The notes under the pieces are model-generated. The model saw only the letters and a program-made list of their open reading frames with translations. It was not told the DNA's origin and did not search any database. This document shows positions 1-64,000 of a stretch of 64,000 bases of DNA, piece after piece. Within the stretch, counting starts at the first letter, position 1, and each line of letters starts with the position of its first letter. Source of the DNA: Noviluteimonas gilva. Its GTDB lineage: Bacteria > Pseudomonadota > Gammaproteobacteria > Xanthomonadales > Xanthomonadaceae. Position numbers and translations under genes: made by a program. The stretch lies in NCBI RefSeq assembly GCF_009740395.1, contig NZ_WOXT01000001.1, positions 926,464-990,463 on the forward strand, given 5' to 3'.

Positions 1-1
1 C

Positions 2-1069
2 AATCTGTTGTACGCCGTCGCCGGCCAGTTGATCGAAGAGATCAGCGGGCAAACGTGGGAAGTGTTCGTGCGCGAGCGCGTGCTGAAGCCCGCGGGCATG
101 ACGAGCTCGGTGACCGAGCAGTCCGCGCGCTTCGCCAATCCGAATCGCGCGTGGCCGCATGCGCGCCTCGGCGGACGCGTGCGTGGCCTGGGCGAACAGG
201 GCGTGCTCGACGAACGCAAGACGCTCGGCGACAACGCCGCGCCGGCGGGTGGTCTGTCGTCGAGCGCGAACGACATGGCGCACTGGATGCAGGTGCAGCT
301 CGGCCACGGCACGTGGAAGAACGCCGACGGCAAGCAGGTCAAGGTCTTCAGCGAAGAACAGTCGAAGCAGATGTGGACGCCCGCGATCCTCACGCCCACC
401 GCGAAGTACCCGGGCAAGCTGGCGCCGTTCTCGCCGAACTTCTCCGCCTACGCGCTCGGCTGGAGCGTGCGCGACTATCGCGGCGTGAAGGTGATCGACC
501 ACGGCGGCGCGGTCTTCGGCGTGCAGACCTACGTCGCGCTCGTGCCGGAAAAGAACATCGGCATCGCGGTGCAGATCAATTCGGAAGACTTCCAGGCGAT
601 GCGTGGCGTCGCGATGGAGTTGCTCGACCATTACCTCGGCGCGCCGGACACCGATTGGCTGGCCGCGTTCGATGAGTTCGCCGACAACCGCATCGCGGGC
701 GGCGTCGCTGCGCTCGATGAAGCGGCGAAGGCGCGCGGCCCGTCGCCGGGCAAGGCCTCGCTCGCGACAGCCGACTACGCGGGCCGTTACAACGACCCGT
801 GGTACGGCCCGATCGAGATCAAGAACGAAAAGGGCGGGCTGCGCATCGACTTCACGCGCACGCCCGGCATGGTCGGCCGCCTGGAACACGCGCACCACGA
901 CACCTTCCGCGCCGTGTGGGACGACCCGAACATCGAACCGGCCTACGTGACCTACGCCCTCGACGCGGAAGGCAAGATCGACCACGTGACGATGAAGGCC
1001 GTCTCGCCGATCGCCGACTTCAGCTTCGACTACCAGGACCTGATGTTCACCCCGGTCAAGAAGCAGTAA
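2..1069 (+). CDS. Serine hydrolase, beta-lactamase class C / CubicO family (5' truncated)
   Basis: Partial gene; the reading frame runs in from the left edge, so the signal peptide and the SxxK nucleophile motif are outside the window. What remains begins at NLLYAVAG, the end of the second class C motif (the usual form is YSNxxY). DHGG near residue 170 fits the third (KTG/HGG) motif and is followed by the usual VALVPEKNIGIAVQ strand. The last 100 residues, from ADYAGRYNDPWYG, resemble the DUF3471 domain common behind such hydrolases. The family covers exported esterases, D-aminopeptidases and penicillin-recognising enzymes; the substrate cannot be told from sequence. A separate gene follows after about 50 bases. 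Confidence 0.88.
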   Translation, partial: NLLYAVAGQLIEEISGQTWEVFVRERVLKPAGMTSSVTEQSARFANPNRAWPHARLGGRVRGLGEQGVLDERKTLGDNAAPAGGLSSSANDMAHWMQVQLGHGTWKNADGKQVKVFSEEQSKQMWTPAILTPTAKYPGKLAPFSPNFSAYALGWSVRDYRGVKVIDHGGAVFGVQTYVALVPEKNIGIAVQINSEDFQAMRGVAMELLDHYLGAPDTDWLAAFDEFADNRIAGGVAALDEAAKARGPSPGKASLATADYAGRYNDPWYGPIEIKNEKGGLRIDFTRTPGMVGRLEHAHHDTFRAVWDDPNIEPAYVTYALDAEGKIDHVTMKAVSPIADFSFDYQDLMFTPVKKQ

Positions 1070-1120
1070 CGCCGCCGCGAAGTGGGGCTATGATCGGCCC
1101 CACGACGGGGAGGGGCATCG

Positions 1121-1528
1121 ATGCGTGCGAGCCGATGGTGGTTGTCCGGTCTGATCGTTGTCGCCGGCCCTGCGTTCGCGGGGGATCCGCCGCCGCCCAT
1201 GAGCCCGCAGCAGTTGGAAGCGGAGTTGTGCGGCAATCCGCAGCGCCCCTGCCAACGCGATGTGCACATCGTGCTGAAGCAGGCCGATGGCACGACGTTC
1301 GACCGGACCTACCCGGTCTTCCAGCCGATCCTGCACGACACGTTCTTTACCGTCGTGCCCGGGCAGACGGTCTACATCGAAGCCGAGCTCGTCGACGGAA
1401 AGGTGCGCGCGACGTCCAGTTGCCCGATGACGGGTGGCAGTTACGAGCTGTGGAGCGAAGCGCTTTTCCAGGTCTTGATCGGCAGCGGCCGCGTAGTTGA
1501 AGGGGACGACGCGACCGTGTGTTCCTGA
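1121..1528 (+). CDS. Small secreted protein of unknown function
   Basis: 135 residues. The start is supported by a GGGGAGGGG ribosome binding site a few bases upstream. Residues 1-20 form a signal peptide (two Arg, hydrophobic LSGLIVVAGPAFA, cleavage after AFA), so the mature protein is periplasmic or secreted. It holds three Cys residues (in ELCGNPQRPCQ, SSCPMTGG and the C-terminal VCS), of which some may form a disulfide. The rest looks like a compact beta-rich domain. I recognise no family. It lies between the serine hydrolase and the amidohydrolase on the same strand, 43 bases before the latter. Confidence 0.7.
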   Translation: MRASRWWLSGLIVVAGPAFAGDPPPPMSPQQLEAELCGNPQRPCQRDVHIVLKQADGTTFDRTYPVFQPILHDTFFTVVPGQTVYIEAELVDGKVRATSSCPMTGGSYELWSEALFQVLIGSGRVVEGDDATVCS

Positions 1529-1571
1529 GCCGCCGCGCCAGCGGCATCGCAACAACACGAGGAGAGCGCGG

Positions 1572-2891
1572 ATGCGCCGGATCGTCGGAATCGCTTGCCT
1601 GACCGCAATCGCGGGATTCGCTGCATTCGCCGGCAACGCGCAGACGCCTGCGCCGGACGCCAAACCCATCGTGCTGCAAGCCGCGCACCTGTTCGACGGC
1701 GCCAGCGGGAAGCTCGTCTCGCCCGGCCGCATCCTCGTGCGCGGCAAGACCATCGAAGCGATCGGCGATGCCCCCGCGCCCGCCGGCGCGCAGGTCATCG
1801 ATCTCGGTGATGCGACGCTGGTACCCGGCTACATCGACGCGCACACGCACATGACCAGCGACTACGACGAATCGTGGACGCGCGGTTTCTACAACTCGAT
1901 GATGCGATTGCCCGTCGAGCAGGCCTACCACGCCGAGCGCAACGCACACATCACGCTGCAGGCGGGCGTCACGACGATCCGTGAAGTCGGCGCCGGCGAT
2001 TACATCGACGTCGCGCTGCGCAACGCGATCGAACAAGGCCTCGCCGAAGGCCCGCGCATGCTGGTGTCGGTGCATGCGATCGGCTCGACCGGCGGGCATT
2101 GCGACGCGCCCAACTTCCCGGTGGGCCTGGTGCGCGAGTTCGGCGAGAAGGACGGCGTGTGCAACGGCGCCGATTCCTGCCGCCGCGCGGTGCGCGAGCA
2201 ACTCAAGTACGGCGCCGACAACATCAAGATCTGTGCGTCGGGTGGCGTGTTGTCGGAAACCGATCCGGTCGACGTGCCGCAGCTCACGCCCGAGGAATTG
2301 AACGCCATCGTCGACGAAGCGCATGCGTGGCGGCGCAAGGTCGCGGCGCACGCGCACGGAGACCGCGCGGCGCGCATGGCCGTCGACGCGGGCGTGGATT
2401 CGATCGAGCACGGCAGCTTCCTGACGCCCGAAACGCTGCAGCGCATGAAGGAGAAGGGCGTCTACCTCGTGCCCACGCGCATGACGGTGAAGTTCGTGGA
2501 GAAGCAGGCGAACACCTATCCGCCGCAGGTCGCGAAGAAGGCGCGCGAAGCGGCGGCCTCGCACGGCGGCATGATGAAGAACGCGCTGCGCATCGGCGTG
2601 CCGATCGCGTACGGTACCGATGCGGTGGTCTATCCGCATGGCATCAACGCGCAGGAGTTCGGCGATTACGTGGAACTCGGAATGGCGCCTGCGCAGGCGC
2701 TGATGACGAGCAGCCTGGGTTCCGCGCGCCTGCTCGGCATCGACAAGGAGACGGGCACGCTGGAGGCGGGAAAATTCGCCGACATCGTCGCCGTGCCGGG
2801 TGATGTGTTGCAGGACATTCGCGCGACAGAGCGCCCGGTGTTCGTCATGAAGCAAGGGACAGTCGTTCGCAACGACCGCGCGGGGAACTGA
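1572..2891 (+). CDS. Exported metal-dependent amidohydrolase (prolidase/imidazolonepropionase-like)
   Basis: 439 residues. An AGGAG site precedes the ATG at 1572 and the first 23 residues are a signal peptide ending NAQ, so an upstream in-frame GTG is rejected. Amidohydrolase signatures occur in order: the beta strand GYIDAHTHM with metal ligands H91 and H93, the Lys in NIKICASGG that may be carboxylated, HAHGDRAARMAVDAG and IEHGS with further His ligands, and GTDAVVYPHG with the catalytic Asp. This TIM-barrel subgroup includes Xaa-Pro dipeptidases and arylamidases that trim peptides. The diheme cytochrome gene starts one base after the stop, so the two are likely co-translated. Confidence 0.85.
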   Translation: MRRIVGIACLTAIAGFAAFAGNAQTPAPDAKPIVLQAAHLFDGASGKLVSPGRILVRGKTIEAIGDAPAPAGAQVIDLGDATLVPGYIDAHTHMTSDYDESWTRGFYNSMMRLPVEQAYHAERNAHITLQAGVTTIREVGAGDYIDVALRNAIEQGLAEGPRMLVSVHAIGSTGGHCDAPNFPVGLVREFGEKDGVCNGADSCRRAVREQLKYGADNIKICASGGVLSETDPVDVPQLTPEELNAIVDEAHAWRRKVAAHAHGDRAARMAVDAGVDSIEHGSFLTPETLQRMKEKGVYLVPTRMTVKFVEKQANTYPPQVAKKAREAAASHGGMMKNALRIGVPIAYGTDAVVYPHGINAQEFGDYVELGMAPAQALMTSSLGSARLLGIDKETGTLEAGKFADIVAVPGDVLQDIRATERPVFVMKQGTVVRNDRAGN

Positions 2892-2892
2892 C

Positions 2893-3723
2893 GTGCGCGT
2901 GTTGCGGCTCTTGGGTCGGACGCTGATCGGGCTTGCGGCGCTTGTCGCGATCACGTTGACGGGCATCTACATCGAGACCGCCAGGCGGCTCGACGTGGCA
3001 CCTTGGACGCCGACCGCGCCGCTGCAACAAGGCGACGTCGCGGAAGGCGCGCGCCTGGCCAAGGTGATGGGGTGCCGCGGTTGCCACACCGACACCTTGC
3101 GCGGCGAGGACTTCGTCGAAGAGCCGCACGTGTTCAAGCTCGTCGCGCCGAACCTCACGCAGGCGCGCGCCAAGTACGACGATGCGGCGTGGCAGCGCTT
3201 GTTCCGCACGGGCGCGAAGGCGAACGGCGCGCTCGCCGTTGGCATGCCGGTGAAGGCGTTCCAGCGTTTGACCGATCGCGAAGTCGCCGACCTCGTCGCC
3301 TACGTGCGCAGCGTGCCTGAAGTCGACCATCCGGGCCTCGGGAGCACGACGCTGTATCCGCTCGCGCGTATCGGCCTGCTCACGGGCAAGTTCAAACTCG
3401 AAGACATCGCGGGCGATCCACCGGAGAGCGCGACGATCCTCGCGCAACGCGCGACGCCCGTGCGCGGCGAACACATCGCGCGTACAGCGTGCGGCGAATG
3501 CCACGGGATGAACTTCGAAGGCGGCGATCGACCGGCCGCACCGCCGTTGATCGTCGCGAAGGGCTACGACGCAGAAAAGTTCACGCGCCTGATGCGCACC
3601 GGCATCACCGCGGCGGGCACCGAGAGCGCATCAGGTTTGATGACGGAAGTCGCACGCGGCCGCTTCGTCGCGCTGACCGATGCGGAAATCAGCGAACTCC
3701 ACGCCTATCTGCATTCGCGCTGA
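2893..3723 (+). CDS. Membrane-anchored diheme cytochrome c
   Basis: 276 residues from a GTG start one base after the amidohydrolase stop. Residues 7-27 are an uncleaved signal or anchor helix (LGRTLIGLAALVAITLTGIY). Two class I heme sites are visible: C61-R-G-C64-H65 and C200-G-E-C203-H204, each followed by a cytochrome c fold with distal Met candidates (GMPVKAF after the first, GLMTEVARG after the second). The arrangement resembles cytochrome subunits of periplasmic dehydrogenases, which pass electrons to terminal oxidases. No dehydrogenase is adjacent, so the electron donor is unknown. The gene converges on the TPR protein with no gap. Confidence 0.85.
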   Translation: MRVLRLLGRTLIGLAALVAITLTGIYIETARRLDVAPWTPTAPLQQGDVAEGARLAKVMGCRGCHTDTLRGEDFVEEPHVFKLVAPNLTQARAKYDDAAWQRLFRTGAKANGALAVGMPVKAFQRLTDREVADLVAYVRSVPEVDHPGLGSTTLYPLARIGLLTGKFKLEDIAGDPPESATILAQRATPVRGEHIARTACGECHGMNFEGGDRPAAPPLIVAKGYDAEKFTRLMRTGITAAGTESASGLMTEVARGRFVALTDAEISELHAYLHSR

Positions 3724-5385
3724 TCAAACGATCCGCGACAGCAACGCCTGGAACCGCGGATTGCCGTGCAGCGGATCCAGGTCGCTGTCGTGTTCCATCC
3801 ACGCGCGATCGCCCCAGCCAAGACTGACCGCGCGCTCCAACAGATCGATCGCGCGCTCGTTGTCTTCCTGCTCGACGTAGAAGCACGCCAGGTTGTACAG
3901 CACGACCGGTTCGTCCTGCGCCTGTTTCAAGGCCTGCTCGGCCATCGCGATCGCGCGGTCCTTCTCGCCGACGCGATACAGGTCCTGGGCGGCGAAATAC
4001 AACGCGCGCGTGTCGTGCGGGTTGAGTTTGATGTGGCGCTCCAGCGTGCTGAGCGCGCCGAGGCGGACGCGCATTTCGTCCTGCTTGCGGCCCAGCGAGG
4101 CGAAGGTCTGCGCGAGGAACATCGGGACCTGGAAGTCGGCGGGATTCACTTCGGAGGCGCGCTGGTATTTCTGGGCCGCGTTTTCGTAGTCGCCGCGCGA
4201 GGAACACGCCAGGCCGTAGTAATACCAGGCGTCGAACAGGTTCGGGTTCTTCGCGACCGCGGTTTCGAACTCCTGCTCGGCGGCGTCGTATTTCTCTCCG
4301 ATCAGCAGCGCCAGGCCGCGCGAGGCGTGCGCTTCGGCCGATTCGGGATCCAGCACGACCGCCTGCTCGCTCGCGCGATTGGCGCGCGTGGCGTTCTCCG
4401 TCGTGGCTTCCGCATAGCGATACAGGTGCGAGTACGCATCGGCCATGCCTGCGTAGGCGAGTGCGTATTTCGAGTCCACCGCGATGGCCTGCTCGAACAT
4501 GCGGATCGCGTGTTCGTAATCGCGGCGCGCCATCGAATACATGTAGCTGCGGCCGCGAAGATAGTAGTCGTAGGCTTCCGGATCGGACGTCGCCACCGAC
4601 ACCAGCGCGCGGCGTTCCTGCGGCGTCAGCGTCACCTGCAGCGCCTTGACGATGCTGTGCGCGATGTCGTCCTGGATGGTGAACACGTCCTTCATTTCGC
4701 GGTCGTAGGTTTCCGACCACAGGTGCGAGTCGCTGCCGGTGTCGATCAACTGCGCGGTGATGCGCACGCGTTCGCCGGCCTTGCGCACGCTGCCTTCGAG
4801 CAAGGTGCTGACGCCGAGTTCGCGCGCGACGTCGGGGATCGTGAAGTCCTTGCCCTTGTAGGCGAACGCGGACGTGCGCGAGGCCACTTTCAACTGCGGC
4901 AGTTGCGTGAGCAGGTTGAGGATTTCCTCGGCGATGCCGTCGCTGAAGTATTCGTTCTCCGCATCGCCGCTCATGTTCACGAAGGGCAGCACGGCGATCG
5001 TGCGGCGGCCATCGGCGCTCGGCGTGGCGCGTGGCGCAGGCGCGGACGGCGGTTCGTCGGTCGGCGGCGATGTCGGTGAAAGCGTCGGCGCGGGCGTCGG
5101 CGGCAGCGGTGCAACGACGGGCGCGGGATCGGCCGACATCGGCGGCGTGCGTTCCAGCCCGCGCGGGCCGGCATCGAACATCCACGCCATTGCGAGTGCG
5201 ATCGGCAACCCCAGCACGACCAGCGCGACGACCAGGGTGACCGCCCACTCGGGCAGGTGCAGGCTCGGCAGCACGGTGGCGGCGACCTGGATCACCAACC
5301 AGCCCGCGATGCCGTAGACGATCAGCACGCGCCAGACGCGCCGCCGGCGCAGTTCCGCGAAAAGCCGCCCCAGCGAACCCGCCAT
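3724..5385 (-). CDS. Membrane TolB-like / TPR repeat protein
   Basis: 553 residues. The ATG at 5385 follows a GAGGGAGG ribosome binding site and a basic start (LRRRRVWR), preferred over a longer frame. Two transmembrane helices lie at about residues 20-70, followed by a Pro/Ala/Ser-rich linker at about 80-125. Next is a TolB/FlgO-like domain beginning RTIAVLPFVNMSGDAENEYF, and then at least six TPR units to the C-terminus (for example ALAYAGMADAYSHLYRYAEA). This is the scaffold found behind adenylate cyclase or CadC-type DNA-binding heads, but here no output domain precedes the helices. It probably works as a membrane scaffold; the partner is unknown. Confidence 0.75.
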   Translation of the reverse strand: MAGSLGRLFAELRRRRVWRVLIVYGIAGWLVIQVAATVLPSLHLPEWAVTLVVALVVLGLPIALAMAWMFDAGPRGLERTPPMSADPAPVVAPLPPTPAPTLSPTSPPTDEPPSAPAPRATPSADGRRTIAVLPFVNMSGDAENEYFSDGIAEEILNLLTQLPQLKVASRTSAFAYKGKDFTIPDVARELGVSTLLEGSVRKAGERVRITAQLIDTGSDSHLWSETYDREMKDVFTIQDDIAHSIVKALQVTLTPQERRALVSVATSDPEAYDYYLRGRSYMYSMARRDYEHAIRMFEQAIAVDSKYALAYAGMADAYSHLYRYAEATTENATRANRASEQAVVLDPESAEAHASRGLALLIGEKYDAAEQEFETAVAKNPNLFDAWYYYGLACSSRGDYENAAQKYQRASEVNPADFQVPMFLAQTFASLGRKQDEMRVRLGALSTLERHIKLNPHDTRALYFAAQDLYRVGEKDRAIAMAEQALKQAQDEPVVLYNLACFYVEQEDNERAIDLLERAVSLGWGDRAWMEHDSDLDPLHGNPRFQALLSRIV

Positions 5386-5539
5386 GCGTCCTCCCTCAGG
5401 GAACGCGGGATACGCGCCCCCATCGTCAAGCCAACGGGGCACGCGGCCCGCGTCGGACAGCCGTTTGCGCCGCTTGCTGCCCCGTGCTTGCACTAGACTG
5501 CGGCCGAGAGGAAGGCTGAGTACAGCCGCGGGAGGCTTC

Positions 5540-6220
5540 ATGGACGCCATCGATCTGCTCGAGACCATCGAGGAAGAGACCGGACCCGATCCGCGCTGGG
5601 CCGTGCTCTGGCTGCATGGCCTCGGCGCCGACGGGCACGACTTCGTCCCGCTGGTACCCGAGCTCGCGCGCCCCGAATGGCCCGCGGTGCGCTTCGTCTT
5701 CCCGCATGCGCCCGTGCGTGCGGTGACGATCAACGCCGGCATGCGCATGCGCGCGTGGTACGACATCCGCGACTTCGACCTGGCCAATCGCGCCGATGCC
5801 GAAGGCGTCGCGGTGTCGACGGCGCAGGTCGGTGCGCTGCTCGACCGCGAACAGGCCCGCGGCATCCCGCCCGAACGCACCTTCCTGGCCGGCTTCTCGC
5901 AGGGCGGCGCGATCGCGCTCGCCGCGATGCTCACGCGCAAGACGCCGTTGGCCGGCGTGGTCGCGCTGTCGACCTACCTGCCGATGTCGCACGACCTCGC
6001 GGGCGAAAAGGCGACGGCCGAAGCCCGGCAGCAACCCATCTTCCTCGCGCATGGCGAGGCCGATCCGGTGATTCCGATCCAGGCCGGCGTTGCGACCAGC
6101 AAGATGCTGGGCGATCTCGGGTTCGACGTGACCTGGCGTTCCTATGCCATGCCGCACGCCGTGTGCCCGGAGGAAGTGCGCGACCTGCGCGATTGGTTCG
6201 ACCGCAGGTTCGCCGGCTGA
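5540..6220 (+). CDS. Carboxylesterase / acyl-protein thioesterase-like alpha/beta hydrolase
   Basis: 226 residues, a typical length for the phospholipase/carboxylesterase family (EstB, acyl-protein thioesterase). A GGGAGG site precedes the ATG. The catalytic triad is readable as S120 in GFSQGG, D175 in HGEADPVIP and H206 in YAMPHAV; the oxyanion loop is LHGLGADGHDF. There is no signal peptide, so it acts in the cytoplasm on short acyl esters or thioesters. The kinase gene starts two bases after its stop, so esterase, kinase and regulator are probably one transcript. Confidence 0.92.
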   Translation: MDAIDLLETIEEETGPDPRWAVLWLHGLGADGHDFVPLVPELARPEWPAVRFVFPHAPVRAVTINAGMRMRAWYDIRDFDLANRADAEGVAVSTAQVGALLDREQARGIPPERTFLAGFSQGGAIALAAMLTRKTPLAGVVALSTYLPMSHDLAGEKATAEARQQPIFLAHGEADPVIPIQAGVATSKMLGDLGFDVTWRSYAMPHAVCPEEVRDLRDWFDRRFAG

Positions 6221-6222
6221 CC

Positions 6223-7290
6223 ATGGAGTCAACGCCCGGCGAGCCTTGGTTGCCGGACCTGTGCCGCCTCGGGCGGCTGGCGATCATGCTCGGCGTGGCC
6301 GAACTGGTCGTGTGCATCATCGCGCTCGCGCCGGCCTCGGAAGCCGAATGGACCGCGGCGCGCTTCGCTTCGGCCAGTGCGTTCGCCCTGTGGTTGTCGC
6401 TCACCGTCTCGGTGGTGTTGTGCGTCTCGCGCCGGTCGTTTTCGCGGATGAAGCCCGGGCTCGGCGGGACCGTCGCGGTGCTCGTCGCCGCGTTGATCGC
6501 CGCGACCGGCGCGGCGCTCGTGCATGCGGTCGATCGTGGCCTGGCGCTCGGGCTGGTGCCCGAAACGGTGCGCATCCATCGCTTCATCGGCGGCAGCGCG
6601 GCGATCGCGACGCTGATCGTCAGCGTGGTGCTGCGTTACCTCTACGCCGTCGATGGCTGGCAGAAGCAGGTGCGCGCGAGCGCGCGCGCCGAAGCCGATG
6701 CGCTGCAGGCACGCATCAAGCCCCATTTCCTCTTCAACAGCATGAACACCATCGCCGGCCTCGTCCGCCGCGACCCCGACGTGGCCGAGCGCGCGGTGCT
6801 GGACCTGTCCGACCTGTTCCGCGCGGCGCTGGGCGCCGGCGAGGGCGATTCGAGCCTGGCCGAGGAAGTCGAACTGGCCGAGCGCTATCTGTCGATCGAG
6901 CAGCTCCGCCTCGGCGAGCGCCTGCAGGTGCGCTGGCGCGGGCGGCATGAGACGCTGCCCTGGCAGCTCCGGCTCCCGCGCCTGGTGCTGCAGCCCCTGG
7001 TCGAAAACGCCGTCCTGCATGGCATTTCGCGGCTTCCGGCGGGCGGCACGATCGACATCGAACTCGCCCTGCGGCCGGATGGGCTGCATATCAGCGTTCA
7101 TAACCCCGCACCCCCGCCGAGGGAACGGGACGCGAGCGCTGACGACGGACCCACCCCGGGGCGGGGTGGGAGTGGCCATGCGCAACGTTCCATCGCCCAT
7201 CGGCTGGCTTATGCGTTCGGCCCGAAGGCCCGCGTGACCGGACACTGGCACGAGGGCTACTATCTGGCTGAGCTTCGGGTCCCGCTCTAG
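6223..7290 (+). CDS. algZ: Sensor histidine kinase of the LytS/AlgZ type
   Basis: 355 residues. Four hydrophobic segments occupy residues 15-140 (for example LAIMLGVAELVVCIIALA), forming a membrane sensor without a large periplasmic loop. The His kinase domain carries the family phospho-acceptor H169 in KPHFLFNSMNTI, the N-box LVLQPLVENAVLHG, and a C-terminal ATP lid GGSGHAQRSIAHRL. A Gly/Pro-rich stretch at residues 300-318 makes the lid look shifted, but the frame stays open and the motifs remain aligned. The response regulator starts 13 bases later and hemC follows, the order of algZ-algR-hemC in Pseudomonas. The symbol rests on that synteny; the controlled genes are unknown. Confidence 0.85.
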   Translation: MESTPGEPWLPDLCRLGRLAIMLGVAELVVCIIALAPASEAEWTAARFASASAFALWLSLTVSVVLCVSRRSFSRMKPGLGGTVAVLVAALIAATGAALVHAVDRGLALGLVPETVRIHRFIGGSAAIATLIVSVVLRYLYAVDGWQKQVRASARAEADALQARIKPHFLFNSMNTIAGLVRRDPDVAERAVLDLSDLFRAALGAGEGDSSLAEEVELAERYLSIEQLRLGERLQVRWRGRHETLPWQLRLPRLVLQPLVENAVLHGISRLPAGGTIDIELALRPDGLHISVHNPAPPPRERDASADDGPTPGRGGSGHAQRSIAHRLAYAFGPKARVTGHWHEGYYLAELRVPL

Positions 7291-7303
7291 CAGGAGATCG
7301 CTC

Positions 7304-8047
7304 GTGAGAGTGTTGATCGCCGACGACGAACCCCTTGCGCGCGAACGCCTGCGCGACTTGCTTGCGGAACAGCCCGGGATCGAGCTGGTCGCGGAAGCAG
7401 GCGATGGGCGCGAGGCGCTGCATGCGTGCGCCACGCACCACCCCGACCTCGTGCTGCTCGACATCGCGATGCCGGGCATCGATGGCCTGGAAACCGCGCG
7501 CCACCTCGCCGCATTCGAACCACGCCCCGCCGTGGTGTTCTGCACCGCGTACGACGCGCATGCGCTGTCGGCCTTCGAAGCCGCGGCGATCGACTACCTC
7601 GTCAAACCCGTGCGACCCGAGCGCCTGGCCGCCGCGCTGGAACGCGCGCGCACCTTCGCCGCGGGCCGCAACGGCAACGGCGCCGCCACCGATGGCGAGA
7701 TCCGGCACGAACAACACCGCACGCACCTGTGCGCGCGTTTGCGCGGCAGCCTGCGCCTGATTCCCATCGAAGACGTGCATTACCTCCAGGCGGAGGAGAA
7801 GTACGTCGTCGTGCACCACGCGCGCGGCGAAGACCTGATCGAGGAATCGCTGAAGTCGCTGGAAGAGGAATTCGGCGACCGCTTCGTGCGCATCCACCGC
7901 AATTGCCTGGTGGCGCGCCACGAGATCGTCGAACTCAAGCGCGCCCCCGACGGCCACGTGCAGGCCGTGCTGCGGCATGGCGAGCATCCGCTGGAAGTGA
8001 GCCGGCGCTGCGTGGCGCACCTGCGCGAGACGGTGAAGCACCTCTGA
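7304..8047 (+). CDS. algR: LytTR-family response regulator, AlgR-like
   Basis: 247 residues from a GTG start. The receiver domain (1-120) has the acidic pair DDE at 7-9, phospho-acceptor D53 in LLDIAMPG, the conserved Thr in FCTAYDAHA and the Lys in YLVKP. A LytTR DNA-binding domain follows (about 140-245), with the family strand HYLQAEEKYVVVH and FVRIHRNCLVAR. LytTR proteins bind direct repeats through loops rather than a helix-turn-helix. The partner kinase is the preceding gene. In Pseudomonas AlgR controls alginate and type IV pili; whether that holds here is inference. Confidence 0.9.
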   Translation: MRVLIADDEPLARERLRDLLAEQPGIELVAEAGDGREALHACATHHPDLVLLDIAMPGIDGLETARHLAAFEPRPAVVFCTAYDAHALSAFEAAAIDYLVKPVRPERLAAALERARTFAAGRNGNGAATDGEIRHEQHRTHLCARLRGSLRLIPIEDVHYLQAEEKYVVVHHARGEDLIEESLKSLEEEFGDRFVRIHRNCLVARHEIVELKRAPDGHVQAVLRHGEHPLEVSRRCVAHLRETVKHL

Positions 8048-8049
8048 GC

Positions 8050-8142
8050 GGGGAATAGGGAATGGGGAATAGGGAATAGTTGATTCGCAGCGGCGTCAGT
8101 GCCTGCGCAATTACAATTCCCTATTCCCCATTCCCCGTTCCC
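8050..8142. repeat. Heptamer inverted-repeat element, copy 1 (upstream of hemC)
   Basis: The left arm 8050-8082 is four tandem GGGAATR heptamers; the right arm 8115-8142 is their inverted complement, separated by about 32 bases starting TTGATTCG. Each arm has four G-runs of three or four with 3-4 base spacers, which fits the canonical G-quadruplex rule, on the plus strand for the left arm and on the minus strand for the right arm. The element fills the gap between the response regulator and hemC, ending five bases before the hemC ATG. Related copies lie at 14103 and 44820. Confidence 0.9.
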
Positions 8143-8147
8143 GCCCC

Positions 8148-9053
8148 ATGCAACTCCGCATCGCCACCCGCAAATCCCCGCTCGCCCTCTGGCAGACCGA
8201 ACACGTCGCCGACCGCCTGCGCGCCGCGCATCCGGGGCTCGACGTCGTGCTCGTGCCGATGAGCACGCGCGGCGACGAAGTCCTCGATCGCTCGCTCGCG
8301 GCGATCGGCGGAAAGGGCCTGTTCCTCAAGGAACTCGAAATCGCGATGCAGCGCGGCGAAGCGGATTGCGCGGTGCATTCGCTGAAGGACGTGCCGATGG
8401 TGCTGGAGCCGGGCTTCGCGATGCCGGCGATCCTGGTGCGTGCGGATTACGCAGATGCCTTCGTCAGCAATCGCTTCGAGAACATCGAAGACCTTCCGCA
8501 TGGCGCGGTGGTCGGCACGTCATCGTTGCGGCGTCAGGCGCAATTGCGCGCGCGTCGCCCGGATCTCGATCTGCGTGACCTGCGCGGCAACGTCAACACG
8601 CGCTTGGCGAAACTCGATGCGGGCGACTACGACGCCATCGTGCTCGCGTGCGCGGGGCTTGCGCGCCTGGGTTTCGAATCGCGCATCCGCACGCGCCTGG
8701 ATGCGCCCGAATGGTTGCCTGCGCCGGCGCAGGGCGCGATCGCGATCGAATGTCGCGACGACACGCCGGAGACCTTCGCGTTGCTCGCCGCGCTCGATGA
8801 TGCGGCCACGCGCGAATGCGTCGAAGCCGAGCGCGCGATGAACCGCGCGCTGCACGGCAGTTGCCATGTGCCGGTGGCGGCGTTCGCGCGCCGCGCGGGC
8901 GCGACGCTGCATCTGCAGGGCCTGGTGGGATCGGCGCACGACGGGCGCGTCGTGCGCGCGGAGTCGACGGGATCGGATCGCGAGGCGCTCGGCCTCGAAG
9001 TCGCGCAGCACCTGCTTTCGCTCGGCGCGCGCGACTTCATCGACGCTCAGTAA
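8148..9053 (+). CDS. hemC: Porphobilinogen deaminase (hydroxymethylbilane synthase)
   Basis: 301 residues, the normal length. It polymerises four porphobilinogen units into hydroxymethylbilane in tetrapyrrole synthesis, in the cytoplasm. Visible signatures are the N-terminal [14 protein letters not shown], the substrate-binding [11 protein letters not shown] and HSLKDVPM, the Arg-rich [13 protein letters not shown], and C239 in [10 protein letters not shown], which anchors the dipyrromethane cofactor. The ATG lies five bases downstream of a palindromic repeat that leaves no clear Shine-Dalgarno sequence. hemD, which often follows hemC, is absent here; a convergent gene overlaps the last seven bases. 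Confidence 0.97.
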
Positions 9054-9997
9054 TAGAGCGTCACCATGTGCTTGGCTTCGGCGAAGAACAACCAGCGTTC
9101 GACGAACGCGCCGGCGAGTGCGCACAGCGCCGCGGCGGCGTACCAAGGCGCCGCATCCATGTGGACGAACAGCCACGTCGGCAGCAGGAACAGGATCGGC
9201 AGCGCCGCGAACAGCACGAGCGCGATGCGCCGCAACGTGCGCGCGTGCCGACGGGCGACCACGAAGCCCATTTCCTTCGTCAGGTAATTGGCTTCGGTGT
9301 GCGGACGTTCGAACACGGTCGCCGTGCGTTGCGGCAGCCCGATCGCGTCGCCGCGCGTGGCGGGCAGCGGCACATCGACATCGCGCCAGTACTTCACCTT
9401 CATCACCAGCAGTGCGATCGCGGCCGCGAAGCCGGCGAGGGCGATCATGTTCGACACCGGCCGTCCGAGCGCGGTGGCGATGGCGCAGAAGAGCAAGCCA
9501 CCGGTGAACAGCGAAAACAGCAGGTACACCGTCGGCACGAGGCGGTGCCCCCAGGCCGGGATCGGCTTGAGCGAGGCGTAGATCATCGCGGTGCAGTAGA
9601 CGGTGATGAGGGCGGCTAGCATGGACAGGAGCGCAATGGCTTTACCTGGCGCGCCTAGAGCGACCCCTCCCCAGCCCTCCCCTGCGAGCAGGGGAGGGAG
9701 ACAGGCGGTGGCGAGGATGGCAGCGATGACGAACGTCGCCATCGCCGCAACGCCTTCGCGCGACAACCACGACGTGCGCCATTGCGAGAACGCGCGCCAC
9801 GCGCGCTGCGGCTTGCCCAGGTGCATCAGCGAGCTGAGCAAGCCGATCGTCGACAGCGCGATCGCCAGCGCGATGGACACCAGCAGGGTGCGCGCCGCGC
9901 TTTGCCCTGTCAGCGCATGCCAGCCCGCCCAGAACAACAAGCCATAACCCGCGCCCGACAGCGTGGTGAAGAAGATGACCGAAAGCGCGGGATGCAT
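9047..9997 (-). CDS. DmsC-type membrane anchor subunit of a molybdoenzyme
   Basis: 316 residues with eight or so hydrophobic helices, beginning [20 protein letters not shown], the usual DmsC N-terminus. DmsC anchors bind quinone and hold the iron-sulfur subunit on the membrane. The gene is the last of the operon, eight bases after the YbjQ-like gene. Residues at about 100-118 ([19 protein letters not shown]) are encoded by a palindromic repeat at 9661-9705 inserted in frame in the loop between two helices. The 3' end overlaps convergent hemC by seven bases. With the Cys-liganded catalytic subunit, the closest known arrangement I can name is SoeABC sulfite dehydrogenase; the substrate is inferred only. 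Confidence 0.85.
9661..9705. repeat. CCCTCCCCTGC palindromic element inside the anchor gene
   Basis: CCCTCCCCTGC at 9675-9685 and GCAGGGGAGGG at 9688-9698 form a perfect 11-base stem with a 2-base loop, flanked on the minus strand by CTGGGGAGGGGTCG. The same flank (CYGGGGWGGGGT) occurs beside the related copies at 13129-13235 and 16102-16145. It lies inside the anchor reading frame and keeps it open, adding roughly 15 residues. Confidence 0.85.
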
Positions 9998-10005
9998 TTA
10001 GCGGA

Positions 10006-10350
10006 TCACTCCAACACGACCGCCGTGCCCGACGCCGAGACCATCAGCATCGAACCGCCTTCCTGGATCTGGATGGTCTCGTAATCCAGGTCGACGCCGA
10101 CGACCGCATTCGCGCCGAACTCGCGCGCCTGCTCGATCATGTCGTCGATCGCTTCCTGCTTGGCCTTGCGCAACACCTTCTCGTAGGAACCCGAGCGGCC
10201 GCCCAGGATGTCGCGGATGCCGGCGAAGAAATCGCGGAACATGTTCGCGCCGAGGATCGCGTCGCCGCCGACGAGCCCCTTGTAGGCGACGATGCGGCGG
10301 CCTTCGATGGAATGCGTGGTGGTGACGAGCACCGGCGTGGGATCGGCCAT
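10006..10350 (-). CDS. YbjQ/UPF0145 heavy-metal-binding domain protein
   Basis: 114 residues. The ATG at 10350 has a GAGGAG site. The sequence shows the UPF0145 pattern: an N-terminal strand [19 protein letters not shown], the [21 protein letters not shown] helix region, [20 protein letters not shown] and the C-terminal [15 protein letters not shown]. YbjQ-type proteins form pentameric rings of uncertain function; metal binding is assumed from the family name. It is placed between the iron-sulfur and anchor genes with gaps of 11 and 8 bases, so it is made with the molybdoenzyme. A role in cofactor or metal supply is speculation. Confidence 0.88.
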
Positions 10351-10361
10351 GGTGGAACTCC

Positions 10362-11114
10362 TCAGCGGCGGAAGATGCGATCGAGCCAACGCTTGGGCGT
10401 GACGTCGACAGGGGGTTCAGCGACAGCGACTTCGTCGCCACCGCCCGCGCGACGCGGCCGCGGCGGGAGATAGCGATTGACGGGCGCGTAGCCGAGTTCG
10501 GGCAGCAGCGGCAGCCCGCCGCGCTCGGCGACGAGCTTGGACACCTTGGATTCCGGATCGCCGAGATCGCCGAAGTGGCGCGCGCGCGTCGGGCACACCT
10601 GCACGCACGCGGGCTCGCGTTCGGATTCGGGGAGATTCTCGTTGTAGATGCGGTCGACGCACAGCGTGCATTTCTTCATCACGCCTTCGACTTCGCTGTA
10701 CTCGCGCGCGCCGTACGGGCAGGCCCACGAACACAGCTTGCAGCCGATGCACTTGTCTTCATCGACGAGCACGATGCCGTCCGACGCGCGCTTGTAGCTC
10801 GCGCCGGTCGGGCACACAGTGACGCACGCGGGCGTTTCGCAATGCAGGCACGAGCGCGGGAAGTGCAGCGTCATCGCCGGTTGCGCGGGCGCTTCGTTCG
10901 TCGCCGGCACTTGTTCGAGTTCGTAACTGTGGATGCGGTTGAACCACACGCCCGACGGATCCTTGCCGTAGGGCTTCTCGTCGGTCACGGGGCCTGCCAT
11001 GCCACCGCTGTTCCACTGTTTGCACCCGGTGGCGCACGCGTGGCAGCCCACGCAGGTGTCGAGGTCGATGACGAGCCCGAGTTTCTTTTTCGACGGCGGC
11101 GGCAAATCGGTCAT
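10362..11114 (-). CDS. Four-cluster iron-sulfur subunit of a molybdoenzyme (DmsB/SoeB type)
   Basis: 250 residues. The ATG overlaps the stop of the catalytic subunit (ATGA), giving translational coupling. Sixteen Cys are arranged in four ferredoxin-like groups: C21xxC24xxC27xxxC31 in [35 protein letters not shown], and CTLC with ACVQVC, enough for four [4Fe-4S] clusters. The protein carries electrons between the molybdopterin subunit and the membrane anchor. There is no Tat or Sec signal, so it sits on the cytoplasmic face. The C-terminal 40 residues are Arg/Pro-rich and outside the family core. Confidence 0.93.
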
Positions 11115-14083
11115 GGCAGCGTGTCGTCCGTCGAGGTCTTGCTCGGGTGTTCGAGATTGCGCGATTGCGCGCCGTAACGCAGCGGATGTTCGGGCGCTTC
11201 GGGGAACGGCAGCGGCGCGAATTGCGGCGCGCTCTCGCCGGCCGTCTCCGACTTCGCGATGCGCACGCGCAGGTCGAACCACGCCGCCTGGCCCGTCACC
11301 GGATCGGCGTTGGCGTAATCGCCCTTCGGCGTGACATCGGAAATCAGATGATTGAGGAGGAAGCCGCGCTTGCTCTCCGGCGCATCCTTCGACAACCGCC
11401 ACGCACCGCGACGCTTGCCGATCGCATTCCAGCTCCACACGGTGTCGGGCTGCACGTTGCCGGCGAACCGCACCTGCACGGTGATCGTGCCGTTGTGCGA
11501 TGTCACGTCGGCCCAGTCGCCTTCTTCGAGCCCGTACTGCACGCCGGTGGCCGGATGCACGTACAGCGCGTTGCGCGTCTGGATCTGCCGCAGCCACGCA
11601 TTCTGCGAACCCCACGCGTGATACATGTACATGGGGCGCTGCGTGATCGCGCTCAGCGGATACGTGTCGCGCGATGTCTCGTCGTGTTCGAAGGGTTCGT
11701 ACCAGATCGGCAGCGGATCGAAGTAGGTCGCCACGCGCGTGCGGTGTTCGTCCGGCGGTTGATGCGCGCCGTGGCCCTGCGCCGCAAGCCGGAACTTCTG
11801 CAACGTTTCCGAATACAGCTGCATCACGATCGGCTGTTCGTTGGGCACGAAGCCGAAGCCGTGCGCCCAGCGCAGGTAATCGCGATTCGCCATCTTGTAA
11901 TAGCGCGCGGATTCGGGAATCGGCGCGTGCCAGAACCCGCCGTGCTCGATGTACTTCTGCAACTGGTTGGGATTCGGCGGGCCCTTGCCTTCGAGCGACC
12001 CATCGGCGCCGCGCCAGCCGGCGAGCAGGCCGACGCCCGGCATGCGTTCGTGGTTGACGATGTAGTCGGCGTAGTCGCGGTATTTCGGCGCGCCATCGGG
12101 TCCGACCATGCCGGGCAAGCCCAGGCGCGTGCCGAGTTCGAGCAGCACGGTCTGGAACCCGCGCACGTCGCGCGCGCGACCGTCATCGGTGGGTTGCGTG
12201 GCCGAATCGAAGATCGGGTGGCGGATCGCGTCGCCCGCGCCGTCGGCATCGGAGATCGGGCGATCGAGCAGCGAAATCGCGTCGTGCCGTTCGAGGTACG
12301 TCGTATCCGGGAGCACGAGGTCCGCGTACGCCACCATCTCCGATGCATACGCATCGCTGTAGATGATGTGCGGGATGCGGTACTCGCCATCCTCGAACTT
12401 GTCGGTGAGCCAATGCATCGTCTCGCCGGTGTTCATCGCCGAGTTCCAGCTCATGTTCGCCATGAACATCAGCAGCGTGTCGATGCGATAGGGATCGCCC
12501 GCCCACGCGTTGCGGATCATCGTGTGCATCATGCCGTGCGCGGCGAGCGGATACGCCCACGAATACGCGTGGTCGATGCGGCGCGGCTGGCCGTCTTCAT
12601 CGACGACCAGATCTTCGGGCGCGTGCACGAAGCCGAGCGGGGCGGCGTCGAGGCCGCCGTCGTCGCGGCGCTTCTTGCCGGGGCGATTCGCCGGCGGAAT
12701 GGGTTTCGGGAACGGCGGTTGGAAGCGGAACGAGCCCGGCGCATCCACGGCGCCGAGCAGCAACTGCAATACATGCAGTGCGCGGCAGGTGTGGAAGCCG
12801 TTGCTGTGCGCGCTGATGCCGCGCATCGCATGCATCGACACGGGACGGCCTTCCATCTGCGCGTGTTCGCGACCCCAGCTGTCGGTCCAGGCGATCGGCA
12901 GCGTGAGCTTCGAATCGAAGGCCGCGCTCGCAAGCTCGCGTGCGATGCGGCGGATGGTGTCGGCCGGGATGCCGCAACGTTCGCTGACGGCGTCGGGGGA
13001 ATATTGCGGATCGAGGTAGCGTTCGACGAGCAGCTGGAAGGCGGGGATGGCGGTGCGGCCGTCTTCGAGCGTGTATTCGCCGACGACGGCGGGGCTGATG
13101 TCGATGGCGTTCGCCAACTGCACCCCTCCCCGGCTTTCCGCCAGCGATGCTGGCGGGCTCACCGACGCACCTGCTGCTGTGGCAGCAGGTGAGCGCGTCG
13201 GCTCGCTCCCTGCATTCGCAGGGGAGGGAGTCCAGCAAAGTGGCTCGCCCTTCGCATCGCGCGCGAACAGCCCGTCGTCCGCGCCACCCGGATTGCGGAT
13301 CACCAGCCAATGCGCATTGGCGTAACGCACCAGGTAATCCAGGTCGATGCGATCGCTGCGCAGCAATTCATGGATCAGCGCGAAGGCGAACAACCCGTCG
13401 GTGCCCGGGCGGATGCCGATCCACTCATCCGCGATCGCGCCGTAGCCGGTGCGCACCGGGTTGACCGCGACGATCTTCGCGCCGCGCGCCTTGAGCTTGC
13501 CCAGGCCGAGCTTGATCGGATTGGAGTCGTGGTCTTCGGCCACGCCCCACAACATCAGGTATTGCGTGTGGTCCCAGTCGGGTTCGCCGAATTCCCAGAA
13601 CGAGCCGCCCAGCGTGTACAGCCCGCCGGCGGCCATGTTCACCGAGCAGAACCCGCCGTGCGCGGCGTAATTGATCGTGCCGAACTGCTGCGCCCACCAG
13701 CCGGTGAGCGCCTGCGACTGGTCGCGGCCCGTGAAGAAGGCGAGTTCATCGGGATTGCGCGCGCGGATCGGCGCGAGCCAGGACGTGGCGATCTCCATCG
13801 CTTCGTCCCAGCCGATTTCCTTGAACTCACCCTTGCCACGTTCGCCCACGCGCAGCAGCGGGCGCGTCAGGCGCGCGGGCGAGTAATGCTGCATCAGCCC
13901 GGCCGAGCCCTTGGCGCACAGCACGCCGCGGTTCACCGGGTGATCCGGATTGCCCTGGATGTAGCGGATGCGCCCGTCGAGCGTCCACACCCTGATGCCG
14001 CAGCGGCACGCGCACATGTAGCAGGTGGTCGAATGAACGGCGTCGCCCGGTGAAGGGGACGGATTGAGCTGGGGCTCGCGCAT
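11111..14083 (-). CDS. Molybdopterin oxidoreductase catalytic subunit, cytoplasmic (SoeA/Psr-like)
   Basis: 990 residues. The N-terminal [4Fe-4S] motif is C21xxC24xxxC28 with C56 in GVLCAKG. The likely molybdenum ligand is C146 in HGGFCSVNMAAGG; DMSO reductases have Ser there, so a DMSO reductase role is less likely. No Tat signal precedes the cluster, placing it in the cytoplasm as in SoeABC sulfite dehydrogenase. The middle and C-terminal molybdopterin domains continue to EEGDWADVTSHNGTITVQVRFA. About 35 residues near residue 290-325, rich in Pro, Ala and Ser (TPSPANAGSEP onward), come from a repeat inserted in frame. The start at 14083 begins just before the cluster; no strong ribosome site is seen. 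Substrate assignment is inference. Confidence 0.87.
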   Translation of the reverse strand: MREPQLNPSPSPGDAVHSTTCYMCACRCGIRVWTLDGRIRYIQGNPDHPVNRGVLCAKGSAGLMQHYSPARLTRPLLRVGERGKGEFKEIGWDEAMEIATSWLAPIRARNPDELAFFTGRDQSQALTGWWAQQFGTINYAAHGGFCSVNMAAGGLYTLGGSFWEFGEPDWDHTQYLMLWGVAEDHDSNPIKLGLGKLKARGAKIVAVNPVRTGYGAIADEWIGIRPGTDGLFAFALIHELLRSDRIDLDYLVRYANAHWLVIRNPGGADDGLFARDAKGEPLCWTPSPANAGSEPTRSPAATAAGASVSPPASLAESRGGVQLANAIDISPAVVGEYTLEDGRTAIPAFQLLVERYLDPQYSPDAVSERCGIPADTIRRIARELASAAFDSKLTLPIAWTDSWGREHAQMEGRPVSMHAMRGISAHSNGFHTCRALHVLQLLLGAVDAPGSFRFQPPFPKPIPPANRPGKKRRDDGGLDAAPLGFVHAPEDLVVDEDGQPRRIDHAYSWAYPLAAHGMMHTMIRNAWAGDPYRIDTLLMFMANMSWNSAMNTGETMHWLTDKFEDGEYRIPHIIYSDAYASEMVAYADLVLPDTTYLERHDAISLLDRPISDADGAGDAIRHPIFDSATQPTDDGRARDVRGFQTVLLELGTRLGLPGMVGPDGAPKYRDYADYIVNHERMPGVGLLAGWRGADGSLEGKGPPNPNQLQKYIEHGGFWHAPIPESARYYKMANRDYLRWAHGFGFVPNEQPIVMQLYSETLQKFRLAAQGHGAHQPPDEHRTRVATYFDPLPIWYEPFEHDETSRDTYPLSAITQRPMYMYHAWGSQNAWLRQIQTRNALYVHPATGVQYGLEEGDWADVTSHNGTITVQVRFAGNVQPDTVWSWNAIGKRRGAWRLSKDAPESKRGFLLNHLISDVTPKGDYANADPVTGQAAWFDLRVRIAKSETAGESAPQFAPLPFPEAPEHPLRYGAQSRNLEHPSKTSTDDTLP
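13129..13235. repeat. Composite palindromic element inside the molybdoenzyme gene
   Basis: Read on the minus strand, it opens with CTCCCTCCCCTGC and ATGCAGGGAG and closes with GCCGGGGAGGGGTGCAG, the same ends as the 9661 and 16102 elements. Between them are two more perfect hairpins: CACCTGCTGC paired with GCAGCAGGTG, and CCGCCAGC paired with GCTGGCGG. The whole block stays in frame within the catalytic subunit and encodes a low-complexity loop. Confidence 0.8.
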
Positions 14084-14102
14084 GCCGGGATTGTAGAAGA
14101 AG

Positions 14103-14208
14103 CGGGAATAGGGAATGGGGAATGGGGAATAGTTGTCTCGCCGTAGGTCGCCTTCGCCCCAGGTCGCGTCGTTCCAACCATTCCCTATTCCCCATTCCCC
14201 ATTCCCTG
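14103..14208. repeat. Heptamer inverted-repeat element, copy 2 (upstream of the WYL regulator)
   Basis: Left arm 14103-14134: four GGGAATR units followed by AGTTGTCTCG. Right arm 14175-14208: inverted units ending 14 bases before the regulator ATG. Both arms satisfy the four-G-run quadruplex pattern, on opposite strands. The element occupies almost the whole divergent gap between the molybdoenzyme operon and the regulator, so promoters for both must overlap or flank it. Confidence 0.9.
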
Positions 14209-14221
14209 CTCTAATCCGCAC

Positions 14222-15190
14222 ATGGACCGCTACGAACGCATCAACGCCCTCCACCGCCTCCTCAAGGCCGCACGCTATCCGGTGACGGTCGCGCGGTTGC
14301 AGGACGAACTGGGCTGCTCGCGCGCCACCGTCTATCGCGACCTCGCCTTCCTGCGCGATGGGCTGATGGCGCCGGTGGTCGGCGACGGCGAGGCCGGCTT
14401 CAAGTACGACGCCACCGAAAGCGATCGCTTCGAACTGCCGGGCCTGTGGCTCAACTCCGAAGAGCTGCACGCGCTGCTCGCCGCGCAGCAGTTGCTTTCG
14501 CGCAGCGGCGGCGGCTTGCTGTCGACCGCGCTCGCGCCCTTGCAGTCGCGCGTGGAGAAGCTGCTGGAAGAGCAGGCTGGCGGCAAGCGCTGGCCGGTGG
14601 AACGCGTGCGCGTGATCGCCAGCCGCCCGCGCCGCCTGGACGAGCATTCGTTCCGCATCGTCGCCTCGGCCGTGCTCAGCCGACACAAGCTGACGTTCGA
14701 CTATCGCGCGCGTTCGACGGATGAGAAGACCCGCCGCACCGTGTCGCCGCAGCGGGTCACGCACTATCGCGACAACTGGTACCTGGATGCGTGGGACGAG
14801 GATCGCGAAGGGCTGCGCAGCTTCGCCGTCGACCGCATCGCCTCGGCGAAGATGCTGGATGGTGAGGCGCGCGACATCGAGGACGCGCAGCTCGACGAAC
14901 ACCTGGCGTCGAGCTACGGCATCTTCTCCGGCCCGCCGAAGAACTGGGCCACGATCGTCTTCAGCCCGAAAGCGGCGCGCTGGGTAGCCGACGAGCGCTG
15001 GCATTCGCAGCAGCAGGGCCGCTTCCTGCCCGACGGGCGCTATGAACTCAAGCTGCCCTACAGCAACTCGCGCGAATTGCTGATGGACGTGCTGCATTAC
15101 GGCAGCGATGCGGAGATCGTCGATCCGCCGGCGCTGCGCGAACAGGCGCGCTCGCTGCTCTCGCTCGCCATTTCCAACTACGAGCGCTGA
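14222..15190 (+). CDS. YafY-type HTH and WYL-domain transcriptional regulator
   Basis: 322 residues. Residues 1-55 are a winged helix-turn-helix of the HTH_11 type (ERINALHRLLKAARYPVTVA, then CSRATVYRDLAFLRD). The WYL domain spans about 140-220 (DYRARSTDEKTRRTVSP, HYRDNWYLDAWDE), followed by the WCX C-terminal extension. WYL regulators bind ligands, often nucleic acid or nucleotides, through the WYL domain. It is divergent from the molybdoenzyme operon across a repeat-filled gap and overlaps the lipase gene start by one base. It might control either neighbour; nothing in the sequence shows which. Confidence 0.93.
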   Translation: MDRYERINALHRLLKAARYPVTVARLQDELGCSRATVYRDLAFLRDGLMAPVVGDGEAGFKYDATESDRFELPGLWLNSEELHALLAAQQLLSRSGGGLLSTALAPLQSRVEKLLEEQAGGKRWPVERVRVIASRPRRLDEHSFRIVASAVLSRHKLTFDYRARSTDEKTRRTVSPQRVTHYRDNWYLDAWDEDREGLRSFAVDRIASAKMLDGEARDIEDAQLDEHLASSYGIFSGPPKNWATIVFSPKAARWVADERWHSQQQGRFLPDGRYELKLPYSNSRELLMDVLHYGSDAEIVDPPALREQARSLLSLAISNYER

Positions 15191-16101
15191 TGTCGCCGGC
15201 CGATCCTCCGAAGATCCGCAGCGGGGAAAAGGTCGCGCTGGTCCTCGGCGCGGGCGGCGCGCGCGGGCTTGCGCAGATCGGCGTGATCGAAGCGCTGCAG
15301 GCGCGCGGCATGGACATCGTCGCGATCGCCGGGTCTTCCAGCGGCGCGCTGGTCGGTGGGTTGCATGCGTCGGGCAAGTTGCCCGAGTATCGCGATTGGT
15401 TGCTGTCGATGGATCGCCGCACGATGTTGCGGTTGCTCGATCCGGGCTTCGGGCGTTCGGCCCTGTTCGAAGGCACGCGTCTGATCGCCGCGCTGCGCGA
15501 AATCGCCGGCTCGCCGAAGATCGAAGACCTCTCGATCGATTTCACCGCGGTGGCGGTCGACGTGCTGCGCCAGCGCGAAGTGTGGCTGCGCGAAGGCGAC
15601 ATGTGGGATGCGATCCGGGCGTCGTTCGCGATCCCGGGCTTGTTCACGCCGCACATGATCCATGGGCGCGCGCTGGTCGATGGCGGCTTGCTCGCGCCCT
15701 TGCCGATCGCGGCGACGCGCTTGTCGGATGCGCATCGCCTGATCGCGGTCGACATGCACGGATGGCCGCAACGGCCGCCTGGCGAACCGGCGGAAGCGAG
15801 CGCGCCGTCGGGCCCGACGCCGAACCATCGCAGCTGGCTCACCGCGTGGATGCACACGCGCGCGACCGATGCGTCGGCGGACAGGGCGCGCGTCCGCCTG
15901 GGCTTCACCGATCTCATGGCGCGTTCGCTCGACACCATGCAGGCGCAGATCGCGCGCGTGCAGCTCGCCCTCGACCCGCCCGAGCTGGTCATCCGCATCC
16001 CGCGCGATGCGTGCCAGTTCTATGAGTTCTGGCGGGCGAAGGGGTTGATCGACGTCGGCCGCAGGGAAGCCGACAAGGCGCTCGACGTGGCGGGCTATTG
16101 A
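15190..16101 (+). CDS. Patatin-like phospholipase (RssA family)
   Basis: 303 residues; its ATG shares one base with the regulator's TGA. The oxyanion loop GAGGARGLAQIG (about 20-31), nucleophile S50 in GSSSG and dyad partner D164 in LVDGG are all present, so it should be an active serine lipase. No signal peptide is visible, and it lacks the surface-display domain of PlpD, so it is probably cytoplasmic like RssA. The last 60 residues carry a helical tail. The stop is followed at once by a palindromic repeat (16102-16145) that may act as a terminator. Confidence 0.93.
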   Translation: MSPADPPKIRSGEKVALVLGAGGARGLAQIGVIEALQARGMDIVAIAGSSSGALVGGLHASGKLPEYRDWLLSMDRRTMLRLLDPGFGRSALFEGTRLIAALREIAGSPKIEDLSIDFTAVAVDVLRQREVWLREGDMWDAIRASFAIPGLFTPHMIHGRALVDGGLLAPLPIAATRLSDAHRLIAVDMHGWPQRPPGEPAEASAPSGPTPNHRSWLTAWMHTRATDASADRARVRLGFTDLMARSLDTMQAQIARVQLALDPPELVIRIPRDACQFYEFWRAKGLIDVGRREADKALDVAGY

Positions 16102-16145
16102 CCTCCCTCCCCTTCAAGGGGAGGGCCGGGGTGGGGTTGAGCGAA
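16102..16145. repeat. CCCTCCCCTT palindromic element after the patatin gene
   Basis: CCCTCCCCTT at 16105-16114 pairs with AAGGGGAGGG at 16116-16125, followed by CCGGGGTGGGGTTGAGCG. It is the intergenic relative of the two elements within the molybdoenzyme operon and starts one base after the lipase stop codon. No T-run follows, so it is a poor classical terminator. Confidence 0.85.
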
Positions 16146-16226
16146 GCGACGAACGTTCTCAGACATTCGCAATCCGTGAGATGCCGCGCATCAAAGCTCC
16201 GCTCCAACAACACCGGAGCGAACGCC

Positions 16227-16424
16227 ATGCACCCCGCCCAAACCACCCGCCTCGCCAGCCTCCTGCGCATCGTCCTCACGTTCGGCGTCCTCGCTGTCGT
16301 CCTGCTGCCCGCCGCACGCACCAACACGCCGGTCGGCTTCCTGCCGTTGTGGCTGATCGTGATGCCCGCCAGCGCGCTGTGGGCCCTGCGCCGGGTCCAC
16401 GCACGGTGGGCGCACGCCCGCTGA
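16227..16424 (+). CDS. Small two-helix membrane protein, unknown function
   Basis: 65 residues. The ATG at 16227 has a CCGGAGCG site; a longer frame would read through the palindromic repeat and is rejected. Two hydrophobic helices are clear: LASLLRIVLTFGVLAVVLL (about 9-27) and FLPLWLIVMPASALWAL (about 38-55), with a basic C-terminus (RRVHARWAHAR), suggesting the tail is cytoplasmic. I do not recognise a family. It stands alone between the lipase and the first S9 peptidase. Confidence 0.6.
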   Translation: MHPAQTTRLASLLRIVLTFGVLAVVLLPAARTNTPVGFLPLWLIVMPASALWALRRVHARWAHAR

Positions 16425-16471
16425 GCGGCCCGTGATAGCGTGACGGCCCGCCCATCGCCGCCGGAGCCGTC

Positions 16472-18643
16472 ATGCCCCAAGGGTCGTCTTTCCGCCTAAT
16501 CGCAGGAATCGCCTTCGGGCTTGCCGCAGCCAGCGGCGCCGCTGCCGTCGCCAACGCACAAACCGCCGATGGGCCCCCCGCGAAGCAGGAGCCCGCCGTG
16601 GCAGACGATCCGTATCAATGGCTCGAGGACGTGAAGGGCGACAAGGCGATCGCCTGGGTCCGCGAGCAGAATGCAAAGAGCGAAGCCGAACTCGCCACGA
16701 CGCCGCAGTTCCGCAAACTCGAAACCGACATCCGCGCCATCCTGGATTCGACCGCCAAGATCCCCGGCGTCGAGAAGATCGGCCCGTATTACTACAACTT
16801 CTGGAAGGACAAGGACCATGAGCGCGGCCTTTGGCGTCGCACCACGCTCGAGGAATACCGCAAGGCCGATCCGAAGTGGGAAACCGTGCTCGACCTCGAC
16901 GCGCTCAATCGCGCCGAGAAGGAAAACTGGGTCTGGCACGGCGCCGATTGCCTCAAGCCCGATTACACGCGCTGCCTGCTCGCGCTTTCGCGCGGCGGCT
17001 CGGATGCTGACGTCACGCGCGAATTCGACCTCACCACGAAGGAGTGGGTGAAGGACGGCTTCTTCCGCCCCGAAGCCAAGGGCGGCATGGGCTGGATCGA
17101 CAAGGACACCACCTACGTCTACACCGACTTCGGCCCGGGCTCGATGACGCCCTCGGGCTATCCGCGCATCGTGAAGCAATGGCAGCGCGGCACGCCGCTC
17201 GCGCAGGCCACGCAGGTGTACGAAGGCCAGGCGCAGGACATGTACATCGCCGCGGCGCGCGACCTCACGCCCGGGTTCAAGCGTGATTTCGTGTATCGCA
17301 CGATCGCGTTCTACAACGACGAGCTGTATCTGCGCGGCGACGACGGCAAGCTGACGAAGGTCGATGCGCCGAATTCGGCGAACAAGTCAGTACATGGCCC
17401 GTGGCTGGCGCTCGAACTGCGCGAGCCTTACACAGCGCAAGGACAGACGTTCCCGGCCGGCTCCCTGCTTGTCACCGAGTTCGACAGGTTCATGGCCGGT
17501 GATCGAAGCTTCTTCGCGCTGTTCACGCCCGACGAACACACTTCGCTCGCGGGATTCTCCTGGACAAAGAACGCAATCGTGCTCAACGTGATGCGCGATG
17601 TGCGCAGCGAGCTCACGTCGTGGCGCTACTCGCCGTCGACCGGGCCGGGCGTGGATTCGGGTTGGGTTGGTAAGCCGCTGACCGGTGTTCCGTCGATGGG
17701 TGCGCTGTCCGTCGGCGCCGTCGACGCGGATGAAAGCGATGCGGTTTGGGTGAGTGCCACCGACTACCTGACGCCGACCAGCCTGATGCTGGCCGACGTG
17801 TCGAAGGACGCCGCGCCCGAAGCCCTCAAGTCGAACCCGCAGTTCTTCAACGCCACCACGCACGTCATCGAGCAACACTTCGCCACCTCGAAGGACGGCA
17901 CGCGCATCCCGTACTTCCTCGTGAAGCCGAAGGATGCGAAGAACGACGGTTCGACGCCGACGCTGCTTTACGGTTACGGCGGTTTCGAAGTGTCGATGAC
18001 GCCCGCGTATTCCGGCGGCGTCGGCAAGGGCTGGCTGGAGAAGGGCGGCGCGTATGCGGTCGCCAACATCCGCGGCGGCGGCGAATACGGACCGCGCTGG
18101 CACCAGGCCGCGCTGAAGGCCAATCGCCACAAGGCGTACGAAGACTTCGCGGCGGTCGCCAACGATCTCGTTGCTTCCAAGCTCACTACTCACCAGCGCC
18201 TGGGCATCATGGGCGGCAGCAACGGTGGCCTGCTGATGGGCAACATGCTCACGCAGTATCCGGAGTTGTTCGGCGCGATCGTCGTGCAGGTGCCGCTGCT
18301 CGACATGAAGCGTTACAGCCACCTGCTTGCCGGTGCGTCGTGGATGGCCGAATACGGCGATCCGGATACGGCCGACTGGGAATACATCAAGACTTTCTCG
18401 CCGTACCACCTGTTCGACGCGACGAAGACCTACCCGCCGGTGTTGTTCGCCACGTCCACCGCGGACGATCGCGTGCACCCCGGCCACGCCCGCAAGATGA
18501 TGGCCAAGATGCTCGCCGCGAACAAAGACGTCCGCTATTACGAAAACATCGAAGGCGGCCACGGCGGCGCGGCGAACAACGCGCAGTCGGCGCACATGAA
18601 CGCGCTCGCGTACACCTTCCTGTGGAATGAACTGTCGAAGTAA
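16472..18643 (+). CDS. Exported prolyl oligopeptidase family peptidase (S9A)
   Basis: 723 residues, the family length plus a signal peptide (cleavage near AVANAQ, residue 30). The N-terminal beta-propeller begins DDPYQWLEDVKGDKAIAWV. The C-terminal alpha/beta hydrolase domain carries S583 in GGSNGG, the Asp pair D665-D666 in STADDRVHPGH, and H697 in GGHGG, the Ser-Asp-His triad. Such enzymes cut short peptides after Pro. Export to the periplasm is shown by the signal. A second S9A gene follows after 21 bases, suggesting joint transcription. Confidence 0.93.
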   Translation: MPQGSSFRLIAGIAFGLAAASGAAAVANAQTADGPPAKQEPAVADDPYQWLEDVKGDKAIAWVREQNAKSEAELATTPQFRKLETDIRAILDSTAKIPGVEKIGPYYYNFWKDKDHERGLWRRTTLEEYRKADPKWETVLDLDALNRAEKENWVWHGADCLKPDYTRCLLALSRGGSDADVTREFDLTTKEWVKDGFFRPEAKGGMGWIDKDTTYVYTDFGPGSMTPSGYPRIVKQWQRGTPLAQATQVYEGQAQDMYIAAARDLTPGFKRDFVYRTIAFYNDELYLRGDDGKLTKVDAPNSANKSVHGPWLALELREPYTAQGQTFPAGSLLVTEFDRFMAGDRSFFALFTPDEHTSLAGFSWTKNAIVLNVMRDVRSELTSWRYSPSTGPGVDSGWVGKPLTGVPSMGALSVGAVDADESDAVWVSATDYLTPTSLMLADVSKDAAPEALKSNPQFFNATTHVIEQHFATSKDGTRIPYFLVKPKDAKNDGSTPTLLYGYGGFEVSMTPAYSGGVGKGWLEKGGAYAVANIRGGGEYGPRWHQAALKANRHKAYEDFAAVANDLVASKLTTHQRLGIMGGSNGGLLMGNMLTQYPELFGAIVVQVPLLDMKRYSHLLAGASWMAEYGDPDTADWEYIKTFSPYHLFDATKTYPPVLFATSTADDRVHPGHARKMMAKMLAANKDVRYYENIEGGHGGAANNAQSAHMNALAYTFLWNELSK

Positions 18644-18664
18644 CCCGCCGCTAACGGACCCGAC

Positions 18665-20812
18665 ATGAAACTCACCCCTTGCCTTCTCGCCGTGACGCTG
18701 ATGACTTCAACCACTTTCGCCGCCGACCTTCCGCAACCGCCTGACGTCGCCAAGAAGCCCTACGTCGTCAAGGCGCCTTTCGGCGCCGAACGCAACGACG
18801 AGTACTACTGGCTGCGCGACGACACGCGCAAGAACCCGGAGATGCTCGCGTACCTCAACGCCGAGAATGCGTACACCGACGCCGTGATGGCGCCGCTGAA
18901 GCCGCTGCAGGAAGCGCTGTACGAGGAAATCGTCGGCCGCATCAAGCAGGACGACAGCTCGGTGCCGTACCACGAGCGCGGCTACTGGTATTACTCGCGC
19001 TTCGAAACCGGCAAGGACTATCCGGTCTACGCGCGCCGCAAGGGTGCCATGGACGCGGCCGAAGAAGTGCTGCTCGACGTCAACGCGATGGCGGCGGGCA
19101 AGGATTACTTCAGCGTCGGCGATTGGGAAGTCAGCCAGGACAACAATCTGCTCGCGTGGGCTGAAGACGCCGTTGGCCGTCGCCAGTACACGATCAAGAT
19201 CAAGAACCTCGCCACGGGCGAGATCTATTCGGATGAAGTGACGGGCGTCTCACCGAACCTGGTGTGGGCCGACGACAACAAGACGCTCTTTTACGTCTGG
19301 AACGATCCGAAGACGCTGCTCACCACGCGCATCCAGAAGCACGTGCTGGGCACGCCGGCGAACAAGGATGAAATCGTCTACACGGAAAAAGACGACAGCT
19401 TCTACATGGGCGTGGGCCGCACCCGCGACGACAAGTTCATCTGCATCCAGGTGGACAGCACGGTGTCGAGCGAATTCCGCTGCGCGCCCGCCGCCGATCC
19501 GAAGGCCTTCGCCGTGCTCGCGCCGCGCGAACGCGACGTCGAATACGAAGCCGACCATCACGGCGGTCGCTGGGTCATTCGCACGAACGCCGACGGCGCG
19601 AAGAACTACAAGGTCGTCACCGCGCCCGATGGCTCGGCGTCGCGCAAGGCGTGGAAGGATTGGATTCCGCACAGCGAGGACGTCTTCATCGACGGCTTCG
19701 AACTGTTCGACGGCTTCACCGCCATCGCCGAACGCAGCGAAGGCCTCGAACGCCTGCGCCTGATGCGCGCCGACGGCAAGTCCGAATACGTCAAGGCCGA
19801 CGAACCGGCCTACGGCATGGGCCTGTCGGTCAACGCCGAACCGGACACCGACTGGCTGCGCTACACCTACACGTCGATGACGACGCCGGCCACGGTGTAC
19901 GAACTCAACACCAAGACCGGCGAGCGCAAGCTGATGAAGCGCGATCCGGTCATCGGTTACGACCCGTCGAAGTACACGACCGAGCGCTTGTGGGCGACCG
20001 CACGCGACGGCACGAAGATCCCGGTGTCCGTCGTCTACAAGAAGGGCTTCAAGAAGGACGGCACGGCCGCGCTGCTGCAGTACGCCTACGGCAGCTATGG
20101 CTCGTCGACCGACCCGGGCTTCAACCTGCCGGCGGTGAGCCTGCTCGATCGCGGCATGGTCTACGTGCTCGCGCACATCCGCGGCGGCCAGGAGATGGGC
20201 CGCAAGTGGTACGACGACGGCAAGTTGTTCCACAAGAAGAACACCTTCACCGACTTCATCGACGTCACCGATTTCCTGGTGAAGGAAGGCTATGCGTCGA
20301 AGGATCGCGTCGCCGCGTACGGCGGCAGCGCCGGCGGCCTGCTGATGGGTGCGATCTCCAACATGGCGCCGGAGAAGTACCGCGTGATCCTTTCGCAGGT
20401 GCCCTTCGTCGATGTCGTGACCACGATGCTCGATCCCTCGATCCCGCTGACCACCAACGAGTACGACGAGTGGGGCAATCCGGAGAAGAAGGACTACTAC
20501 GACTACATGCTGTCGTACTCGCCCTACGACAACCTCAAGGCGCAGGCCTACCCGGCGATGTTCGTCGGCACGGGGCTGTGGGATTCGCAGGTGCAGTACT
20601 TCGAGCCGGCCAAGTACGTCGCGCGCCTGCGCGACCTCGACACGGCCGGCCCGGATCGCCCGGTGCTTTTCCGCATCAACATGGATGCGGGGCATGGCGG
20701 CAAGTCGGGTCGCTTCCGCCGCTATCGCGAGTTGTCGGAGATGTACGCGTTCCTGCTCTCGCAATTGGGCGCCGCCGGCGCGGACAGCGTGCAAACCGCC
20801 GCCGCGAAGTGA
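18665..20812 (+). CDS. ptrB: Exported oligopeptidase B-like S9 peptidase
   Basis: 715 residues with a short signal peptide (MKLTPCLLAVTLMTSTTFA). The propeller starts RNDEYYWLRDDTRKNPEML, typical of oligopeptidase B, which cuts after Arg or Lys in short peptides. S555 in GGSAGG and H677 in DAGHGG are triad members; the segment YDEWGNPEKKDYYDYMLSYS is an oligopeptidase B signature containing the acidic residues that select basic P1 side chains. E. coli PtrB is cytoplasmic, so the signal peptide is a difference. It is tandem with the prolyl-type enzyme, giving complementary specificities. Confidence 0.9.
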   Translation: MKLTPCLLAVTLMTSTTFAADLPQPPDVAKKPYVVKAPFGAERNDEYYWLRDDTRKNPEMLAYLNAENAYTDAVMAPLKPLQEALYEEIVGRIKQDDSSVPYHERGYWYYSRFETGKDYPVYARRKGAMDAAEEVLLDVNAMAAGKDYFSVGDWEVSQDNNLLAWAEDAVGRRQYTIKIKNLATGEIYSDEVTGVSPNLVWADDNKTLFYVWNDPKTLLTTRIQKHVLGTPANKDEIVYTEKDDSFYMGVGRTRDDKFICIQVDSTVSSEFRCAPAADPKAFAVLAPRERDVEYEADHHGGRWVIRTNADGAKNYKVVTAPDGSASRKAWKDWIPHSEDVFIDGFELFDGFTAIAERSEGLERLRLMRADGKSEYVKADEPAYGMGLSVNAEPDTDWLRYTYTSMTTPATVYELNTKTGERKLMKRDPVIGYDPSKYTTERLWATARDGTKIPVSVVYKKGFKKDGTAALLQYAYGSYGSSTDPGFNLPAVSLLDRGMVYVLAHIRGGQEMGRKWYDDGKLFHKKNTFTDFIDVTDFLVKEGYASKDRVAAYGGSAGGLLMGAISNMAPEKYRVILSQVPFVDVVTTMLDPSIPLTTNEYDEWGNPEKKDYYDYMLSYSPYDNLKAQAYPAMFVGTGLWDSQVQYFEPAKYVARLRDLDTAGPDRPVLFRINMDAGHGGKSGRFRRYRELSEMYAFLLSQLGAAGADSVQTAAAK

Positions 20813-20825
20813 CACACTGGCGCCC

Positions 20826-21080
20826 ATGACCCGAGCCCGCCTCATCGCCGTCGCCTTGTTCGCCGCCTTGCCGCTCGCCGGCTGCGGCAACAAGGGGCCG
20901 CTGATCCTCAATCCCGAACCGCAGGAGATGCCGGAAGGCATGGCGGCATCGACGGCATCGGTCGCACCGTCGTCCTCGGCGACGGTGATGCCGGCGCCTG
21001 CCGCGACGGTCGCGCCGCCCTCCGCAACGACGACCGCTCCGCCGGCCGACACCGATGGGACGCCCGGTACGCCGCGCTGA
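20826..21080 (+). CDS. lptM: LptM (YifL)-like lipoprotein, LPS translocon maturation chaperone
   Basis: 84 residues. The signal has a lipobox LAGC directly followed by GNKGPL, the highly conserved LptM motif; known LptM helps LptD disulfide maturation in the outer membrane. The remaining 55 residues are a low-complexity Ala/Pro/Thr/Ser tail, longer and less structured than in E. coli. It lies ten bases before the dapF ATG, the same order as yifL-dapF-xerC in enterobacteria, which supports the call. Confidence 0.85.
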
Positions 21081-21090
21081 AACCGATCCG

Positions 21091-21954
21091 ATGAACCAGC
21101 CGCACGCGGCCGGCGGCCGCTTCCTGCGCTTCACCAAAATGCACGGCGCAGGCAACGACTTCGTCATGGTCGACCTCCGGCACGGACAACCCGCGCCCGA
21201 TGCGTCGCTGTGTCGCGCGCTCGCTGATCGCCACGCAGGCGTCGGCTGCGATCAGATCATCACGATCGAAGCGCCGCGCAACGCCTCGTCCGTCGCGAGC
21301 TATCGCATCTGGAACGCCGACGGCTCGCAGGCGCAGCAATGCGGCAATGGTGCGCGCTGCGTCGCCGCGTTCGTCGTGCGCGACGGTGCGGCGCAAGGTG
21401 CGCGCTTCGAGCTCGACAGCCCGGCCGGCACGCATGCGGTCGACGTGTTGCCCGGAAGCTGCTATCGCATCGCGATGGGCGTGCCCGACTTCCTGCCGGC
21501 GCACGTGCCGCTCGCGAAACAAGGCGATGAGGCACGCGATACCTACGACATCGACGTCGAAGGCACGACGCTGCACGTCGGCGCCGCTTCGATGGGCAAC
21601 CCGCACGCGCTGATCGAAGTCGACGACATCGCCACCGCGCGGGTCGGATTGCAGGGCCCGGCCTTGCAGCGCAGCCCGGCGTTTCCCGAATCGGTGAATG
21701 TCGGCTTCGCGCAAGTGGTCGCGCGCGATCGCATCCGCCTGCGCGTGTTCGAACGTGGTGTCGGCGAAACGCTCGCCTGCGGCAGCGGCGCGTGCGCGGC
21801 CGCCGCGATCCTGATGCGGCGTGGCCGCGTCGACCGCGACGTCATCGTCGCCCTCCCGGGCGGCGAACTCCGGATCGCCTGGCCCGACGACGCCAGCCCG
21901 ATCACCATGGCCGGTCCGGCCGCATTCGTGTTCGAAGGGGAATGGTTGCCATGA
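21091..21954 (+). CDS. dapF: Diaminopimelate epimerase
   Basis: 287 residues from the ATG at 21091; an upstream in-frame GTG inside lptM would add 12 non-conserved residues. It converts LL- to meso-diaminopimelate for lysine and peptidoglycan synthesis. The two catalytic cysteines are C84 in QQCGNGARC and C230 in LACGSGACA, each in its conserved context; [10 protein letters not shown] near the start is also typical. The stop overlaps the next ATG (ATGA), so DUF484 and dapF are translationally coupled. Confidence 0.97.
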
Positions 21955-22625
21955 GCGAGACGACCGAAAAACTCGGTGCCCACGAAGTCGCCGCCTGGTT
22001 GCGCCGGCATCCCACGTTCCTCAAACAATTCCCCGACCTGGCGATCAGCCTGGTCGTGCCGCGCGAGGACGGGCCCGCCGCATCGCTGGCGAGCTATCAG
22101 CTCGAAGTGTTGCGCGACAAGAACCGCGAACTCGCGCGCCGCCTGCAGGAGTTGTTCGCCAACGCGCAGGAAAACGAACGCCTCGCGGTGCGCACGCACC
22201 AACTCGCGTTGAACCTGATGCGCCAGGACACGCCGGCGACCACGCTGCGCGCGATGGCGGCGACGCTCGAAGAGGATTTCCAGGGCGACCTCGTGCGCAT
22301 CCTGACCTTCGCGCCGGTCGCGGGTCTCGACGATGCCGACTGGTGGCAATCGATTCCCGCCGGCGATCCGCGCCTGGCGCCGTTCCGCGATGCGATCGCC
22401 GACGGCGAACCGATCTGCGGCCGCCTCCATCCGGACAAGCACGCCTTGCTCTACGGCGTGCGCGCCGACGACGTGCAATCCACCGCGCTGCTTTCGATTC
22501 CGGGCATCGGCCTGATCGGCGTCGGCAGCCGTGATCCCAATCGCTTCTTCCCCGGCATGGGCACGCTGTTCCTGCGGATGATGGGCGAAGCGCTTTCGGT
22601 CGCCTTGCAGCGTTTCCCGGGCTGA
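21951..22625 (+). CDS. DUF484 family protein
   Basis: 224 residues. The N-terminal helical part ([19 protein letters not shown] and [19 protein letters not shown]) is the DUF484 signature and predicts a short coiled coil. The C-terminal half is GAF-like ([20 protein letters not shown], then [18 protein letters not shown]). The family is nearly always coded between dapF and xerC, as here, but its function is not established. It overlaps dapF by four bases and is 17 bases from xerC. Confidence 0.9.
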
Positions 22626-22642
22626 CACCGGCGCCGACGCGC

Positions 22643-23518
22643 ATGGGCGCCATCGCCGATTACCTGGCGCACCTGGAAGTGGAGCGGCGCATGTCGCCGC
22701 ACACGCTGGATGGCTATCGGCGCGACCTCGACGGATTGCAGGCCTACGCGACGGCGCAGAGTCTCGAAGTCGATACGTTGCACACCGAACAACTGCGCGC
22801 GTTCATCGCGAGCGAACATCGCCGCGGGTTGTCGCCGAAGAGCCTGCAACGCCGCCTGTCCGCGTGCCGCAGTTTCTATCGCTGGTTGTTGCGGCACGGG
22901 CGGATCGCCGCCAATCCCGCGCAACCGATCCGTGCGCCGAAAGCGCCGCGCAAGTTGCCGCAGATCCTCGATCCCGATGAGGCGAAGGTGTTGGTCGAAG
23001 TCTCGACCGACGTCCCGCTCGGCCTGCGCGACCGGGCGCTGCTCGAACTGTTCTATTCGTCGGGCCTGCGCTTGTCGGAAGTGTGTGCGCTGCGCTGGCG
23101 CGACCTCGACCTCACCGGCGGCATGGTCACGGTGCTCGGCAAGGGCAGCAAGCAGCGCACGGTGCCGGTCGGTTCGTATGCGCGCGCGGCGCTCACCGAA
23201 TGGAAGGCCGACCAGCGGCCTTCCGTCGACGATGCGTTCGTCTTCCCCGGCCGCAACGGGCCGCTGACCTCGCGCGCCGTGCAGTTGCGGCTGCGCACGC
23301 TTGCGCAGCGCCAAGGTTTGTTCAAGCGCGTGCATCCGCACTTGTTGCGCCACAGCTTCGCCAGCCATGTGCTGGAGTCTTCGGGCGATTTGCGGGGCGT
23401 GCAGGAACTGCTTGGTCACGCGGACATCTCGACGACGCAGATCTACACCCACCTGGATTTCGGACACCTGTCGAAGGTGTACGACGCCGCGCACCCGCGC
23501 GCGCGGCGCAAGAAATAA
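22643..23518 (+). CDS. xerC: Tyrosine recombinase XerC
   Basis: 291 residues. XerC works with XerD at dif to resolve chromosome dimers. All catalytic residues are visible: R143 in SSGLRLSE, K167 in LGKGSK, H233 and R236 in HPHLLRHSFA, H259 in LLGHADI and nucleophile Y268 in TQIYTHLDF. The N-terminal SAM-like core-binding domain spans residues 1-85. Its place after dapF and DUF484 separates it from phage integrases. It ends against the convergent OmpA lipoprotein gene with no gap. Confidence 0.96.
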   Translation: MGAIADYLAHLEVERRMSPHTLDGYRRDLDGLQAYATAQSLEVDTLHTEQLRAFIASEHRRGLSPKSLQRRLSACRSFYRWLLRHGRIAANPAQPIRAPKAPRKLPQILDPDEAKVLVEVSTDVPLGLRDRALLELFYSSGLRLSEVCALRWRDLDLTGGMVTVLGKGSKQRTVPVGSYARAALTEWKADQRPSVDDAFVFPGRNGPLTSRAVQLRLRTLAQRQGLFKRVHPHLLRHSFASHVLESSGDLRGVQELLGHADISTTQIYTHLDFGHLSKVYDAAHPRARRKK

Positions 23519-24709
23519 TCAGCGCGAAGCGGCCTGCGCGCCGCACGCCTGGATGCGGAACTCCACGCGCCTGTCCAGCACATCGATCGCGTCATCCGAG
23601 CCGGTGCCGATGATGTTCTCGCGGAAGCCCATGCCGAGGGCTTGCGTGCGCGACGCCAGTTCGGGCACTTCGCGCACGAGCCGGCGCTGGATGTCGGTCG
23701 CGCGACGCAGCGACAGGGCATCGTTCGCCGCGACGCGGCCGGTGCGGCTGGTGTGGCCCACGATGTCCATGCACGTCTTCGCCGCCTGCGCCTCGCGCGC
23801 GATCTGCCGCAGCCACATCGGATAGGGCGTGCTGATGCGCGGATCGACGAAGAACGCGACGGTGCCCGGGTTGTAGAGGAACTTCACGCTCAGCTGGCGA
23901 TACGCGATGCCCATCGCCACCACGCGACCGAAGGCTTCTTCAGCTTCCTTCGCCTGGTCGAGCTTGACGTTCGCCAGATAGATGCCGTTGAGCACGCGCA
24001 TCTGCTCGCCCGCCGGAACAGCCAGCGCGCTGCGATACTCGCCGAGCGCCTCGCGATAACGCGCCTGGTTGTAGAGCTCGGTGGCTTCGTTCACTGCCGT
24101 CGCCACCGCGATGCGCTCCAGATAGAACGCATCGCCGCGCTGCCCGCGCGCCGTCGCCGCGGTGCGGATGTAGCCTTCGACCACGCGATCCTTCACCAGC
24201 ACGGGGCTGTCGCGGTAGTACGGCAGCGGCGCGTGGTCGAGGCCTTCGTTGCTGGCGAGCGCGGAGGCTTGCGCAACCACGTTGCCGCTCTCGCGTTCGA
24301 CGAGCGCCATTTCGATGCGCAACGCGCCGGCGTGTTGGCCGGCCTCGCGCGCCATCGTGCTGGCAAGCAGATAGCGCGCGTTCGCCAGATGGCTGGATTG
24401 GAACGGCAGCAACGTGAGTTTCGAATGGCGCTCGGCGATGTTCCGCGCGATCGCACTGTCGAGCGTGCGCGTCGCGCCGGTCTGTTGCCCGGTTTCGACA
24501 TCGAGCGACGGGTCGTGCGTGATATTGCGCGCCGCGAGCAAAGGCAGCGCGGAGAAGGCCGGCAGTTGCGCGACGAGGCGATCGGTCGCCTTCGCGACGG
24601 CTTCGTCGAAGGGCAACGGCGCATCGGGCGCCGGCGGTTGCGTGGCGCACCCGGCCAGGGACAACACGAGGGCGAGGAGGGCGCAGCGGCCCACGGAGAA
24701 AGTTTTCAT
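23519..24709 (-). CDS. OmpA-domain outer membrane lipoprotein with TPR-like core
   Basis: 396 residues from the ATG at 24709, which overlaps the stop of the upstream peptidase (ATGA); a GTG three codons earlier is possible. A lipobox LAGC at about residue 21 marks an outer membrane lipoprotein. The core (about 200-270) has a TPR-like helical stretch ATELYNQARYREALGEYRSA. The C-terminal OmpA-like domain (about 290-390), CMDIVGHTSRTGRVAANDA and the closing RRVEFRI, should bind peptidoglycan. With the neighbouring M23 peptidase it likely serves the cell envelope; the exact job is unknown. Confidence 0.82.
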   Translation of the reverse strand: MKTFSVGRCALLALVLSLAGCATQPPAPDAPLPFDEAVAKATDRLVAQLPAFSALPLLAARNITHDPSLDVETGQQTGATRTLDSAIARNIAERHSKLTLLPFQSSHLANARYLLASTMAREAGQHAGALRIEMALVERESGNVVAQASALASNEGLDHAPLPYYRDSPVLVKDRVVEGYIRTAATARGQRGDAFYLERIAVATAVNEATELYNQARYREALGEYRSALAVPAGEQMRVLNGIYLANVKLDQAKEAEEAFGRVVAMGIAYRQLSVKFLYNPGTVAFFVDPRISTPYPMWLRQIAREAQAAKTCMDIVGHTSRTGRVAANDALSLRRATDIQRRLVREVPELASRTQALGMGFRENIIGTGSDDAIDVLDRRVEFRIQACGAQAASR

Positions 24710-25413
24710 CGGAGGCACCCTTGTCTCAACAGTTCGACTTCAACGGAATCCAGCGTTTCGAGCGAGGCTTTCTGCAGCAGGTCGATGCAGGGCACGGCAG
24801 GCGTGTTGGCGGCGACGACTTTCGCCGCATCGACCGACGCCGAAGCCGTCTGCGCGGCGCTTCGATCGACGACATCGCGAAAGGCCAGCGACATCGGATC
24901 GATCGGCTTGCCGCCTTGGTGGACTTCGAAATGCAGGTGCGGTCCTGAGGCCAGGCCGGTTTTCCCGACCGTGCCGATCACTTCGCCTTGCAGCACGTGT
25001 TCGCCCTTGCGCACGTCGATGCGCTGCAGGTGTGCGTACAGCGTCGTGCGATCGTGGCCGGGGTGTTCGATGTAGATGACGTTGCCGTAGCCGTTCTGCG
25101 TGCCGGCGAACGTGACGACACCGGCGTCGACCGAACGCACCGGCGTGCCGAGCGGCGCGGCGAAGTCCACGCCCTCATGGTGCTGGCGCCGCTTCTTGAT
25201 CGGATGCTTGCGCACCGCGAAACCGGAGGTGACGCGAGCCACCAGCAACGGGCTCGCCAGCGCGGGCTCGGGGCGTACCTGATCGATATCGTCGGGTGCG
25301 CGATGCGTCGCGCTGTCGCCGGGCGCAGCGGCCGCACCCGTGCCGAAGCACAGGAACACGGCCGTCGCTGCGATGCGGCGGGCGAGGCGTCGCCGGGAGT
25401 GGGAGGAGGTCAT
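24706..25413 (-). CDS. M23 family LytM-type metallopeptidase
   Basis: 235 residues. The start at 25413 gives a signal peptide (basic SRRRLARR then a hydrophobic stretch ending GAAAA). The catalytic M23 domain has the first zinc motif HHEGVDFAAPLGTPV (His and Asp) and the second HLHFEVH, so it should be an active zinc endopeptidase that cuts peptidoglycan cross-links, unlike EnvC or NlpD. A 60-residue helical tail with two Cys follows. It is translationally coupled to the OmpA lipoprotein downstream and divergent from hslV. Confidence 0.9.
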   Translation of the reverse strand: MTSSHSRRRLARRIAATAVFLCFGTGAAAAPGDSATHRAPDDIDQVRPEPALASPLLVARVTSGFAVRKHPIKKRRQHHEGVDFAAPLGTPVRSVDAGVVTFAGTQNGYGNVIYIEHPGHDRTTLYAHLQRIDVRKGEHVLQGEVIGTVGKTGLASGPHLHFEVHQGGKPIDPMSLAFRDVVDRSAAQTASASVDAAKVVAANTPAVPCIDLLQKASLETLDSVEVELLRQGCLR

Positions 25414-25599
25414 CGAAAAAGTGTGCGGGGCGGCGGCGTAGCACACGGAAGGGAAAACGCGTCGAGCGACGGAGGCTTTTTCCCAGAAACCTCCTGCCCG
25501 GAACCGTGCCTATATCAGGGGCGACCGTCCCGATCCGCGCACGCTTGATCCCCGGATGACCACCCCCACCTCGGTTGGACACCCACTGGAACCCCCTCC

Positions 25600-26139
25600 A
25601 TGGATCCCAACCGCTTCCACGCCACCACCATCGTGTCCGTCCGCCGTGACGGCAAGATCGCGGTCGGTGGCGACGGCCAGGTCACGCTCGGCAACACCGT
25701 GATGAAGGCCAACGCGCGCAAGGTGCGCCGACTCGGGCGCGATGGCCAGGTGCTCGCCGGCTTCGCCGGTGCGGCGGCCGACGCGTTCACGTTGTTCGAA
25801 CTGTTCGAAGCAAAACTCGAAAAACACGGCCAACTCACCCGCGCCGCGGTGGAATTGGCGAAGGATTGGCGCACCGAGCGTCGCCTCGGGAAACTCGAGG
25901 CCCTGCTCGCGGTCGCTGACAAGGAGACCTCGCTCATCATCTCCGGCACCGGCGACGTGATCGAACCCGAAGACGGGATCATCGCCATCGGCTCCGGCGG
26001 CCCCTACGCACTGTCGGCGGCGCGCGCGCTGCTCGCGCACACCGCGCTCGACGCGAGGACCATCGTCGCCGAATCGCTGAACATCGCCGGCGATGTCTGC
26101 ATCTACACGAACCGCAACATCGTGGTGGAAGAGCTCTGA
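25600..26139 (+). CDS. hslV: ATP-dependent protease subunit HslV
   Basis: 179 residues. HslV forms the proteasome-like double hexamer that degrades misfolded proteins with HslU. The catalytic Thr is T9 in [11 protein letters not shown], so eight residues must be removed, unlike the single Met in E. coli; the same extension is familiar from xanthomonads. Further marks are [13 protein letters not shown] and the [15 protein letters not shown] substrate pocket. Its TGA shares one base with the hslU ATG. The 186-base divergent gap upstream contains TATATC at 25511-25516, but I cannot define a sigma-32 promoter. Confidence 0.97.
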
Positions 26140-27515
26140 TGAACAACTACGCCGTGCAAACCTCCTCCACCATGACGCCGCGCGAGATCGTGCAGGAACT
26201 CGACAAGCACATCGTCGGCCAGCAGGCGGCCAAGCGCGCAGTGGCCATCGCGCTGCGCAACCGCTGGCGCCGCATGCAGCTCGAACCCGACCTGCGCGAC
26301 GAGGTGATGCCCAAGAACATCCTGATGATCGGCCCCACGGGCGTGGGCAAGACCGAAATCGCGCGCCGCCTGGCAACGCTCGCCAACGCGCCCTTCGTGA
26401 AAGTGGAAGCCACGCGCTTCACCGAAGTCGGCTACGTGGGCAAGGACGTCGAGCAGATCGTGCGCGACCTCGCCGACACCGCGGTCAAGATGTATCGCGA
26501 ACAGGCCAAGCTGCGCGTGCGCACGCAGGCCGAGGATCGCGCGGAAGAACGCATCCTTTCCGCGCTGCTGCCCAAGCGGCAGGTGGCGACCGTGTTCGGC
26601 TTCACCAGCGAAGAACCGCAGGAAGAAGTCTCGCCGGAAGAAACCGCCACGCGCACCAAGCTGCGCAAGCAACTGCGCGCGGGCACGCTGGACGAGCGCG
26701 AAATTGAACTGGAAGTCGCGATGAACGTCGGCGTCGACATCATGGCGCCGCCCGGCATGGAAGAGATGGGCCAGCAGCTGCGGCAGATGTTCTCGCAGGT
26801 CGCGGGCGGCAAGACGCACACCAAGCGCATGACCATCAAGGCCGCGCGCCCGCTGCTGATCGAAGAGGAAGCCGGCAAGCTCGTCAATGAAGACGACGTC
26901 CGCGCGGCCGCGATCGAAGCGTGCGAACAACACGGCATCGTCTTCATCGACGAGATCGACAAGGTCGCCAAGCGCTCGGAAGGCTACGGTGCCGACGTCT
27001 CCCGCGAAGGCGTGCAGCGCGACCTGCTGCCGCTGGTGGAAGGCTCGACGGTGAGCACGAAGTACGGCCCGGTGAAGACCGACCACATCCTGTTCATCGC
27101 TTCGGGCGCGTTCCACCTGGCCAAGCCCAGCGACCTGATCCCCGAAATGCAGGGCCGCTTCCCGATCCGCGTCGAACTCTCGGCGCTGAGCAAGGCCGAC
27201 TTCGTCCGCATCCTCACCGAACCGCGCGCCGCGCTCACGCGCCAGTACGTCGAGTTGCTGAAGACCGAAGGCGTGGGCCTGACGTTCAACGACGACGCGA
27301 TCGAGCGCCTGGCCGACATCGCCGAGCAGGTGAACGACCGCCAGGAAAACATCGGCGCACGCCGCCTGCATACGGTGATGGAACGCCTGCTCGACACGCT
27401 GAGTTTCGAAGCGCCGGACAAGGACGGGACGTCGCTGACGATCGACCGGGCTTACGTGGACGTGCACCTGGGCGAACTGGTCAAGGATCCCGACCTGTCG
27501 CGCTACATCCTCTGA
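26139..27515 (+). CDS. hslU: ATPase subunit HslU
   Basis: 458 residues. AAA+ unfoldase partner of HslV. Walker A is GPTGVGKT (65-72), Walker B is IVFIDEIDK, and sensor and arginine finger regions fall in the C-terminal half ([16 protein letters not shown]). The I-domain lies between, at about residues 110-240. The C-terminal DLSRYIL inserts into HslV to activate it. It overlaps hslV by one base. A 21-base perfect palindrome follows the stop at 27531-27551. Confidence 0.98.
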
Positions 27516-27530
27516 CCGGAGACAACCTGC

Positions 27531-27551
27531 GCACACGCTGCTAGCGTGTGC
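27531..27551. promoter_or_regulatory. Perfect 9-base palindrome between hslU and the SDR gene
   Basis: GCACACGCT and AGCGTGTGC form perfect arms around a 3-base centre. The element starts 16 bases after the hslU stop and its right arm ends two bases before the next ATG. It could be an RNA hairpin ending hslVU or masking the ribosome site of the SDR gene, or a dimeric repressor operator. There is no following T-run, so simple termination is unlikely. Confidence 0.5.
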
Positions 27552-27553
27552 GC

Positions 27554-28846
27554 ATGGGGATGATCGACGAAGCGCGCCGCACGGTCCTGGTCGTCGGCGC
27601 GAACGGATTCATCGGTGGGTATATCGCGGCCGCGCTGCAACGCGCGGGATTCCGCGTGTTGCGTGGCGTGCGCGGCAGCGGTGAACCGCACGCGGACGAA
27701 CGCTTCATCGACCTCGCGCGAATGACCACGCCCGCCGATTGGCGCTCCACGCTCGCGGGCGTGCACATCGTGGTCAACGCCGCCGGCATCCTGCGCGAAA
27801 CCGGCGCCAAAACCTTTGACGCGATCCACATGCGCGGGCCATTGGCGCTTGCGCAGGCCTGCGTGGATGTCGGCGTGTCGCGATTCGTGCAGGTCTCCGC
27901 GCTCGGCGCACCGGAGGACGGCGGCTTCATCGCATCGAAGCATCGTTTCGACGACGCACTGCTGGCCTTGCCGCTCGACGCCGTCGTCCTGCGTCCCTCG
28001 GTCGTGTACGCGACCGGCGGCTCGTACGGCGGAACGTCCCTGTTGCGCGCATTGGCCGCGCTTCCCGGTGCGCAGTGGTTGCCGGGCGACGGCGCGTGGC
28101 CCATCCAGCCGATCGCGATCGACGATATCGCCGAGGTCGTCGTCGCCGCATGTGTCGCAGACGCGCGCGGTGTATTCGAAATCCGCGGTCCCGCGCCGAT
28201 GCCCTTGTCCGAATACCAGGCGCGCTGGCGCCGATGGCTGCGGATTCCCGGCACGCGCGCGATCCACGTCCCCGCATCGTGGATCTCCGCGCAGGTCCGC
28301 TTGGGGGAATGGCTCGGCAACGGGCCCGTCGGCGAAACCACGTGGCGCATGCTGCGTCGCGGGAATGTGCCGCGCGAAGATGCACATGCCGAATTGCATC
28401 GCGCATTCGGCGTCGCACCGCGATCGCTGGACGCCGTGCTCGCCGCCACGCCGAGCCAGGTGCAGGATCGCTGGCACGCGCAGTTGTATTTCCTTGCGCC
28501 CGCGTTGCGTTGGATGATCGTCCTGCTCTGGGTGTTGTCGGGCATCGCCGGACTGGTCGCGAGCGACACCGACCTCCGCGCGTTGGCCGGCCCCTCGGCA
28601 CTGGGCGATGCGCTGCCGCTCGCGCGCGCTGCGGGCGTCGTCGATCTCGCACTCGCCGCCTTGCTCGCAATCGGATGGAAGCCGCGCTGGATCCTCGGCC
28701 TGATGTTCGCAAGCGTGCTCGCCTACACGCTGGTGTTCGGCATCGCATTGCCTGCGCTCTGGCTGGAGCCACTGGGCGGATTGGCGAAAAACCTGCTCGT
28801 CTTGCCCGCACTCGCCGTCGCGTGGGTGCTGGTGGATCGGAGATGA
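27554..28846 (+). CDS. NAD(P)-binding SDR protein with C-terminal DoxX-like membrane domain
   Basis: 430 residues. The N-terminal Rossmann fold has VLVVGANGFIGGYIAAAL (the GxxGxxG motif) and resembles atypical NAD(P)H-binding SDR enzymes. From about residue 315 four hydrophobic helices (for example WMIVLLWVLSGIAGLVA) form a DoxX-like domain, so this is a cytoplasmic enzyme fused to a membrane part. The start is taken at ATG 27554; GTG 27548 is possible. The DUF2269 gene starts one base after its stop, and I recall this pair together in other proteobacteria. The substrate is unknown. Confidence 0.82.
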   Translation: MGMIDEARRTVLVVGANGFIGGYIAAALQRAGFRVLRGVRGSGEPHADERFIDLARMTTPADWRSTLAGVHIVVNAAGILRETGAKTFDAIHMRGPLALAQACVDVGVSRFVQVSALGAPEDGGFIASKHRFDDALLALPLDAVVLRPSVVYATGGSYGGTSLLRALAALPGAQWLPGDGAWPIQPIAIDDIAEVVVAACVADARGVFEIRGPAPMPLSEYQARWRRWLRIPGTRAIHVPASWISAQVRLGEWLGNGPVGETTWRMLRRGNVPREDAHAELHRAFGVAPRSLDAVLAATPSQVQDRWHAQLYFLAPALRWMIVLLWVLSGIAGLVASDTDLRALAGPSALGDALPLARAAGVVDLALAALLAIGWKPRWILGLMFASVLAYTLVFGIALPALWLEPLGGLAKNLLVLPALAVAWVLVDRR

Positions 28847-28847
28847 C

Positions 28848-29315
28848 GTGAACGCTTACCTGATCGTGAAGTGGATCCACGTGCTGTCGTCGACGCTGTT
28901 GTTCGGCACGGGCCTGGGCATCGCGTTCTTCCTGTGGATGGCGCACCGCAGGGGCGATGCGAAATCCATCGCCGACACCGCGCGCACCGTGGTGATCGCC
29001 GATGCGTGTTTCACCGCGCCCGCCGTCGTCGTGCAACTGGCGAGCGGCCTGTGGCTCGCGCAGGCGGCGGGCTGGCCATATTCGCTGCTGTGGTTGCGGA
29101 TGGCGCTGGTGTTGTTCTTCGTCGTCGGCGTGTGTTGGCTGCCGGTGCTCTGGTTGCAGGTACGCGCGCGCAATCTCGCGCGCGATGCCGCGCAGGCCGG
29201 CACGCCGCTATCGCCGGCCTACCACCGCGCGATGCGGTGGTGGTTCTGGCTCGGTTGGCCCGCGTTCCTCTCGGTCCTGGCGATCTTCTGGTTGATGATC
29301 GCCAAGCCCGCCTGA
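28848..29315 (+). CDS. DUF2269 family integral membrane protein
   Basis: 155 residues from a GTG. Four hydrophobic helices are seen: LIVKWIHVLSSTLLFGTGLG, FTAPAVVVQLASGLWLAQAA, LLWLRMALVLFFVVGVCWLP and WWFWLGWPAFLSVLAIFWLM. The conserved His in KWIHVLSS and the loop Arg/Lys pattern are typical of DUF2269, whose role is not known. It is coupled to the SDR/DoxX gene and ends next to a convergent cupin gene with no spacer. Confidence 0.85.
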   Translation: MNAYLIVKWIHVLSSTLLFGTGLGIAFFLWMAHRRGDAKSIADTARTVVIADACFTAPAVVVQLASGLWLAQAAGWPYSLLWLRMALVLFFVVGVCWLPVLWLQVRARNLARDAAQAGTPLSPAYHRAMRWWFWLGWPAFLSVLAIFWLMIAKPA

Positions 29316-29316
29316 C

Positions 29317-29781
29317 TTACTTGCCTGCGTTCCGCGGATCATCCTTCGGATCGACATAGTTGATCTCGAACGGCCCCATCGCATTGACCTGCACGACCGC
29401 GCCGTTCTTCGTCGACGCTTCGTGCTGCATCTTCGCGGGCAGGTTGACGTAATCGCCGGGCGCGAAATCCGATTCGTGCGCGTTGGCCGCGTCCCCCATC
29501 GACAGATGGAAGTCGCCTTCGATGATCGTCACCTGCTCATCGGTGGGATGCCAATGCCGCGGGATCTTGCCGCCCGCCGGCGCCTTGAGACGGAGCGTGA
29601 ACGGCCCGGCCTTCGACGGGTCGCCGTACAGCACGGCGGCCTGCACGCCCTTGGGCAGGAATGCGGGGCCTTCGCCCCATTTGGTATCGGCGGCCTTGAC
29701 CATCACGTGGCTCGACGATGCGGATTGGGCCAGCGCCAGCGCGGGCACGAGGGCGAGGGCGAACAGGTCGGTGATCTTCAC
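29317..29781 (-). CDS. Periplasmic single-domain cupin protein
   Basis: 154 residues, GTG start with GGGAGA upstream. Residues 1-19 are a signal peptide (LFALALVPALALAQ). The cupin barrel shows metal-ligand motifs HWHPTDEQVTIIEG (two His and a Glu) and, later, LPAKMQHEAST with the last His. It resembles ChrR-type or DUF4437-like cupins that bind a metal and may act on a small oxidised substrate. No partner is visible; it is convergent with DUF2269 and divergent from ubiE. Confidence 0.85.
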   Translation of the reverse strand: MKITDLFALALVPALALAQSASSSHVMVKAADTKWGEGPAFLPKGVQAAVLYGDPSKAGPFTLRLKAPAGGKIPRHWHPTDEQVTIIEGDFHLSMGDAANAHESDFAPGDYVNLPAKMQHEASTKNGAVVQVNAMGPFEINYVDPKDDPRNAGK

Positions 29782-29867
29782 GGGGCTCTCCCGTCTTGGG
29801 GGTGTGCCCCCGCCAACGCACCACGCGCGAGGAACCGGCCTTGGCGATGTGAGCGATAATCCAACGC

Positions 29868-30626
29868 ATGAGCCAGCCCAACGACCGCGACACCACCCAT
29901 TTCGGCTTCCGCGACGTGCCCGTGCGCGAGAAACAGAAGCTCGTCGGCGAAGTCTTCTCCTCGGTCGCCGGCAAGTACGACCTGATGAACGACCTGATGT
30001 CGCTCGGCATCCATCGCGTGTGGAAGCGCTACTTCGTCGCGACCGCGCAAGCCAAGCACGGCGATCGCGTGCTCGACCTCGCGGGCGGCACCGGCGACAT
30101 CGCAGCGCTGCTGCGCGATCGCGTGGGCGAGCTGGGCGAAGTGGTCATCGGCGACATCAACGGCGCGATGCTGCGCGTGGGCCGCGATCGCATGACCGAC
30201 CGCGGCAACGTGCGTGGCCTGTCGTACGTGCAGATGAATGCCGAAGCCCTGCCGTTCCCCGATGCGAGCTTCGACCTGGTGACCATCGCCTTCGGCCTGC
30301 GCAACGTGACCGACAAGGACGCCGCGCTCCGCGAAATGCATCGCGTGCTGAAAGTCGGCGGGCAGATGCGCGTGCTCGAATTCTCGGAAGTGAAGGCCGA
30401 GTGGTTCAAGCCGATCTACGACTTCCATTCCTTCAAGGTGCTGCCGCAACTGGGCAAGCTGTTCGCGCACGATGCCGGCAGCTACCAGTACCTGGCCGAA
30501 TCGATCCGCAAGCACCCGCCGCAGGAACAGTTGAAGGGCATGATGGAAGCCGCGGGTTTCGCGCGGTGTTCCTTCAAGAACCTCAACGCCGGCATCGTCG
30601 CGGTGCACACCGGCTACAAGGTGTGA
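29868..30626 (+). CDS. ubiE: Ubiquinone/menaquinone biosynthesis C-methyltransferase
   Basis: 252 residues. It methylates the quinone ring using S-adenosylmethionine. Signatures are [19 protein letters not shown] near residue 40, the SAM-binding [14 protein letters not shown], and [20 protein letters not shown]. The length matches UbiE. The C-terminal [16 protein letters not shown] is conserved. It is a single gene here, divergent from the cupin gene and convergent with the DUF5916 gene three bases away. Confidence 0.97.
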
Positions 30627-30629
30627 GCC

Positions 30630-32882
30630 TCAGCCTGGTTGCCAGGCGTAGCTGATCTTCAGGAACAGGCTGCGCGTGTTGGTGAACATCTCGCGCACTT
30701 CGTCGTCCTCGAAGCCGCCTTCCGAATAACCGGCGTACAGCGCACTGCGCGGGTTGAGCTTGTACGAATACAACAGCTGCGCGGCCACGTCGCTGGAATG
30801 GCGCAGCACCGGCACGTCGTACAGCGCCGCATCGCGATCGATGTCGCTGCTCTGCACCGACAGGCGCACGCGCTGGCGCGGATCGAACTGCCAGCTCAGG
30901 CGGCCGTCCAACACGCGTGCGTCGAATGCCGTGCCGCCGTCGCGACGCAAACGCTGCAGCGTGTAATTCACGTTGAGGTTGATGCCGCGACCGATGTCGA
31001 GTTCGACGAACGGCTCGACGTCGAACAGATCGCCCGTCTTCGAAGCGAGCAGGTCGAGCGCTTGCCCGTCCTTGAAGAAGCTGCCGACCTTGATCGCCGA
31101 GACCGGCACGACTTCGAAATAGAACGTGCCCCACTTCTCGTCGAACATCTGGCCGTTCCAGAAGCGCGAGCGCGTGAGGCCGCCGAGTTCGTAATAGCCC
31201 TGGTGCGATGCGCGCGCCGACAGGTAACCCTCGATTTCCCGTTCCAGCAACTGTCCGTCGAAACGGTGCGTGATATCCCAGTCGCCATTGAATTCGATGC
31301 GGCTGACCGTCGATCCCTTCGGCAGGAACCACGTCCGGCCACCGCCGAGCAGCTGCTTGTCGTAACCGACCTGTGTGATGAAGCCCAGGTCCGCGCGGAA
31401 GCCGTCGTCGACGTCGTAATGCTGCGCGTTGAAGCGCCAATTGCGGCTGCTGTAGTTGTACTTGAGGAAGAGCGCGTCGCCCTTGGGCGCGGTGTCGCGC
31501 AACGCCAGGCCATCGGGATACACCGAATCGCTGCCCAGCCATTGGCCGATCAGCGTGTGCTCGTCCTTCTGGTAACGCGCGTCGACGCCGCCGACCGAAT
31601 TGCGATAGCCCTCGCCCGAGCGATACGTCGCGATCGCGCCGACGCTGGTGTACGCATCGAGGTCATAGCGATAGCGCCCGACGAAATCGTCCGCGGATTG
31701 CTCGAGGAAGCGGAATGACGAACCCAGCGGACCCGGCACGAGCAACTGCGTCGTCGCATCGCGCGCGAGGATCGCGCCGTAGGCCTGCCCACCGTTGCGG
31801 CCCGTGACGCGCAAGCCGCCATCGGGATCGGCGATTTGGCGCGTGTAGAGCACCTGCAGGGGCGTGGTGAAGTAATCCGCGCCTTCCAGGAAGAACGGGC
31901 GCTTCTCGGGGAAGAACAGCGCGAAGCTCGTGTTGAGGTCGAGCTGCGCCTGGTCGGTTTCGACCTGCGAGAAATCGGGGTTGAGCGTCGCGTTGAGCGT
32001 GAGGTTCGGGCTCGGTGCCCAAGCCACGTCGACGCCGGGTTCGAAATCCGTGCCCTCGTTGGTCCAAGGGGCGCGGGGGCCGGCGCGCTCTTCGGCGTGG
32101 AGCATCGTGAGCGTCGGCGTGATCTCCAGGTTCTTGCCCTGCTTCACGCCGACGAAGCCATCGACCTTGTCGAACGTGCACGTCAGGCACTTCGAACCAC
32201 GCTCGACGCGGTTGCTGAAGTATTGGTAGCGGAAATCGCGCGGACGGATGCGCAGGAACGTCGCGCCCCAGCGGCGCGTGCCATCGGTGTCGCGGAAGCG
32301 CAGCGTTGCGAACGGGATGCGGATCTCCACGTCGTAACTGTGTTCGGTCACCTTCGCGGCGCTCTCCCACAAACCATCCCAGCTGTCGTCCTCGGTGTTG
32401 GTCGACTCTTCCTTGATCAGGTCGGCCTGCACGCCGAAGGGATTGACGAAGAATTCGTACGCGCGGCGCTGGTCGTCGAACGTGTCGAGCATCACGCCGA
32501 CGAAGTCGTCGCTGTACAACGCATCGCGGTCGCGCAGGAATGCGCGCAGCTTCGACGGATCGGGATCCTCGGCGTGGAAGGCGATGAGCAGCGCATCGTC
32601 GGTGTAGGCCATGCGCGCGGTCGTCTTCACCGGCGCGGGCGTGTTGTCGTTCGGCGTGACTTCGAATGCGAGGTCGATCGGCGTCGCCGTGGTCCATGCC
32701 GCGTCATCGAGCACGCCGTCGACGACGATCTCCGAGGTCGCGCGCGGAATGTCGCGCACGACCGTTTGCGTCGCGGGCGCGGCGGGAGACGCGGTTTGCG
32801 CAAAGGTGGGCGTGGCCGCGACAAGCACGGCAAGGGACAGCAGGGCGCGCCGGAGCGGGCCGCACGAAGGCATCACAGGCAT
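30630..32882 (-). CDS. DUF5916 outer membrane protein with CBM9-like N-domain
   Basis: 750 residues. A signal peptide (ALLSLAVLVAATPTFAQ) is followed by a carbohydrate-binding module 9-like domain beginning IVVDGVLDDAAWTTATPI (about 45-215). From there on is a predicted outer membrane beta-barrel of DUF5916, containing RPFFLEGADYF and many alternating aromatic strands, ending ISYAWQPG. Start is ambiguous between 32882 and 32873 because neither has a good ribosome site. A similar architecture occurs in Bacteroidetes and xanthomonads with unknown function; a role in glycan handling is inference. It is divergent from the Ax21 gene. Confidence 0.85.
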   Translation of the reverse strand: MPVMPSCGPLRRALLSLAVLVAATPTFAQTASPAAPATQTVVRDIPRATSEIVVDGVLDDAAWTTATPIDLAFEVTPNDNTPAPVKTTARMAYTDDALLIAFHAEDPDPSKLRAFLRDRDALYSDDFVGVMLDTFDDQRRAYEFFVNPFGVQADLIKEESTNTEDDSWDGLWESAAKVTEHSYDVEIRIPFATLRFRDTDGTRRWGATFLRIRPRDFRYQYFSNRVERGSKCLTCTFDKVDGFVGVKQGKNLEITPTLTMLHAEERAGPRAPWTNEGTDFEPGVDVAWAPSPNLTLNATLNPDFSQVETDQAQLDLNTSFALFFPEKRPFFLEGADYFTTPLQVLYTRQIADPDGGLRVTGRNGGQAYGAILARDATTQLLVPGPLGSSFRFLEQSADDFVGRYRYDLDAYTSVGAIATYRSGEGYRNSVGGVDARYQKDEHTLIGQWLGSDSVYPDGLALRDTAPKGDALFLKYNYSSRNWRFNAQHYDVDDGFRADLGFITQVGYDKQLLGGGRTWFLPKGSTVSRIEFNGDWDITHRFDGQLLEREIEGYLSARASHQGYYELGGLTRSRFWNGQMFDEKWGTFYFEVVPVSAIKVGSFFKDGQALDLLASKTGDLFDVEPFVELDIGRGINLNVNYTLQRLRRDGGTAFDARVLDGRLSWQFDPRQRVRLSVQSSDIDRDAALYDVPVLRHSSDVAAQLLYSYKLNPRSALYAGYSEGGFEDDEVREMFTNTRSLFLKISYAWQPG

Positions 32883-33043
32883 GGGCGCGGAGCATGGCGA
32901 TTCGCGTCGAGAAGCGACCGTGCCGGAAGTCGGGGCGCGAAGGCGTTGCGTCCCGCTGCGCACCGTGCCTCACCAAAGGCCGATGGAGCGTGCGCGGGTG
33001 CGGCGTGCAGCATCGCCCGCACATCCCCATGAGGTTCAACGCA

Positions 33044-33598
33044 ATGCATCGCTCCTGGTTCGCCTTCGTCCTGCTCGCCGTAGCGCCTTTCGCCGCCAGC
33101 GCCAGGGACATGCTGTCCTACGACTACGTCGAGGCCGGCTACGTGCGCTCCGATTCCCGCGCCGATGCCGATGGTTGGGGCGTGACCGGATCGGTGTCGG
33201 TCGACACGCGCTTCAACCTGTTCGCCAGCTACGTCGACCAGAACTCCGACCGTTTCCAGAGCGCCGACCTGCGCCAATGGTCGATCGGCGCCGGGTTCCA
33301 CCACTCGGTGCGCGACCACGTGGACCTCGTCGCGCGCCTGGCCTGGAACTCGGTCGACACCCCGCAGGTGAAGGAACGCAACGGCATCTCCGCCGAAGGC
33401 GGCGTGCGCGCCGCGATGGGCGAACGCTTCGAGACCTGGGCGCTCGCCGGCTATGGCGACGTTGATGCGGGCAACGGCGAGTTCTACGGCCGGGTGGGCG
33501 CCCAGGCGAAGTTCGGCGACCGCATGGGCCTGGCCGGCGACGTGAAGTTCATCAGCGGCGACACCCAATGGTTCGTGGGGCCACGCTTCAGCTGGTAA
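33044..33598 (+). CDS. ax21: Ax21-family outer membrane protein
   Basis: 184 residues. The ATG at 33044 has a GAGG nine bases upstream. A signal peptide (FAFVLLAVAPFAASA) precedes a small beta-barrel starting LSYDYVEAGYVRSD and ending TQWFVGPRFSW. This beginning and C-terminus match Ax21 of Xanthomonas and Stenotrophomonas, an outer membrane and vesicle protein. Earlier claims that Ax21 is a quorum or immune signal were withdrawn, so I call it only an outer membrane protein. A strong terminator follows at 33624. Confidence 0.88.
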   Translation: MHRSWFAFVLLAVAPFAASARDMLSYDYVEAGYVRSDSRADADGWGVTGSVSVDTRFNLFASYVDQNSDRFQSADLRQWSIGAGFHHSVRDHVDLVARLAWNSVDTPQVKERNGISAEGGVRAAMGERFETWALAGYGDVDAGNGEFYGRVGAQAKFGDRMGLAGDVKFISGDTQWFVGPRFSW

Positions 33599-33623
33599 CC
33601 CAACCGTCGCTGTCTCCCCCGTG

Positions 33624-33656
33624 AAGCCCGGCACTTGCCGGGCTTCCGCGTTTCCG
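33624..33656 (+). terminator. Hairpin terminator after the Ax21 gene
   Basis: AAGCCCGGC at 33624-33632 and GCCGGGCTT at 33637-33645 form a perfect 9-base stem with an ACTT loop, followed by CCGCGTTTCC. It lies 25 bases after the stop and separates ax21 from the M1 peptidase gene. Confidence 0.75.
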
Positions 33657-33738
33657 GAACCTTTGCGCGCTCGTACGCCGCCGCGGCTAATATCGGCCGC
33701 CTTGCGCCCCATTTCGGTCCACGGAGAACGCCTTTCCC

Positions 33739-35688
33739 ATGCGCCACACCCCGCTGATGCTGTCCCTGGCTGCCGCGCTCGCGGTTTCGGCCTGCGCGAA
33801 GAACGAAACCCCCGCGACCCCGGCCACGCCCGCCGCGTCCTCGACCGCCGCCGCCGCCCCCGCAACGCAGGCCGCCGCCGTGACCGATGAACACTCCTTC
33901 TCGCAGCCCGGCAAGGTCCGCACGACCGACCTCGCGCTCGACCTCGCGCTCGACTTCGCCAAGAAGACGCTTTCGGGCACCGCGACGTACACGCTCGACT
34001 GGCTCGATCCGACCGCCACGCAGCTCGTGCTCGACACGCGCGACCTCACGATCGCCAAGGCCGAAGGCCTGGGCGCCGACGGCAAGTGGGCGCCGCTGCA
34101 GTTCAAGCTCGCCGACACCGCCGACAAGGTGCTCGGCACGAAGCTGACGATCGAAACGCCGGAGCGCCCCAAGCAGGTGCGCGTGACGTACACGACGTCG
34201 CCGAACGCTTCGGGCCTGCAGTGGCTCGAGCCGTCGATGACGGCGGGCAAGAAGCAGCCCTTCATGTTCAGCCAGTCGCAGCAGATCCACGCGCGTTCGT
34301 GGGTGCCGTTGCAGGACACGCCGATCGTGCGTTTCTCCTACACCGCGCACGTGACCGCGCCGAAGGATGCGATGGTGCTGATGAGCGCCGACAACGATCC
34401 CAAGGCCGCGCGCGACGGCGACTACAGCTTCAAGATGCCGCAGAAGATCCCGTCGTACCTGCTCGCGATCGCGGCGGGCGACCTGGTCTTCCAGCCGATC
34501 ACCGACAAGGCCGGCGTGTGGGCGGAACCGGGCACGGTGAAGCCGGCCGCGACCGAATTCGCCGACACCGGCAAGATGATCGACACCGCCGAGAAGCTGT
34601 ACGGCCCCTATCGTTGGGACCGTTACGACATCCTCGTGCTGCCGCCGTCCTTCCCGTATGGCGGCATGGAAAATCCGCGCCTGACCTTCGCCACGCCGAC
34701 CGTGATCGTCGGCGACAAGTCGCTCGTCTCGCTGATCGCGCATGAGCTCGCGCACAGCTGGTCGGGCAACCTGGTGACGTTCTCGACCGCGAAGGACGCC
34801 TGGCTCAACGAAGGCGTGACCAGCTACGTCGAGAACCGCATCGTCGAAGCGCTCTATGGCAAGCCGCGCTCGGACATGGAGCTGGTGATCAACCGCAACG
34901 AGTTGAAGGCCGAGTACAACGAAGAAAACACGCCGCTGCAGAAGCTGGCCGGCAAGCCGGGCGAGCTGAAGGATCCGGACGACAACCTCAGCTCGACGGT
35001 CTACACCAAGGGCGCGTGGTTCATGCAGTTCCTCGAACAGCGCTTCGGCCGCGAAAACTTCGACGCGTTCCTGCGCGGTTACTTCGACCACTTCGCGTTC
35101 CAGTCGATCTCCTCGCAGCAGTTCGCCGATTACGCGAAGGCCAACCTGCTCGACAAGTACCCGGGCAAGGTGACGCAGGAGGAGTTCGACCAGTGGCTGT
35201 ACGAGCCGGGCGTTCCGTCCGATGCGCCGCAGATCGCTTCGCCGACGTTCGATGCGATCGACGCCGCGCGCAAGGCCTTCCTGGAAGACGGCACGCTGCC
35301 GTCGTCCGACGCAACCGGCAAGTGGACGACGCAGGAGTGGGTGCACTTCATCGAAGGCATGCCCACCACGCTCAACCTCAAGCAGATGGAAGCGCTGGAC
35401 GCGGCCTACAAGTTCACCGGCACGCCGAACGGCGAGATCGCGCAGCGCTGGTATCCGCTCGCGGTGCGCAGCGGTTACACGCAGGCCAACGAAGCGATCT
35501 CCGCGTTCCTGCAGAAGATCGGCCGTCGCAAGCTGATCATGCCGACGTACAACGAGCTGGTGAAAACGCCGGAAGGTTTGAAGCTCGCCGAAGCGACCTT
35601 CGCGAAGGCCAAGCCGGGCTACCACCCGATCACGACGGGCTCGGTGCAGGCGGCGATCGACGGCGCGAAGTCGAAGCCCGCCCAGTAA
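33739..35688 (+). CDS. M1 family aminopeptidase lipoprotein
   Basis: 649 residues. The signal ends in a lipobox AVSAC (Cys19), then an Ala/Pro/Thr-rich linker. The catalytic zinc site is H335-E-L-A-H339 with E358 in WLNEG, and the substrate motif is GGMEN (308-312), so it should be an active aminopeptidase of the M1 group related to leukotriene A4 hydrolase, with the C-terminal helical domain present. As a lipoprotein it is held in the periplasm or outer membrane. A GGAGAA site supports the ATG. A lipase-like gene follows four bases after the stop. Confidence 0.94.
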   Translation: MRHTPLMLSLAAALAVSACAKNETPATPATPAASSTAAAAPATQAAAVTDEHSFSQPGKVRTTDLALDLALDFAKKTLSGTATYTLDWLDPTATQLVLDTRDLTIAKAEGLGADGKWAPLQFKLADTADKVLGTKLTIETPERPKQVRVTYTTSPNASGLQWLEPSMTAGKKQPFMFSQSQQIHARSWVPLQDTPIVRFSYTAHVTAPKDAMVLMSADNDPKAARDGDYSFKMPQKIPSYLLAIAAGDLVFQPITDKAGVWAEPGTVKPAATEFADTGKMIDTAEKLYGPYRWDRYDILVLPPSFPYGGMENPRLTFATPTVIVGDKSLVSLIAHELAHSWSGNLVTFSTAKDAWLNEGVTSYVENRIVEALYGKPRSDMELVINRNELKAEYNEENTPLQKLAGKPGELKDPDDNLSSTVYTKGAWFMQFLEQRFGRENFDAFLRGYFDHFAFQSISSQQFADYAKANLLDKYPGKVTQEEFDQWLYEPGVPSDAPQIASPTFDAIDAARKAFLEDGTLPSSDATGKWTTQEWVHFIEGMPTTLNLKQMEALDAAYKFTGTPNGEIAQRWYPLAVRSGYTQANEAISAFLQKIGRRKLIMPTYNELVKTPEGLKLAEATFAKAKPGYHPITTGSVQAAIDGAKSKPAQ

Positions 35689-35692
35689 AACG

Positions 35693-36664
35693 ATGACGCG
35701 ACGTCGCCAAGTCGCCCTCGCGGCCGCCCTCGTGGCGGCCGCGTTGCTTGCGTTCTTCGCGTACGTGATCGTCGCGCCGGATGCGTTGATCCGCATGGAG
35801 TTCGCGCGCCAGCGCCACGACGCGACGCTCTCCCGCGAAACGCGCGAAGTCGCGGGCCATCGCTGGGTCTACGCGTATCGCGAAGCGAAGACACCCGACG
35901 CGCCGACGATCGTGATGGTGCACGGCTTCGTCGGCGGCAAGGAAAACTTCTATCCCCTCGCGCGCGCGCTCGCCGGCAAATATCGGCTGGTGATTCCCGA
36001 TCTTCCGGGGTGGGGCGAAAGCCAGCGCGTGCCGAACGAAAACTACGGTTTTCTCGCGCAAAGCGAGCGCCTCGCCGCCTTCATTCGCAACGTCTCGCCC
36101 GGCGAGCCTGTCGTGCTCGTCGGGCATTCGATGGGCGGCGGCATCGCGGCGCTGGTTGCTGCGGGCCATCCGGAGCTGGTGTCGCGTGTTGCGTTGATCG
36201 ACGCGGCCGGCGTGCGCTTCGACGACAACGTCTTCGGCGCGGACGTCATCGCCGGTCGCAACCCTTACGCGGTGAACGATCGCGCGAGCCTGGATCGTTT
36301 CCTCGCCACCGTCTTCCATGTCGAAGACGCCAAGCCGTGGTTGCCTTGGCCCGCCGACAAGGCCTACATCGCGCGGCGCACGCGCGATGCGGCGTTCGAA
36401 CAACAGGTACTCGGCGCGATCGGCCGCGGCCCCGAACGCTTCTTGCCGGGCAATGAAGCCGCGCGCATCCAACAGCCCACGTTGCTGCTGTGGTGCCGCC
36501 AGGACACGGTGATCGATCCGAGCGCGCTCGCGCTGTACGCTGCGCGCATCCCGCAGGCGAAGGGCGTGTTGCTCGACGATTGCGGCCACATGTCGATCAT
36601 GGAGCGGCCCGAAGACGTGGCCATCGCCATCGACCAACTCATCGAACGAGGCCTGCCCCGATGA
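35693..36664 (+). CDS. Membrane-anchored alpha/beta hydrolase
   Basis: 323 residues. A basic start and hydrophobic helix (about 6-28) look like an uncleaved anchor. The alpha/beta hydrolase fold has the oxyanion loop MVHGFVGGKENFYPL, the nucleophile elbow VGHSMGG, an Asp in CRQDTVIDP and the catalytic His in DDCGHMSIMERP. It resembles the cold-active Moraxella/Psychrobacter Lip1-type lipases. It is packed between the M1 peptidase and the small lipoprotein (four-base overlap), so the three may be co-transcribed. Confidence 0.9.
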   Translation: MTRRRQVALAAALVAAALLAFFAYVIVAPDALIRMEFARQRHDATLSRETREVAGHRWVYAYREAKTPDAPTIVMVHGFVGGKENFYPLARALAGKYRLVIPDLPGWGESQRVPNENYGFLAQSERLAAFIRNVSPGEPVVLVGHSMGGGIAALVAAGHPELVSRVALIDAAGVRFDDNVFGADVIAGRNPYAVNDRASLDRFLATVFHVEDAKPWLPWPADKAYIARRTRDAAFEQQVLGAIGRGPERFLPGNEAARIQQPTLLLWCRQDTVIDPSALALYAARIPQAKGVLLDDCGHMSIMERPEDVAIAIDQLIERGLPR

Positions 36665-37389
36665 ACGCCCGCATTGGCTCCACGCTCGCCGTCGCCCTGT
36701 TGCTCGCCGCCTGCGGCCCGAAGGACGATCCGCAGGCCGCCGCGAAGGCCGCGGCCGCCGAGTCGGCGCGCGTCGAACAACTCGCGGTCGGCAAGGAAAA
36801 GGAATTCGAGGATGCGTTCGCGCGCAGCGATTGGAAACTCGCGCGCGGCTACGGCGATTCGCTGCAGATGGACTATCCGAATTCCGCAGCGGCCAAGCGC
36901 ATCCAACCGAAGCTCGACGTCGCGCGCGGGCATATTCGCGATGAAGAAAACACGCGTCGCCTCGCGGCCTTGTGGGCCTATCAAACGCAACCGGCGAAGG
37001 GCGGCACGCAGATCTCCGCGGCGATCTATTCGAAACAGGAAGTCGACACCGGCGGCGGCAAGCGCCCCGTGCGCCTGATCTTCCGCGACCACCCGGAATG
37101 GGGGAAGAGTGCGTATCTCGTGCTCGAGAAAGGCGATTTCGATTGCTACGCCGGTTGCAAGGTGAAGGTGACGATCGACGACGGCAAGCCCAAGTCGATG
37201 GCGGCCTCGCGCCCGAAGACCGACGAGGCGATCGCGATGTTCATCGAGGACGAGGGCGCGCTGTGGCGCATGGCGCAGCAGGCGAAGACGGGCCTGTCGA
37301 TCGACTTTCCCGTGAAGGCCGGCGGCCTGCGCACGGCGGTGTTCGAAACCGGTGGCGCGGACAAGAGTCGCCTGCCGAAGTGGCGTTGA
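36661..37389 (+). CDS. Lipoprotein of unknown function
   Basis: 242 residues; the ATG overlaps the hydrolase stop. The lipobox is LLAAC at about residue 18. After an Ala-rich spacer comes a helical stretch (EKEFEDAFARSDWKLARGYG) and a globular part holding a CYAGC pair (residues in FDCYAGCKVKVTID) that may form a disulfide or bind metal. I recognise no family. It closes the M1 peptidase, hydrolase, lipoprotein run. Confidence 0.75.
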   Translation: MNARIGSTLAVALLLAACGPKDDPQAAAKAAAAESARVEQLAVGKEKEFEDAFARSDWKLARGYGDSLQMDYPNSAAAKRIQPKLDVARGHIRDEENTRRLAALWAYQTQPAKGGTQISAAIYSKQEVDTGGGKRPVRLIFRDHPEWGKSAYLVLEKGDFDCYAGCKVKVTIDDGKPKSMAASRPKTDEAIAMFIEDEGALWRMAQQAKTGLSIDFPVKAGGLRTAVFETGGADKSRLPKWR

Positions 37390-37523
37390 TGCGCTATCCG
37401 ACGAACGCTCACGCCGCTTAACGCCGCCGGGATTAAGCTTTCGGAAACGCGCGACGCAGGATGCGCGCGCAGTCCACCCAAAGCGGCGCCGCCGCGGAGC
37501 GGTGCGCCGGAGCGGAGGCGACC

Positions 37524-37991
37524 ATGCTGTCACCGCGCCTGCACAATTATCTCGACCAGCAACACTCCAACTATTCGACGATGGTGCACGACCGCACCGT
37601 CACCGCGCACGAGACGGCAAGCGCGGCGCACGTCAGCCGCCAGTTGTTCGCCAAGACGGTGATGCTGAAAGTCGACGGCACGCTTGCGATGATCGTGATG
37701 CCCGCGGCGTATCGCGTGGACCTGACGCGCCTGTCGCGCGCGATGGGCGGCCGCCTGGCGGAGCTCGCCGAGGAAACCGAATTCAAGGACGCGTTCCCCG
37801 ATTGCGAAGTCGGGGCGATGCCGCCGTTCGGGAATCTTTACGGCATGCCGGTGTTCGTCGATTCGCGCCTGGCCTCGCAGCACGAGATCGCGTTCAACGC
37901 GGGCACGCACACCGATGCGGTGCGCATGCCGTACAAGGAATTCGAGCGGTTGGCGCAACCGGAATTGCTGTGGCTTGCGCACGTGATGTAG
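37524..37991 (+). CDS. YbaK/EbsC-type aminoacyl-tRNA deacylase
   Basis: 155 residues; GCGGAGG upstream supports the ATG. The fold of YbaK and the ProRS editing domain is shown by SRQLFAKTVMLKVDGTLAMI, with the conserved Lys, and by GAMPPFGNLYGMPVFVD, the loop containing the GxxPPFG motif, then FNAGTHTDAVRM. Members clear mischarged tRNA such as Cys-tRNA-Pro. The tRNA specificity is not visible from the sequence. It converges with the PfkB kinase across a two-hairpin spacer. Confidence 0.88.
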   Translation: MLSPRLHNYLDQQHSNYSTMVHDRTVTAHETASAAHVSRQLFAKTVMLKVDGTLAMIVMPAAYRVDLTRLSRAMGGRLAELAEETEFKDAFPDCEVGAMPPFGNLYGMPVFVDSRLASQHEIAFNAGTHTDAVRMPYKEFERLAQPELLWLAHVM

Positions 37992-38012
37992 TGCGCCGCC
38001 GTTTTATCCCCC

Positions 38013-38055
38013 TCAATCGCGCTTTGCGCGATTGATCCCCCTTGGAAAGGGGGAT
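38013..38055. terminator. Double hairpin in the convergent YbaK-PfkB gap
   Basis: TCAATCGCGC/GCGCGATTGA (38013-38035, 3-base loop) and ATCCCCCTT/AAGGGGGAT (38035-38055, 3-base loop) are perfect stems side by side. The first stem is bordered by TTTTATCC on its left. They probably terminate both converging genes. Similar CCCCCTT/AAGGGGG hairpins are common between genes in xanthomonads, so this may also be a repeat family. Confidence 0.7.
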
Positions 38056-38057
38056 GG

Positions 38058-40257
<2,200 letters not shown>

Positions 40258-40286
40258 GCGCCAACCGAACACACCACACCGCCATC

Positions 40287-41291
40287 GTGCCGTCCTACGC
40301 CGGTCCTGCAGCTGCCCGCCCCGGCGAGATCGTCGGCACGCTTCGGCTGCTGGCGTATCTGGCCGCGGCCTTCGCGTTGATCCTGCTGGATCATCGCGGC
40401 GGCTGGCTGTCGCAGGTGCGCCAACAGGCGCAGGCCTTCGTGCAACCGATGTGGGCCGTGGCCGGCTGGCCGGGCGCGGTGATCGATTCGATCAGCGACG
40501 ACGCCGGCACGCGTAGTTCGCTCATCGAGGAAAACCGTCGCCTGCGCAACCAGATGCTCGTCGACAGCGCGCGCATGGCACGCCTGCAGGCCGCCTCCGC
40601 CGACAACGATCGCCTGCGCCGCATGCTCGGCGTCGTGCAACGCGGCGGCCTGGACGTGCAACTCGCGCCGATCCTCGACATCGACCTCGACCCCACGCGC
40701 CAGCGCCTCGTGCTCGATGCCGGTAGCGGCGACGGCGTGCGCATCGGCCAGGTCGTCATCGATGCCGGCGGCGTCGTCGGACAGGTCATCGCCACCACCG
40801 CCATGCATTCCACCGCCTTGTTGCTCACCGATCCCGACCACGCCGTGCCCGTCGCCGTGATGCGCAACGGCGTGCGCCTGGTCGCGTACGGCACCGGGCG
40901 CAGCGATCGCCTCGCGCTGGCGAGCATTCCCTTGTCGAGCGACGTGAAAGTCGGCGATGTCGTCGTCACCTCGGGCCTGGGCAAGCGGTTCCCGGCGGGC
41001 TTCCCCGTCGGCACGATCTCCGCGCTGCGGCCCGACGACAGCCGCGCGTTCCTCGTCGGCGACGTCACGCCCGCCGCGCAACTCGATCGCGGCCGCGACG
41101 TGCTGCTGCTGCGTAGCGCACCCGAACGCCCGGTGATCGGCCCCGCATCGGCGAGCACCGCACCCGCGAATCCGGCGAGCGTCGCCACGCCCGCATCGGT
41201 CGTCGTTCCCGCGAAGACGGGCACGCAGGCGCGCGCATCCGCCGCGCCGACGCAACCCGCTCCCGCCACCACGCAGGCCCGCCGCCCATGA
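40287..41291 (+). CDS. mreC: Rod shape-determining protein MreC
   Basis: 334 residues from a GTG 29 bases after mreB; no better start precedes the transmembrane helix (LLAYLAAAFALILLD). A coiled coil (about 75-115, SLIEENRRLRNQMLVDSARM) leads to the periplasmic beta domains. MreC bridges MreB to PBP2. From about residue 280 there is a Pro/Ala-rich tail, and VVVPAKTGTQ within it is encoded by a repeat-like stretch at 41200-41231. It overlaps mreD by four bases. Confidence 0.93.
   Translation: MPSYAGPAAARPGEIVGTLRLLAYLAAAFALILLDHRGGWLSQVRQQAQAFVQPMWAVAGWPGAVIDSISDDAGTRSSLIEENRRLRNQMLVDSARMARLQAASADNDRLRRMLGVVQRGGLDVQLAPILDIDLDPTRQRLVLDAGSGDGVRIGQVVIDAGGVVGQVIATTAMHSTALLLTDPDHAVPVAVMRNGVRLVAYGTGRSDRLALASIPLSSDVKVGDVVVTSGLGKRFPAGFPVGTISALRPDDSRAFLVGDVTPAAQLDRGRDVLLLRSAPERPVIGPASASTAPANPASVATPASVVVPAKTGTQARASAAPTQPAPATTQARRP
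41200..41231. repeat. REP-like TTCCCGCGAAGACGGG stretch in the mreC tail
   Basis: TCGTTCCCGCGAAGACGGGC with CCCG/CGGG arms resembles the dispersed TTCCCGCGAANGCGGGAA family found in many proteobacterial genomes, whose translation in this frame gives VxPAKTGTQ-like peptides. It is imperfect and one copy only, so the link is tentative. Confidence 0.45.
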
Positions 41292-41773
41292 GTCGCGAAC
41301 GCGCCGCCTGGGTCCTGCCCGTCAGCATCGTCGTCGCGCTGGTGCTCGGGCTGCTGCCGCTGCCGCCGGCGATCGCGCCGCTGCGGCCGTACTGGCTCGC
41401 GCTCGCGCTCGCTTACTGGGTGCTCGAAGAACCCGATCGCGTGGGCCTGGGTTTCGCATTCGTCGTCGGCCTGATCGCGGACCTGTGTTTCGGCAACCTG
41501 CTCGGCGAACAGGCGCTGCGCCTGACGATCCTCGCGTTCATCCTGCAGCGCTTCCGCGCGCGCCTGCGGTTCTTCCCGTTGTCGCAGCAGGCACTGGCGA
41601 TCGGCGCGCTGTTGCTCAACGATCGCATCGTGACCACCGCGCTCCACCTCGCGCTGGGCGAAGCGTTGCTGCCGCCGCTGTCGTGGGTGGCGCCGGCGAT
41701 CGGGATGGTGCTGTGGGCACCGTTGTTCCTCTTGTTCGACACGCTGCGCCTGCGGGCGTGGCGCAACCGCTGA
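41288..41773 (+). CDS. mreD: Rod shape-determining protein MreD
   Basis: 161 residues; the ATG overlaps the mreC stop. Five hydrophobic helices fill the protein (for example VLPVSIVVALVLGLLPLPPA). The conserved MreD region is PYWLALALAYWVLEEPDRVG followed by GFAFVVGLIADL. It is an inner membrane component of the elongasome linked to MreC. PBP2 follows ten bases later. Confidence 0.94.
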   Translation: MSRERAAWVLPVSIVVALVLGLLPLPPAIAPLRPYWLALALAYWVLEEPDRVGLGFAFVVGLIADLCFGNLLGEQALRLTILAFILQRFRARLRFFPLSQQALAIGALLLNDRIVTTALHLALGEALLPPLSWVAPAIGMVLWAPLFLLFDTLRLRAWRNR

Positions 41774-41783
41774 AGGCCGTCGC

Positions 41784-43703
41784 ATGCGCCGCCGCCAGCT
41801 GAAGAATGCATTCGCCGAGGCGATGCAGTTCCGCACCCGCGCGCTGGTCGCGTTCGCGGCGGTCACGCTTGCGTTGCTCGGCCTGGGCGGCTGGTACTTC
41901 CGACTGCAGGTGCTCGAACACGACGAATACGCCACGCGCTCGGAAGCCAACCGCATCAAGCCGCGCCCGGTCGTGCCGGGCCGCGGGCTGATCCTCGATC
42001 GCAAGGGCCGCGTGCTCGCGGAAAACGTGCCGGCCTTCCGCCTCGACGTGGTGCCCGACGAAGCGGGCGACACCAAGCAACTGATCGCCAATCTTTCGAA
42101 GATCGTCGCGCTCGATCCCGAAGACATCGAACGCTTCGACGTCGAACGCAAGGCCCGCCACGGCTGGCGCGCGATCACGCTGAAGATGCGCGTGGGCGAA
42201 GAGGAAGCCGCGCGCTTCGCTGTCGACCGCTGGCGCTTCCCGGGTGTCGAACTCGTCCCCTATCTCAACCGCCGCTATCCCTACGGCCCCGAGCTCGCGC
42301 ACATCATCGGGTACGTCGGCCGCATCGACCAGGCGGACCTGGCGAAGATGGGCGAGGTGGACGCCGCGCTCACGCACACCGGCAAGACCGGGCTGGAGCG
42401 CTATTACGAGGAGGCGCTGCGCGGCAAGGTCGGCTACGAAAAGATCGAAACCAACGTCGAAGGCCGCGCGCTACGCCGCCTCGGCCAGGTGCCCGCGGTG
42501 CCGGGCGCGGACCTGCGCCTGTCGATCGACTTGGATCTGCAGACGGCGATGGTCGCCGCGTTCGAGGACCACGACGGTTCGGCGGTGGCGATCGACCCGC
42601 GCACGGGCGAAATCCTCGCGATGGTGAGCCTGCCGTCGTACGACCCGAACCTGTTCGTCAACGGCATCTCGCACGCCGACTACAAGTCGCTGATGGACGA
42701 TCCGTCGCGGCCCTTGTTCAACCGCAACGTGCTCGGTGGTGGGCCGCCGGGGTCGACGGTGAAGCCGCTGATCGCGCTCGCGGGCCTGGACAGCGGCCTG
42801 CGCCGTCCGGAAGACGCGGTGTTTTCCACCGGCGAATTCCACATCCCGGGCCAGCGCCGCGGGTATCGCGATGCGCACGGCGGCGCGGGGTGGACCGACC
42901 TGCGCAAGTCGATCGCCGCGTCGGTGAATTTCTACTACTACAAGCTCGCGTACGACATGGGCATCGATCGCTTCTCGATGTACATGCACAAGTACGGCTT
43001 CGGCGCGCCGTCGGGCATCGACCTGGCCGGCGAGACCAGCGGCATCGTGCCGTCGCAAGAGTGGAAGCAGAAGAATTCGAAAGAGAAGTGGTATCCCGGC
43101 GAGACGGTGATCGCGGGCATCGGGCAGGGCTACTGGGTGGCGACGACGTTGCAGCTCGCGCGCGGTGTCGCGGCGATCGCGAACGGCGGACGCCTCGTGC
43201 GCCCGCACCTGGCCGCCGCGCGTCGCGATGGTTACGACACGCCGTGGCTGCCGATCGTGCAGCCCGAAGCGCCGCGCATCACCGACAATCCCGCCAACCT
43301 GCGCGCCGTGCAGGAAGGCATGATGGGGACGATGCAGCCGGGCGGCACGGGCTTCAGCCTCGTGCGCGGCGCGCCGTACCTGATGGCGGGCAAGACCGGC
43401 ACCGCGCAGAAGATCAGCCGTCGCGGCGGCGCGAGCGTCGATCCGCACCAGTTGCCGTTCCATCTGCGCCACCAGGCCTTGTTCGTCGGTTACGCGCCGG
43501 CGGACAACCCGACGATCGCCGTGGCGGTCGCGGTCGAGCACGGTGGCTTCGGCGCGAGTACCGCGGGCCCGATCGCGCGCAAGATCTTCGACGCCTACCT
43601 GCTCGGCAAGCAGCCCGAAGTCGCGCCGACCACGCAGGTTCCGGTCGCCGCCGCGGCGACGCCGGCGCCGACCTCGACGCCGCCTCCGGCACCGGCGCGA
43701 TGA
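41784..43703 (+). CDS. mrdA: Penicillin-binding protein 2, elongation transpeptidase
   Basis: 639 residues. N-terminal anchor helix (about 18-38), PBP dimerisation domain with RGLILDRKGRVLAENVPA, then the transpeptidase domain with S324-TVK327, S380-V-N382 and K537-T-G, all three active-site motifs. It cross-links peptidoglycan during side-wall growth together with RodA, whose gene overlaps by four bases. The C-terminal 20 residues are a Pro/Ala/Thr tail. Confidence 0.97.
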   Translation: MRRRQLKNAFAEAMQFRTRALVAFAAVTLALLGLGGWYFRLQVLEHDEYATRSEANRIKPRPVVPGRGLILDRKGRVLAENVPAFRLDVVPDEAGDTKQLIANLSKIVALDPEDIERFDVERKARHGWRAITLKMRVGEEEAARFAVDRWRFPGVELVPYLNRRYPYGPELAHIIGYVGRIDQADLAKMGEVDAALTHTGKTGLERYYEEALRGKVGYEKIETNVEGRALRRLGQVPAVPGADLRLSIDLDLQTAMVAAFEDHDGSAVAIDPRTGEILAMVSLPSYDPNLFVNGISHADYKSLMDDPSRPLFNRNVLGGGPPGSTVKPLIALAGLDSGLRRPEDAVFSTGEFHIPGQRRGYRDAHGGAGWTDLRKSIAASVNFYYYKLAYDMGIDRFSMYMHKYGFGAPSGIDLAGETSGIVPSQEWKQKNSKEKWYPGETVIAGIGQGYWVATTLQLARGVAAIANGGRLVRPHLAAARRDGYDTPWLPIVQPEAPRITDNPANLRAVQEGMMGTMQPGGTGFSLVRGAPYLMAGKTGTAQKISRRGGASVDPHQLPFHLRHQALFVGYAPADNPTIAVAVAVEHGGFGASTAGPIARKIFDAYLLGKQPEVAPTTQVPVAAAATPAPTSTPPPAPAR

Positions 43704-44812
43704 ACGCGATCCTCCGCATCGGCGTGGATCTCACCGGGCGCGTCCTGCGCACGGTCGATCTGTGGCTGCTCGGCGCGCTGCTCGCGTTGATGGGCATCGG
43801 TCTGGCGGTGCTGTACAGCGCGGGCGCCGAAACACCGAGGCTCGTCCTCGCGCAGGCTGCGCGCTTCGCCGTGGGCCTGGCCGCGATGTGGGGCCTGTCG
43901 CGCATTCCACCCACGCGCCTGCGGCACTGGTCGCCGATGGTGTACGGCATCTCGCTGCTGCCGCTGTTGCTCGTGCTCGCCATCGGGCAGGGCAAGCACG
44001 GTAACCACTGGATCAACCTGGGCTTCTTCTATTTCCAGCCCTCGGAAGTGATCAAGCTCAGTCTCCCGATGATGGTCGCCTGGTTCCTGCAGCGCGAACC
44101 GTTGCCGCCGAATGTCCGCGTCGTGCTCATCTCCGGCGTGCTGATCGCGGTGCCGCTGGGATTGATCCTGATGCAGCCGGACTTCGGCACCGGGATGCTC
44201 GTTGCGTCGAGCGGCGTGTTCGCGCTTTTCCTCGCGGGCCTGTCGTGGTGGTGGTTCGTCGCCGCGGGTGTGGGCGCCGCCGCGGTCGCACCGGTCGCGT
44301 GGTTCTTCATGCTTCGCGAGTACCAGAAGGAACGCATCCTCACCTTCCTCAACCCCGAATCCGATCCGCTCGGCGCAGGCTGGAACATCATCCAGTCGAA
44401 GATCGCCATCGGCGCGGGCGGCATGACGGGCAAGGGTTGGGGGCAGGGCTCGCAATCGCACCTGGACTATCTGCCCGAGCACACCACCGACTTCATCTTC
44501 GCGGTGCTGAGCGAAGAGTTCGGCTGGATCGGCGTGGCGACGGTGCTCGCGCTGTATCTGTTCGTGATCGGGCGCTGCCTGTGGATCGCGGCCGAAGCGC
44601 GCGATGGATATTCACGCTTGCTCGCCGGCGCGCTGGGCCTGTCCTTCTTCGTCTACGTGATCGTCAATGGCGGCATGATCTCCGGCATGTTGCCGGTGGT
44701 CGGCGTGCCGATGCCGCTCCTGAGTTACGGCGGCACCTCGGCGGTCTCGCTGCTGGCCGGATTGGGCCTGGTGATGGCGGTCGGCGCGCATCGTCCGCGC
44801 CACACGACGTGA
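43700..44812 (+). CDS. rodA: RodA, elongation peptidoglycan glycosyltransferase
   Basis: 370 residues with about ten transmembrane helices (SEDS family). Signatures include HGNHWINLGFFYFQPSEVIKL, QPDFGTGML (the Asp is catalytic in SEDS proteins) and the C-terminal PVVGVPMPLLSYGGTSAVS. It polymerises lipid II with PBP2 as partner. The gene overlaps mrdA by four bases. It ends eight bases before a repeat element that separates it from mltB. Confidence 0.97.
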   Translation: MNAILRIGVDLTGRVLRTVDLWLLGALLALMGIGLAVLYSAGAETPRLVLAQAARFAVGLAAMWGLSRIPPTRLRHWSPMVYGISLLPLLLVLAIGQGKHGNHWINLGFFYFQPSEVIKLSLPMMVAWFLQREPLPPNVRVVLISGVLIAVPLGLILMQPDFGTGMLVASSGVFALFLAGLSWWWFVAAGVGAAAVAPVAWFFMLREYQKERILTFLNPESDPLGAGWNIIQSKIAIGAGGMTGKGWGQGSQSHLDYLPEHTTDFIFAVLSEEFGWIGVATVLALYLFVIGRCLWIAAEARDGYSRLLAGALGLSFFVYVIVNGGMISGMLPVVGVPMPLLSYGGTSAVSLLAGLGLVMAVGAHRPRHTT

Positions 44813-44819
44813 AGCAAAG

Positions 44820-44908
44820 CGGGGAATAGGGAATAGGGAACAGGGAACACGGACAACGTTGATGTACGACGCATCAACTATTCCCCATTCCCCATTCCCT
44901 ATTCCCCG
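44820..44908. repeat. Heptamer inverted-repeat element, copy 3 (upstream of mltB)
   Basis: Left arm 44820-44849: GGGAATA and GGGAACA units. Right arm 44871-44908: inverted GGGAATR units, ending 23 bases before the mltB ATG. In this copy the conserved AGTTGATGCG junction sits beside the right arm, so it is flipped relative to copies 1 and 2. Both arms meet the four-G-run quadruplex rule. Confidence 0.9.
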
Positions 44909-44931
44909 CGCACGCGCTAACCTCCGGCGCA

Positions 44932-46101
44932 ATGACGTTCCGTGCCGCACTGCTCATTCCGCTGGCCGCGCTGTCCGCGTGCGCGACCCAGGCCCCGCCT
45001 TCGCCGCAAACCGCGCCGCCGCCCGCCGCCACGCAGGTCACGCCGGCCCCGACACCAACGCCCGTCGCCCCGATTCCGCCGCAGTTGCGCGACATCAGCG
45101 CCGCGCGCGCCGACTTCGTGCGCCTGACCGCGGCGAAGTACGACATCGACCCGGCGTACATCGAATCGGTGCTCGCCAAAGCGCAGACGCGCGACGGCAT
45201 CATCGCCGCGATGTCGCGTCCCGCCGAAGCCAAGCCGTGGCGCGATTACCGCCCGATCTTCATCACGCAGGGGCGCATCGACGGCGGCAAGGCCTTCATG
45301 GCCAAGAACCGCGATGCGCTCGCGCGCGCCGAAGCCCGCTTCGGCGTGCCCGCGGAAATCATCACCGCGATCATCGGCGTGGAAACCAGCTACGGAGGCA
45401 ACAAGGGCAGCTATCCGGTCATCGATGCGCTGTACACGCTGGCGTTCAACTATCCGCGCACCGGCGATCCGGCGAAGGTCGCGCGCGAGAACCAGCGCGA
45501 AGCCTTCTTCCGCGACGAGCTCGGCCAGTTCTTTGCCCTCGGCAAGGAAACGGGCATGGACATCACGCAGCTCAAGGGCAGCTATGCCGGCGCGATGGGC
45601 TGGGGCCAGTTCATGCCTTCCAGCTACCGCCAGTACGCGGTGGACGGCAACGACGACGGAAAGCGCGATTTGTTCGACAACATCGACGATGTCACCGAGT
45701 CGGTCGCCAATTACTTCTCGAAGAAGGGCGGCTGGAAACGTGGCGGCCCGGTGATGGCGCCTGCGTTGCGCGATCCGTCGGCCGCCGATTACAACGCCAA
45801 AGACATCGACGTGATGCAGCCCTTCGAGAGTTTCGCGCCGATGGGCTATCGCGCCAGCGTTCCGCTGGTCGCCGCCACGCCCGCGCAAATCATGCGCCTG
45901 GATGGCGCCGGCGGCACCGAATACTGGATGGTGTTCGACAACTTCCGCGCGATCACGAAATACAACACGTCGCGTTTGTATGCGACGGCGGTGTACCAGC
46001 TCGCCGAGTCGATCGCCGGCCGCGATGCGCAGGTGGCGCAGCAGACGCAGCAGGCCACGGTCCCGCTGCCGCCCGTCCAAGCCGAAGCCACGCCGCCATG
46101 A
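44932..46101 (+). CDS. mltB: Membrane-bound lytic murein transglycosylase B
   Basis: 389 residues. Lipobox LSAC at about residue 17, then a Pro-rich linker. The catalytic Glu is E151 in IGVETSYGGNKG; MGWGQFMPSSYRQYAVDGN is the family substrate motif. MltB cleaves glycan strands in the periplasm from the outer membrane. Its place after rodA and before rlpA fits a wall-remodelling operon. The stop overlaps rlpA by four bases. Confidence 0.95.
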   Translation: MTFRAALLIPLAALSACATQAPPSPQTAPPPAATQVTPAPTPTPVAPIPPQLRDISAARADFVRLTAAKYDIDPAYIESVLAKAQTRDGIIAAMSRPAEAKPWRDYRPIFITQGRIDGGKAFMAKNRDALARAEARFGVPAEIITAIIGVETSYGGNKGSYPVIDALYTLAFNYPRTGDPAKVARENQREAFFRDELGQFFALGKETGMDITQLKGSYAGAMGWGQFMPSSYRQYAVDGNDDGKRDLFDNIDDVTESVANYFSKKGGWKRGGPVMAPALRDPSAADYNAKDIDVMQPFESFAPMGYRASVPLVAATPAQIMRLDGAGGTEYWMVFDNFRAITKYNTSRLYATAVYQLAESIAGRDAQVAQQTQQATVPLPPVQAEATPP

Positions 46102-47363
46102 AGCGCGCGCTGCCGGCGTTGTGCCTGTTGCTCGCCGCATGCGGCGGCGCACCGACCACCAAAGCGCCGGCGCCTTCGCAGTCTTCGACCACCGTTTCGA
46201 AGGCGCCCACGACGACATCGGGCACGCGCCGCTCGCCTTACGCGGCCGCGCAGGAAGACCTGTCCAAGCGCGGCGATTACACCGCCGGCGGCCTGTACGC
46301 GCCGAACGTGAAGGACACCGCGCCGCCGCCGATCGACGACGTGCACCTGATCCCCGAACCCGACGTCGTCGCCGAACCGCGTTCGCGCTACGGCAATCGC
46401 GACTACGCGGTGCTGGGCAAGAAATACCACGTGCTCGACGATCCTTCGGGCTACGTCGAGAGCGGCACGGCTTCGTTCTACGGTCAGAAGTTCCACGGCC
46501 GCCGCACCTCGTCGCTCGAGGTGTACGACATGTACGCCTTCAGCGCCGCGCACAAGACGTTGCCGTTGCCGTCCTTCGCGCGCGTCACCAACCTGGCGAA
46601 CGGCAAGTCGGTGATCGTGCGCGTGAACGATCGCGGGCCCTTCCACGACGGGCGCGTGATCGACCTGAGTTACGCCGCCGCGGTGAAGCTCGGTGTGTAT
46701 CCCTCCGGCACCGCGCGCGTCGAAGTGCGCGCGCTCACCGTCAACGATCGCGGCCCCGACATGCGCGTGGCCGCGCCCGATCCCGTGCCGCCGCCGGTCG
46801 CGCCGAGCGCGATGGACCGCATGGTCGCCGCGTTGCCGATCGCAAGCGCGGAAGCGGGCGAACGCAAGCCGACGCCCGCGTACGCCGAACCCGAACCGAG
46901 TCCGCCCGGCCCCTGGCGCTTCGACATGCGGCAGGACGGCAAGGCGATGACGGCCGACGAATTCGACAAGTGGATGAAGGAGCGGCAGGTGCGCGTGGCG
47001 ACCGGCAAGTCGGGAACGCCGAACAAGTCCGCACCCGTCGAACCGGTGAAGGCGCCCGCGCGCGTCGAAACAGCCGCTTCAAACGAGTCGCCGCCACCGC
47101 CCGCGCCGAAGCCTGCGCCTGCCGTGAAGGGCGACCGCGTCGTGCTGCAGATCGCCAGCTTCGCCGCGCGCGCCAATGCCGAGCGCGCGCTGGCCATGCT
47201 CGAAGGCGCCGGCATTCGCGATGCACGCCTGCTCGACGCCACCGCGGCGGGCCAGAAAGTGTGGCGCTTGCGCGTCGGCCCCGTGTCGGGCGAGCAGGTC
47301 GCGGAACTCAGCGCCACCGTCGCGGGTCTCGGTTTCGGCCGCCCAAACATCGTGCGCGATTAA
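46098..47363 (+). CDS. rlpA: RlpA septal lipoprotein with DPBB and SPOR domains
   Basis: 421 residues. Lipobox LLAAC. The double-psi beta-barrel domain (about 115-215) has SGTASFYGQKFHGRRTS and VRVNDRGPFHDGRVIDLSYA, with the acid that cuts denuded glycans. The C-terminal SPOR domain (about 345-420) starts VVLQIASFAARANAERAL and binds septal peptidoglycan. A long Pro/Ala/Glu linker joins them. A weak hairpin follows at 47376. Confidence 0.95.
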   Translation: MKRALPALCLLLAACGGAPTTKAPAPSQSSTTVSKAPTTTSGTRRSPYAAAQEDLSKRGDYTAGGLYAPNVKDTAPPPIDDVHLIPEPDVVAEPRSRYGNRDYAVLGKKYHVLDDPSGYVESGTASFYGQKFHGRRTSSLEVYDMYAFSAAHKTLPLPSFARVTNLANGKSVIVRVNDRGPFHDGRVIDLSYAAAVKLGVYPSGTARVEVRALTVNDRGPDMRVAAPDPVPPPVAPSAMDRMVAALPIASAEAGERKPTPAYAEPEPSPPGPWRFDMRQDGKAMTADEFDKWMKERQVRVATGKSGTPNKSAPVEPVKAPARVETAASNESPPPPAPKPAPAVKGDRVVLQIASFAARANAERALAMLEGAGIRDARLLDATAAGQKVWRLRVGPVSGEQVAELSATVAGLGFGRPNIVRD

Positions 47364-47375
47364 ATTCAGCGCACC

Positions 47376-47388
47376 GCCCGAAGCGGGC
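47376..47388 (+). terminator. Short hairpin between rlpA and dacC
   Basis: GCCCG (47376-47380) and CGGGC (47384-47388) form a 5-base stem after the rlpA stop, followed by CCTTAGAATCCCC. Too short for a strong terminator; it may let dacC be partly independent. Confidence 0.3.
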
Positions 47389-47445
47389 CCTTAGAATCCC
47401 CAGTCTTTCCCCCTTTCGCTCGCATTTCCGGAGCCCGCCGTCCTG

Positions 47446-48660
47446 ATGAACGTTCGTCCCCTCGCCGCCCTTGCCCTCGCGGCCGTCACCACATCCATCA
47501 TCGGCCTTGCGCTCGCGCAGGTGCCGGCTCCCGCAGCGAAGCCCGCCGCGCCCGCCGCGCTGAGCGATTCGCTGCCCGTGCCGCCGCCCCCGCAGATCCA
47601 GGGCAAGGCCTGGGTGCTGATGGACTTCGCGACCGGCCAGGTCATCGCGGGCGACAACGGCGAGATGCAGGTCGAACCGGCGAGCATCACCAAGGTGATG
47701 ACCAGCTACGTCGTCGCCGCCGAAATGAAGTCCGGCAAGGTCAAGGGCACCGACCAGGTGATGATGAGCGAGCACGCGTGGCGCGAAGGCGGCGCGGGCA
47801 CCGAAGGCAGCTACAGCGGCTTCGAAGTGAACAAGACCGCGCCGCTGGTCGAGATGGAAAAGGGCATGGTCGTGCAGTCGGGCAACGACGCGGCGATCGC
47901 GCTCGCCGAACACGTCGCCGGCAGCGAAGACGCGTTCGCCTCGCTGATGAACGCCTATGCCGCACGCATCGGCATGCAGCACTCGCACTTCGTCAATCCG
48001 CACGGCCTCTCGGCGCCGGGCCATGTCTCGACCTCGCGCGACCTCGCGACCCTCGGCCGCGCGCTGATCCGCGATTTCCCCGAAGCGTATTCGTACAACA
48101 AGATCAAGGAATACACGGTCGGCCCGATCACGCAGCGCAACCGCAACCTGTTGCTGTGGCGCGACCCGTCGGTCGACGGCATCAAGACCGGCCACCACAG
48201 CGGCGCCGGTTACTGCCTGATGGCCTCGGCCAAGCGCGGCGACCAGCGCCTGATTTCGGTGGTCATGGGTTCGACCAGCGAAAACCAGCGCGCGGTGGAT
48301 TCGCAGGCGCTGCTCAACTGGGGCTTCCGCTTCTTCGAAACGCACCGCCTGTACGAAGCCAACAAGGCGATCTCGAAGCAGAAGGTGTGGAAGGGCGCGG
48401 CCGACGAAGTGCAGCTCGGCGTCGACGCGCCGATGCTGGTGAGCACGCCGCGCGGCAAGTACGCGCAGCTCAAGCCGAGCATGGAAATTCCGAAGACGCT
48501 CGTCGCGCCGATCGCGAAGGGTCAGAAGATCGGCAGCGTGAAGGTGACGCTCGACGGCAAGGTGATCGCGCAGCGTCCGCTGGTTGCGCTCAATGCGGTG
48601 GAAGAAGGTGGGTTCTTCAAGCGCATGTGGGATGAGCTGATGATGTGGTGGGATTCCTGA
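47446..48660 (+). CDS. dacC: D-alanyl-D-alanine carboxypeptidase (PBP5/6 type)
   Basis: 404 residues with a signal peptide (cleavage after ALAQ, residue 25). Active site motifs are S80-ITK83, SGN in VVQSGNDAAIAL, and KTG in GIKTGHHSGAGY. The C-terminal PBP5_C domain and the amphipathic anchor FFKRMWDELMMWWDS are present. It trims the terminal D-Ala of stem peptides. Last gene of the elongation and septal run. In many proteobacteria ybeD-lipB-lipA would come next; here an 11-kb insertion on the other strand intervenes. Confidence 0.96.
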   Translation: MNVRPLAALALAAVTTSIIGLALAQVPAPAAKPAAPAALSDSLPVPPPPQIQGKAWVLMDFATGQVIAGDNGEMQVEPASITKVMTSYVVAAEMKSGKVKGTDQVMMSEHAWREGGAGTEGSYSGFEVNKTAPLVEMEKGMVVQSGNDAAIALAEHVAGSEDAFASLMNAYAARIGMQHSHFVNPHGLSAPGHVSTSRDLATLGRALIRDFPEAYSYNKIKEYTVGPITQRNRNLLLWRDPSVDGIKTGHHSGAGYCLMASAKRGDQRLISVVMGSTSENQRAVDSQALLNWGFRFFETHRLYEANKAISKQKVWKGAADEVQLGVDAPMLVSTPRGKYAQLKPSMEIPKTLVAPIAKGQKIGSVKVTLDGKVIAQRPLVALNAVEEGGFFKRMWDELMMWWDS

Positions 48661-48718
48661 GGCCGCTCACGCGGCACTGCCGCGTGGCCTCAGGAATGCC
48701 CGCGCGAGCAGCGCGGGC
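48653..48718. terminator. Long inverted repeat after dacC, bidirectional terminator candidate
   Basis: ATTCCTGAGGCC (48653-48664) and GGCCTCAGGAAT (48686-48697) are perfect 12-base arms that include the dacC stop codon; inside them ACGCGGC/GCCGCGT extends the stem. A second perfect stem GCCCGCGC/GCGCGGGC follows (48698-48718). This marks the end of the wall operon and faces the end of the beta-helix gene from the other strand. Confidence 0.7.
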
Positions 48719-48772
48719 CGGGAGGCGATGGAACGCGGCGACAGCGCATGCACGCGCCCTCGCCGCGTTTTG

Positions 48773-50560
48773 CTATCTGCCGTACGCGCCGTACAGATAC
48801 CGCCCCGTGCCATCGGGCCGCGGAACGTCGTTGTAATCCACAGCCGGCGGCTGCAACACCACCGGCAACGCGATCGCCGGAACGAACTGCTGATCCATCC
48901 GATACGGATGCAGCGGGTTGTCCGGATCGGTGAGGCGGTAATCCTTGTTCGCCAGGGAGCGCAGCAGGTTCGAAATGCCTTCGCCACTCACCGAGTGGGT
49001 CAGCAGCGGGAAGCTCGCCGGATTGATGTCGATGATGTTGTAAGCACCGCGAATGCGGTTGTCCGCACCTGGCGATCCGCCCATCGACGCGATGTCGCCA
49101 TCGACATCGGCATCGCGATTGCGCCAGAAGAGGTTGAAGTACACGTGCGCCGTGCTGTCCTGCACCGCGAGCCCGGCCCCGTCGTTGTCCGCGATCGTGT
49201 TGTTCAGGATCGTCACGAAGTTGCGGCCGTGGTTGCCGTTGGGTCCTGCGCACGTGTCGCCGCAATTGCCGTCGACGAGGATCGCGCCCGTGCCGAAGTT
49301 GCGCACCACGACGTTGTTGTAGACGTAGCCGACGGTGTACTGGTCGAGGAAGATCGCCGAGCCGGCCTTGGTCGTGCGATTGGCTTCGAACCAGTTGTTG
49401 CGCACGGTGAGCAACGCGACCGACGCGCTTCCGCCGCGATCGTGCTGGCCGATCAGGCCCGCGCCGACGCCGTAATGGTCGCCATCGGACACCGTGTCGT
49501 TGCCGAAGAACAGGTTGTGGTGCACATCGCCGTTCATGCCGATGGCCATGCCCGCGCCGTGCGGCAACGACTCCTCGTACAGACGGTTGTTGCGGATGAT
49601 GTTGTGGTGCACCTTCGCGACCGCGCCGGTCATGCTGACGACCGTGCCGAACCCATCGTTGGCGCTGGTGGTTTGATCCAGCGTGCCGATGTTCTCGGTG
49701 CCGCCGCCGACGTTGATGCCGCCGCCGTGGTGGCCGCCGCCGTTCTCTTCGATCAGGTTGTTGGCGATTTCCACCACGACCGTCCGGCCGCCGCCGACAT
49801 CCACGCCGCCGCAATCCGTGCGCGCCGTCGGCGTCGTGCAACCGTTGTGGTGCACGTGGTTGTTGCGCAGGGTGATGCGCTCGTTCGCATCCCACGCGGT
49901 CGCTTCGATGCCGCGATTGTTGCTGCCCGTGATCACGAACCCATCGATCGTCAGATCGATGGGCGCCTCCGCGTGCATGACGTGTTGGTTCGCGTTGGCG
50001 GCGGTGACGGTCGTGGGTGTGGCGAGCGCATTGCGCGCGGTGAATGTCGTGTTCAATCCACCGACGAGGATCTGCCGGCGCTGCATGCCGAGGTCGATGT
50101 TCTCGGAGTAAGCGCCGCTCGCAACGCAGATGACCGTGCGATTGCTGCCCGCGGCGACGACGGCTTGCGTGATCGTTCCGTAGGGATTGGCGCGCGTGCC
50201 GTTCCCCGTCGCGCCTGCGCGAACGAAAAGGCTGCCGTAGCCCGAAGGTCGCTGTGCATCGTTGATGCACCCGTAATCGAGATAGCCACTGCCGCCGATG
50301 CCCATCGTTGAAATCCGGATGGGGCGATGCGGGCCACCGGTCCTGACCGGATTCGGCCATAACGCGGCGAGGTTGGGAGCCGCCGTCGGTTCGACGGGCG
50401 TCGCGCGCGGCGCCGTCGCATTCGCGATGCGCGACGCCGCGACGCCTTTAGTCGCGACACGTGCGCTGTTGTTCGCGTTGCCACCCACGCCGCCACACGC
50501 TGCGAGGGTGCCCAACGCGCTCGTGTACAGCGCAATCCGCAACGCAGCCATCAGTTGCAT
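48773..50560 (-). CDS. Right-handed parallel beta-helix lipoprotein 2
   Basis: 595 residues. ATG at 50560 with GGGGGCGAG upstream; it overlaps the previous gene's stop by ten bases. The lipobox is LAAC (about residue 20). After RTGGPHRPI the chain has many pectate-lyase-like beta-helix coils, with repeated turns such as ITLRNNHVHHNG, VEIANNLIEENGGGHHGGG, VHHNIIRNN and VTILNNTIADNDGAG. Beta-helix proteins bind or cleave polysaccharides; no catalytic triad can be assigned. The lipid anchor suggests outer membrane attachment. It is the distal gene of the adhesin cluster. Confidence 0.83.
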   Translation of the reverse strand: MQLMAALRIALYTSALGTLAACGGVGGNANNSARVATKGVAASRIANATAPRATPVEPTAAPNLAALWPNPVRTGGPHRPIRISTMGIGGSGYLDYGCINDAQRPSGYGSLFVRAGATGNGTRANPYGTITQAVVAAGSNRTVICVASGAYSENIDLGMQRRQILVGGLNTTFTARNALATPTTVTAANANQHVMHAEAPIDLTIDGFVITGSNNRGIEATAWDANERITLRNNHVHHNGCTTPTARTDCGGVDVGGGRTVVVEIANNLIEENGGGHHGGGINVGGGTENIGTLDQTTSANDGFGTVVSMTGAVAKVHHNIIRNNRLYEESLPHGAGMAIGMNGDVHHNLFFGNDTVSDGDHYGVGAGLIGQHDRGGSASVALLTVRNNWFEANRTTKAGSAIFLDQYTVGYVYNNVVVRNFGTGAILVDGNCGDTCAGPNGNHGRNFVTILNNTIADNDGAGLAVQDSTAHVYFNLFWRNRDADVDGDIASMGGSPGADNRIRGAYNIIDINPASFPLLTHSVSGEGISNLLRSLANKDYRLTDPDNPLHPYRMDQQFVPAIALPVVLQPPAVDYNDVPRPDGTGRYLYGAYGR

Positions 50561-52578
50561 TGGCTCGCCCCCAGCGTCGTGTGCGCGGTGCGTGCGCTGA
50601 CCAACAACACGCCAGGCGTCCAACCACTGCCGTTGGCCTGCAATCGGATCTGATAGTTCGGACGCGCGGCGACGGGAATCTCCGGCGTCCACGCAACCGC
50701 CTGCGTGCAGATCGCGTTGCCGTTCACCGGCGCGGTCGTGCCCGGATTGAGCGGAAACGTTCCGGATGTCGTCAGGTTGGCGACACCGGTGACGTGGTGG
50801 TGGTCATGCGCGCCGGGATAACTGAACTCTTCGAGCGCGACTTCGTTGTCGCCGTAACCCGGCGTCGGATAGCCGGTCCACAAAGGTTGGTTCCAGTTGC
50901 TGGTGACGAAGTTGCGGCGCAACTCGATCTGCTCGCCCTTGTAGGTATTCCAGTGGAAAGGCTGTGCGTTCGAAAGCCCGTTACTGGCGCTCATCACCTG
51001 CACCGCATTGTTGACGGCGACGTAGCGACCCCAGAACTCTTCCGGCGTGCGACGACGAATCACGCCGTAGTCCTTCCCGTTGACGACCATGCGGAAGTCG
51101 ACGTTGTTGGGGTCGAGCACGAGGTTGCCGTCATAGAAGTCCCACGAGCTCGCGTTGTCCAGGCAGCAGCTGAACAAGGTCGCAGCCCCTTGGCTGCTGT
51201 TCTTGTTCAAGCTCGTCACGACGGTGTTGAAGTAGAACCACAGCTTGCCGCGGCGGCCGTCGATCGGGCTGTTGTCCGAACCGAAGTGCACCATCGAGGC
51301 GCCCATCGTCTGCACGTGCACCTTCTGGTCGCGACGGAAGATGTTGCCGTACATGAAGCTGCCGAACTGGTACTTCGCCCAGTCGCGCTGCATCGTGATG
51401 CGCGCCGCCGGCGTGGCCGCGCTCGGATCCTGGTCGGCCAGCAGGTTGAAGAACCACGGGAACACCGAGGGACGGAAGTCCTCGATGTCGATCAGGTCGA
51501 TCGAATGCGCGCCGTTCTCGAAATAGTTGTAGCGCACCAACTCACCGACCGTGCGCATCTTCAGGTCGTTGCCGTTGGAGGCTTCGTCGTTGTCGATGGT
51601 GCCGTTGTTGTCGATGTCCCAACGGATCGGATTGCCGAAGTAGTTGTACTGGACGACGAAGTTGACGCCCTGGATGTAGGCCTGGTGCACGTTGTAGTCG
51701 TCGACCAGGCCGTTGTCGTGGAAGTAGTTGCCTTCCAGCAGGAAGTTGCGCGTGAGGTAGTGGTCGCCGCCGTAATCCAGGCCGCGGCTGATGACGTAGA
51801 CGCCGACCGGGCAGAACGAGAACTCGTTGTCGCGCAGCGTGACGTCCTGCGCGCGCGAGACGTACAGGCAGCCGGTGTGCGAGTTGTACAGGTGCGACTG
51901 GTTGTCCATGCCGATGTAGCTGGCTTCGTGGTCGTCGCCGGCGTAGGGCGGCGTCATCGTGGCGGTCAGGTTCAAGCCTTCGACCGCGATGTTCCTGATG
52001 CCGCTGTCGCGCGCGATGGCCACGATGCCGCGATTGACCGTCGAATACTCCTCGCCCGGCGTGCCGATCTCGTTCTGCAACGCGCTGCTGTTGCGCACGC
52101 GTGCGTTCAGGCCGGAGATCTTCGGGCGAGCGCCGTTGCCGTCGCGAATGCCGCACACCTTGACGTCGCTGGTGACGATGAAGATGCGTTCGTTGTACGG
52201 CGTCGACTTCGGGTGGATGCGCACCATCGTGTGCGGCGGCAAGGATTCCCAAGCCACCTGCGCCAGGTTGGTGAGCGGCGCGGACGGGCCGACGTCGATC
52301 ACGTTGGCCGCGAAGTTGGCGTTGTCGGGATGGGCCGGATCGCAGTTCGCCGACGTGCGCGCTTCGCGCAGGTTCGGGAAGTCCTGGCCGGTGAAGCCGG
52401 TGTACTTGGCGATCGGTTGCGGGCCGCCGGTGCGGATGCGCGGGAACCCGTTGACGGGTGCCGGCGCCGGGCGTTTTTCCGCCACGACCTTCGGCGCGAC
52501 GGCGTGATTGCTTCCGCCGCTACAGGCGGCGAGGAGTCCAAGCGTGGTGATGCACAGTGTTGTCTTCAGCCAGTTCAC
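50551..52578 (-). CDS. Right-handed parallel beta-helix lipoprotein 1
   Basis: 675 residues from a GTG preceded by AGGGGGCTGTT; a longer frame has no signal. Lipobox GLLAAC (about residue 18). IRTGGPQPI near residue 50 matches the RTGGP motif of the next gene, so the two are diverged paralogues. Beta-helix coils include VEGLNLTATM, VTLRDNEFSFCPVGVYVIS and FLLEGNYFHDNGLVDDYNVH; the CLYVSRAQDVTLRDN turn is typical. Many Asn and aromatic ladders fit a polysaccharide-binding helix. Enzyme activity is unproved. Eight Cys or so suggest disulfides outside the cytoplasm. Confidence 0.83.
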   Translation of the reverse strand: MNWLKTTLCITTLGLLAACSGGSNHAVAPKVVAEKRPAPAPVNGFPRIRTGGPQPIAKYTGFTGQDFPNLREARTSANCDPAHPDNANFAANVIDVGPSAPLTNLAQVAWESLPPHTMVRIHPKSTPYNERIFIVTSDVKVCGIRDGNGARPKISGLNARVRNSSALQNEIGTPGEEYSTVNRGIVAIARDSGIRNIAVEGLNLTATMTPPYAGDDHEASYIGMDNQSHLYNSHTGCLYVSRAQDVTLRDNEFSFCPVGVYVISRGLDYGGDHYLTRNFLLEGNYFHDNGLVDDYNVHQAYIQGVNFVVQYNYFGNPIRWDIDNNGTIDNDEASNGNDLKMRTVGELVRYNYFENGAHSIDLIDIEDFRPSVFPWFFNLLADQDPSAATPAARITMQRDWAKYQFGSFMYGNIFRRDQKVHVQTMGASMVHFGSDNSPIDGRRGKLWFYFNTVVTSLNKNSSQGAATLFSCCLDNASSWDFYDGNLVLDPNNVDFRMVVNGKDYGVIRRRTPEEFWGRYVAVNNAVQVMSASNGLSNAQPFHWNTYKGEQIELRRNFVTSNWNQPLWTGYPTPGYGDNEVALEEFSYPGAHDHHHVTGVANLTTSGTFPLNPGTTAPVNGNAICTQAVAWTPEIPVAARPNYQIRLQANGSGWTPGVLLVSARTAHTTLGASQCN

Positions 52579-52624
52579 AACAGCCCCCTGTTGATGGATT
52601 GAATCGTGCGTCCTGCAAAGCAAC

Positions 52625-52655
52625 GCCCGACGGAACGCGGTGCGTTCCGTCGGGC
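52625..52655 (-). terminator. Perfect 14-base hairpin between the subtilase and beta-helix genes
   Basis: GCCCGACGGAACGC and GCGTTCCGTCGGGC flank a 3-base loop with no mismatch. On the minus strand it lies 57 bases after the protease stop and is followed by GTTGCTTTGC, a weak U-rich tail. It most likely ends the protease transcript before the beta-helix pair. Confidence 0.75.
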
Positions 52656-52711
52656 GCGCCGGTGTCCGCGCGCGCATCCGTGCGCAACGCAGCCACCACT
52701 CCCAGCGTGAA

Positions 52712-54532
52712 TCAGTTGTGGCGCGCTTCCAGCGTCACCGCGGTGAAGGCCTTCGCTCCGACGACCTTCACGTAGTACAGGCCGCCGCGCGTCACCGGCA
52801 CGCGGATGGTTTCGTTGTTGCCCGCGTGCACCGACGACAGGTCGTACGCGGTCGTCGTCGGCACCTGCGCGTAACGCACGAGCAACGTGACGTCGCCGGT
52901 GCCGCCGTAGGTCATGAAGCTCAGCGCGCTCGCACCGATCGGCACGTCGATCACGTACGACAGTTGCGCGTTCGCGGCGCCCGACAGGCCCTTGGCCGGC
53001 GTCTTGTTCACGAGCGGGCGCGCGGCGGTTTCGCAATCCGGGCCCTGGCAGGGCGGCAACACCGTCGCCACCGCAGCCTTCGCATCGAGGATGCCGGTGC
53101 CCATCGGTTGGTTGGTCGGAATCGTGACGGGGAAGCGGCGCGCGGTCGCCTTCAACATCGTTTCCATCTGCGCCGGCGTGAGCGGCGTGCTCGCCTTGCC
53201 CTGCACGAGCGCGGCGACCGCCGCGACGTGCGGCGCGGCCATCGACGTACCCGCCATGCCGCCGTACGCGGGACTGCCCAGTTCCGGCGCGGTCGCGCTG
53301 TCGTTGAGCGTCTGCCACACGTAACCGGCGGCGCCGCCGTCCTGGCCACCACCGCCGCCCGGCGCGGACAGGTCCACCTTCTTGCCGAAGTTGGAATAGA
53401 ACGCCTTGCCGCCGGTGATGCGCGACGCGCCGACGGTGATGACGTTGTTGCAGCTGGCCGGCGAGAACTCCGATGCATTCGCGTTGCTGTTGCCGGCCGA
53501 TACGACGACGGTCGTGCCGTTGGCCACGGCGGTGTCGATCGCGCTCTGCATCGACTCTTCGCACAGGAACTGGCCGCCAAGGCTCATGTTGATCACTTCG
53601 GCGGGATTCGCATTCGCCGGAACACCGGGCACCGTGCCGCCCGAGGCCCACACGATCGCGTCGGCGATGTCGGAGGTGTAACCGCCGCAACGACCGAGCA
53701 CGCGCACCGGCAACACCTTCGCGCCGTGCGCGACGCCGGCCAGGCCGATGCCGTTGTTCGAGACTTCGGCCACCGTGCCCGCCGTGTGCGTGCCGTGGAA
53801 GCTGCTGTTGCTCATCTCGCACTGGGTGAAGTCGTCGTTCCAGTCGCCGTAGTCGTGCGCGCCGGGCACGCGTTCGTCGGTCGCGCGGCGCGAGATGAAG
53901 GCATCGGAAATGAAGTCGTAACCCTGCAACAGGTTCGGCGAGAGATCGGGGTGATCGGTGACGCCGGTGTCGAGCACCGCGACGACGACGCCCGTACCGG
54001 TCGCGCTGTCCCACGCCGCCGGCGCCTTGATGCCGCCGACGGAGTTGTAGAAGTGCCACTGATACTGCTGGCTGAGCGGATCGTTCGGCAGCATCGTCGG
54101 CGCGGCGATGCCGGTGTGGTACAGACGACGATCCGGCGTGACGGACGCGACGTTCGGATCCGACGCGAGTGCGGAGAGCAGCGATGCGGTCGCGGCCGAA
54201 TCCAGCGAACGCGACAACGCGATCACGTCGGCGCCCGAGCCCATGCGGCGCACGTGGCGAACGGTGAGGCCGGGAATCGACGCGGCGATGCCCGAACGCA
54301 CGACGGCGGCGCGCGCTGCATCGAGTGCAGCCGTGGTGCTCGAACGCTGCAACGTGCCCGTGCGATAGCGCACGATGAAACGACGCTGCGGGGCCTGCTG
54401 CGTGGGCGCGGGCTTGGCGTCCTGGACGCGCACGGCGACGCCGGCGGCGGTCGCGCGCATGCCGACGAAGGAAAGCGAAACGGCCGCGGCGAGCGCGCAT
54501 GCGCCAAGGCACGTGGAAAGACGAAGGGTCAT
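52712..54532 (-). CDS. Secreted S8 family serine peptidase (subtilase)
   Basis: 606 residues. Signal peptide (about 1-30), an inhibitor-like propeptide (about 50-140, RRFIVRYRTGT onward), then the catalytic domain with D188 in AVLDTGV, H246 in HGTHTAGT and S429 in GTSMAAPHVA. The C-terminal 110 residues (about 490-606, SYVIDVPIGASALSFMTYG) form a PPC domain seen in proteases secreted by Xanthomonas and Lysobacter. The gene sits between the adhesin and the lipoproteins. It could process surface proteins of the cluster; that is inference. Its ribosome site (GGAA) is weak and abuts a hairpin. Confidence 0.93.
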   Translation of the reverse strand: MTLRLSTCLGACALAAAVSLSFVGMRATAAGVAVRVQDAKPAPTQQAPQRRFIVRYRTGTLQRSSTTAALDAARAAVVRSGIAASIPGLTVRHVRRMGSGADVIALSRSLDSAATASLLSALASDPNVASVTPDRRLYHTGIAAPTMLPNDPLSQQYQWHFYNSVGGIKAPAAWDSATGTGVVVAVLDTGVTDHPDLSPNLLQGYDFISDAFISRRATDERVPGAHDYGDWNDDFTQCEMSNSSFHGTHTAGTVAEVSNNGIGLAGVAHGAKVLPVRVLGRCGGYTSDIADAIVWASGGTVPGVPANANPAEVINMSLGGQFLCEESMQSAIDTAVANGTTVVVSAGNSNANASEFSPASCNNVITVGASRITGGKAFYSNFGKKVDLSAPGGGGGQDGGAAGYVWQTLNDSATAPELGSPAYGGMAGTSMAAPHVAAVAALVQGKASTPLTPAQMETMLKATARRFPVTIPTNQPMGTGILDAKAAVATVLPPCQGPDCETAARPLVNKTPAKGLSGAANAQLSYVIDVPIGASALSFMTYGGTGDVTLLVRYAQVPTTTAYDLSSVHAGNNETIRVPVTRGGLYYVKVVGAKAFTAVTLEARHN

Positions 54533-54541
54533 GTGAGTTCC

Positions 54542-54569
54542 AAAAAGATCGGGGCCGGTCCCTGGCCCC
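54542..54569 (-). terminator. Terminator or attenuator between adhesin and subtilase
   Basis: On the minus strand GGGGCC, a 7-base loop, GGCCCC and then GATCTTTTTGG. The U-run ends nine bases before the protease ATG at 54532, so the hairpin both ends the adhesin transcript and covers the region just upstream of the protease ribosome site. Confidence 0.75.
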
Positions 54570-54587
54570 AGAGGGAAAGGGGAGGGA

Positions 54588-57140
54588 TTACCAACCGAAG
54601 CCGACGCCGGCGCCGGCCGAGGCTTCGTCGTCGCTGAACGCGCCGCCGAGCGTGACCGTCATCTTTTCGCCGATCGCGCGCTGGTAACCGATCGACAGCG
54701 CCTGCGAGCTGCCGCTGAAACCGACGCCCACGCCGACGCGATTGGTCTGGTGCACGCCTGCCGCGCTCGTCGCCATGTTGAGCATCGCGGCGTTCATCGC
54801 GCCCATCTGGTCGATGCGTTCGTCGGTTTTGTCGAAGCGCTTGTTCACCTGGCTGCGCAGATCGTCGACGGCCTGCAACGGCGCGGCGACGAGATCGGCG
54901 AAGACCGCGTCGGTGTACGCACGCGACTCGTTGAGCGTGCGCGCGTCGCCTTCGTTCATCTGGCCGACGTTGGCCGCATCGGTATCGGCCGTGCCCGCCG
55001 CGACGTTGGTCACCTGGCGCTCGTGGCCCTGCGAACCGACGGAAACGGTGTTCGCGCGATCGGCGACCGAACCTTGGCCGAGCGCGACGGAATTCGTCGC
55101 CGCGGCGGTGACCGTTGCGCCTGCACCGATCGCCGTGCCACCGCTCGCCTGCACCGACGTGTTCTGACCGACGGCGACGGAGTTCGCCGACGTCGCTGCG
55201 GCATTGCTGCCGACCGCGACGCCACCGGTGCCGGTGGACTGCGCGTTCGAACCGATCGCGACGCCGCCGGTGCCCGTGCCCGCATTCGCATCGTCGGAAC
55301 CCGGCAGGCCGCCGTCGACGTCGACATGGCTGTCGTCGCCGCCGGTGCCGCCGGGCGCCGCGTTTTCGAGATCCGTCACGCGATCGTCGAGCGCGGTGAG
55401 CTGCGCGAGGTAGGTCTGGCCAAACGCGTACAGCTGCGCGCCGTTGATCGCATCCAGGCTGGTCGCGCTGATCATGCCGGCGCGCACGTTGGTCAGCGTC
55501 GTGCCGCCGAAGCCGCCGAAGCTCACGCGATCGGCGGTCATCGAGTCGTACGTCACCGCGTGCAGCGTGCTGCCGTCGGTGTCGACCAGGCCCGCCGCGC
55601 GCAACTGGCGCACGTTCACCGCGTCGAAATCTTCCGTGCCGTCGGCGACGTGCGTGAGCTGGCGTTCGAAGCCGTCGCTGCCGATCGACACCGAGTTCGC
55701 ACGATCGGCGACCGAGTTCGAACCCAGCGCGACCGCGTTGTCGGCCGACGCGCTGGCGTGCGCACCGAGCGCGACGCTCGCCGCGCCGCTGGCATCGCTG
55801 CCGAAGCCCATCGCGGCGCTTTCGTCGCCGATCGCGGCGGCGTTGTAACCGTTCGCCGTCGCGTATTCGCCGCGCGCCATCGCGCCATTGCCGACGGCCG
55901 TCGAAGCGGTGCCGAGCGCGTTGCTGTAGTTGCCCACGGCGGTCGACTGATCGGACTCGGCCATCGACATCGCGCCGACCGCGAGGCTGTCCAAACCGAT
56001 CGCCTGGCTCAGCGTGCCCATCGCGGTGGCCTGGTCGGCCATCGCCTGCGCGCCGGCGCCGACCGCGGTTGCGCCCTGGCCATCGGCGAAGGAACGCACG
56101 AGATCGCCGTCCCACACGCTGCCGTCGTCGGACGCGCCGACGAAATACGCGCCGCCGAGCACGGTGCTGTTCGCGCTGAGCGCGACCGCGCCGACGCCGA
56201 CCGCCGTCGACGCGAAGCCGTCGGCTTCGGCGAAGGAACCGATCGCGTTGGCGTAGTCGTACTGCGCGTACGCGCCGGTGCCGATCGCGCTGCTCCAGAA
56301 GCCTTCGGCCTGGGTGAACGAACCGATCGCCGTCGCGCTTTCGCCCGCGGCGTAGCTGCCCACGCCGATCGCGGTGGACGCCATGCCGTACGCGTACGAG
56401 GCCAGGCCCATCGCGGTGGCCTGCTCGCCGCGCGCGACGGCCGCTTCGCCGACCGCGACCGCGTCGTCGCCATCGGCGACCGCGCCGGTGCCGAGCGCCG
56501 TGCTGAAGTTGCCGGACGCCACCGAACCAGTGCCGACCGCAACGGACAGCGCGCCGGTCGCCTGCGTGTTGTGCCAGCCGGCGATCCAGTTGGTCGCGCC
56601 GCCGATGGCGACCGCGCCGTTGCCCGAGGCGATCGACATCGTGCCGATCGCGATGTCCTGCGAGGTCAGCGCCTGCGCGCTGTAACCCAGCGCGACGGTC
56701 CATTCGCCGGTGGCCATCGCGCCCCAGCCGAAGCCGATGGACTGGTTGCCCAGCGCCTTGGTGTACGGGCCGGCGGCGACCGAACCCCAACCCGCTTCGG
56801 TCGCGTCGTTGTCGGCCGAACCGTTGGAGGAGAAGTAATCCAGGCCGTCGTTGTCCGGCACCGGCGGCGGGCCTTCCTCGCCCGGCGCCGGCTTCAGTGC
56901 GACGACCGGCTGCGCGCCGGTCGCCAGCATGGCGTTGGGCGTGGCGACCACGGGCGCACGCGTGCATTCCAACACTGCGCGATAAAGGCCATTGGCGTCG
57001 GGTTCTGCGGACTCGACGACGCGACAATCGTCGCGCGTGGAGGTGGGTTCGACGTCCTGTCGGGCGGCCTGCTGCGCGAGCGCGGCGGGCGGCGTGGCGA
57101 TCATCAACAGCAGTGCGGCATACAACTTCGTGCGTGGCAT
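54588..57140 (-). CDS. Trimeric autotransporter adhesin (YadA family)
   Basis: 850 residues. Signal peptide ends at AALAQQ (about 23). A short N-terminal region with two Cys precedes a long head of about 25 heptad-to-14-residue Hep/Hag turns (ATAMGLASYAYGMASTAIGV, VAVGQNTSVQ). Two neck motifs occur: FERQLTHVADGTEDFDAVNV (about residue 545) and a near copy HERQVTNVAAGTADTDAANV (about 720). A coiled stalk (DDLRSQVNKRFDKTDERIDQ) leads to the YadA anchor barrel ending GAGVGFGW. It should form a trimer in the outer membrane that binds host or other cells. The regulator gene lies 84 bases upstream. Confidence 0.93.
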   Translation of the reverse strand: MPRTKLYAALLLMIATPPAALAQQAARQDVEPTSTRDDCRVVESAEPDANGLYRAVLECTRAPVVATPNAMLATGAQPVVALKPAPGEEGPPPVPDNDGLDYFSSNGSADNDATEAGWGSVAAGPYTKALGNQSIGFGWGAMATGEWTVALGYSAQALTSQDIAIGTMSIASGNGAVAIGGATNWIAGWHNTQATGALSVAVGTGSVASGNFSTALGTGAVADGDDAVAVGEAAVARGEQATAMGLASYAYGMASTAIGVGSYAAGESATAIGSFTQAEGFWSSAIGTGAYAQYDYANAIGSFAEADGFASTAVGVGAVALSANSTVLGGAYFVGASDDGSVWDGDLVRSFADGQGATAVGAGAQAMADQATAMGTLSQAIGLDSLAVGAMSMAESDQSTAVGNYSNALGTASTAVGNGAMARGEYATANGYNAAAIGDESAAMGFGSDASGAASVALGAHASASADNAVALGSNSVADRANSVSIGSDGFERQLTHVADGTEDFDAVNVRQLRAAGLVDTDGSTLHAVTYDSMTADRVSFGGFGGTTLTNVRAGMISATSLDAINGAQLYAFGQTYLAQLTALDDRVTDLENAAPGGTGGDDSHVDVDGGLPGSDDANAGTGTGGVAIGSNAQSTGTGGVAVGSNAAATSANSVAVGQNTSVQASGGTAIGAGATVTAAATNSVALGQGSVADRANTVSVGSQGHERQVTNVAAGTADTDAANVGQMNEGDARTLNESRAYTDAVFADLVAAPLQAVDDLRSQVNKRFDKTDERIDQMGAMNAAMLNMATSAAGVHQTNRVGVGVGFSGSSQALSIGYQRAIGEKMTVTLGGAFSDDEASAGAGVGFGW

Positions 57141-57224
57141 CGGGCGTCTCGCGACAGGGGTGGGTGAGCCCCCGACGCTGGCACGCACCCCGGCGCGCGC
57201 CATTCCAAACGCATGACGATCGCT

Positions 57225-59633
57225 TTACAGGCGCGTTACCACGGGCCTTTCGCCGGCCAGGCGGCGCGCGACGGCGAGTGCGGCCTGCTGTTGGCCGGCC
57301 TGTTGCAGGTGCGTGTAGAGGGCGACCTGCAACAACGCGAGTTCGAAATCGCGATCGGCCCAGGGCGCGACGCGACCGACGAGCGCCGTCGCCTCGTCCA
57401 GTCGTCCCTGCGAAAGCAGCCAACGCGCGCGTGCGGCGACCGCGTTGGCGATCATCCCGGGCACGCCGCTCGCCTCGGCGATGTCGATGGCGGATTTGTA
57501 CGCGGCATCGGCGGCGCGTTCGTCGCCTCCCCGACGGTGGCGTACGGCGACGGCGAGTTGTTTGGTCAGCGGATCGTTGTCGGCGGCCGAGTCGTTCGGC
57601 GGTGTCGGCAAGTCCGCATCGAGCGCCGCTTCCTGCACGCGCCAGGCGACCCACGCGCGCAAGCGGCCGTTGCGTTCGGCCGGCCAGTCGCGCAATGCCT
57701 GCGTGCCGATCCGCGCGGCCGTCGCCAGCTCGCCGCGTTGGCGCGCCAGTTCCATCTCCAGGTATTCGTGGCGATGGAAATCGCCGTGCGAGGCGGCGCG
57801 CGACTGCGGCAGGCGCAGCAACTTGTCCGCTTCCTGCAGGCGGCCGATGGCGATCAGGGTTTCGGCGCGGCCGAGCAACGCATCGGCGACATGCGCCGGA
57901 TCGCGAAGGCGATCGCGCACGGCCCACGCGCGGTCGCTCACGGCCAGCGCCTGGTCGGGTTGCAGCAGCAGCAAATGCATCGCGACGAGCATGTTGCGCA
58001 CGCCGGACAACTCCACCGTCGCATCGAGCGCCTTGAAGTCGCGCTCGGCTTTTTCGAAGGATTGCGCGGCCTGCTGCGGATGGTCGCGTTGCATTTCGAG
58101 CACGCCGAGATTGCCGTCGACCTTCGCGACCGACAGCCGATCGCCCGCGCGCAGCAGTTGCACGCGCGCGCTGCCGAGGTCGGCGAGCGCGTCGTCGAAG
58201 CGGCCCTGCGCCATGCGCGCGGTGCCGCGTCCGATCAGTGCGCGGCCTAGCTCACTTGCGTTGGGCGTCGGTGCGAACGCGGCGATCGCGCGATCGAAAC
58301 TGCGTTCGGCTTCGGCGTAGCGATCCAGGCGCATCAACAAGCGACCTTGCAAGGCTTCCAGTTGCGCGCGCAGCGTGGCGTCGGCCTGCACGTCGGGCAG
58401 TTGCAGCAGGCGCGTGGTTTTCTCGAGGCCGTCCACGTGCCGGCCATCGGCGAAATCGACCTGCGCGAGGCGGTATTGCAGTTGCGGCGTCAGGCGTTGC
58501 GCGAGCGGCGCGTCGAGCAGCAGGCGGCGTGCGGTTTCGGGATCGTTCGCGAGCAAGGCCGATTGCGCGCGCTGCAGGCGTTCGTCGAAATCCCGCGCGC
58601 CAAGCGCTCGCGTGCCCTGCGCGCTGTCGGGCGAGCCGCCGCCGATCGCGGCGAGCAACAGATCGGTCGCCTGCCGCGTCGCGCCGACGAGATCGGTGGC
58701 CGTCGCGCGGCCGGCAATGGTGTGTCCGTTCGCATCGCGCGCCGTCAGCGACACATCCCAACGCTGCCGCACGTTGCGCGCACGCGATTCGACGATCCAC
58801 GCCGCCGGCGAATCCTGCCGCATGCGCTGCGCATCCATTGTCGGGCCGTGCGCGCGCAACAGGGCGAGCGTCGCTTCGCTCGACCACACGGGTTGATTCG
58901 CGCGGCGCAAGCGATCGACGACGAAATCCATCATGCCCAGGCGCGCCCACGCGGCGGTGTCGTCGCCTTCCACCTGCATCGGCAAGATGATGATGGCGTC
59001 GCGCGATTGGGTGGCGACGGCGTTGGCCTTCGACCACGGCAGATGCGGCCATGCGACATACGTGGCGATCGAGAACAAAGCGATGAATGCGAGTGCGAGC
59101 GGGAGCCAGCGGCGTGGTTTTGGCGGGACGACGACGGCAGCGTGTTCGGGCGCGCGATCATCGTTCGCTGCACGATGCGGCGGTGGTTCTTCGGTGCGTG
59201 GTTCGACGATGGGAGGCGCGACGACAGCAGACGCAACGATGGCCGGCGCAACAACCACGGGTTCGACGACGGCCGGCTCCGCAACAACCTCTTCGCCGAG
59301 CACCTCGACGTCCATCGCCCAACGGAACCCGAAGCGCGGCACGGTGCGAATCGCACGCTGCTCCTGCCCGTCATCGCCGACCGCGCGCCGCGCGCGCAAC
59401 ACAACCTGCGCCAGCTGCGCATCGGAGACATCGGGCCGGCCGAAGACCGCGCGCACCAGTTCATCGCGGCCGACGGCGCGGTCGCGATGTTCGATCAGGG
59501 TCTGCAGGCATTCGAAAACGCGCGCAGGAAGCGGCTGCGGCACGCCGTCCAGGCGGAGCTCGCGTCGCGCGAGGTCGAGCACGCGCGCACCGAAACGGTA
59601 GCGGGCGGAAGTCGGCTCGGGGCGGTGTCGCAT
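57225..59633 (-). CDS. Membrane-anchored winged-helix regulator with TPR sensor (CadC/ToxR-like)
   Basis: 802 residues from the ATG at 59633. The winged-helix DNA-binding domain is residues 10-107 (YRFGARVLDLARRELRLDG to RTVPRFGFRWAM), of the OmpR/ToxR class without a receiver. A Val/Pro/Glu/Ala repeat linker (about 112-150) and a transmembrane helix (about 176-196) put the rest outside the inner membrane. That part is about 600 residues of TPR-like repeats (for example ALQGRLLMRLDRYAEAERSF). It probably senses envelope state and may switch on the adhesin gene 84 bases downstream. I infer this from position only. Confidence 0.85.
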   Translation of the reverse strand: MRHRPEPTSARYRFGARVLDLARRELRLDGVPQPLPARVFECLQTLIEHRDRAVGRDELVRAVFGRPDVSDAQLAQVVLRARRAVGDDGQEQRAIRTVPRFGFRWAMDVEVLGEEVVAEPAVVEPVVVAPAIVASAVVAPPIVEPRTEEPPPHRAANDDRAPEHAAVVVPPKPRRWLPLALAFIALFSIATYVAWPHLPWSKANAVATQSRDAIIILPMQVEGDDTAAWARLGMMDFVVDRLRRANQPVWSSEATLALLRAHGPTMDAQRMRQDSPAAWIVESRARNVRQRWDVSLTARDANGHTIAGRATATDLVGATRQATDLLLAAIGGGSPDSAQGTRALGARDFDERLQRAQSALLANDPETARRLLLDAPLAQRLTPQLQYRLAQVDFADGRHVDGLEKTTRLLQLPDVQADATLRAQLEALQGRLLMRLDRYAEAERSFDRAIAAFAPTPNASELGRALIGRGTARMAQGRFDDALADLGSARVQLLRAGDRLSVAKVDGNLGVLEMQRDHPQQAAQSFEKAERDFKALDATVELSGVRNMLVAMHLLLLQPDQALAVSDRAWAVRDRLRDPAHVADALLGRAETLIAIGRLQEADKLLRLPQSRAASHGDFHRHEYLEMELARQRGELATAARIGTQALRDWPAERNGRLRAWVAWRVQEAALDADLPTPPNDSAADNDPLTKQLAVAVRHRRGGDERAADAAYKSAIDIAEASGVPGMIANAVAARARWLLSQGRLDEATALVGRVAPWADRDFELALLQVALYTHLQQAGQQQAALAVARRLAGERPVVTRL

Positions 59634-59748
59634 GCGGTCGAAGGCCAGCGGGAGCCGCCGCGCCGGGAACCACGTCCAGTGGAACGCGAGGCGGGGGCCG
59701 TGCAAAGGAGCGCCCGATCCTAGGGGCTGCGTGCTGCGAACGCCCGCG

Positions 59749-59760
59749 AAATAATTAAAT
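59749..59760. promoter_or_regulatory. AT-only 12-base tract in the divergent regulator/ybeD gap
   Basis: AAATAATTAAAT stands in a very GC-rich context. It lies 56 bases before the ybeD ATG and 116 before the regulator ATG on the other strand, and could provide the -10 region for either. No matching -35 hexamer was found. Confidence 0.3.
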
Positions 59761-59815
59761 GGAGCGTCGTACTGTCGGGGTTGGGTTCGCCGGATCACGG
59801 TCCCATAATCCGGCG

Positions 59816-60094
59816 ATGGAGATCAAGTCCGACAACCCCGAGCACGGCTTCCAGTTTCCCGGCACCTTCGAGCTCTCCGCCATGGGCTCGGCCGACAAGG
59901 ACCTGCAGGCCGAACTCCCGCGGCTGCTGATGGACGCGGGCATCGACGTGGTGAGCGAATCGGTCAGCTGGAAGCACTCTTCCAACGGCAAGTACGTCTC
60001 GGTGCGCATCGCCTTCAAAGCCGACTCACGCGAGCAGTACGACGCCGCGCACGCGGCCCTGCGCGCGCATCCCGAGGTGAAGTGGACGCTGTGA
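59816..60094 (+). CDS. ybeD: YbeD (UPF0250, DUF493) family protein
   Basis: 92 residues from the ATG at 59816; an upstream in-frame start lacks conservation. YbeD has an ACT-like fold ([40 protein letters not shown]). Known YbeD is coded with lipB, as here; its function may be in lipoate or amino-acid sensing but is not settled. The stop overlaps the lipB GTG. Confidence 0.93.
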
Positions 60095-60795
60095 GCGTCG
60101 CCGCCGCGCCGGATGTGGCCGTTGCGCGCGCGATCGCCGCGCCCCCGGCGCACGTGCGCGACCTCGGCCGCATGGCCTACGAACCGGTTTGGCGCGCGAT
60201 GCAGGCCTTCACCGATGCGCGCACCGAACAAACGCCCGACGAAATCTGGCTGGTCGAGCACGATCCGGTGTTCACGCTGGGCCAGGCCGGCAAGCCTGAA
60301 CACGTGCTGATGCCGGGAGATATCCCCGTGATCCACGTCGATCGCGGCGGGCAGGTCACGTACCACGGCCCGGGCCAGATCGTCGCCTACCCCTTGCTCG
60401 ACCTCAAACGGCTGAAGGTGGGCGTGCGCGAGTACGTCCACCGCATCGAACAGGCCGTCATCGACACCCTGGGCGACTGGAACATCGTGGCGCAGCGCCG
60501 CGACGGCGCGCCCGGTGTCTATGTGAACGATGCGAAGGTCGCCGCCCTGGGCATCCGCGTGCGCCGCGGCTGCACCTTCCACGGCCTCGCATTCAACATC
60601 GCGATGGACCTGGAGCCCTTCCGCCGGATCAATCCGTGCGGTTATGCGGGCCTGCAGGTGGTCGCGATGGACGACCTGGGCGGCCCGAACGACCTCGACG
60701 CCGTCAAACCCAAGCTGCTGGAGCACCTCGCCGTACAATTCGGCCTGCGGCTCCAGCCCGCGCCCCCCGAATTGTTCGCGACACCTTCCCCATGA
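60091..60795 (+). CDS. lipB: Octanoyl-[acyl carrier protein]:protein transferase LipB
   Basis: 234 residues from GTG 60091, which overlaps the ybeD stop (GTGA); GTG 60082 is possible. It moves octanoyl from ACP to lipoyl domains. The conserved [20 protein letters not shown] and the catalytic Cys in [11 protein letters not shown] are present, along with the Lys in [13 protein letters not shown] that pairs with it. The stop overlaps lipA by four bases, so the three genes form one coupled unit. Confidence 0.96.
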
Positions 60796-61799
60796 GCGAA
60801 ACCGAGTCCAAGGCCATCCCGCTGACCATCGTCGGCGATGCCGCACCGTCGCTCGTGCCGGGCGCGAAGCAAATCGCGGGCGACAAGATCGCGCGCTCGC
60901 CGGTGCAGTTCGCCGACACGCCGGTGTTGCGCAAGCCGTCCTGGATCCGCGTGCGCATCCCGTCGGGCAACTCGGTGGCCAACCTCAAGGCCAAGCTGCG
61001 CGAGAACCGCCTGGTCACGGTGTGCGAGGAAGCCAGCTGCCCGAACATCCACGAGTGCTTCAGCCACGGCACCGCGACTTTCATGATCCTCGGCGAGGTG
61101 TGCACGCGCCGCTGCTCGTTCTGCGACGTCGCCCACGGCCGCCCGAAACCGCCGGATGCCGGCGAGCCCCTGCACCTGGCGACGACCATCGCCGACATGG
61201 GCCTGAAGTACGTCGTGATCACCTCCGTCGACCGCGACGACCTGCGCGACGGTGGTGCCCAGCACTTCGTCGACTGCATCAGCGCGGTGCGCCACCACAG
61301 CCCGCGCACGAAGATCGAGATCCTCACGCCCGACTTCCGCGGCAAGGGCCGCATGGACCGCGCGCTGGAAATCCTCGCGAACAACCCGCCGGATGTGTTC
61401 AACCATAATGTCGAGACGGTGCCGGATCTTTATTCGAACGTCCGCCCCGGCGCCGACTACACCTGGTCGCTGACGCTGCTGAAGAAGTTCAAGGCGCAGC
61501 ATCCCGACGTCGCCACCAAGTCCGGGATCATGCTCGGGCTGGGCGAGACGATGGAGCAGGTGCAGGCGACGCTGCGCAACCTGCGCGCGCACGACGTCGA
61601 CATGATCACCATCGGCCAGTACCTCCAGCCCAGCCCGCACCACCATCCGGTGCTGCGTTACTGGACGCCCGACGAGTTCAAGGCGCTCGAGGTGTACGGC
61701 ATGTCGCTCGGCTTCACCCACGTGGCCTCGGGGCCGTTGGTGCGCTCGTCGTACCACGCCGACCGGCAGGCGATAGACGCGGGCTTCGTCGCGGCGTAA
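60792..61799 (+). CDS. lipA: Lipoyl synthase LipA
   Basis: 335 residues. Radical SAM enzyme that inserts two sulfurs into octanoyl-lysine. Auxiliary cluster Cys are in [15 protein letters not shown]; the SAM cluster is in [16 protein letters not shown]-terminal [12 protein letters not shown] with RSSYHA holds the Ser ligand of the auxiliary cluster. The N-terminal 60 residues are variable. The intergenic region after it (61800-62030) holds a short direct repeat TTCGGATTC at 61810-61827 and no gene. Confidence 0.98.
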
Positions 61800-62030
61800 A
61801 GGCCCGGTTCGGATTCGTCTTCGGATTCCGTTAAAGCGGCGCGAAAGCGGGTGTGCGGACTGAACCGTACCCACCGTCTGAACGCTCAGTCTCACCTTTT
61901 GCCGCTGGCGCAGCGCCGAAACTTTCGGCACTGTCGAACCATCGGTGCCGGTCGCAGTCTGACTGCCGTCGCACCTGCCTCACCCCGTTGTTCCCCTTGT
62001 CGGCCCGCCCCACCGGGCCCGGAAGCGCCC

Positions 62031-64000
62031 ATGAAGCTCAGCAAGACCCTCCCCGTCCTCACCATCGCGCTTGCGCTGTCCGCACCGATCGCGTTGCTCG
62101 CGCGCGCCGACGACGACGCCAAGCTGCCAGGCGGCCCCAGCGCCGCGCAGACGAAGACCGCCGAACTGGTCTACGGCTTGCTGTCGGACAGCCGCTTCGC
62201 CTATCGGCCGCGCACGCTCGACGACGCGCTGTCGAAGGACATCTACAAGCGGTACCTGGAGGCGATGGATCCCGGGAAGCTGTTCTTCACCGCGCAGGAC
62301 GTCGCGAAGTTCTCGCCGTACCAGACGCAGCTCGACGATGCGATCAAGAGCGGCGCGATGGACGCGCCGTACGCGATGTTCGCCATCTACAAGCAGCGCG
62401 TGGCCGAGCGCACCGCGTTCGCGCGCAAGGTGTTGAAGAACGACAAGTTCGATTTCAGCGGCACCGACCGCTACGACTACGATCGCGAAGACGCGCCGTG
62501 GACCGATACGGCCACGCTCGATCGCATCTGGACGCAGTCGGTGCGCAACGATTGGCTGCGCCTGAAGCTCGCCGGCAAGTCGCCGGAGGAAATCCGCAAG
62601 ACGCTCGACAAGCGTTACGCCAACCTGCTCAAGGGCGTCGACGATCTCAACGGCGAGGATGTCTTCCAGACCTTCCTCACCTCGTATGCCAATTCGATCG
62701 ATCCGCACACCGATTACTTCAACCCGCGCACCGCGGCCAACTTCAACCTGACGATGTCGCTGTCGCTGGAAGGCATCGGCGCGGTGCTGCAGAAGCAGGA
62801 CGAAGTGGTCGTGATCCGCGAGATCATCGCGGGCGGCCCTGCTTCGCGCAGCGGCAAGCTCAAGCCGGGCGACCGCATCGTCGCCGTCGGGCAGGGCACG
62901 TCGGGCGAGATGAAGGACGTGGTCGGCTGGCGCATCGATGATGTCGTCGAACAGATCCGCGGCAACAAGGGCACGCCCGTGCGCCTCGACGTGGTGCCGG
63001 CCGAATCGCCCGCCGATTCCAAGCCCACGCGCCTGGTGCTCACGCGCGACAAGGTGCGCCTGGAAGAACAGGCCGCCAAGGCGCAGACGATCACCGTGCC
63101 GGGCGTCGATGGTGGCGCGCCGCGCAAGATCGGCGTGATCAAGCTGCCGGCGTTCTACCAGGACTTCGAAGGCCGTCGGAAGAATGCCAACGACTACGCG
63201 TCGGCCACGCGCGATGTCTCCAAGCTGCTCGCGCAGTTGAAGGTGCAGAAGGTCGACGGCGTCGTGCTCGACCTGCGCAACAACGGCGGTGGTTCGCTGA
63301 CCGAAGCGGTCGAGTTGACCGGCTTGTTCGTCGATCGCGGCCCGGTGGTGCAGGTGGTCGAATCCGGCGGACGCGTGAGCGTCGAGGACGACACGCGCGC
63401 CGGCGTTGCGTGGGACGGCCCGCTCGCGGTGCTGATCAATCGTGGTTCGGCGTCGGCGTCGGAAATCTTCGCCGGTGCGATCCAGGATTACGGCCGCGGC
63501 CTGGTCATCGGCGAGACGACCTTCGGCAAGGGCACGGTGCAGAACCTGATCGACCTCGACCGCTGGCCGCAGAACGACGGCGACAAGTACGGGCAGGTGA
63601 AGCTCACCATCGCGCAGTTCTTCCGCATCAGCGGCGGCAGCACGCAGCACAAGGGCGTGGTGCCGGACATCCGCTTCCCGGTGACGGTGGATGCCAGCGA
63701 GTTCGGCGAGAGCACCTACGACAACGCGCTGCCGTGGTCGCGCATCCAGGCGGTCGACCACACGCAGTACGGCAACTTCGCGCCGATCATCCCGCGCCTC
63801 GATGCGCTGCACGCCGCGCGCGTGGCGAAGGACAAGGAATTCCAGTGGTGGTCCGACGACGTGGCGCAGTTCCGCGAGGAATCGGCGAAGAAGTCGGTCT
63901 CGCTCAACGAAGCCGACCGCCGCGCCGAGCGCGACAAGTTCGAAGCCAAGCGCAAGCAGCGCCAGGCCGAACGCAAGGCGCTGGGCCTGCCGCTGGATCC
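62031..64000 (+). CDS. prc: Carboxy-terminal processing protease Prc/Tsp (3' truncated)
   Basis: 656 codons to the window edge. ATG at 62031 with GGAAG upstream and a signal peptide ending LLARA (about 26). The Tsp N-terminal domain, a PDZ domain (about 245-330, SLSLEGIGAVLQKQDEVVVI) and the S41 protease domain follow. The catalytic dyad is the Ser in GSASASEIFAGAIQDYG and the Lys in TFGKGTVQ. DUF3340-like C-terminal helices, ending RKQRQAERKALGLPLD, have begun. It degrades tagged and misfolded periplasmic proteins and trims wall hydrolases. The true stop lies beyond the window. Confidence 0.93.
   Translation, partial: MKLSKTLPVLTIALALSAPIALLARADDDAKLPGGPSAAQTKTAELVYGLLSDSRFAYRPRTLDDALSKDIYKRYLEAMDPGKLFFTAQDVAKFSPYQTQLDDAIKSGAMDAPYAMFAIYKQRVAERTAFARKVLKNDKFDFSGTDRYDYDREDAPWTDTATLDRIWTQSVRNDWLRLKLAGKSPEEIRKTLDKRYANLLKGVDDLNGEDVFQTFLTSYANSIDPHTDYFNPRTAANFNLTMSLSLEGIGAVLQKQDEVVVIREIIAGGPASRSGKLKPGDRIVAVGQGTSGEMKDVVGWRIDDVVEQIRGNKGTPVRLDVVPAESPADSKPTRLVLTRDKVRLEEQAAKAQTITVPGVDGGAPRKIGVIKLPAFYQDFEGRRKNANDYASATRDVSKLLAQLKVQKVDGVVLDLRNNGGGSLTEAVELTGLFVDRGPVVQVVESGGRVSVEDDTRAGVAWDGPLAVLINRGSASASEIFAGAIQDYGRGLVIGETTFGKGTVQNLIDLDRWPQNDGDKYGQVKLTIAQFFRISGGSTQHKGVVPDIRFPVTVDASEFGESTYDNALPWSRIQAVDHTQYGNFAPIIPRLDALHAARVAKDKEFQWWSDDVAQFREESAKKSVSLNEADRRAERDKFEAKRKQRQAERKALGLPLD

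Follow-up and report, generated by a model that had tools for sequence, protein, structure and literature searches.

The window analysed here, a 64-kb stretch of the Noviluteimonas gilva genome, contains a block of five minus-strand genes lying between a plus-strand gene for a dacC-type D-Ala-D-Ala carboxypeptidase (47446..48660; Peptidase_S11 6e-77, PBP5_C 4e-27) and the plus-strand genes ybeD (DUF493; 59759..60094), lipB (60082..60795; like ybeD, assigned by profile match) and lipA (60795..61799, start approximate; Radical_SAM, LIAS_N). Read along the minus strand, the block consists of a membrane regulator (57225..59633), a YadA-type trimeric autotransporter adhesin (54588..57140), a subtilase of family S8 (52712..54532) belonging to a clade of adhesin-linked subtilases, and two lipoproteins with LAAC lipoboxes, P2 (50551..52578), possibly a beta-helix, and P1 (48773..50560), probably a right-handed beta-helix. 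Open reading frames and profiles thereby bear out the claim of the first-pass annotation that a block of this make-up splits dacC from ybeD-lipB-lipA. GC content per kb ranges from 61 to 72% across the block and from 65 to 70% in its flanks, and no tRNA gene was found in the 64-kb window; with GC this even, no tRNA gene, and the block filled by its five genes, we provisionally set aside recent insertion of a mobile element as its origin.

Head, stalk and anchor of the adhesin all scored above cut-off (YadA_head 5e-48, in 12 stretches; YadA_stalk 2.5e-19; YadA_anchor 5e-8), and by these domains its product is a type Vc trimeric autotransporter, for which trimerisation and adhesion are predicted. 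The subtilase (Peptidase_S8 1.8e-58, PPC 5.9e-9) has a signal-peptide-like start, a catalytic domain and a C-terminal PPC domain, and residues D188, H246, N348 and S430 are invariant in all 29 aligned sequences; from knowledge of the family, we take D188, H246 and S430 to be the Asp-His-Ser triad and N348 the oxyanion Asn. No C-terminal autotransporter beta domain was found in this protein, Peptidase_S8 and PPC being the only matches up to an E-value of 0.1. The gap between the two genes holds a terminator-like hairpin with a T tail (54550..54570, minus strand), with a similar hairpin in the orthologue from G003, another genome of the genus. Such hairpins occur in 10 of 77 adhesin-subtilase gaps, and their position between the genes would loosen co-transcription.

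The association of the two genes extends well beyond this locus. Among 89 subtilases from 60 genomes, a single branch (SH-aLRT 99) separates the 35 that neighbour an adhesin from all the others, and the linkage label changes once on the tree, compared with a mean of 27.8 changes after shuffling. When 211 subtilases (203 distinct) were analysed, the best clade (support 99) held all 82 adhesin-linked rows together with two unlinked rows and three at contig edges, leaving 123 unlinked rows and one contig-edge row outside it; on this larger tree the label changes three times when edge rows are not counted. Both apparent exceptions within the clade lie in adhesin loci: next to one (L238) a large adhesin gene sits head-to-head, and the other (L257) immediately follows a linked subtilase, as the second at its locus. 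All clade members with readable context are thus in adhesin loci, and none of the 123 solo subtilases is beside an adhesin. The reverse does not hold, since only 26 of 38 PF03895 anchors (in 15 of 36 genomes) have such a subtilase next door; because the other 12 lack one, the adhesin does not need the subtilase, and a protease reliant on the adhesin would be expected to give this asymmetry. The pairs also tend to be co-inherited: adhesin and subtilase distances are correlated (r 0.58; maximum of 1000 permutations, 0.20), and best partners within the genus agree in 11 of 19 cases (null mean 1.9, maximum 9) and disagree in eight.

The recurring unit is the adhesin and the subtilase, with neighbours that differ by genus. 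At 18 of 76 loci, a type II secretion operon comes after the pair, an open frame of the GspE cluster beginning no more than 383 bp from the subtilase frame and overlapping it in two cases; at 23 loci two-component genes lie upstream of the pair, and at nine it is flanked by a regulator resembling that of the window. None of the 76 loci combines two of these contexts, and 26 have none of the three. The genome from which the window derives also carries gspD.

That adhesin and protease recur as a constant pair of genes across many related genera points to a protease in the service of the adhesin, and we give an even chance to a two-gene unit in which a clade subtilase, exported by the Sec pathway and then by type II secretion, acts on its partner adhesin. 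The subtilase, with its putative Sec-type signal peptide, would leave the cell through the type II secretion system and act at the cell's own surface, trimming, maturing or shedding the adhesin, by which attachment would be undone or tuned. At the window locus, control of the pair would fall to a ToxR/CadC-like membrane regulator that may use its TPR domain to sense the envelope; at other loci, pairs of this kind are associated with the type II secretion operon or with two-component genes.

However, adjacency alone would also be compatible with the two acting together on a foreign surface. Adhesin and subtilase could be co-regulated for use on the same prey, fungus, plant or host, the adhesin holding the cell while the secreted subtilase degrades what lies beneath, so that the tie would be ecological and not chemical. 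The nearest solved structures sharing the catalytic-domain family of the block subtilase include secreted proteases such as 9i67, an "alkaline serine protease" (616 bits), and AprV2/BprV (424-441 bits), which are broad in their action; moreover, the pairs adjoin a type II export operon at the loci counted above, and in some Xanthomonas loci a gene with a kumamolisin-activation domain comes after the pair. Yet a degradative enzyme working independently would be expected in loci without an adhesin as well, where clade members with readable context never occur, and the solo subtilases outside the clade are the ones that stand apart from adhesins. We regard action on a foreign surface as rather unlikely.

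The first-pass annotation had instead read all five genes as one dedicated system of attachment and degradation with its own regulator. In favour of this reading, the five are collinear in the window genome and in G003, which carry the complete block, and also in G001, where all five are at the site with a shortened regulator; gaps are short, and the end of P2 runs 10 bp into the start of P1. P2-P1 was, furthermore, found in all five genomes of the genus that were searched. But the five do not co-occur at the site throughout the genus: G002 has regulator, adhesin and protease there with P2-P1 at another locus, and G004 retains just a DNA-binding stub, P2-P1 again being located elsewhere. Conversely, regulator, adhesin and subtilase occur without P2-P1 in loci L200 and L273, and the P1 and P2 profiles had no match in 80 named subtilase loci; in a 398-genome sample of the phylum, the P2 profile matched in the window's own genome only. 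P2-P1 is a separate, genus-specific lipoprotein pair that came to join the others in some species. What stands of the five-gene proposal is that some of its genes form a unit that is inherited together and has a regulator; as a single system of five, it seems improbable to us. Outside the genus, 30 neighbourhoods showed none of the five genes at this site, and because the dacC-ybeD interval there spans just 0-3.1 kb (in the 20 neighbourhoods where it was measurable), the comparison indicates that the block was gained within the genus.

The regulator and the lipoproteins call for further qualification of that annotation, which had placed all five products at the surface. The regulator has an N-terminal Trans_reg_C domain (5e-11; 42.9 bits, cut-off 26.2), that is, a winged-helix DNA-binding domain, followed by one membrane span recognised by eye and a TPR domain on the presumed far side; with the span so placed, the DNA-binding domain would lie in the cytosol, and the protein appears to belong to the inner membrane and not to the surface. 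It has the winged-helix domain in common with CadC/ToxR-like regulators and, by this putative topology, would also share their single span and far-side domain, but that domain is TPR-rich here, and against the NCBIfam CadC equivalog it scored 24.9 bits, far below the cut-off of 400. Both lipoproteins do carry a lipobox, the residues of which are invariant in five aligned orthologues each, whereas the beta-helix fold also ascribed to them is weakly indicated for both. P1 scored 20.7 bits with DUF1565 (cut-off 20.3) and 15.3 with Pectinesterase (cut-off 27), and P2 scored 15.7 with Beta_helix, below the cut-off of 25.9. Structure models built from five sequences each had a mean pLDDT of 47.5 for P1, a weak model, and 27.6 for P2. 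P1 was considered as a candidate right-handed beta-helix polysaccharide lyase or RbmB-like protein, and a fold search with its weak model returned PfbA (E 7e-4; TM 0.20/0.24) and RbmB (E 1.7e-3; TM 0.34/0.52), a general beta-helix answer only, and searches of the P1 and P2 profiles against sequences of solved structures gave nothing useful.

We consider it very unlikely that the two genes are paired neutrally, through one joining followed by joint duplication with no functional tie: linked rows do form one side of one branch, and adhesin and subtilase have co-duplicated, but the pair is kept in many genera beside three different types of neighbour, wherever context was readable the subtilase had an adhesin at its locus, and neutral neighbours would be expected to separate.

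Proteolysis of adhesins at the cell surface has precedents. In Bordetella, the adhesin precursor FhaB is a two-partner-secretion protein. It is processed by SphB1, a subtilisin-type autotransporter, which likewise brings together a subtilisin-type protease and an adhesin precursor (PMC6070651). SphB1 is itself an autotransporter, whereas the block protease has no autotransporter domain and the block adhesin is trimeric. NalP, a protease at the surface of Neisseria, frees the passenger of an autotransporter; it differs in being an autotransporter itself and in acting on a type Va protein and not on a trimeric partner (PMC6555100). PrtA of Xylella was dropped as a relative of the block subtilase, being described as trypsin-like (PMC4974619). 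Closest to our pairs is a report on X. arboricola, in which XadA homologues, adhesins of the type found here, precede S8 proteases, with three such adhesins per strain and two pairs near the xps type II cluster; the parts of that report available to us present a one-species observation, with no protease clade, wider spread or mechanism (PMC12448352). In the literature searched, we found the pairing itself only there (PMC12448352) and no dedicated adhesin-linked protease clade.

We tentatively propose that Lysobacterales possess a so far unnamed adhesin-release switch, in which a trimeric adhesin would be cut by its own type II-secreted subtilase, with several copies in some genomes wired separately to a secretion operon, two-component systems or TPR-type membrane regulators. 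If so, a cell could detach from different surfaces by separate commands. Trimeric adhesins, XadA of Xanthomonas and Xylella among them, are attachment factors, and we know of no dedicated release enzyme for them; a protease clade seen only at trimeric-adhesin loci is a direct and testable candidate, and would link type V adhesins and type II secretion in one locus. Phylogeny would also allow annotators to separate subtilases that serve an adhesin from the remaining secreted ones in these genera. The C-termini of linked adhesins offered no distinguishing feature by eye (40 of 80 linked rows and eight unlinked ones, three of which are special: in L174 the order is reversed, L267 comes after another pair and L227 is near the locus end). 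Just three positions, weakly diagnostic, set the linked subtilase clade apart (82 versus 96 rows), so no narrowed specificity is visible. Linked subtilases share one compact plan: their C-terminus is the PPC region, with PPC present in 79 of 82, and 173-185 residues separate the GTS motif from the end (5-95% range; 75 of 82 rows with readable motif), unlike the solo subtilases, whose layout is variable.

The five-gene minus-strand block that the first-pass annotation placed between dacC and ybeD-lipB-lipA is present as claimed, with small corrections from gene reading and Pfam matches. All on the minus strand, it comprises a membrane regulator with a Trans_reg_C DNA-binding domain and a TPR part (57225-59633), a YadA-type trimeric autotransporter adhesin with head, stalk and anchor (54588-57140), a subtilase matching Peptidase_S8 and PPC (52712-54532), and two lipoprotein genes, P2 (50551-52578) and P1 (48773-50560), which have weak beta-helix-type Pfam matches only and both keep an LAAC lipobox in five aligned orthologues. 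By their coordinates, the gaps from regulator to adhesin to subtilase to P2 measure 84, 55 and 133 nt, and P2 and P1 overlap by 10 bp; because the gaps are this short, a single transcript for all five genes is possible. The adhesin-subtilase gap holds a terminator-like hairpin with a T tail, and a similar hairpin occupies the same gap of the orthologue in G003, another genome of the genus. Such hairpins occur in 10 of 77 adhesin-subtilase gaps, versus 0.6 in mononucleotide shuffles, and terminator-like sites in the region are not in excess (9 in total versus 8.4 in shuffles).

We compared 34 lipB neighbourhoods, four from the genus (G001-G004) and 30 from outside it. Outside the genus, dacC and ybeD lie 0-3,102 bp apart in the 20 neighbourhoods where both could be placed; in each of the other ten, the stretch yielded only one of the two, sometimes because the contig ends there, and L115, one of these ten, has dacC 59 bp from lipB. 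At E 1e-8, the lipB site matched none of the five block genes in any of the 30. Within the genus, G003 carries all five genes at the site in 10.9 kb and G001 carries them within 9.4 kb with a shortened regulator, whereas in G002 regulator, adhesin and subtilase are followed by an RHS-like gene and then dacC, and in G004 the site is 690 bp holding a DNA-binding stub alone. P2 and P1 are adjacent in all five genus genomes and lie elsewhere than the lipB site in G002 and G004. Because the site differs among the genus genomes and relatives, and because P2-P1 is placed elsewhere in two of them, the comparison indicates that the block was gained within the genus and built from at least two modules. 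The two outcomes that would refute the first-pass annotation were not observed: across relatives, the genes are neither scattered and never together nor an ancient core at this site. The G002 sequence replacing P2-P1 between subtilase and dacC appears by eye to be RHS-repeat-like coding sequence (L081:11116-14499 and L195:3-1511).

Of 60 genomes, five had P1, all of them members of the genus and the window's own among them. P2 was found in six, five in the genus plus G043 with a distant and partial match (L116:9535-11064; 35% over 270 residues, Beta_helix 25.5 versus a cut-off of 25.9); of the 398 genomes sampled across the phylum, that of the window was the sole match to the P2 profile at 1e-8. 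The G004 copy of P1 is broken into two frames (L085:7847-9585), and its partner P2 reads through. Relatives of the subtilase occur in at least 56 of the 60 genomes (among the matches listed), of the adhesin in 28, and of the regulator in 54, many of these covering the DNA-binding domain alone.

Adhesin and subtilase matches stood repeatedly side by side across the genomes searched. We took 120 stretches, searched their open frames and scored each subtilase for an adjacent YadA anchor gene; 35 of the 89 kept subtilases (the label of one row corrected) were linked in this sense, 34 of them directly 3' of the adhesin on the same strand and one (in G055) before it. In a maximum-likelihood tree of the 89, one branch parts the 35 linked from the 54 unlinked (SH-aLRT 99), where shuffled labels need 27.8 changes. 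Further loci came from a one-genome-per-species scan (the best 80 among the matches listed) and from 274 sampled genomes of the class. In a joint FastTree of 211 subtilase rows, which draws on two locus sets with overlapping organisms and carries warnings of long branches, most of these in class-sample rows, every one of the 82 linked rows falls in the best clade, together with 2 unlinked rows and 3 rows cut by a contig edge; the other 123 unlinked rows and a single edge row lie outside. Without the edge rows, the linkage label takes 3 changes. Both unlinked members belong to adhesin loci: in L238 the subtilase stands head-to-head with a large adhesin gene whose anchor end falls beyond the locus, and in L257 a second subtilase directly follows a linked one. 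No anchor match was found in 28 class-sample loci (L282-L309), whose flanks reach only about 1.5 kb either way. Genera with linked loci include Xanthomonas, Stenotrophomonas, Luteimonas, Lysobacter, Pseudoxanthomonas, Dyella and Frateuria. One contig, L214, is recorded under Bacillus subtilis SK7B5, and its adhesin-subtilase-type II locus closely resembles the one in Stenotrophomonas sp. BIGb0135 (L208); contamination or a wrong label is probable.

Viewed from the adhesin, 38 PF03895 anchors occur in 15 of 36 genomes, and at least 26 have a subtilase beside them when positions are compared with a subtilase list reaching down to E ~3e-16, which could miss a very distant neighbour. The relation, as read from gene order, is one-sided: the linked-clade subtilase was seen only in adhesin loci, and the adhesin also occurs without it. 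Over 80 pairs, adhesin C-terminus and subtilase distances correlate (r 0.58; maximum 0.20 in 1000 permutations), and for 11 of 19 genus pairs the nearest adhesin and nearest subtilase in another genome share a pair (mean 1.9, maximum 9 with partners shuffled within genomes). Because both values exceed the shuffles, the copies, of which the window's own genome has four pairs, were in good part, though not always, inherited as pairs.

Gene contexts were surveyed in 76 loci with these 80 pairs, each cluster being identified through the Pfam matches of one or two of its members. An open frame of the GspE-represented cluster starts directly behind the subtilase in 18 loci (distance between the two stop-to-stop frames -150 to 383 bp), in many of them with GspF, GspG and GspH clusters further on; 23 loci have two-component genes upstream, a histidine kinase, an OmpR-type response regulator or, in 19, both; and in 9 the window-type regulator adjoins the pair. 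These contexts never coincide in one locus, and 26 have none detected, some being cut loci and one, L080 of G001, through its shortened regulator. The window subtilase and the L200 subtilase group together (support 97). L200 comes from another lineage that has regulator, adhesin and subtilase, and in its genome lipB is at 301 k of contig C18 and the three-gene unit at 461-479 k of its record, therefore away from lipB; because of this, the unit is older than, or independent of, the dacC-lipB placement.

Linked subtilases have a full catalytic set and one compact plan ending in the PPC region. Given a start that resembles a signal peptide, a type II operon downstream of 18 pairs and a gspD in the window's own genome, export through type II secretion is likely. 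Because members of the clade were seen in adhesin loci only and adhesins also occur without the protease, we propose that the subtilase would serve its partner adhesin, which it would trim, mature or release; the tie is one of adjacency, which is not interaction, and joint action of the two proteins on a foreign surface is a less probable alternative. The reported presence of XadA adhesins of X. fastidiosa in the secretome and in outer-membrane vesicles (PMC7555403, PMC4709584) would fit release of the adhesin.

Adhesin-processing subtilases are already known: Bordetella SphB1 processes FhaB (PMC6070651) and NalP acts likewise on another autotransporter (PMC6555100). The likeness lies in a protease processing an adhesin or autotransporter; however, SphB1 and NalP are themselves autotransporters, whereas the window subtilase has no autotransporter domain. 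In X. arboricola, each XadA homologue is reported to be followed by an S8 protease, with two pairs by the xps cluster (PMC12448352). The literature searched held no report of a dedicated adhesin-linked subtilase clade, its spread or its contexts, and a clade that goes with trimeric adhesins, in part inside a type II secretion locus, is to our knowledge new.

The TPR part of the regulator probably senses the envelope. The G001 regulator stops past the DNA-binding domain and membrane span at ~189 codons (L080:2606-3172), and that of G004 is reduced to a 136-codon stub next to ybeD (L083:2573-2980). Because both still match Trans_reg_C and dN/dS over 92 codons is low (0.14 for window-G001 and window-G004, 0.18 for G001-G004), the DNA-binding part seems to remain under constraint; as G001 lacks the TPR part and G004 the other block genes at the site, we speculate that it is retained for another target nearby.

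Three loci have a small lipoprotein-like gene between subtilase and regulator (L123:7917-8447, L126:7757-8251, L241:9666-10142), two of them matching the chagasin-type peptidase-inhibitor family I42 and the third a profile of those two. This lipoprotein may shield the cell from the subtilase, although I42 proteins are known as inhibitors of cysteine peptidases. Behind the pair in L225 is a gene (9781-12003) with a kumamolisin activation domain and fibronectin type III, by Pfam on L225 alone, and matching frames occur in L219 and L228; these are Xanthomonas loci with two-component genes.
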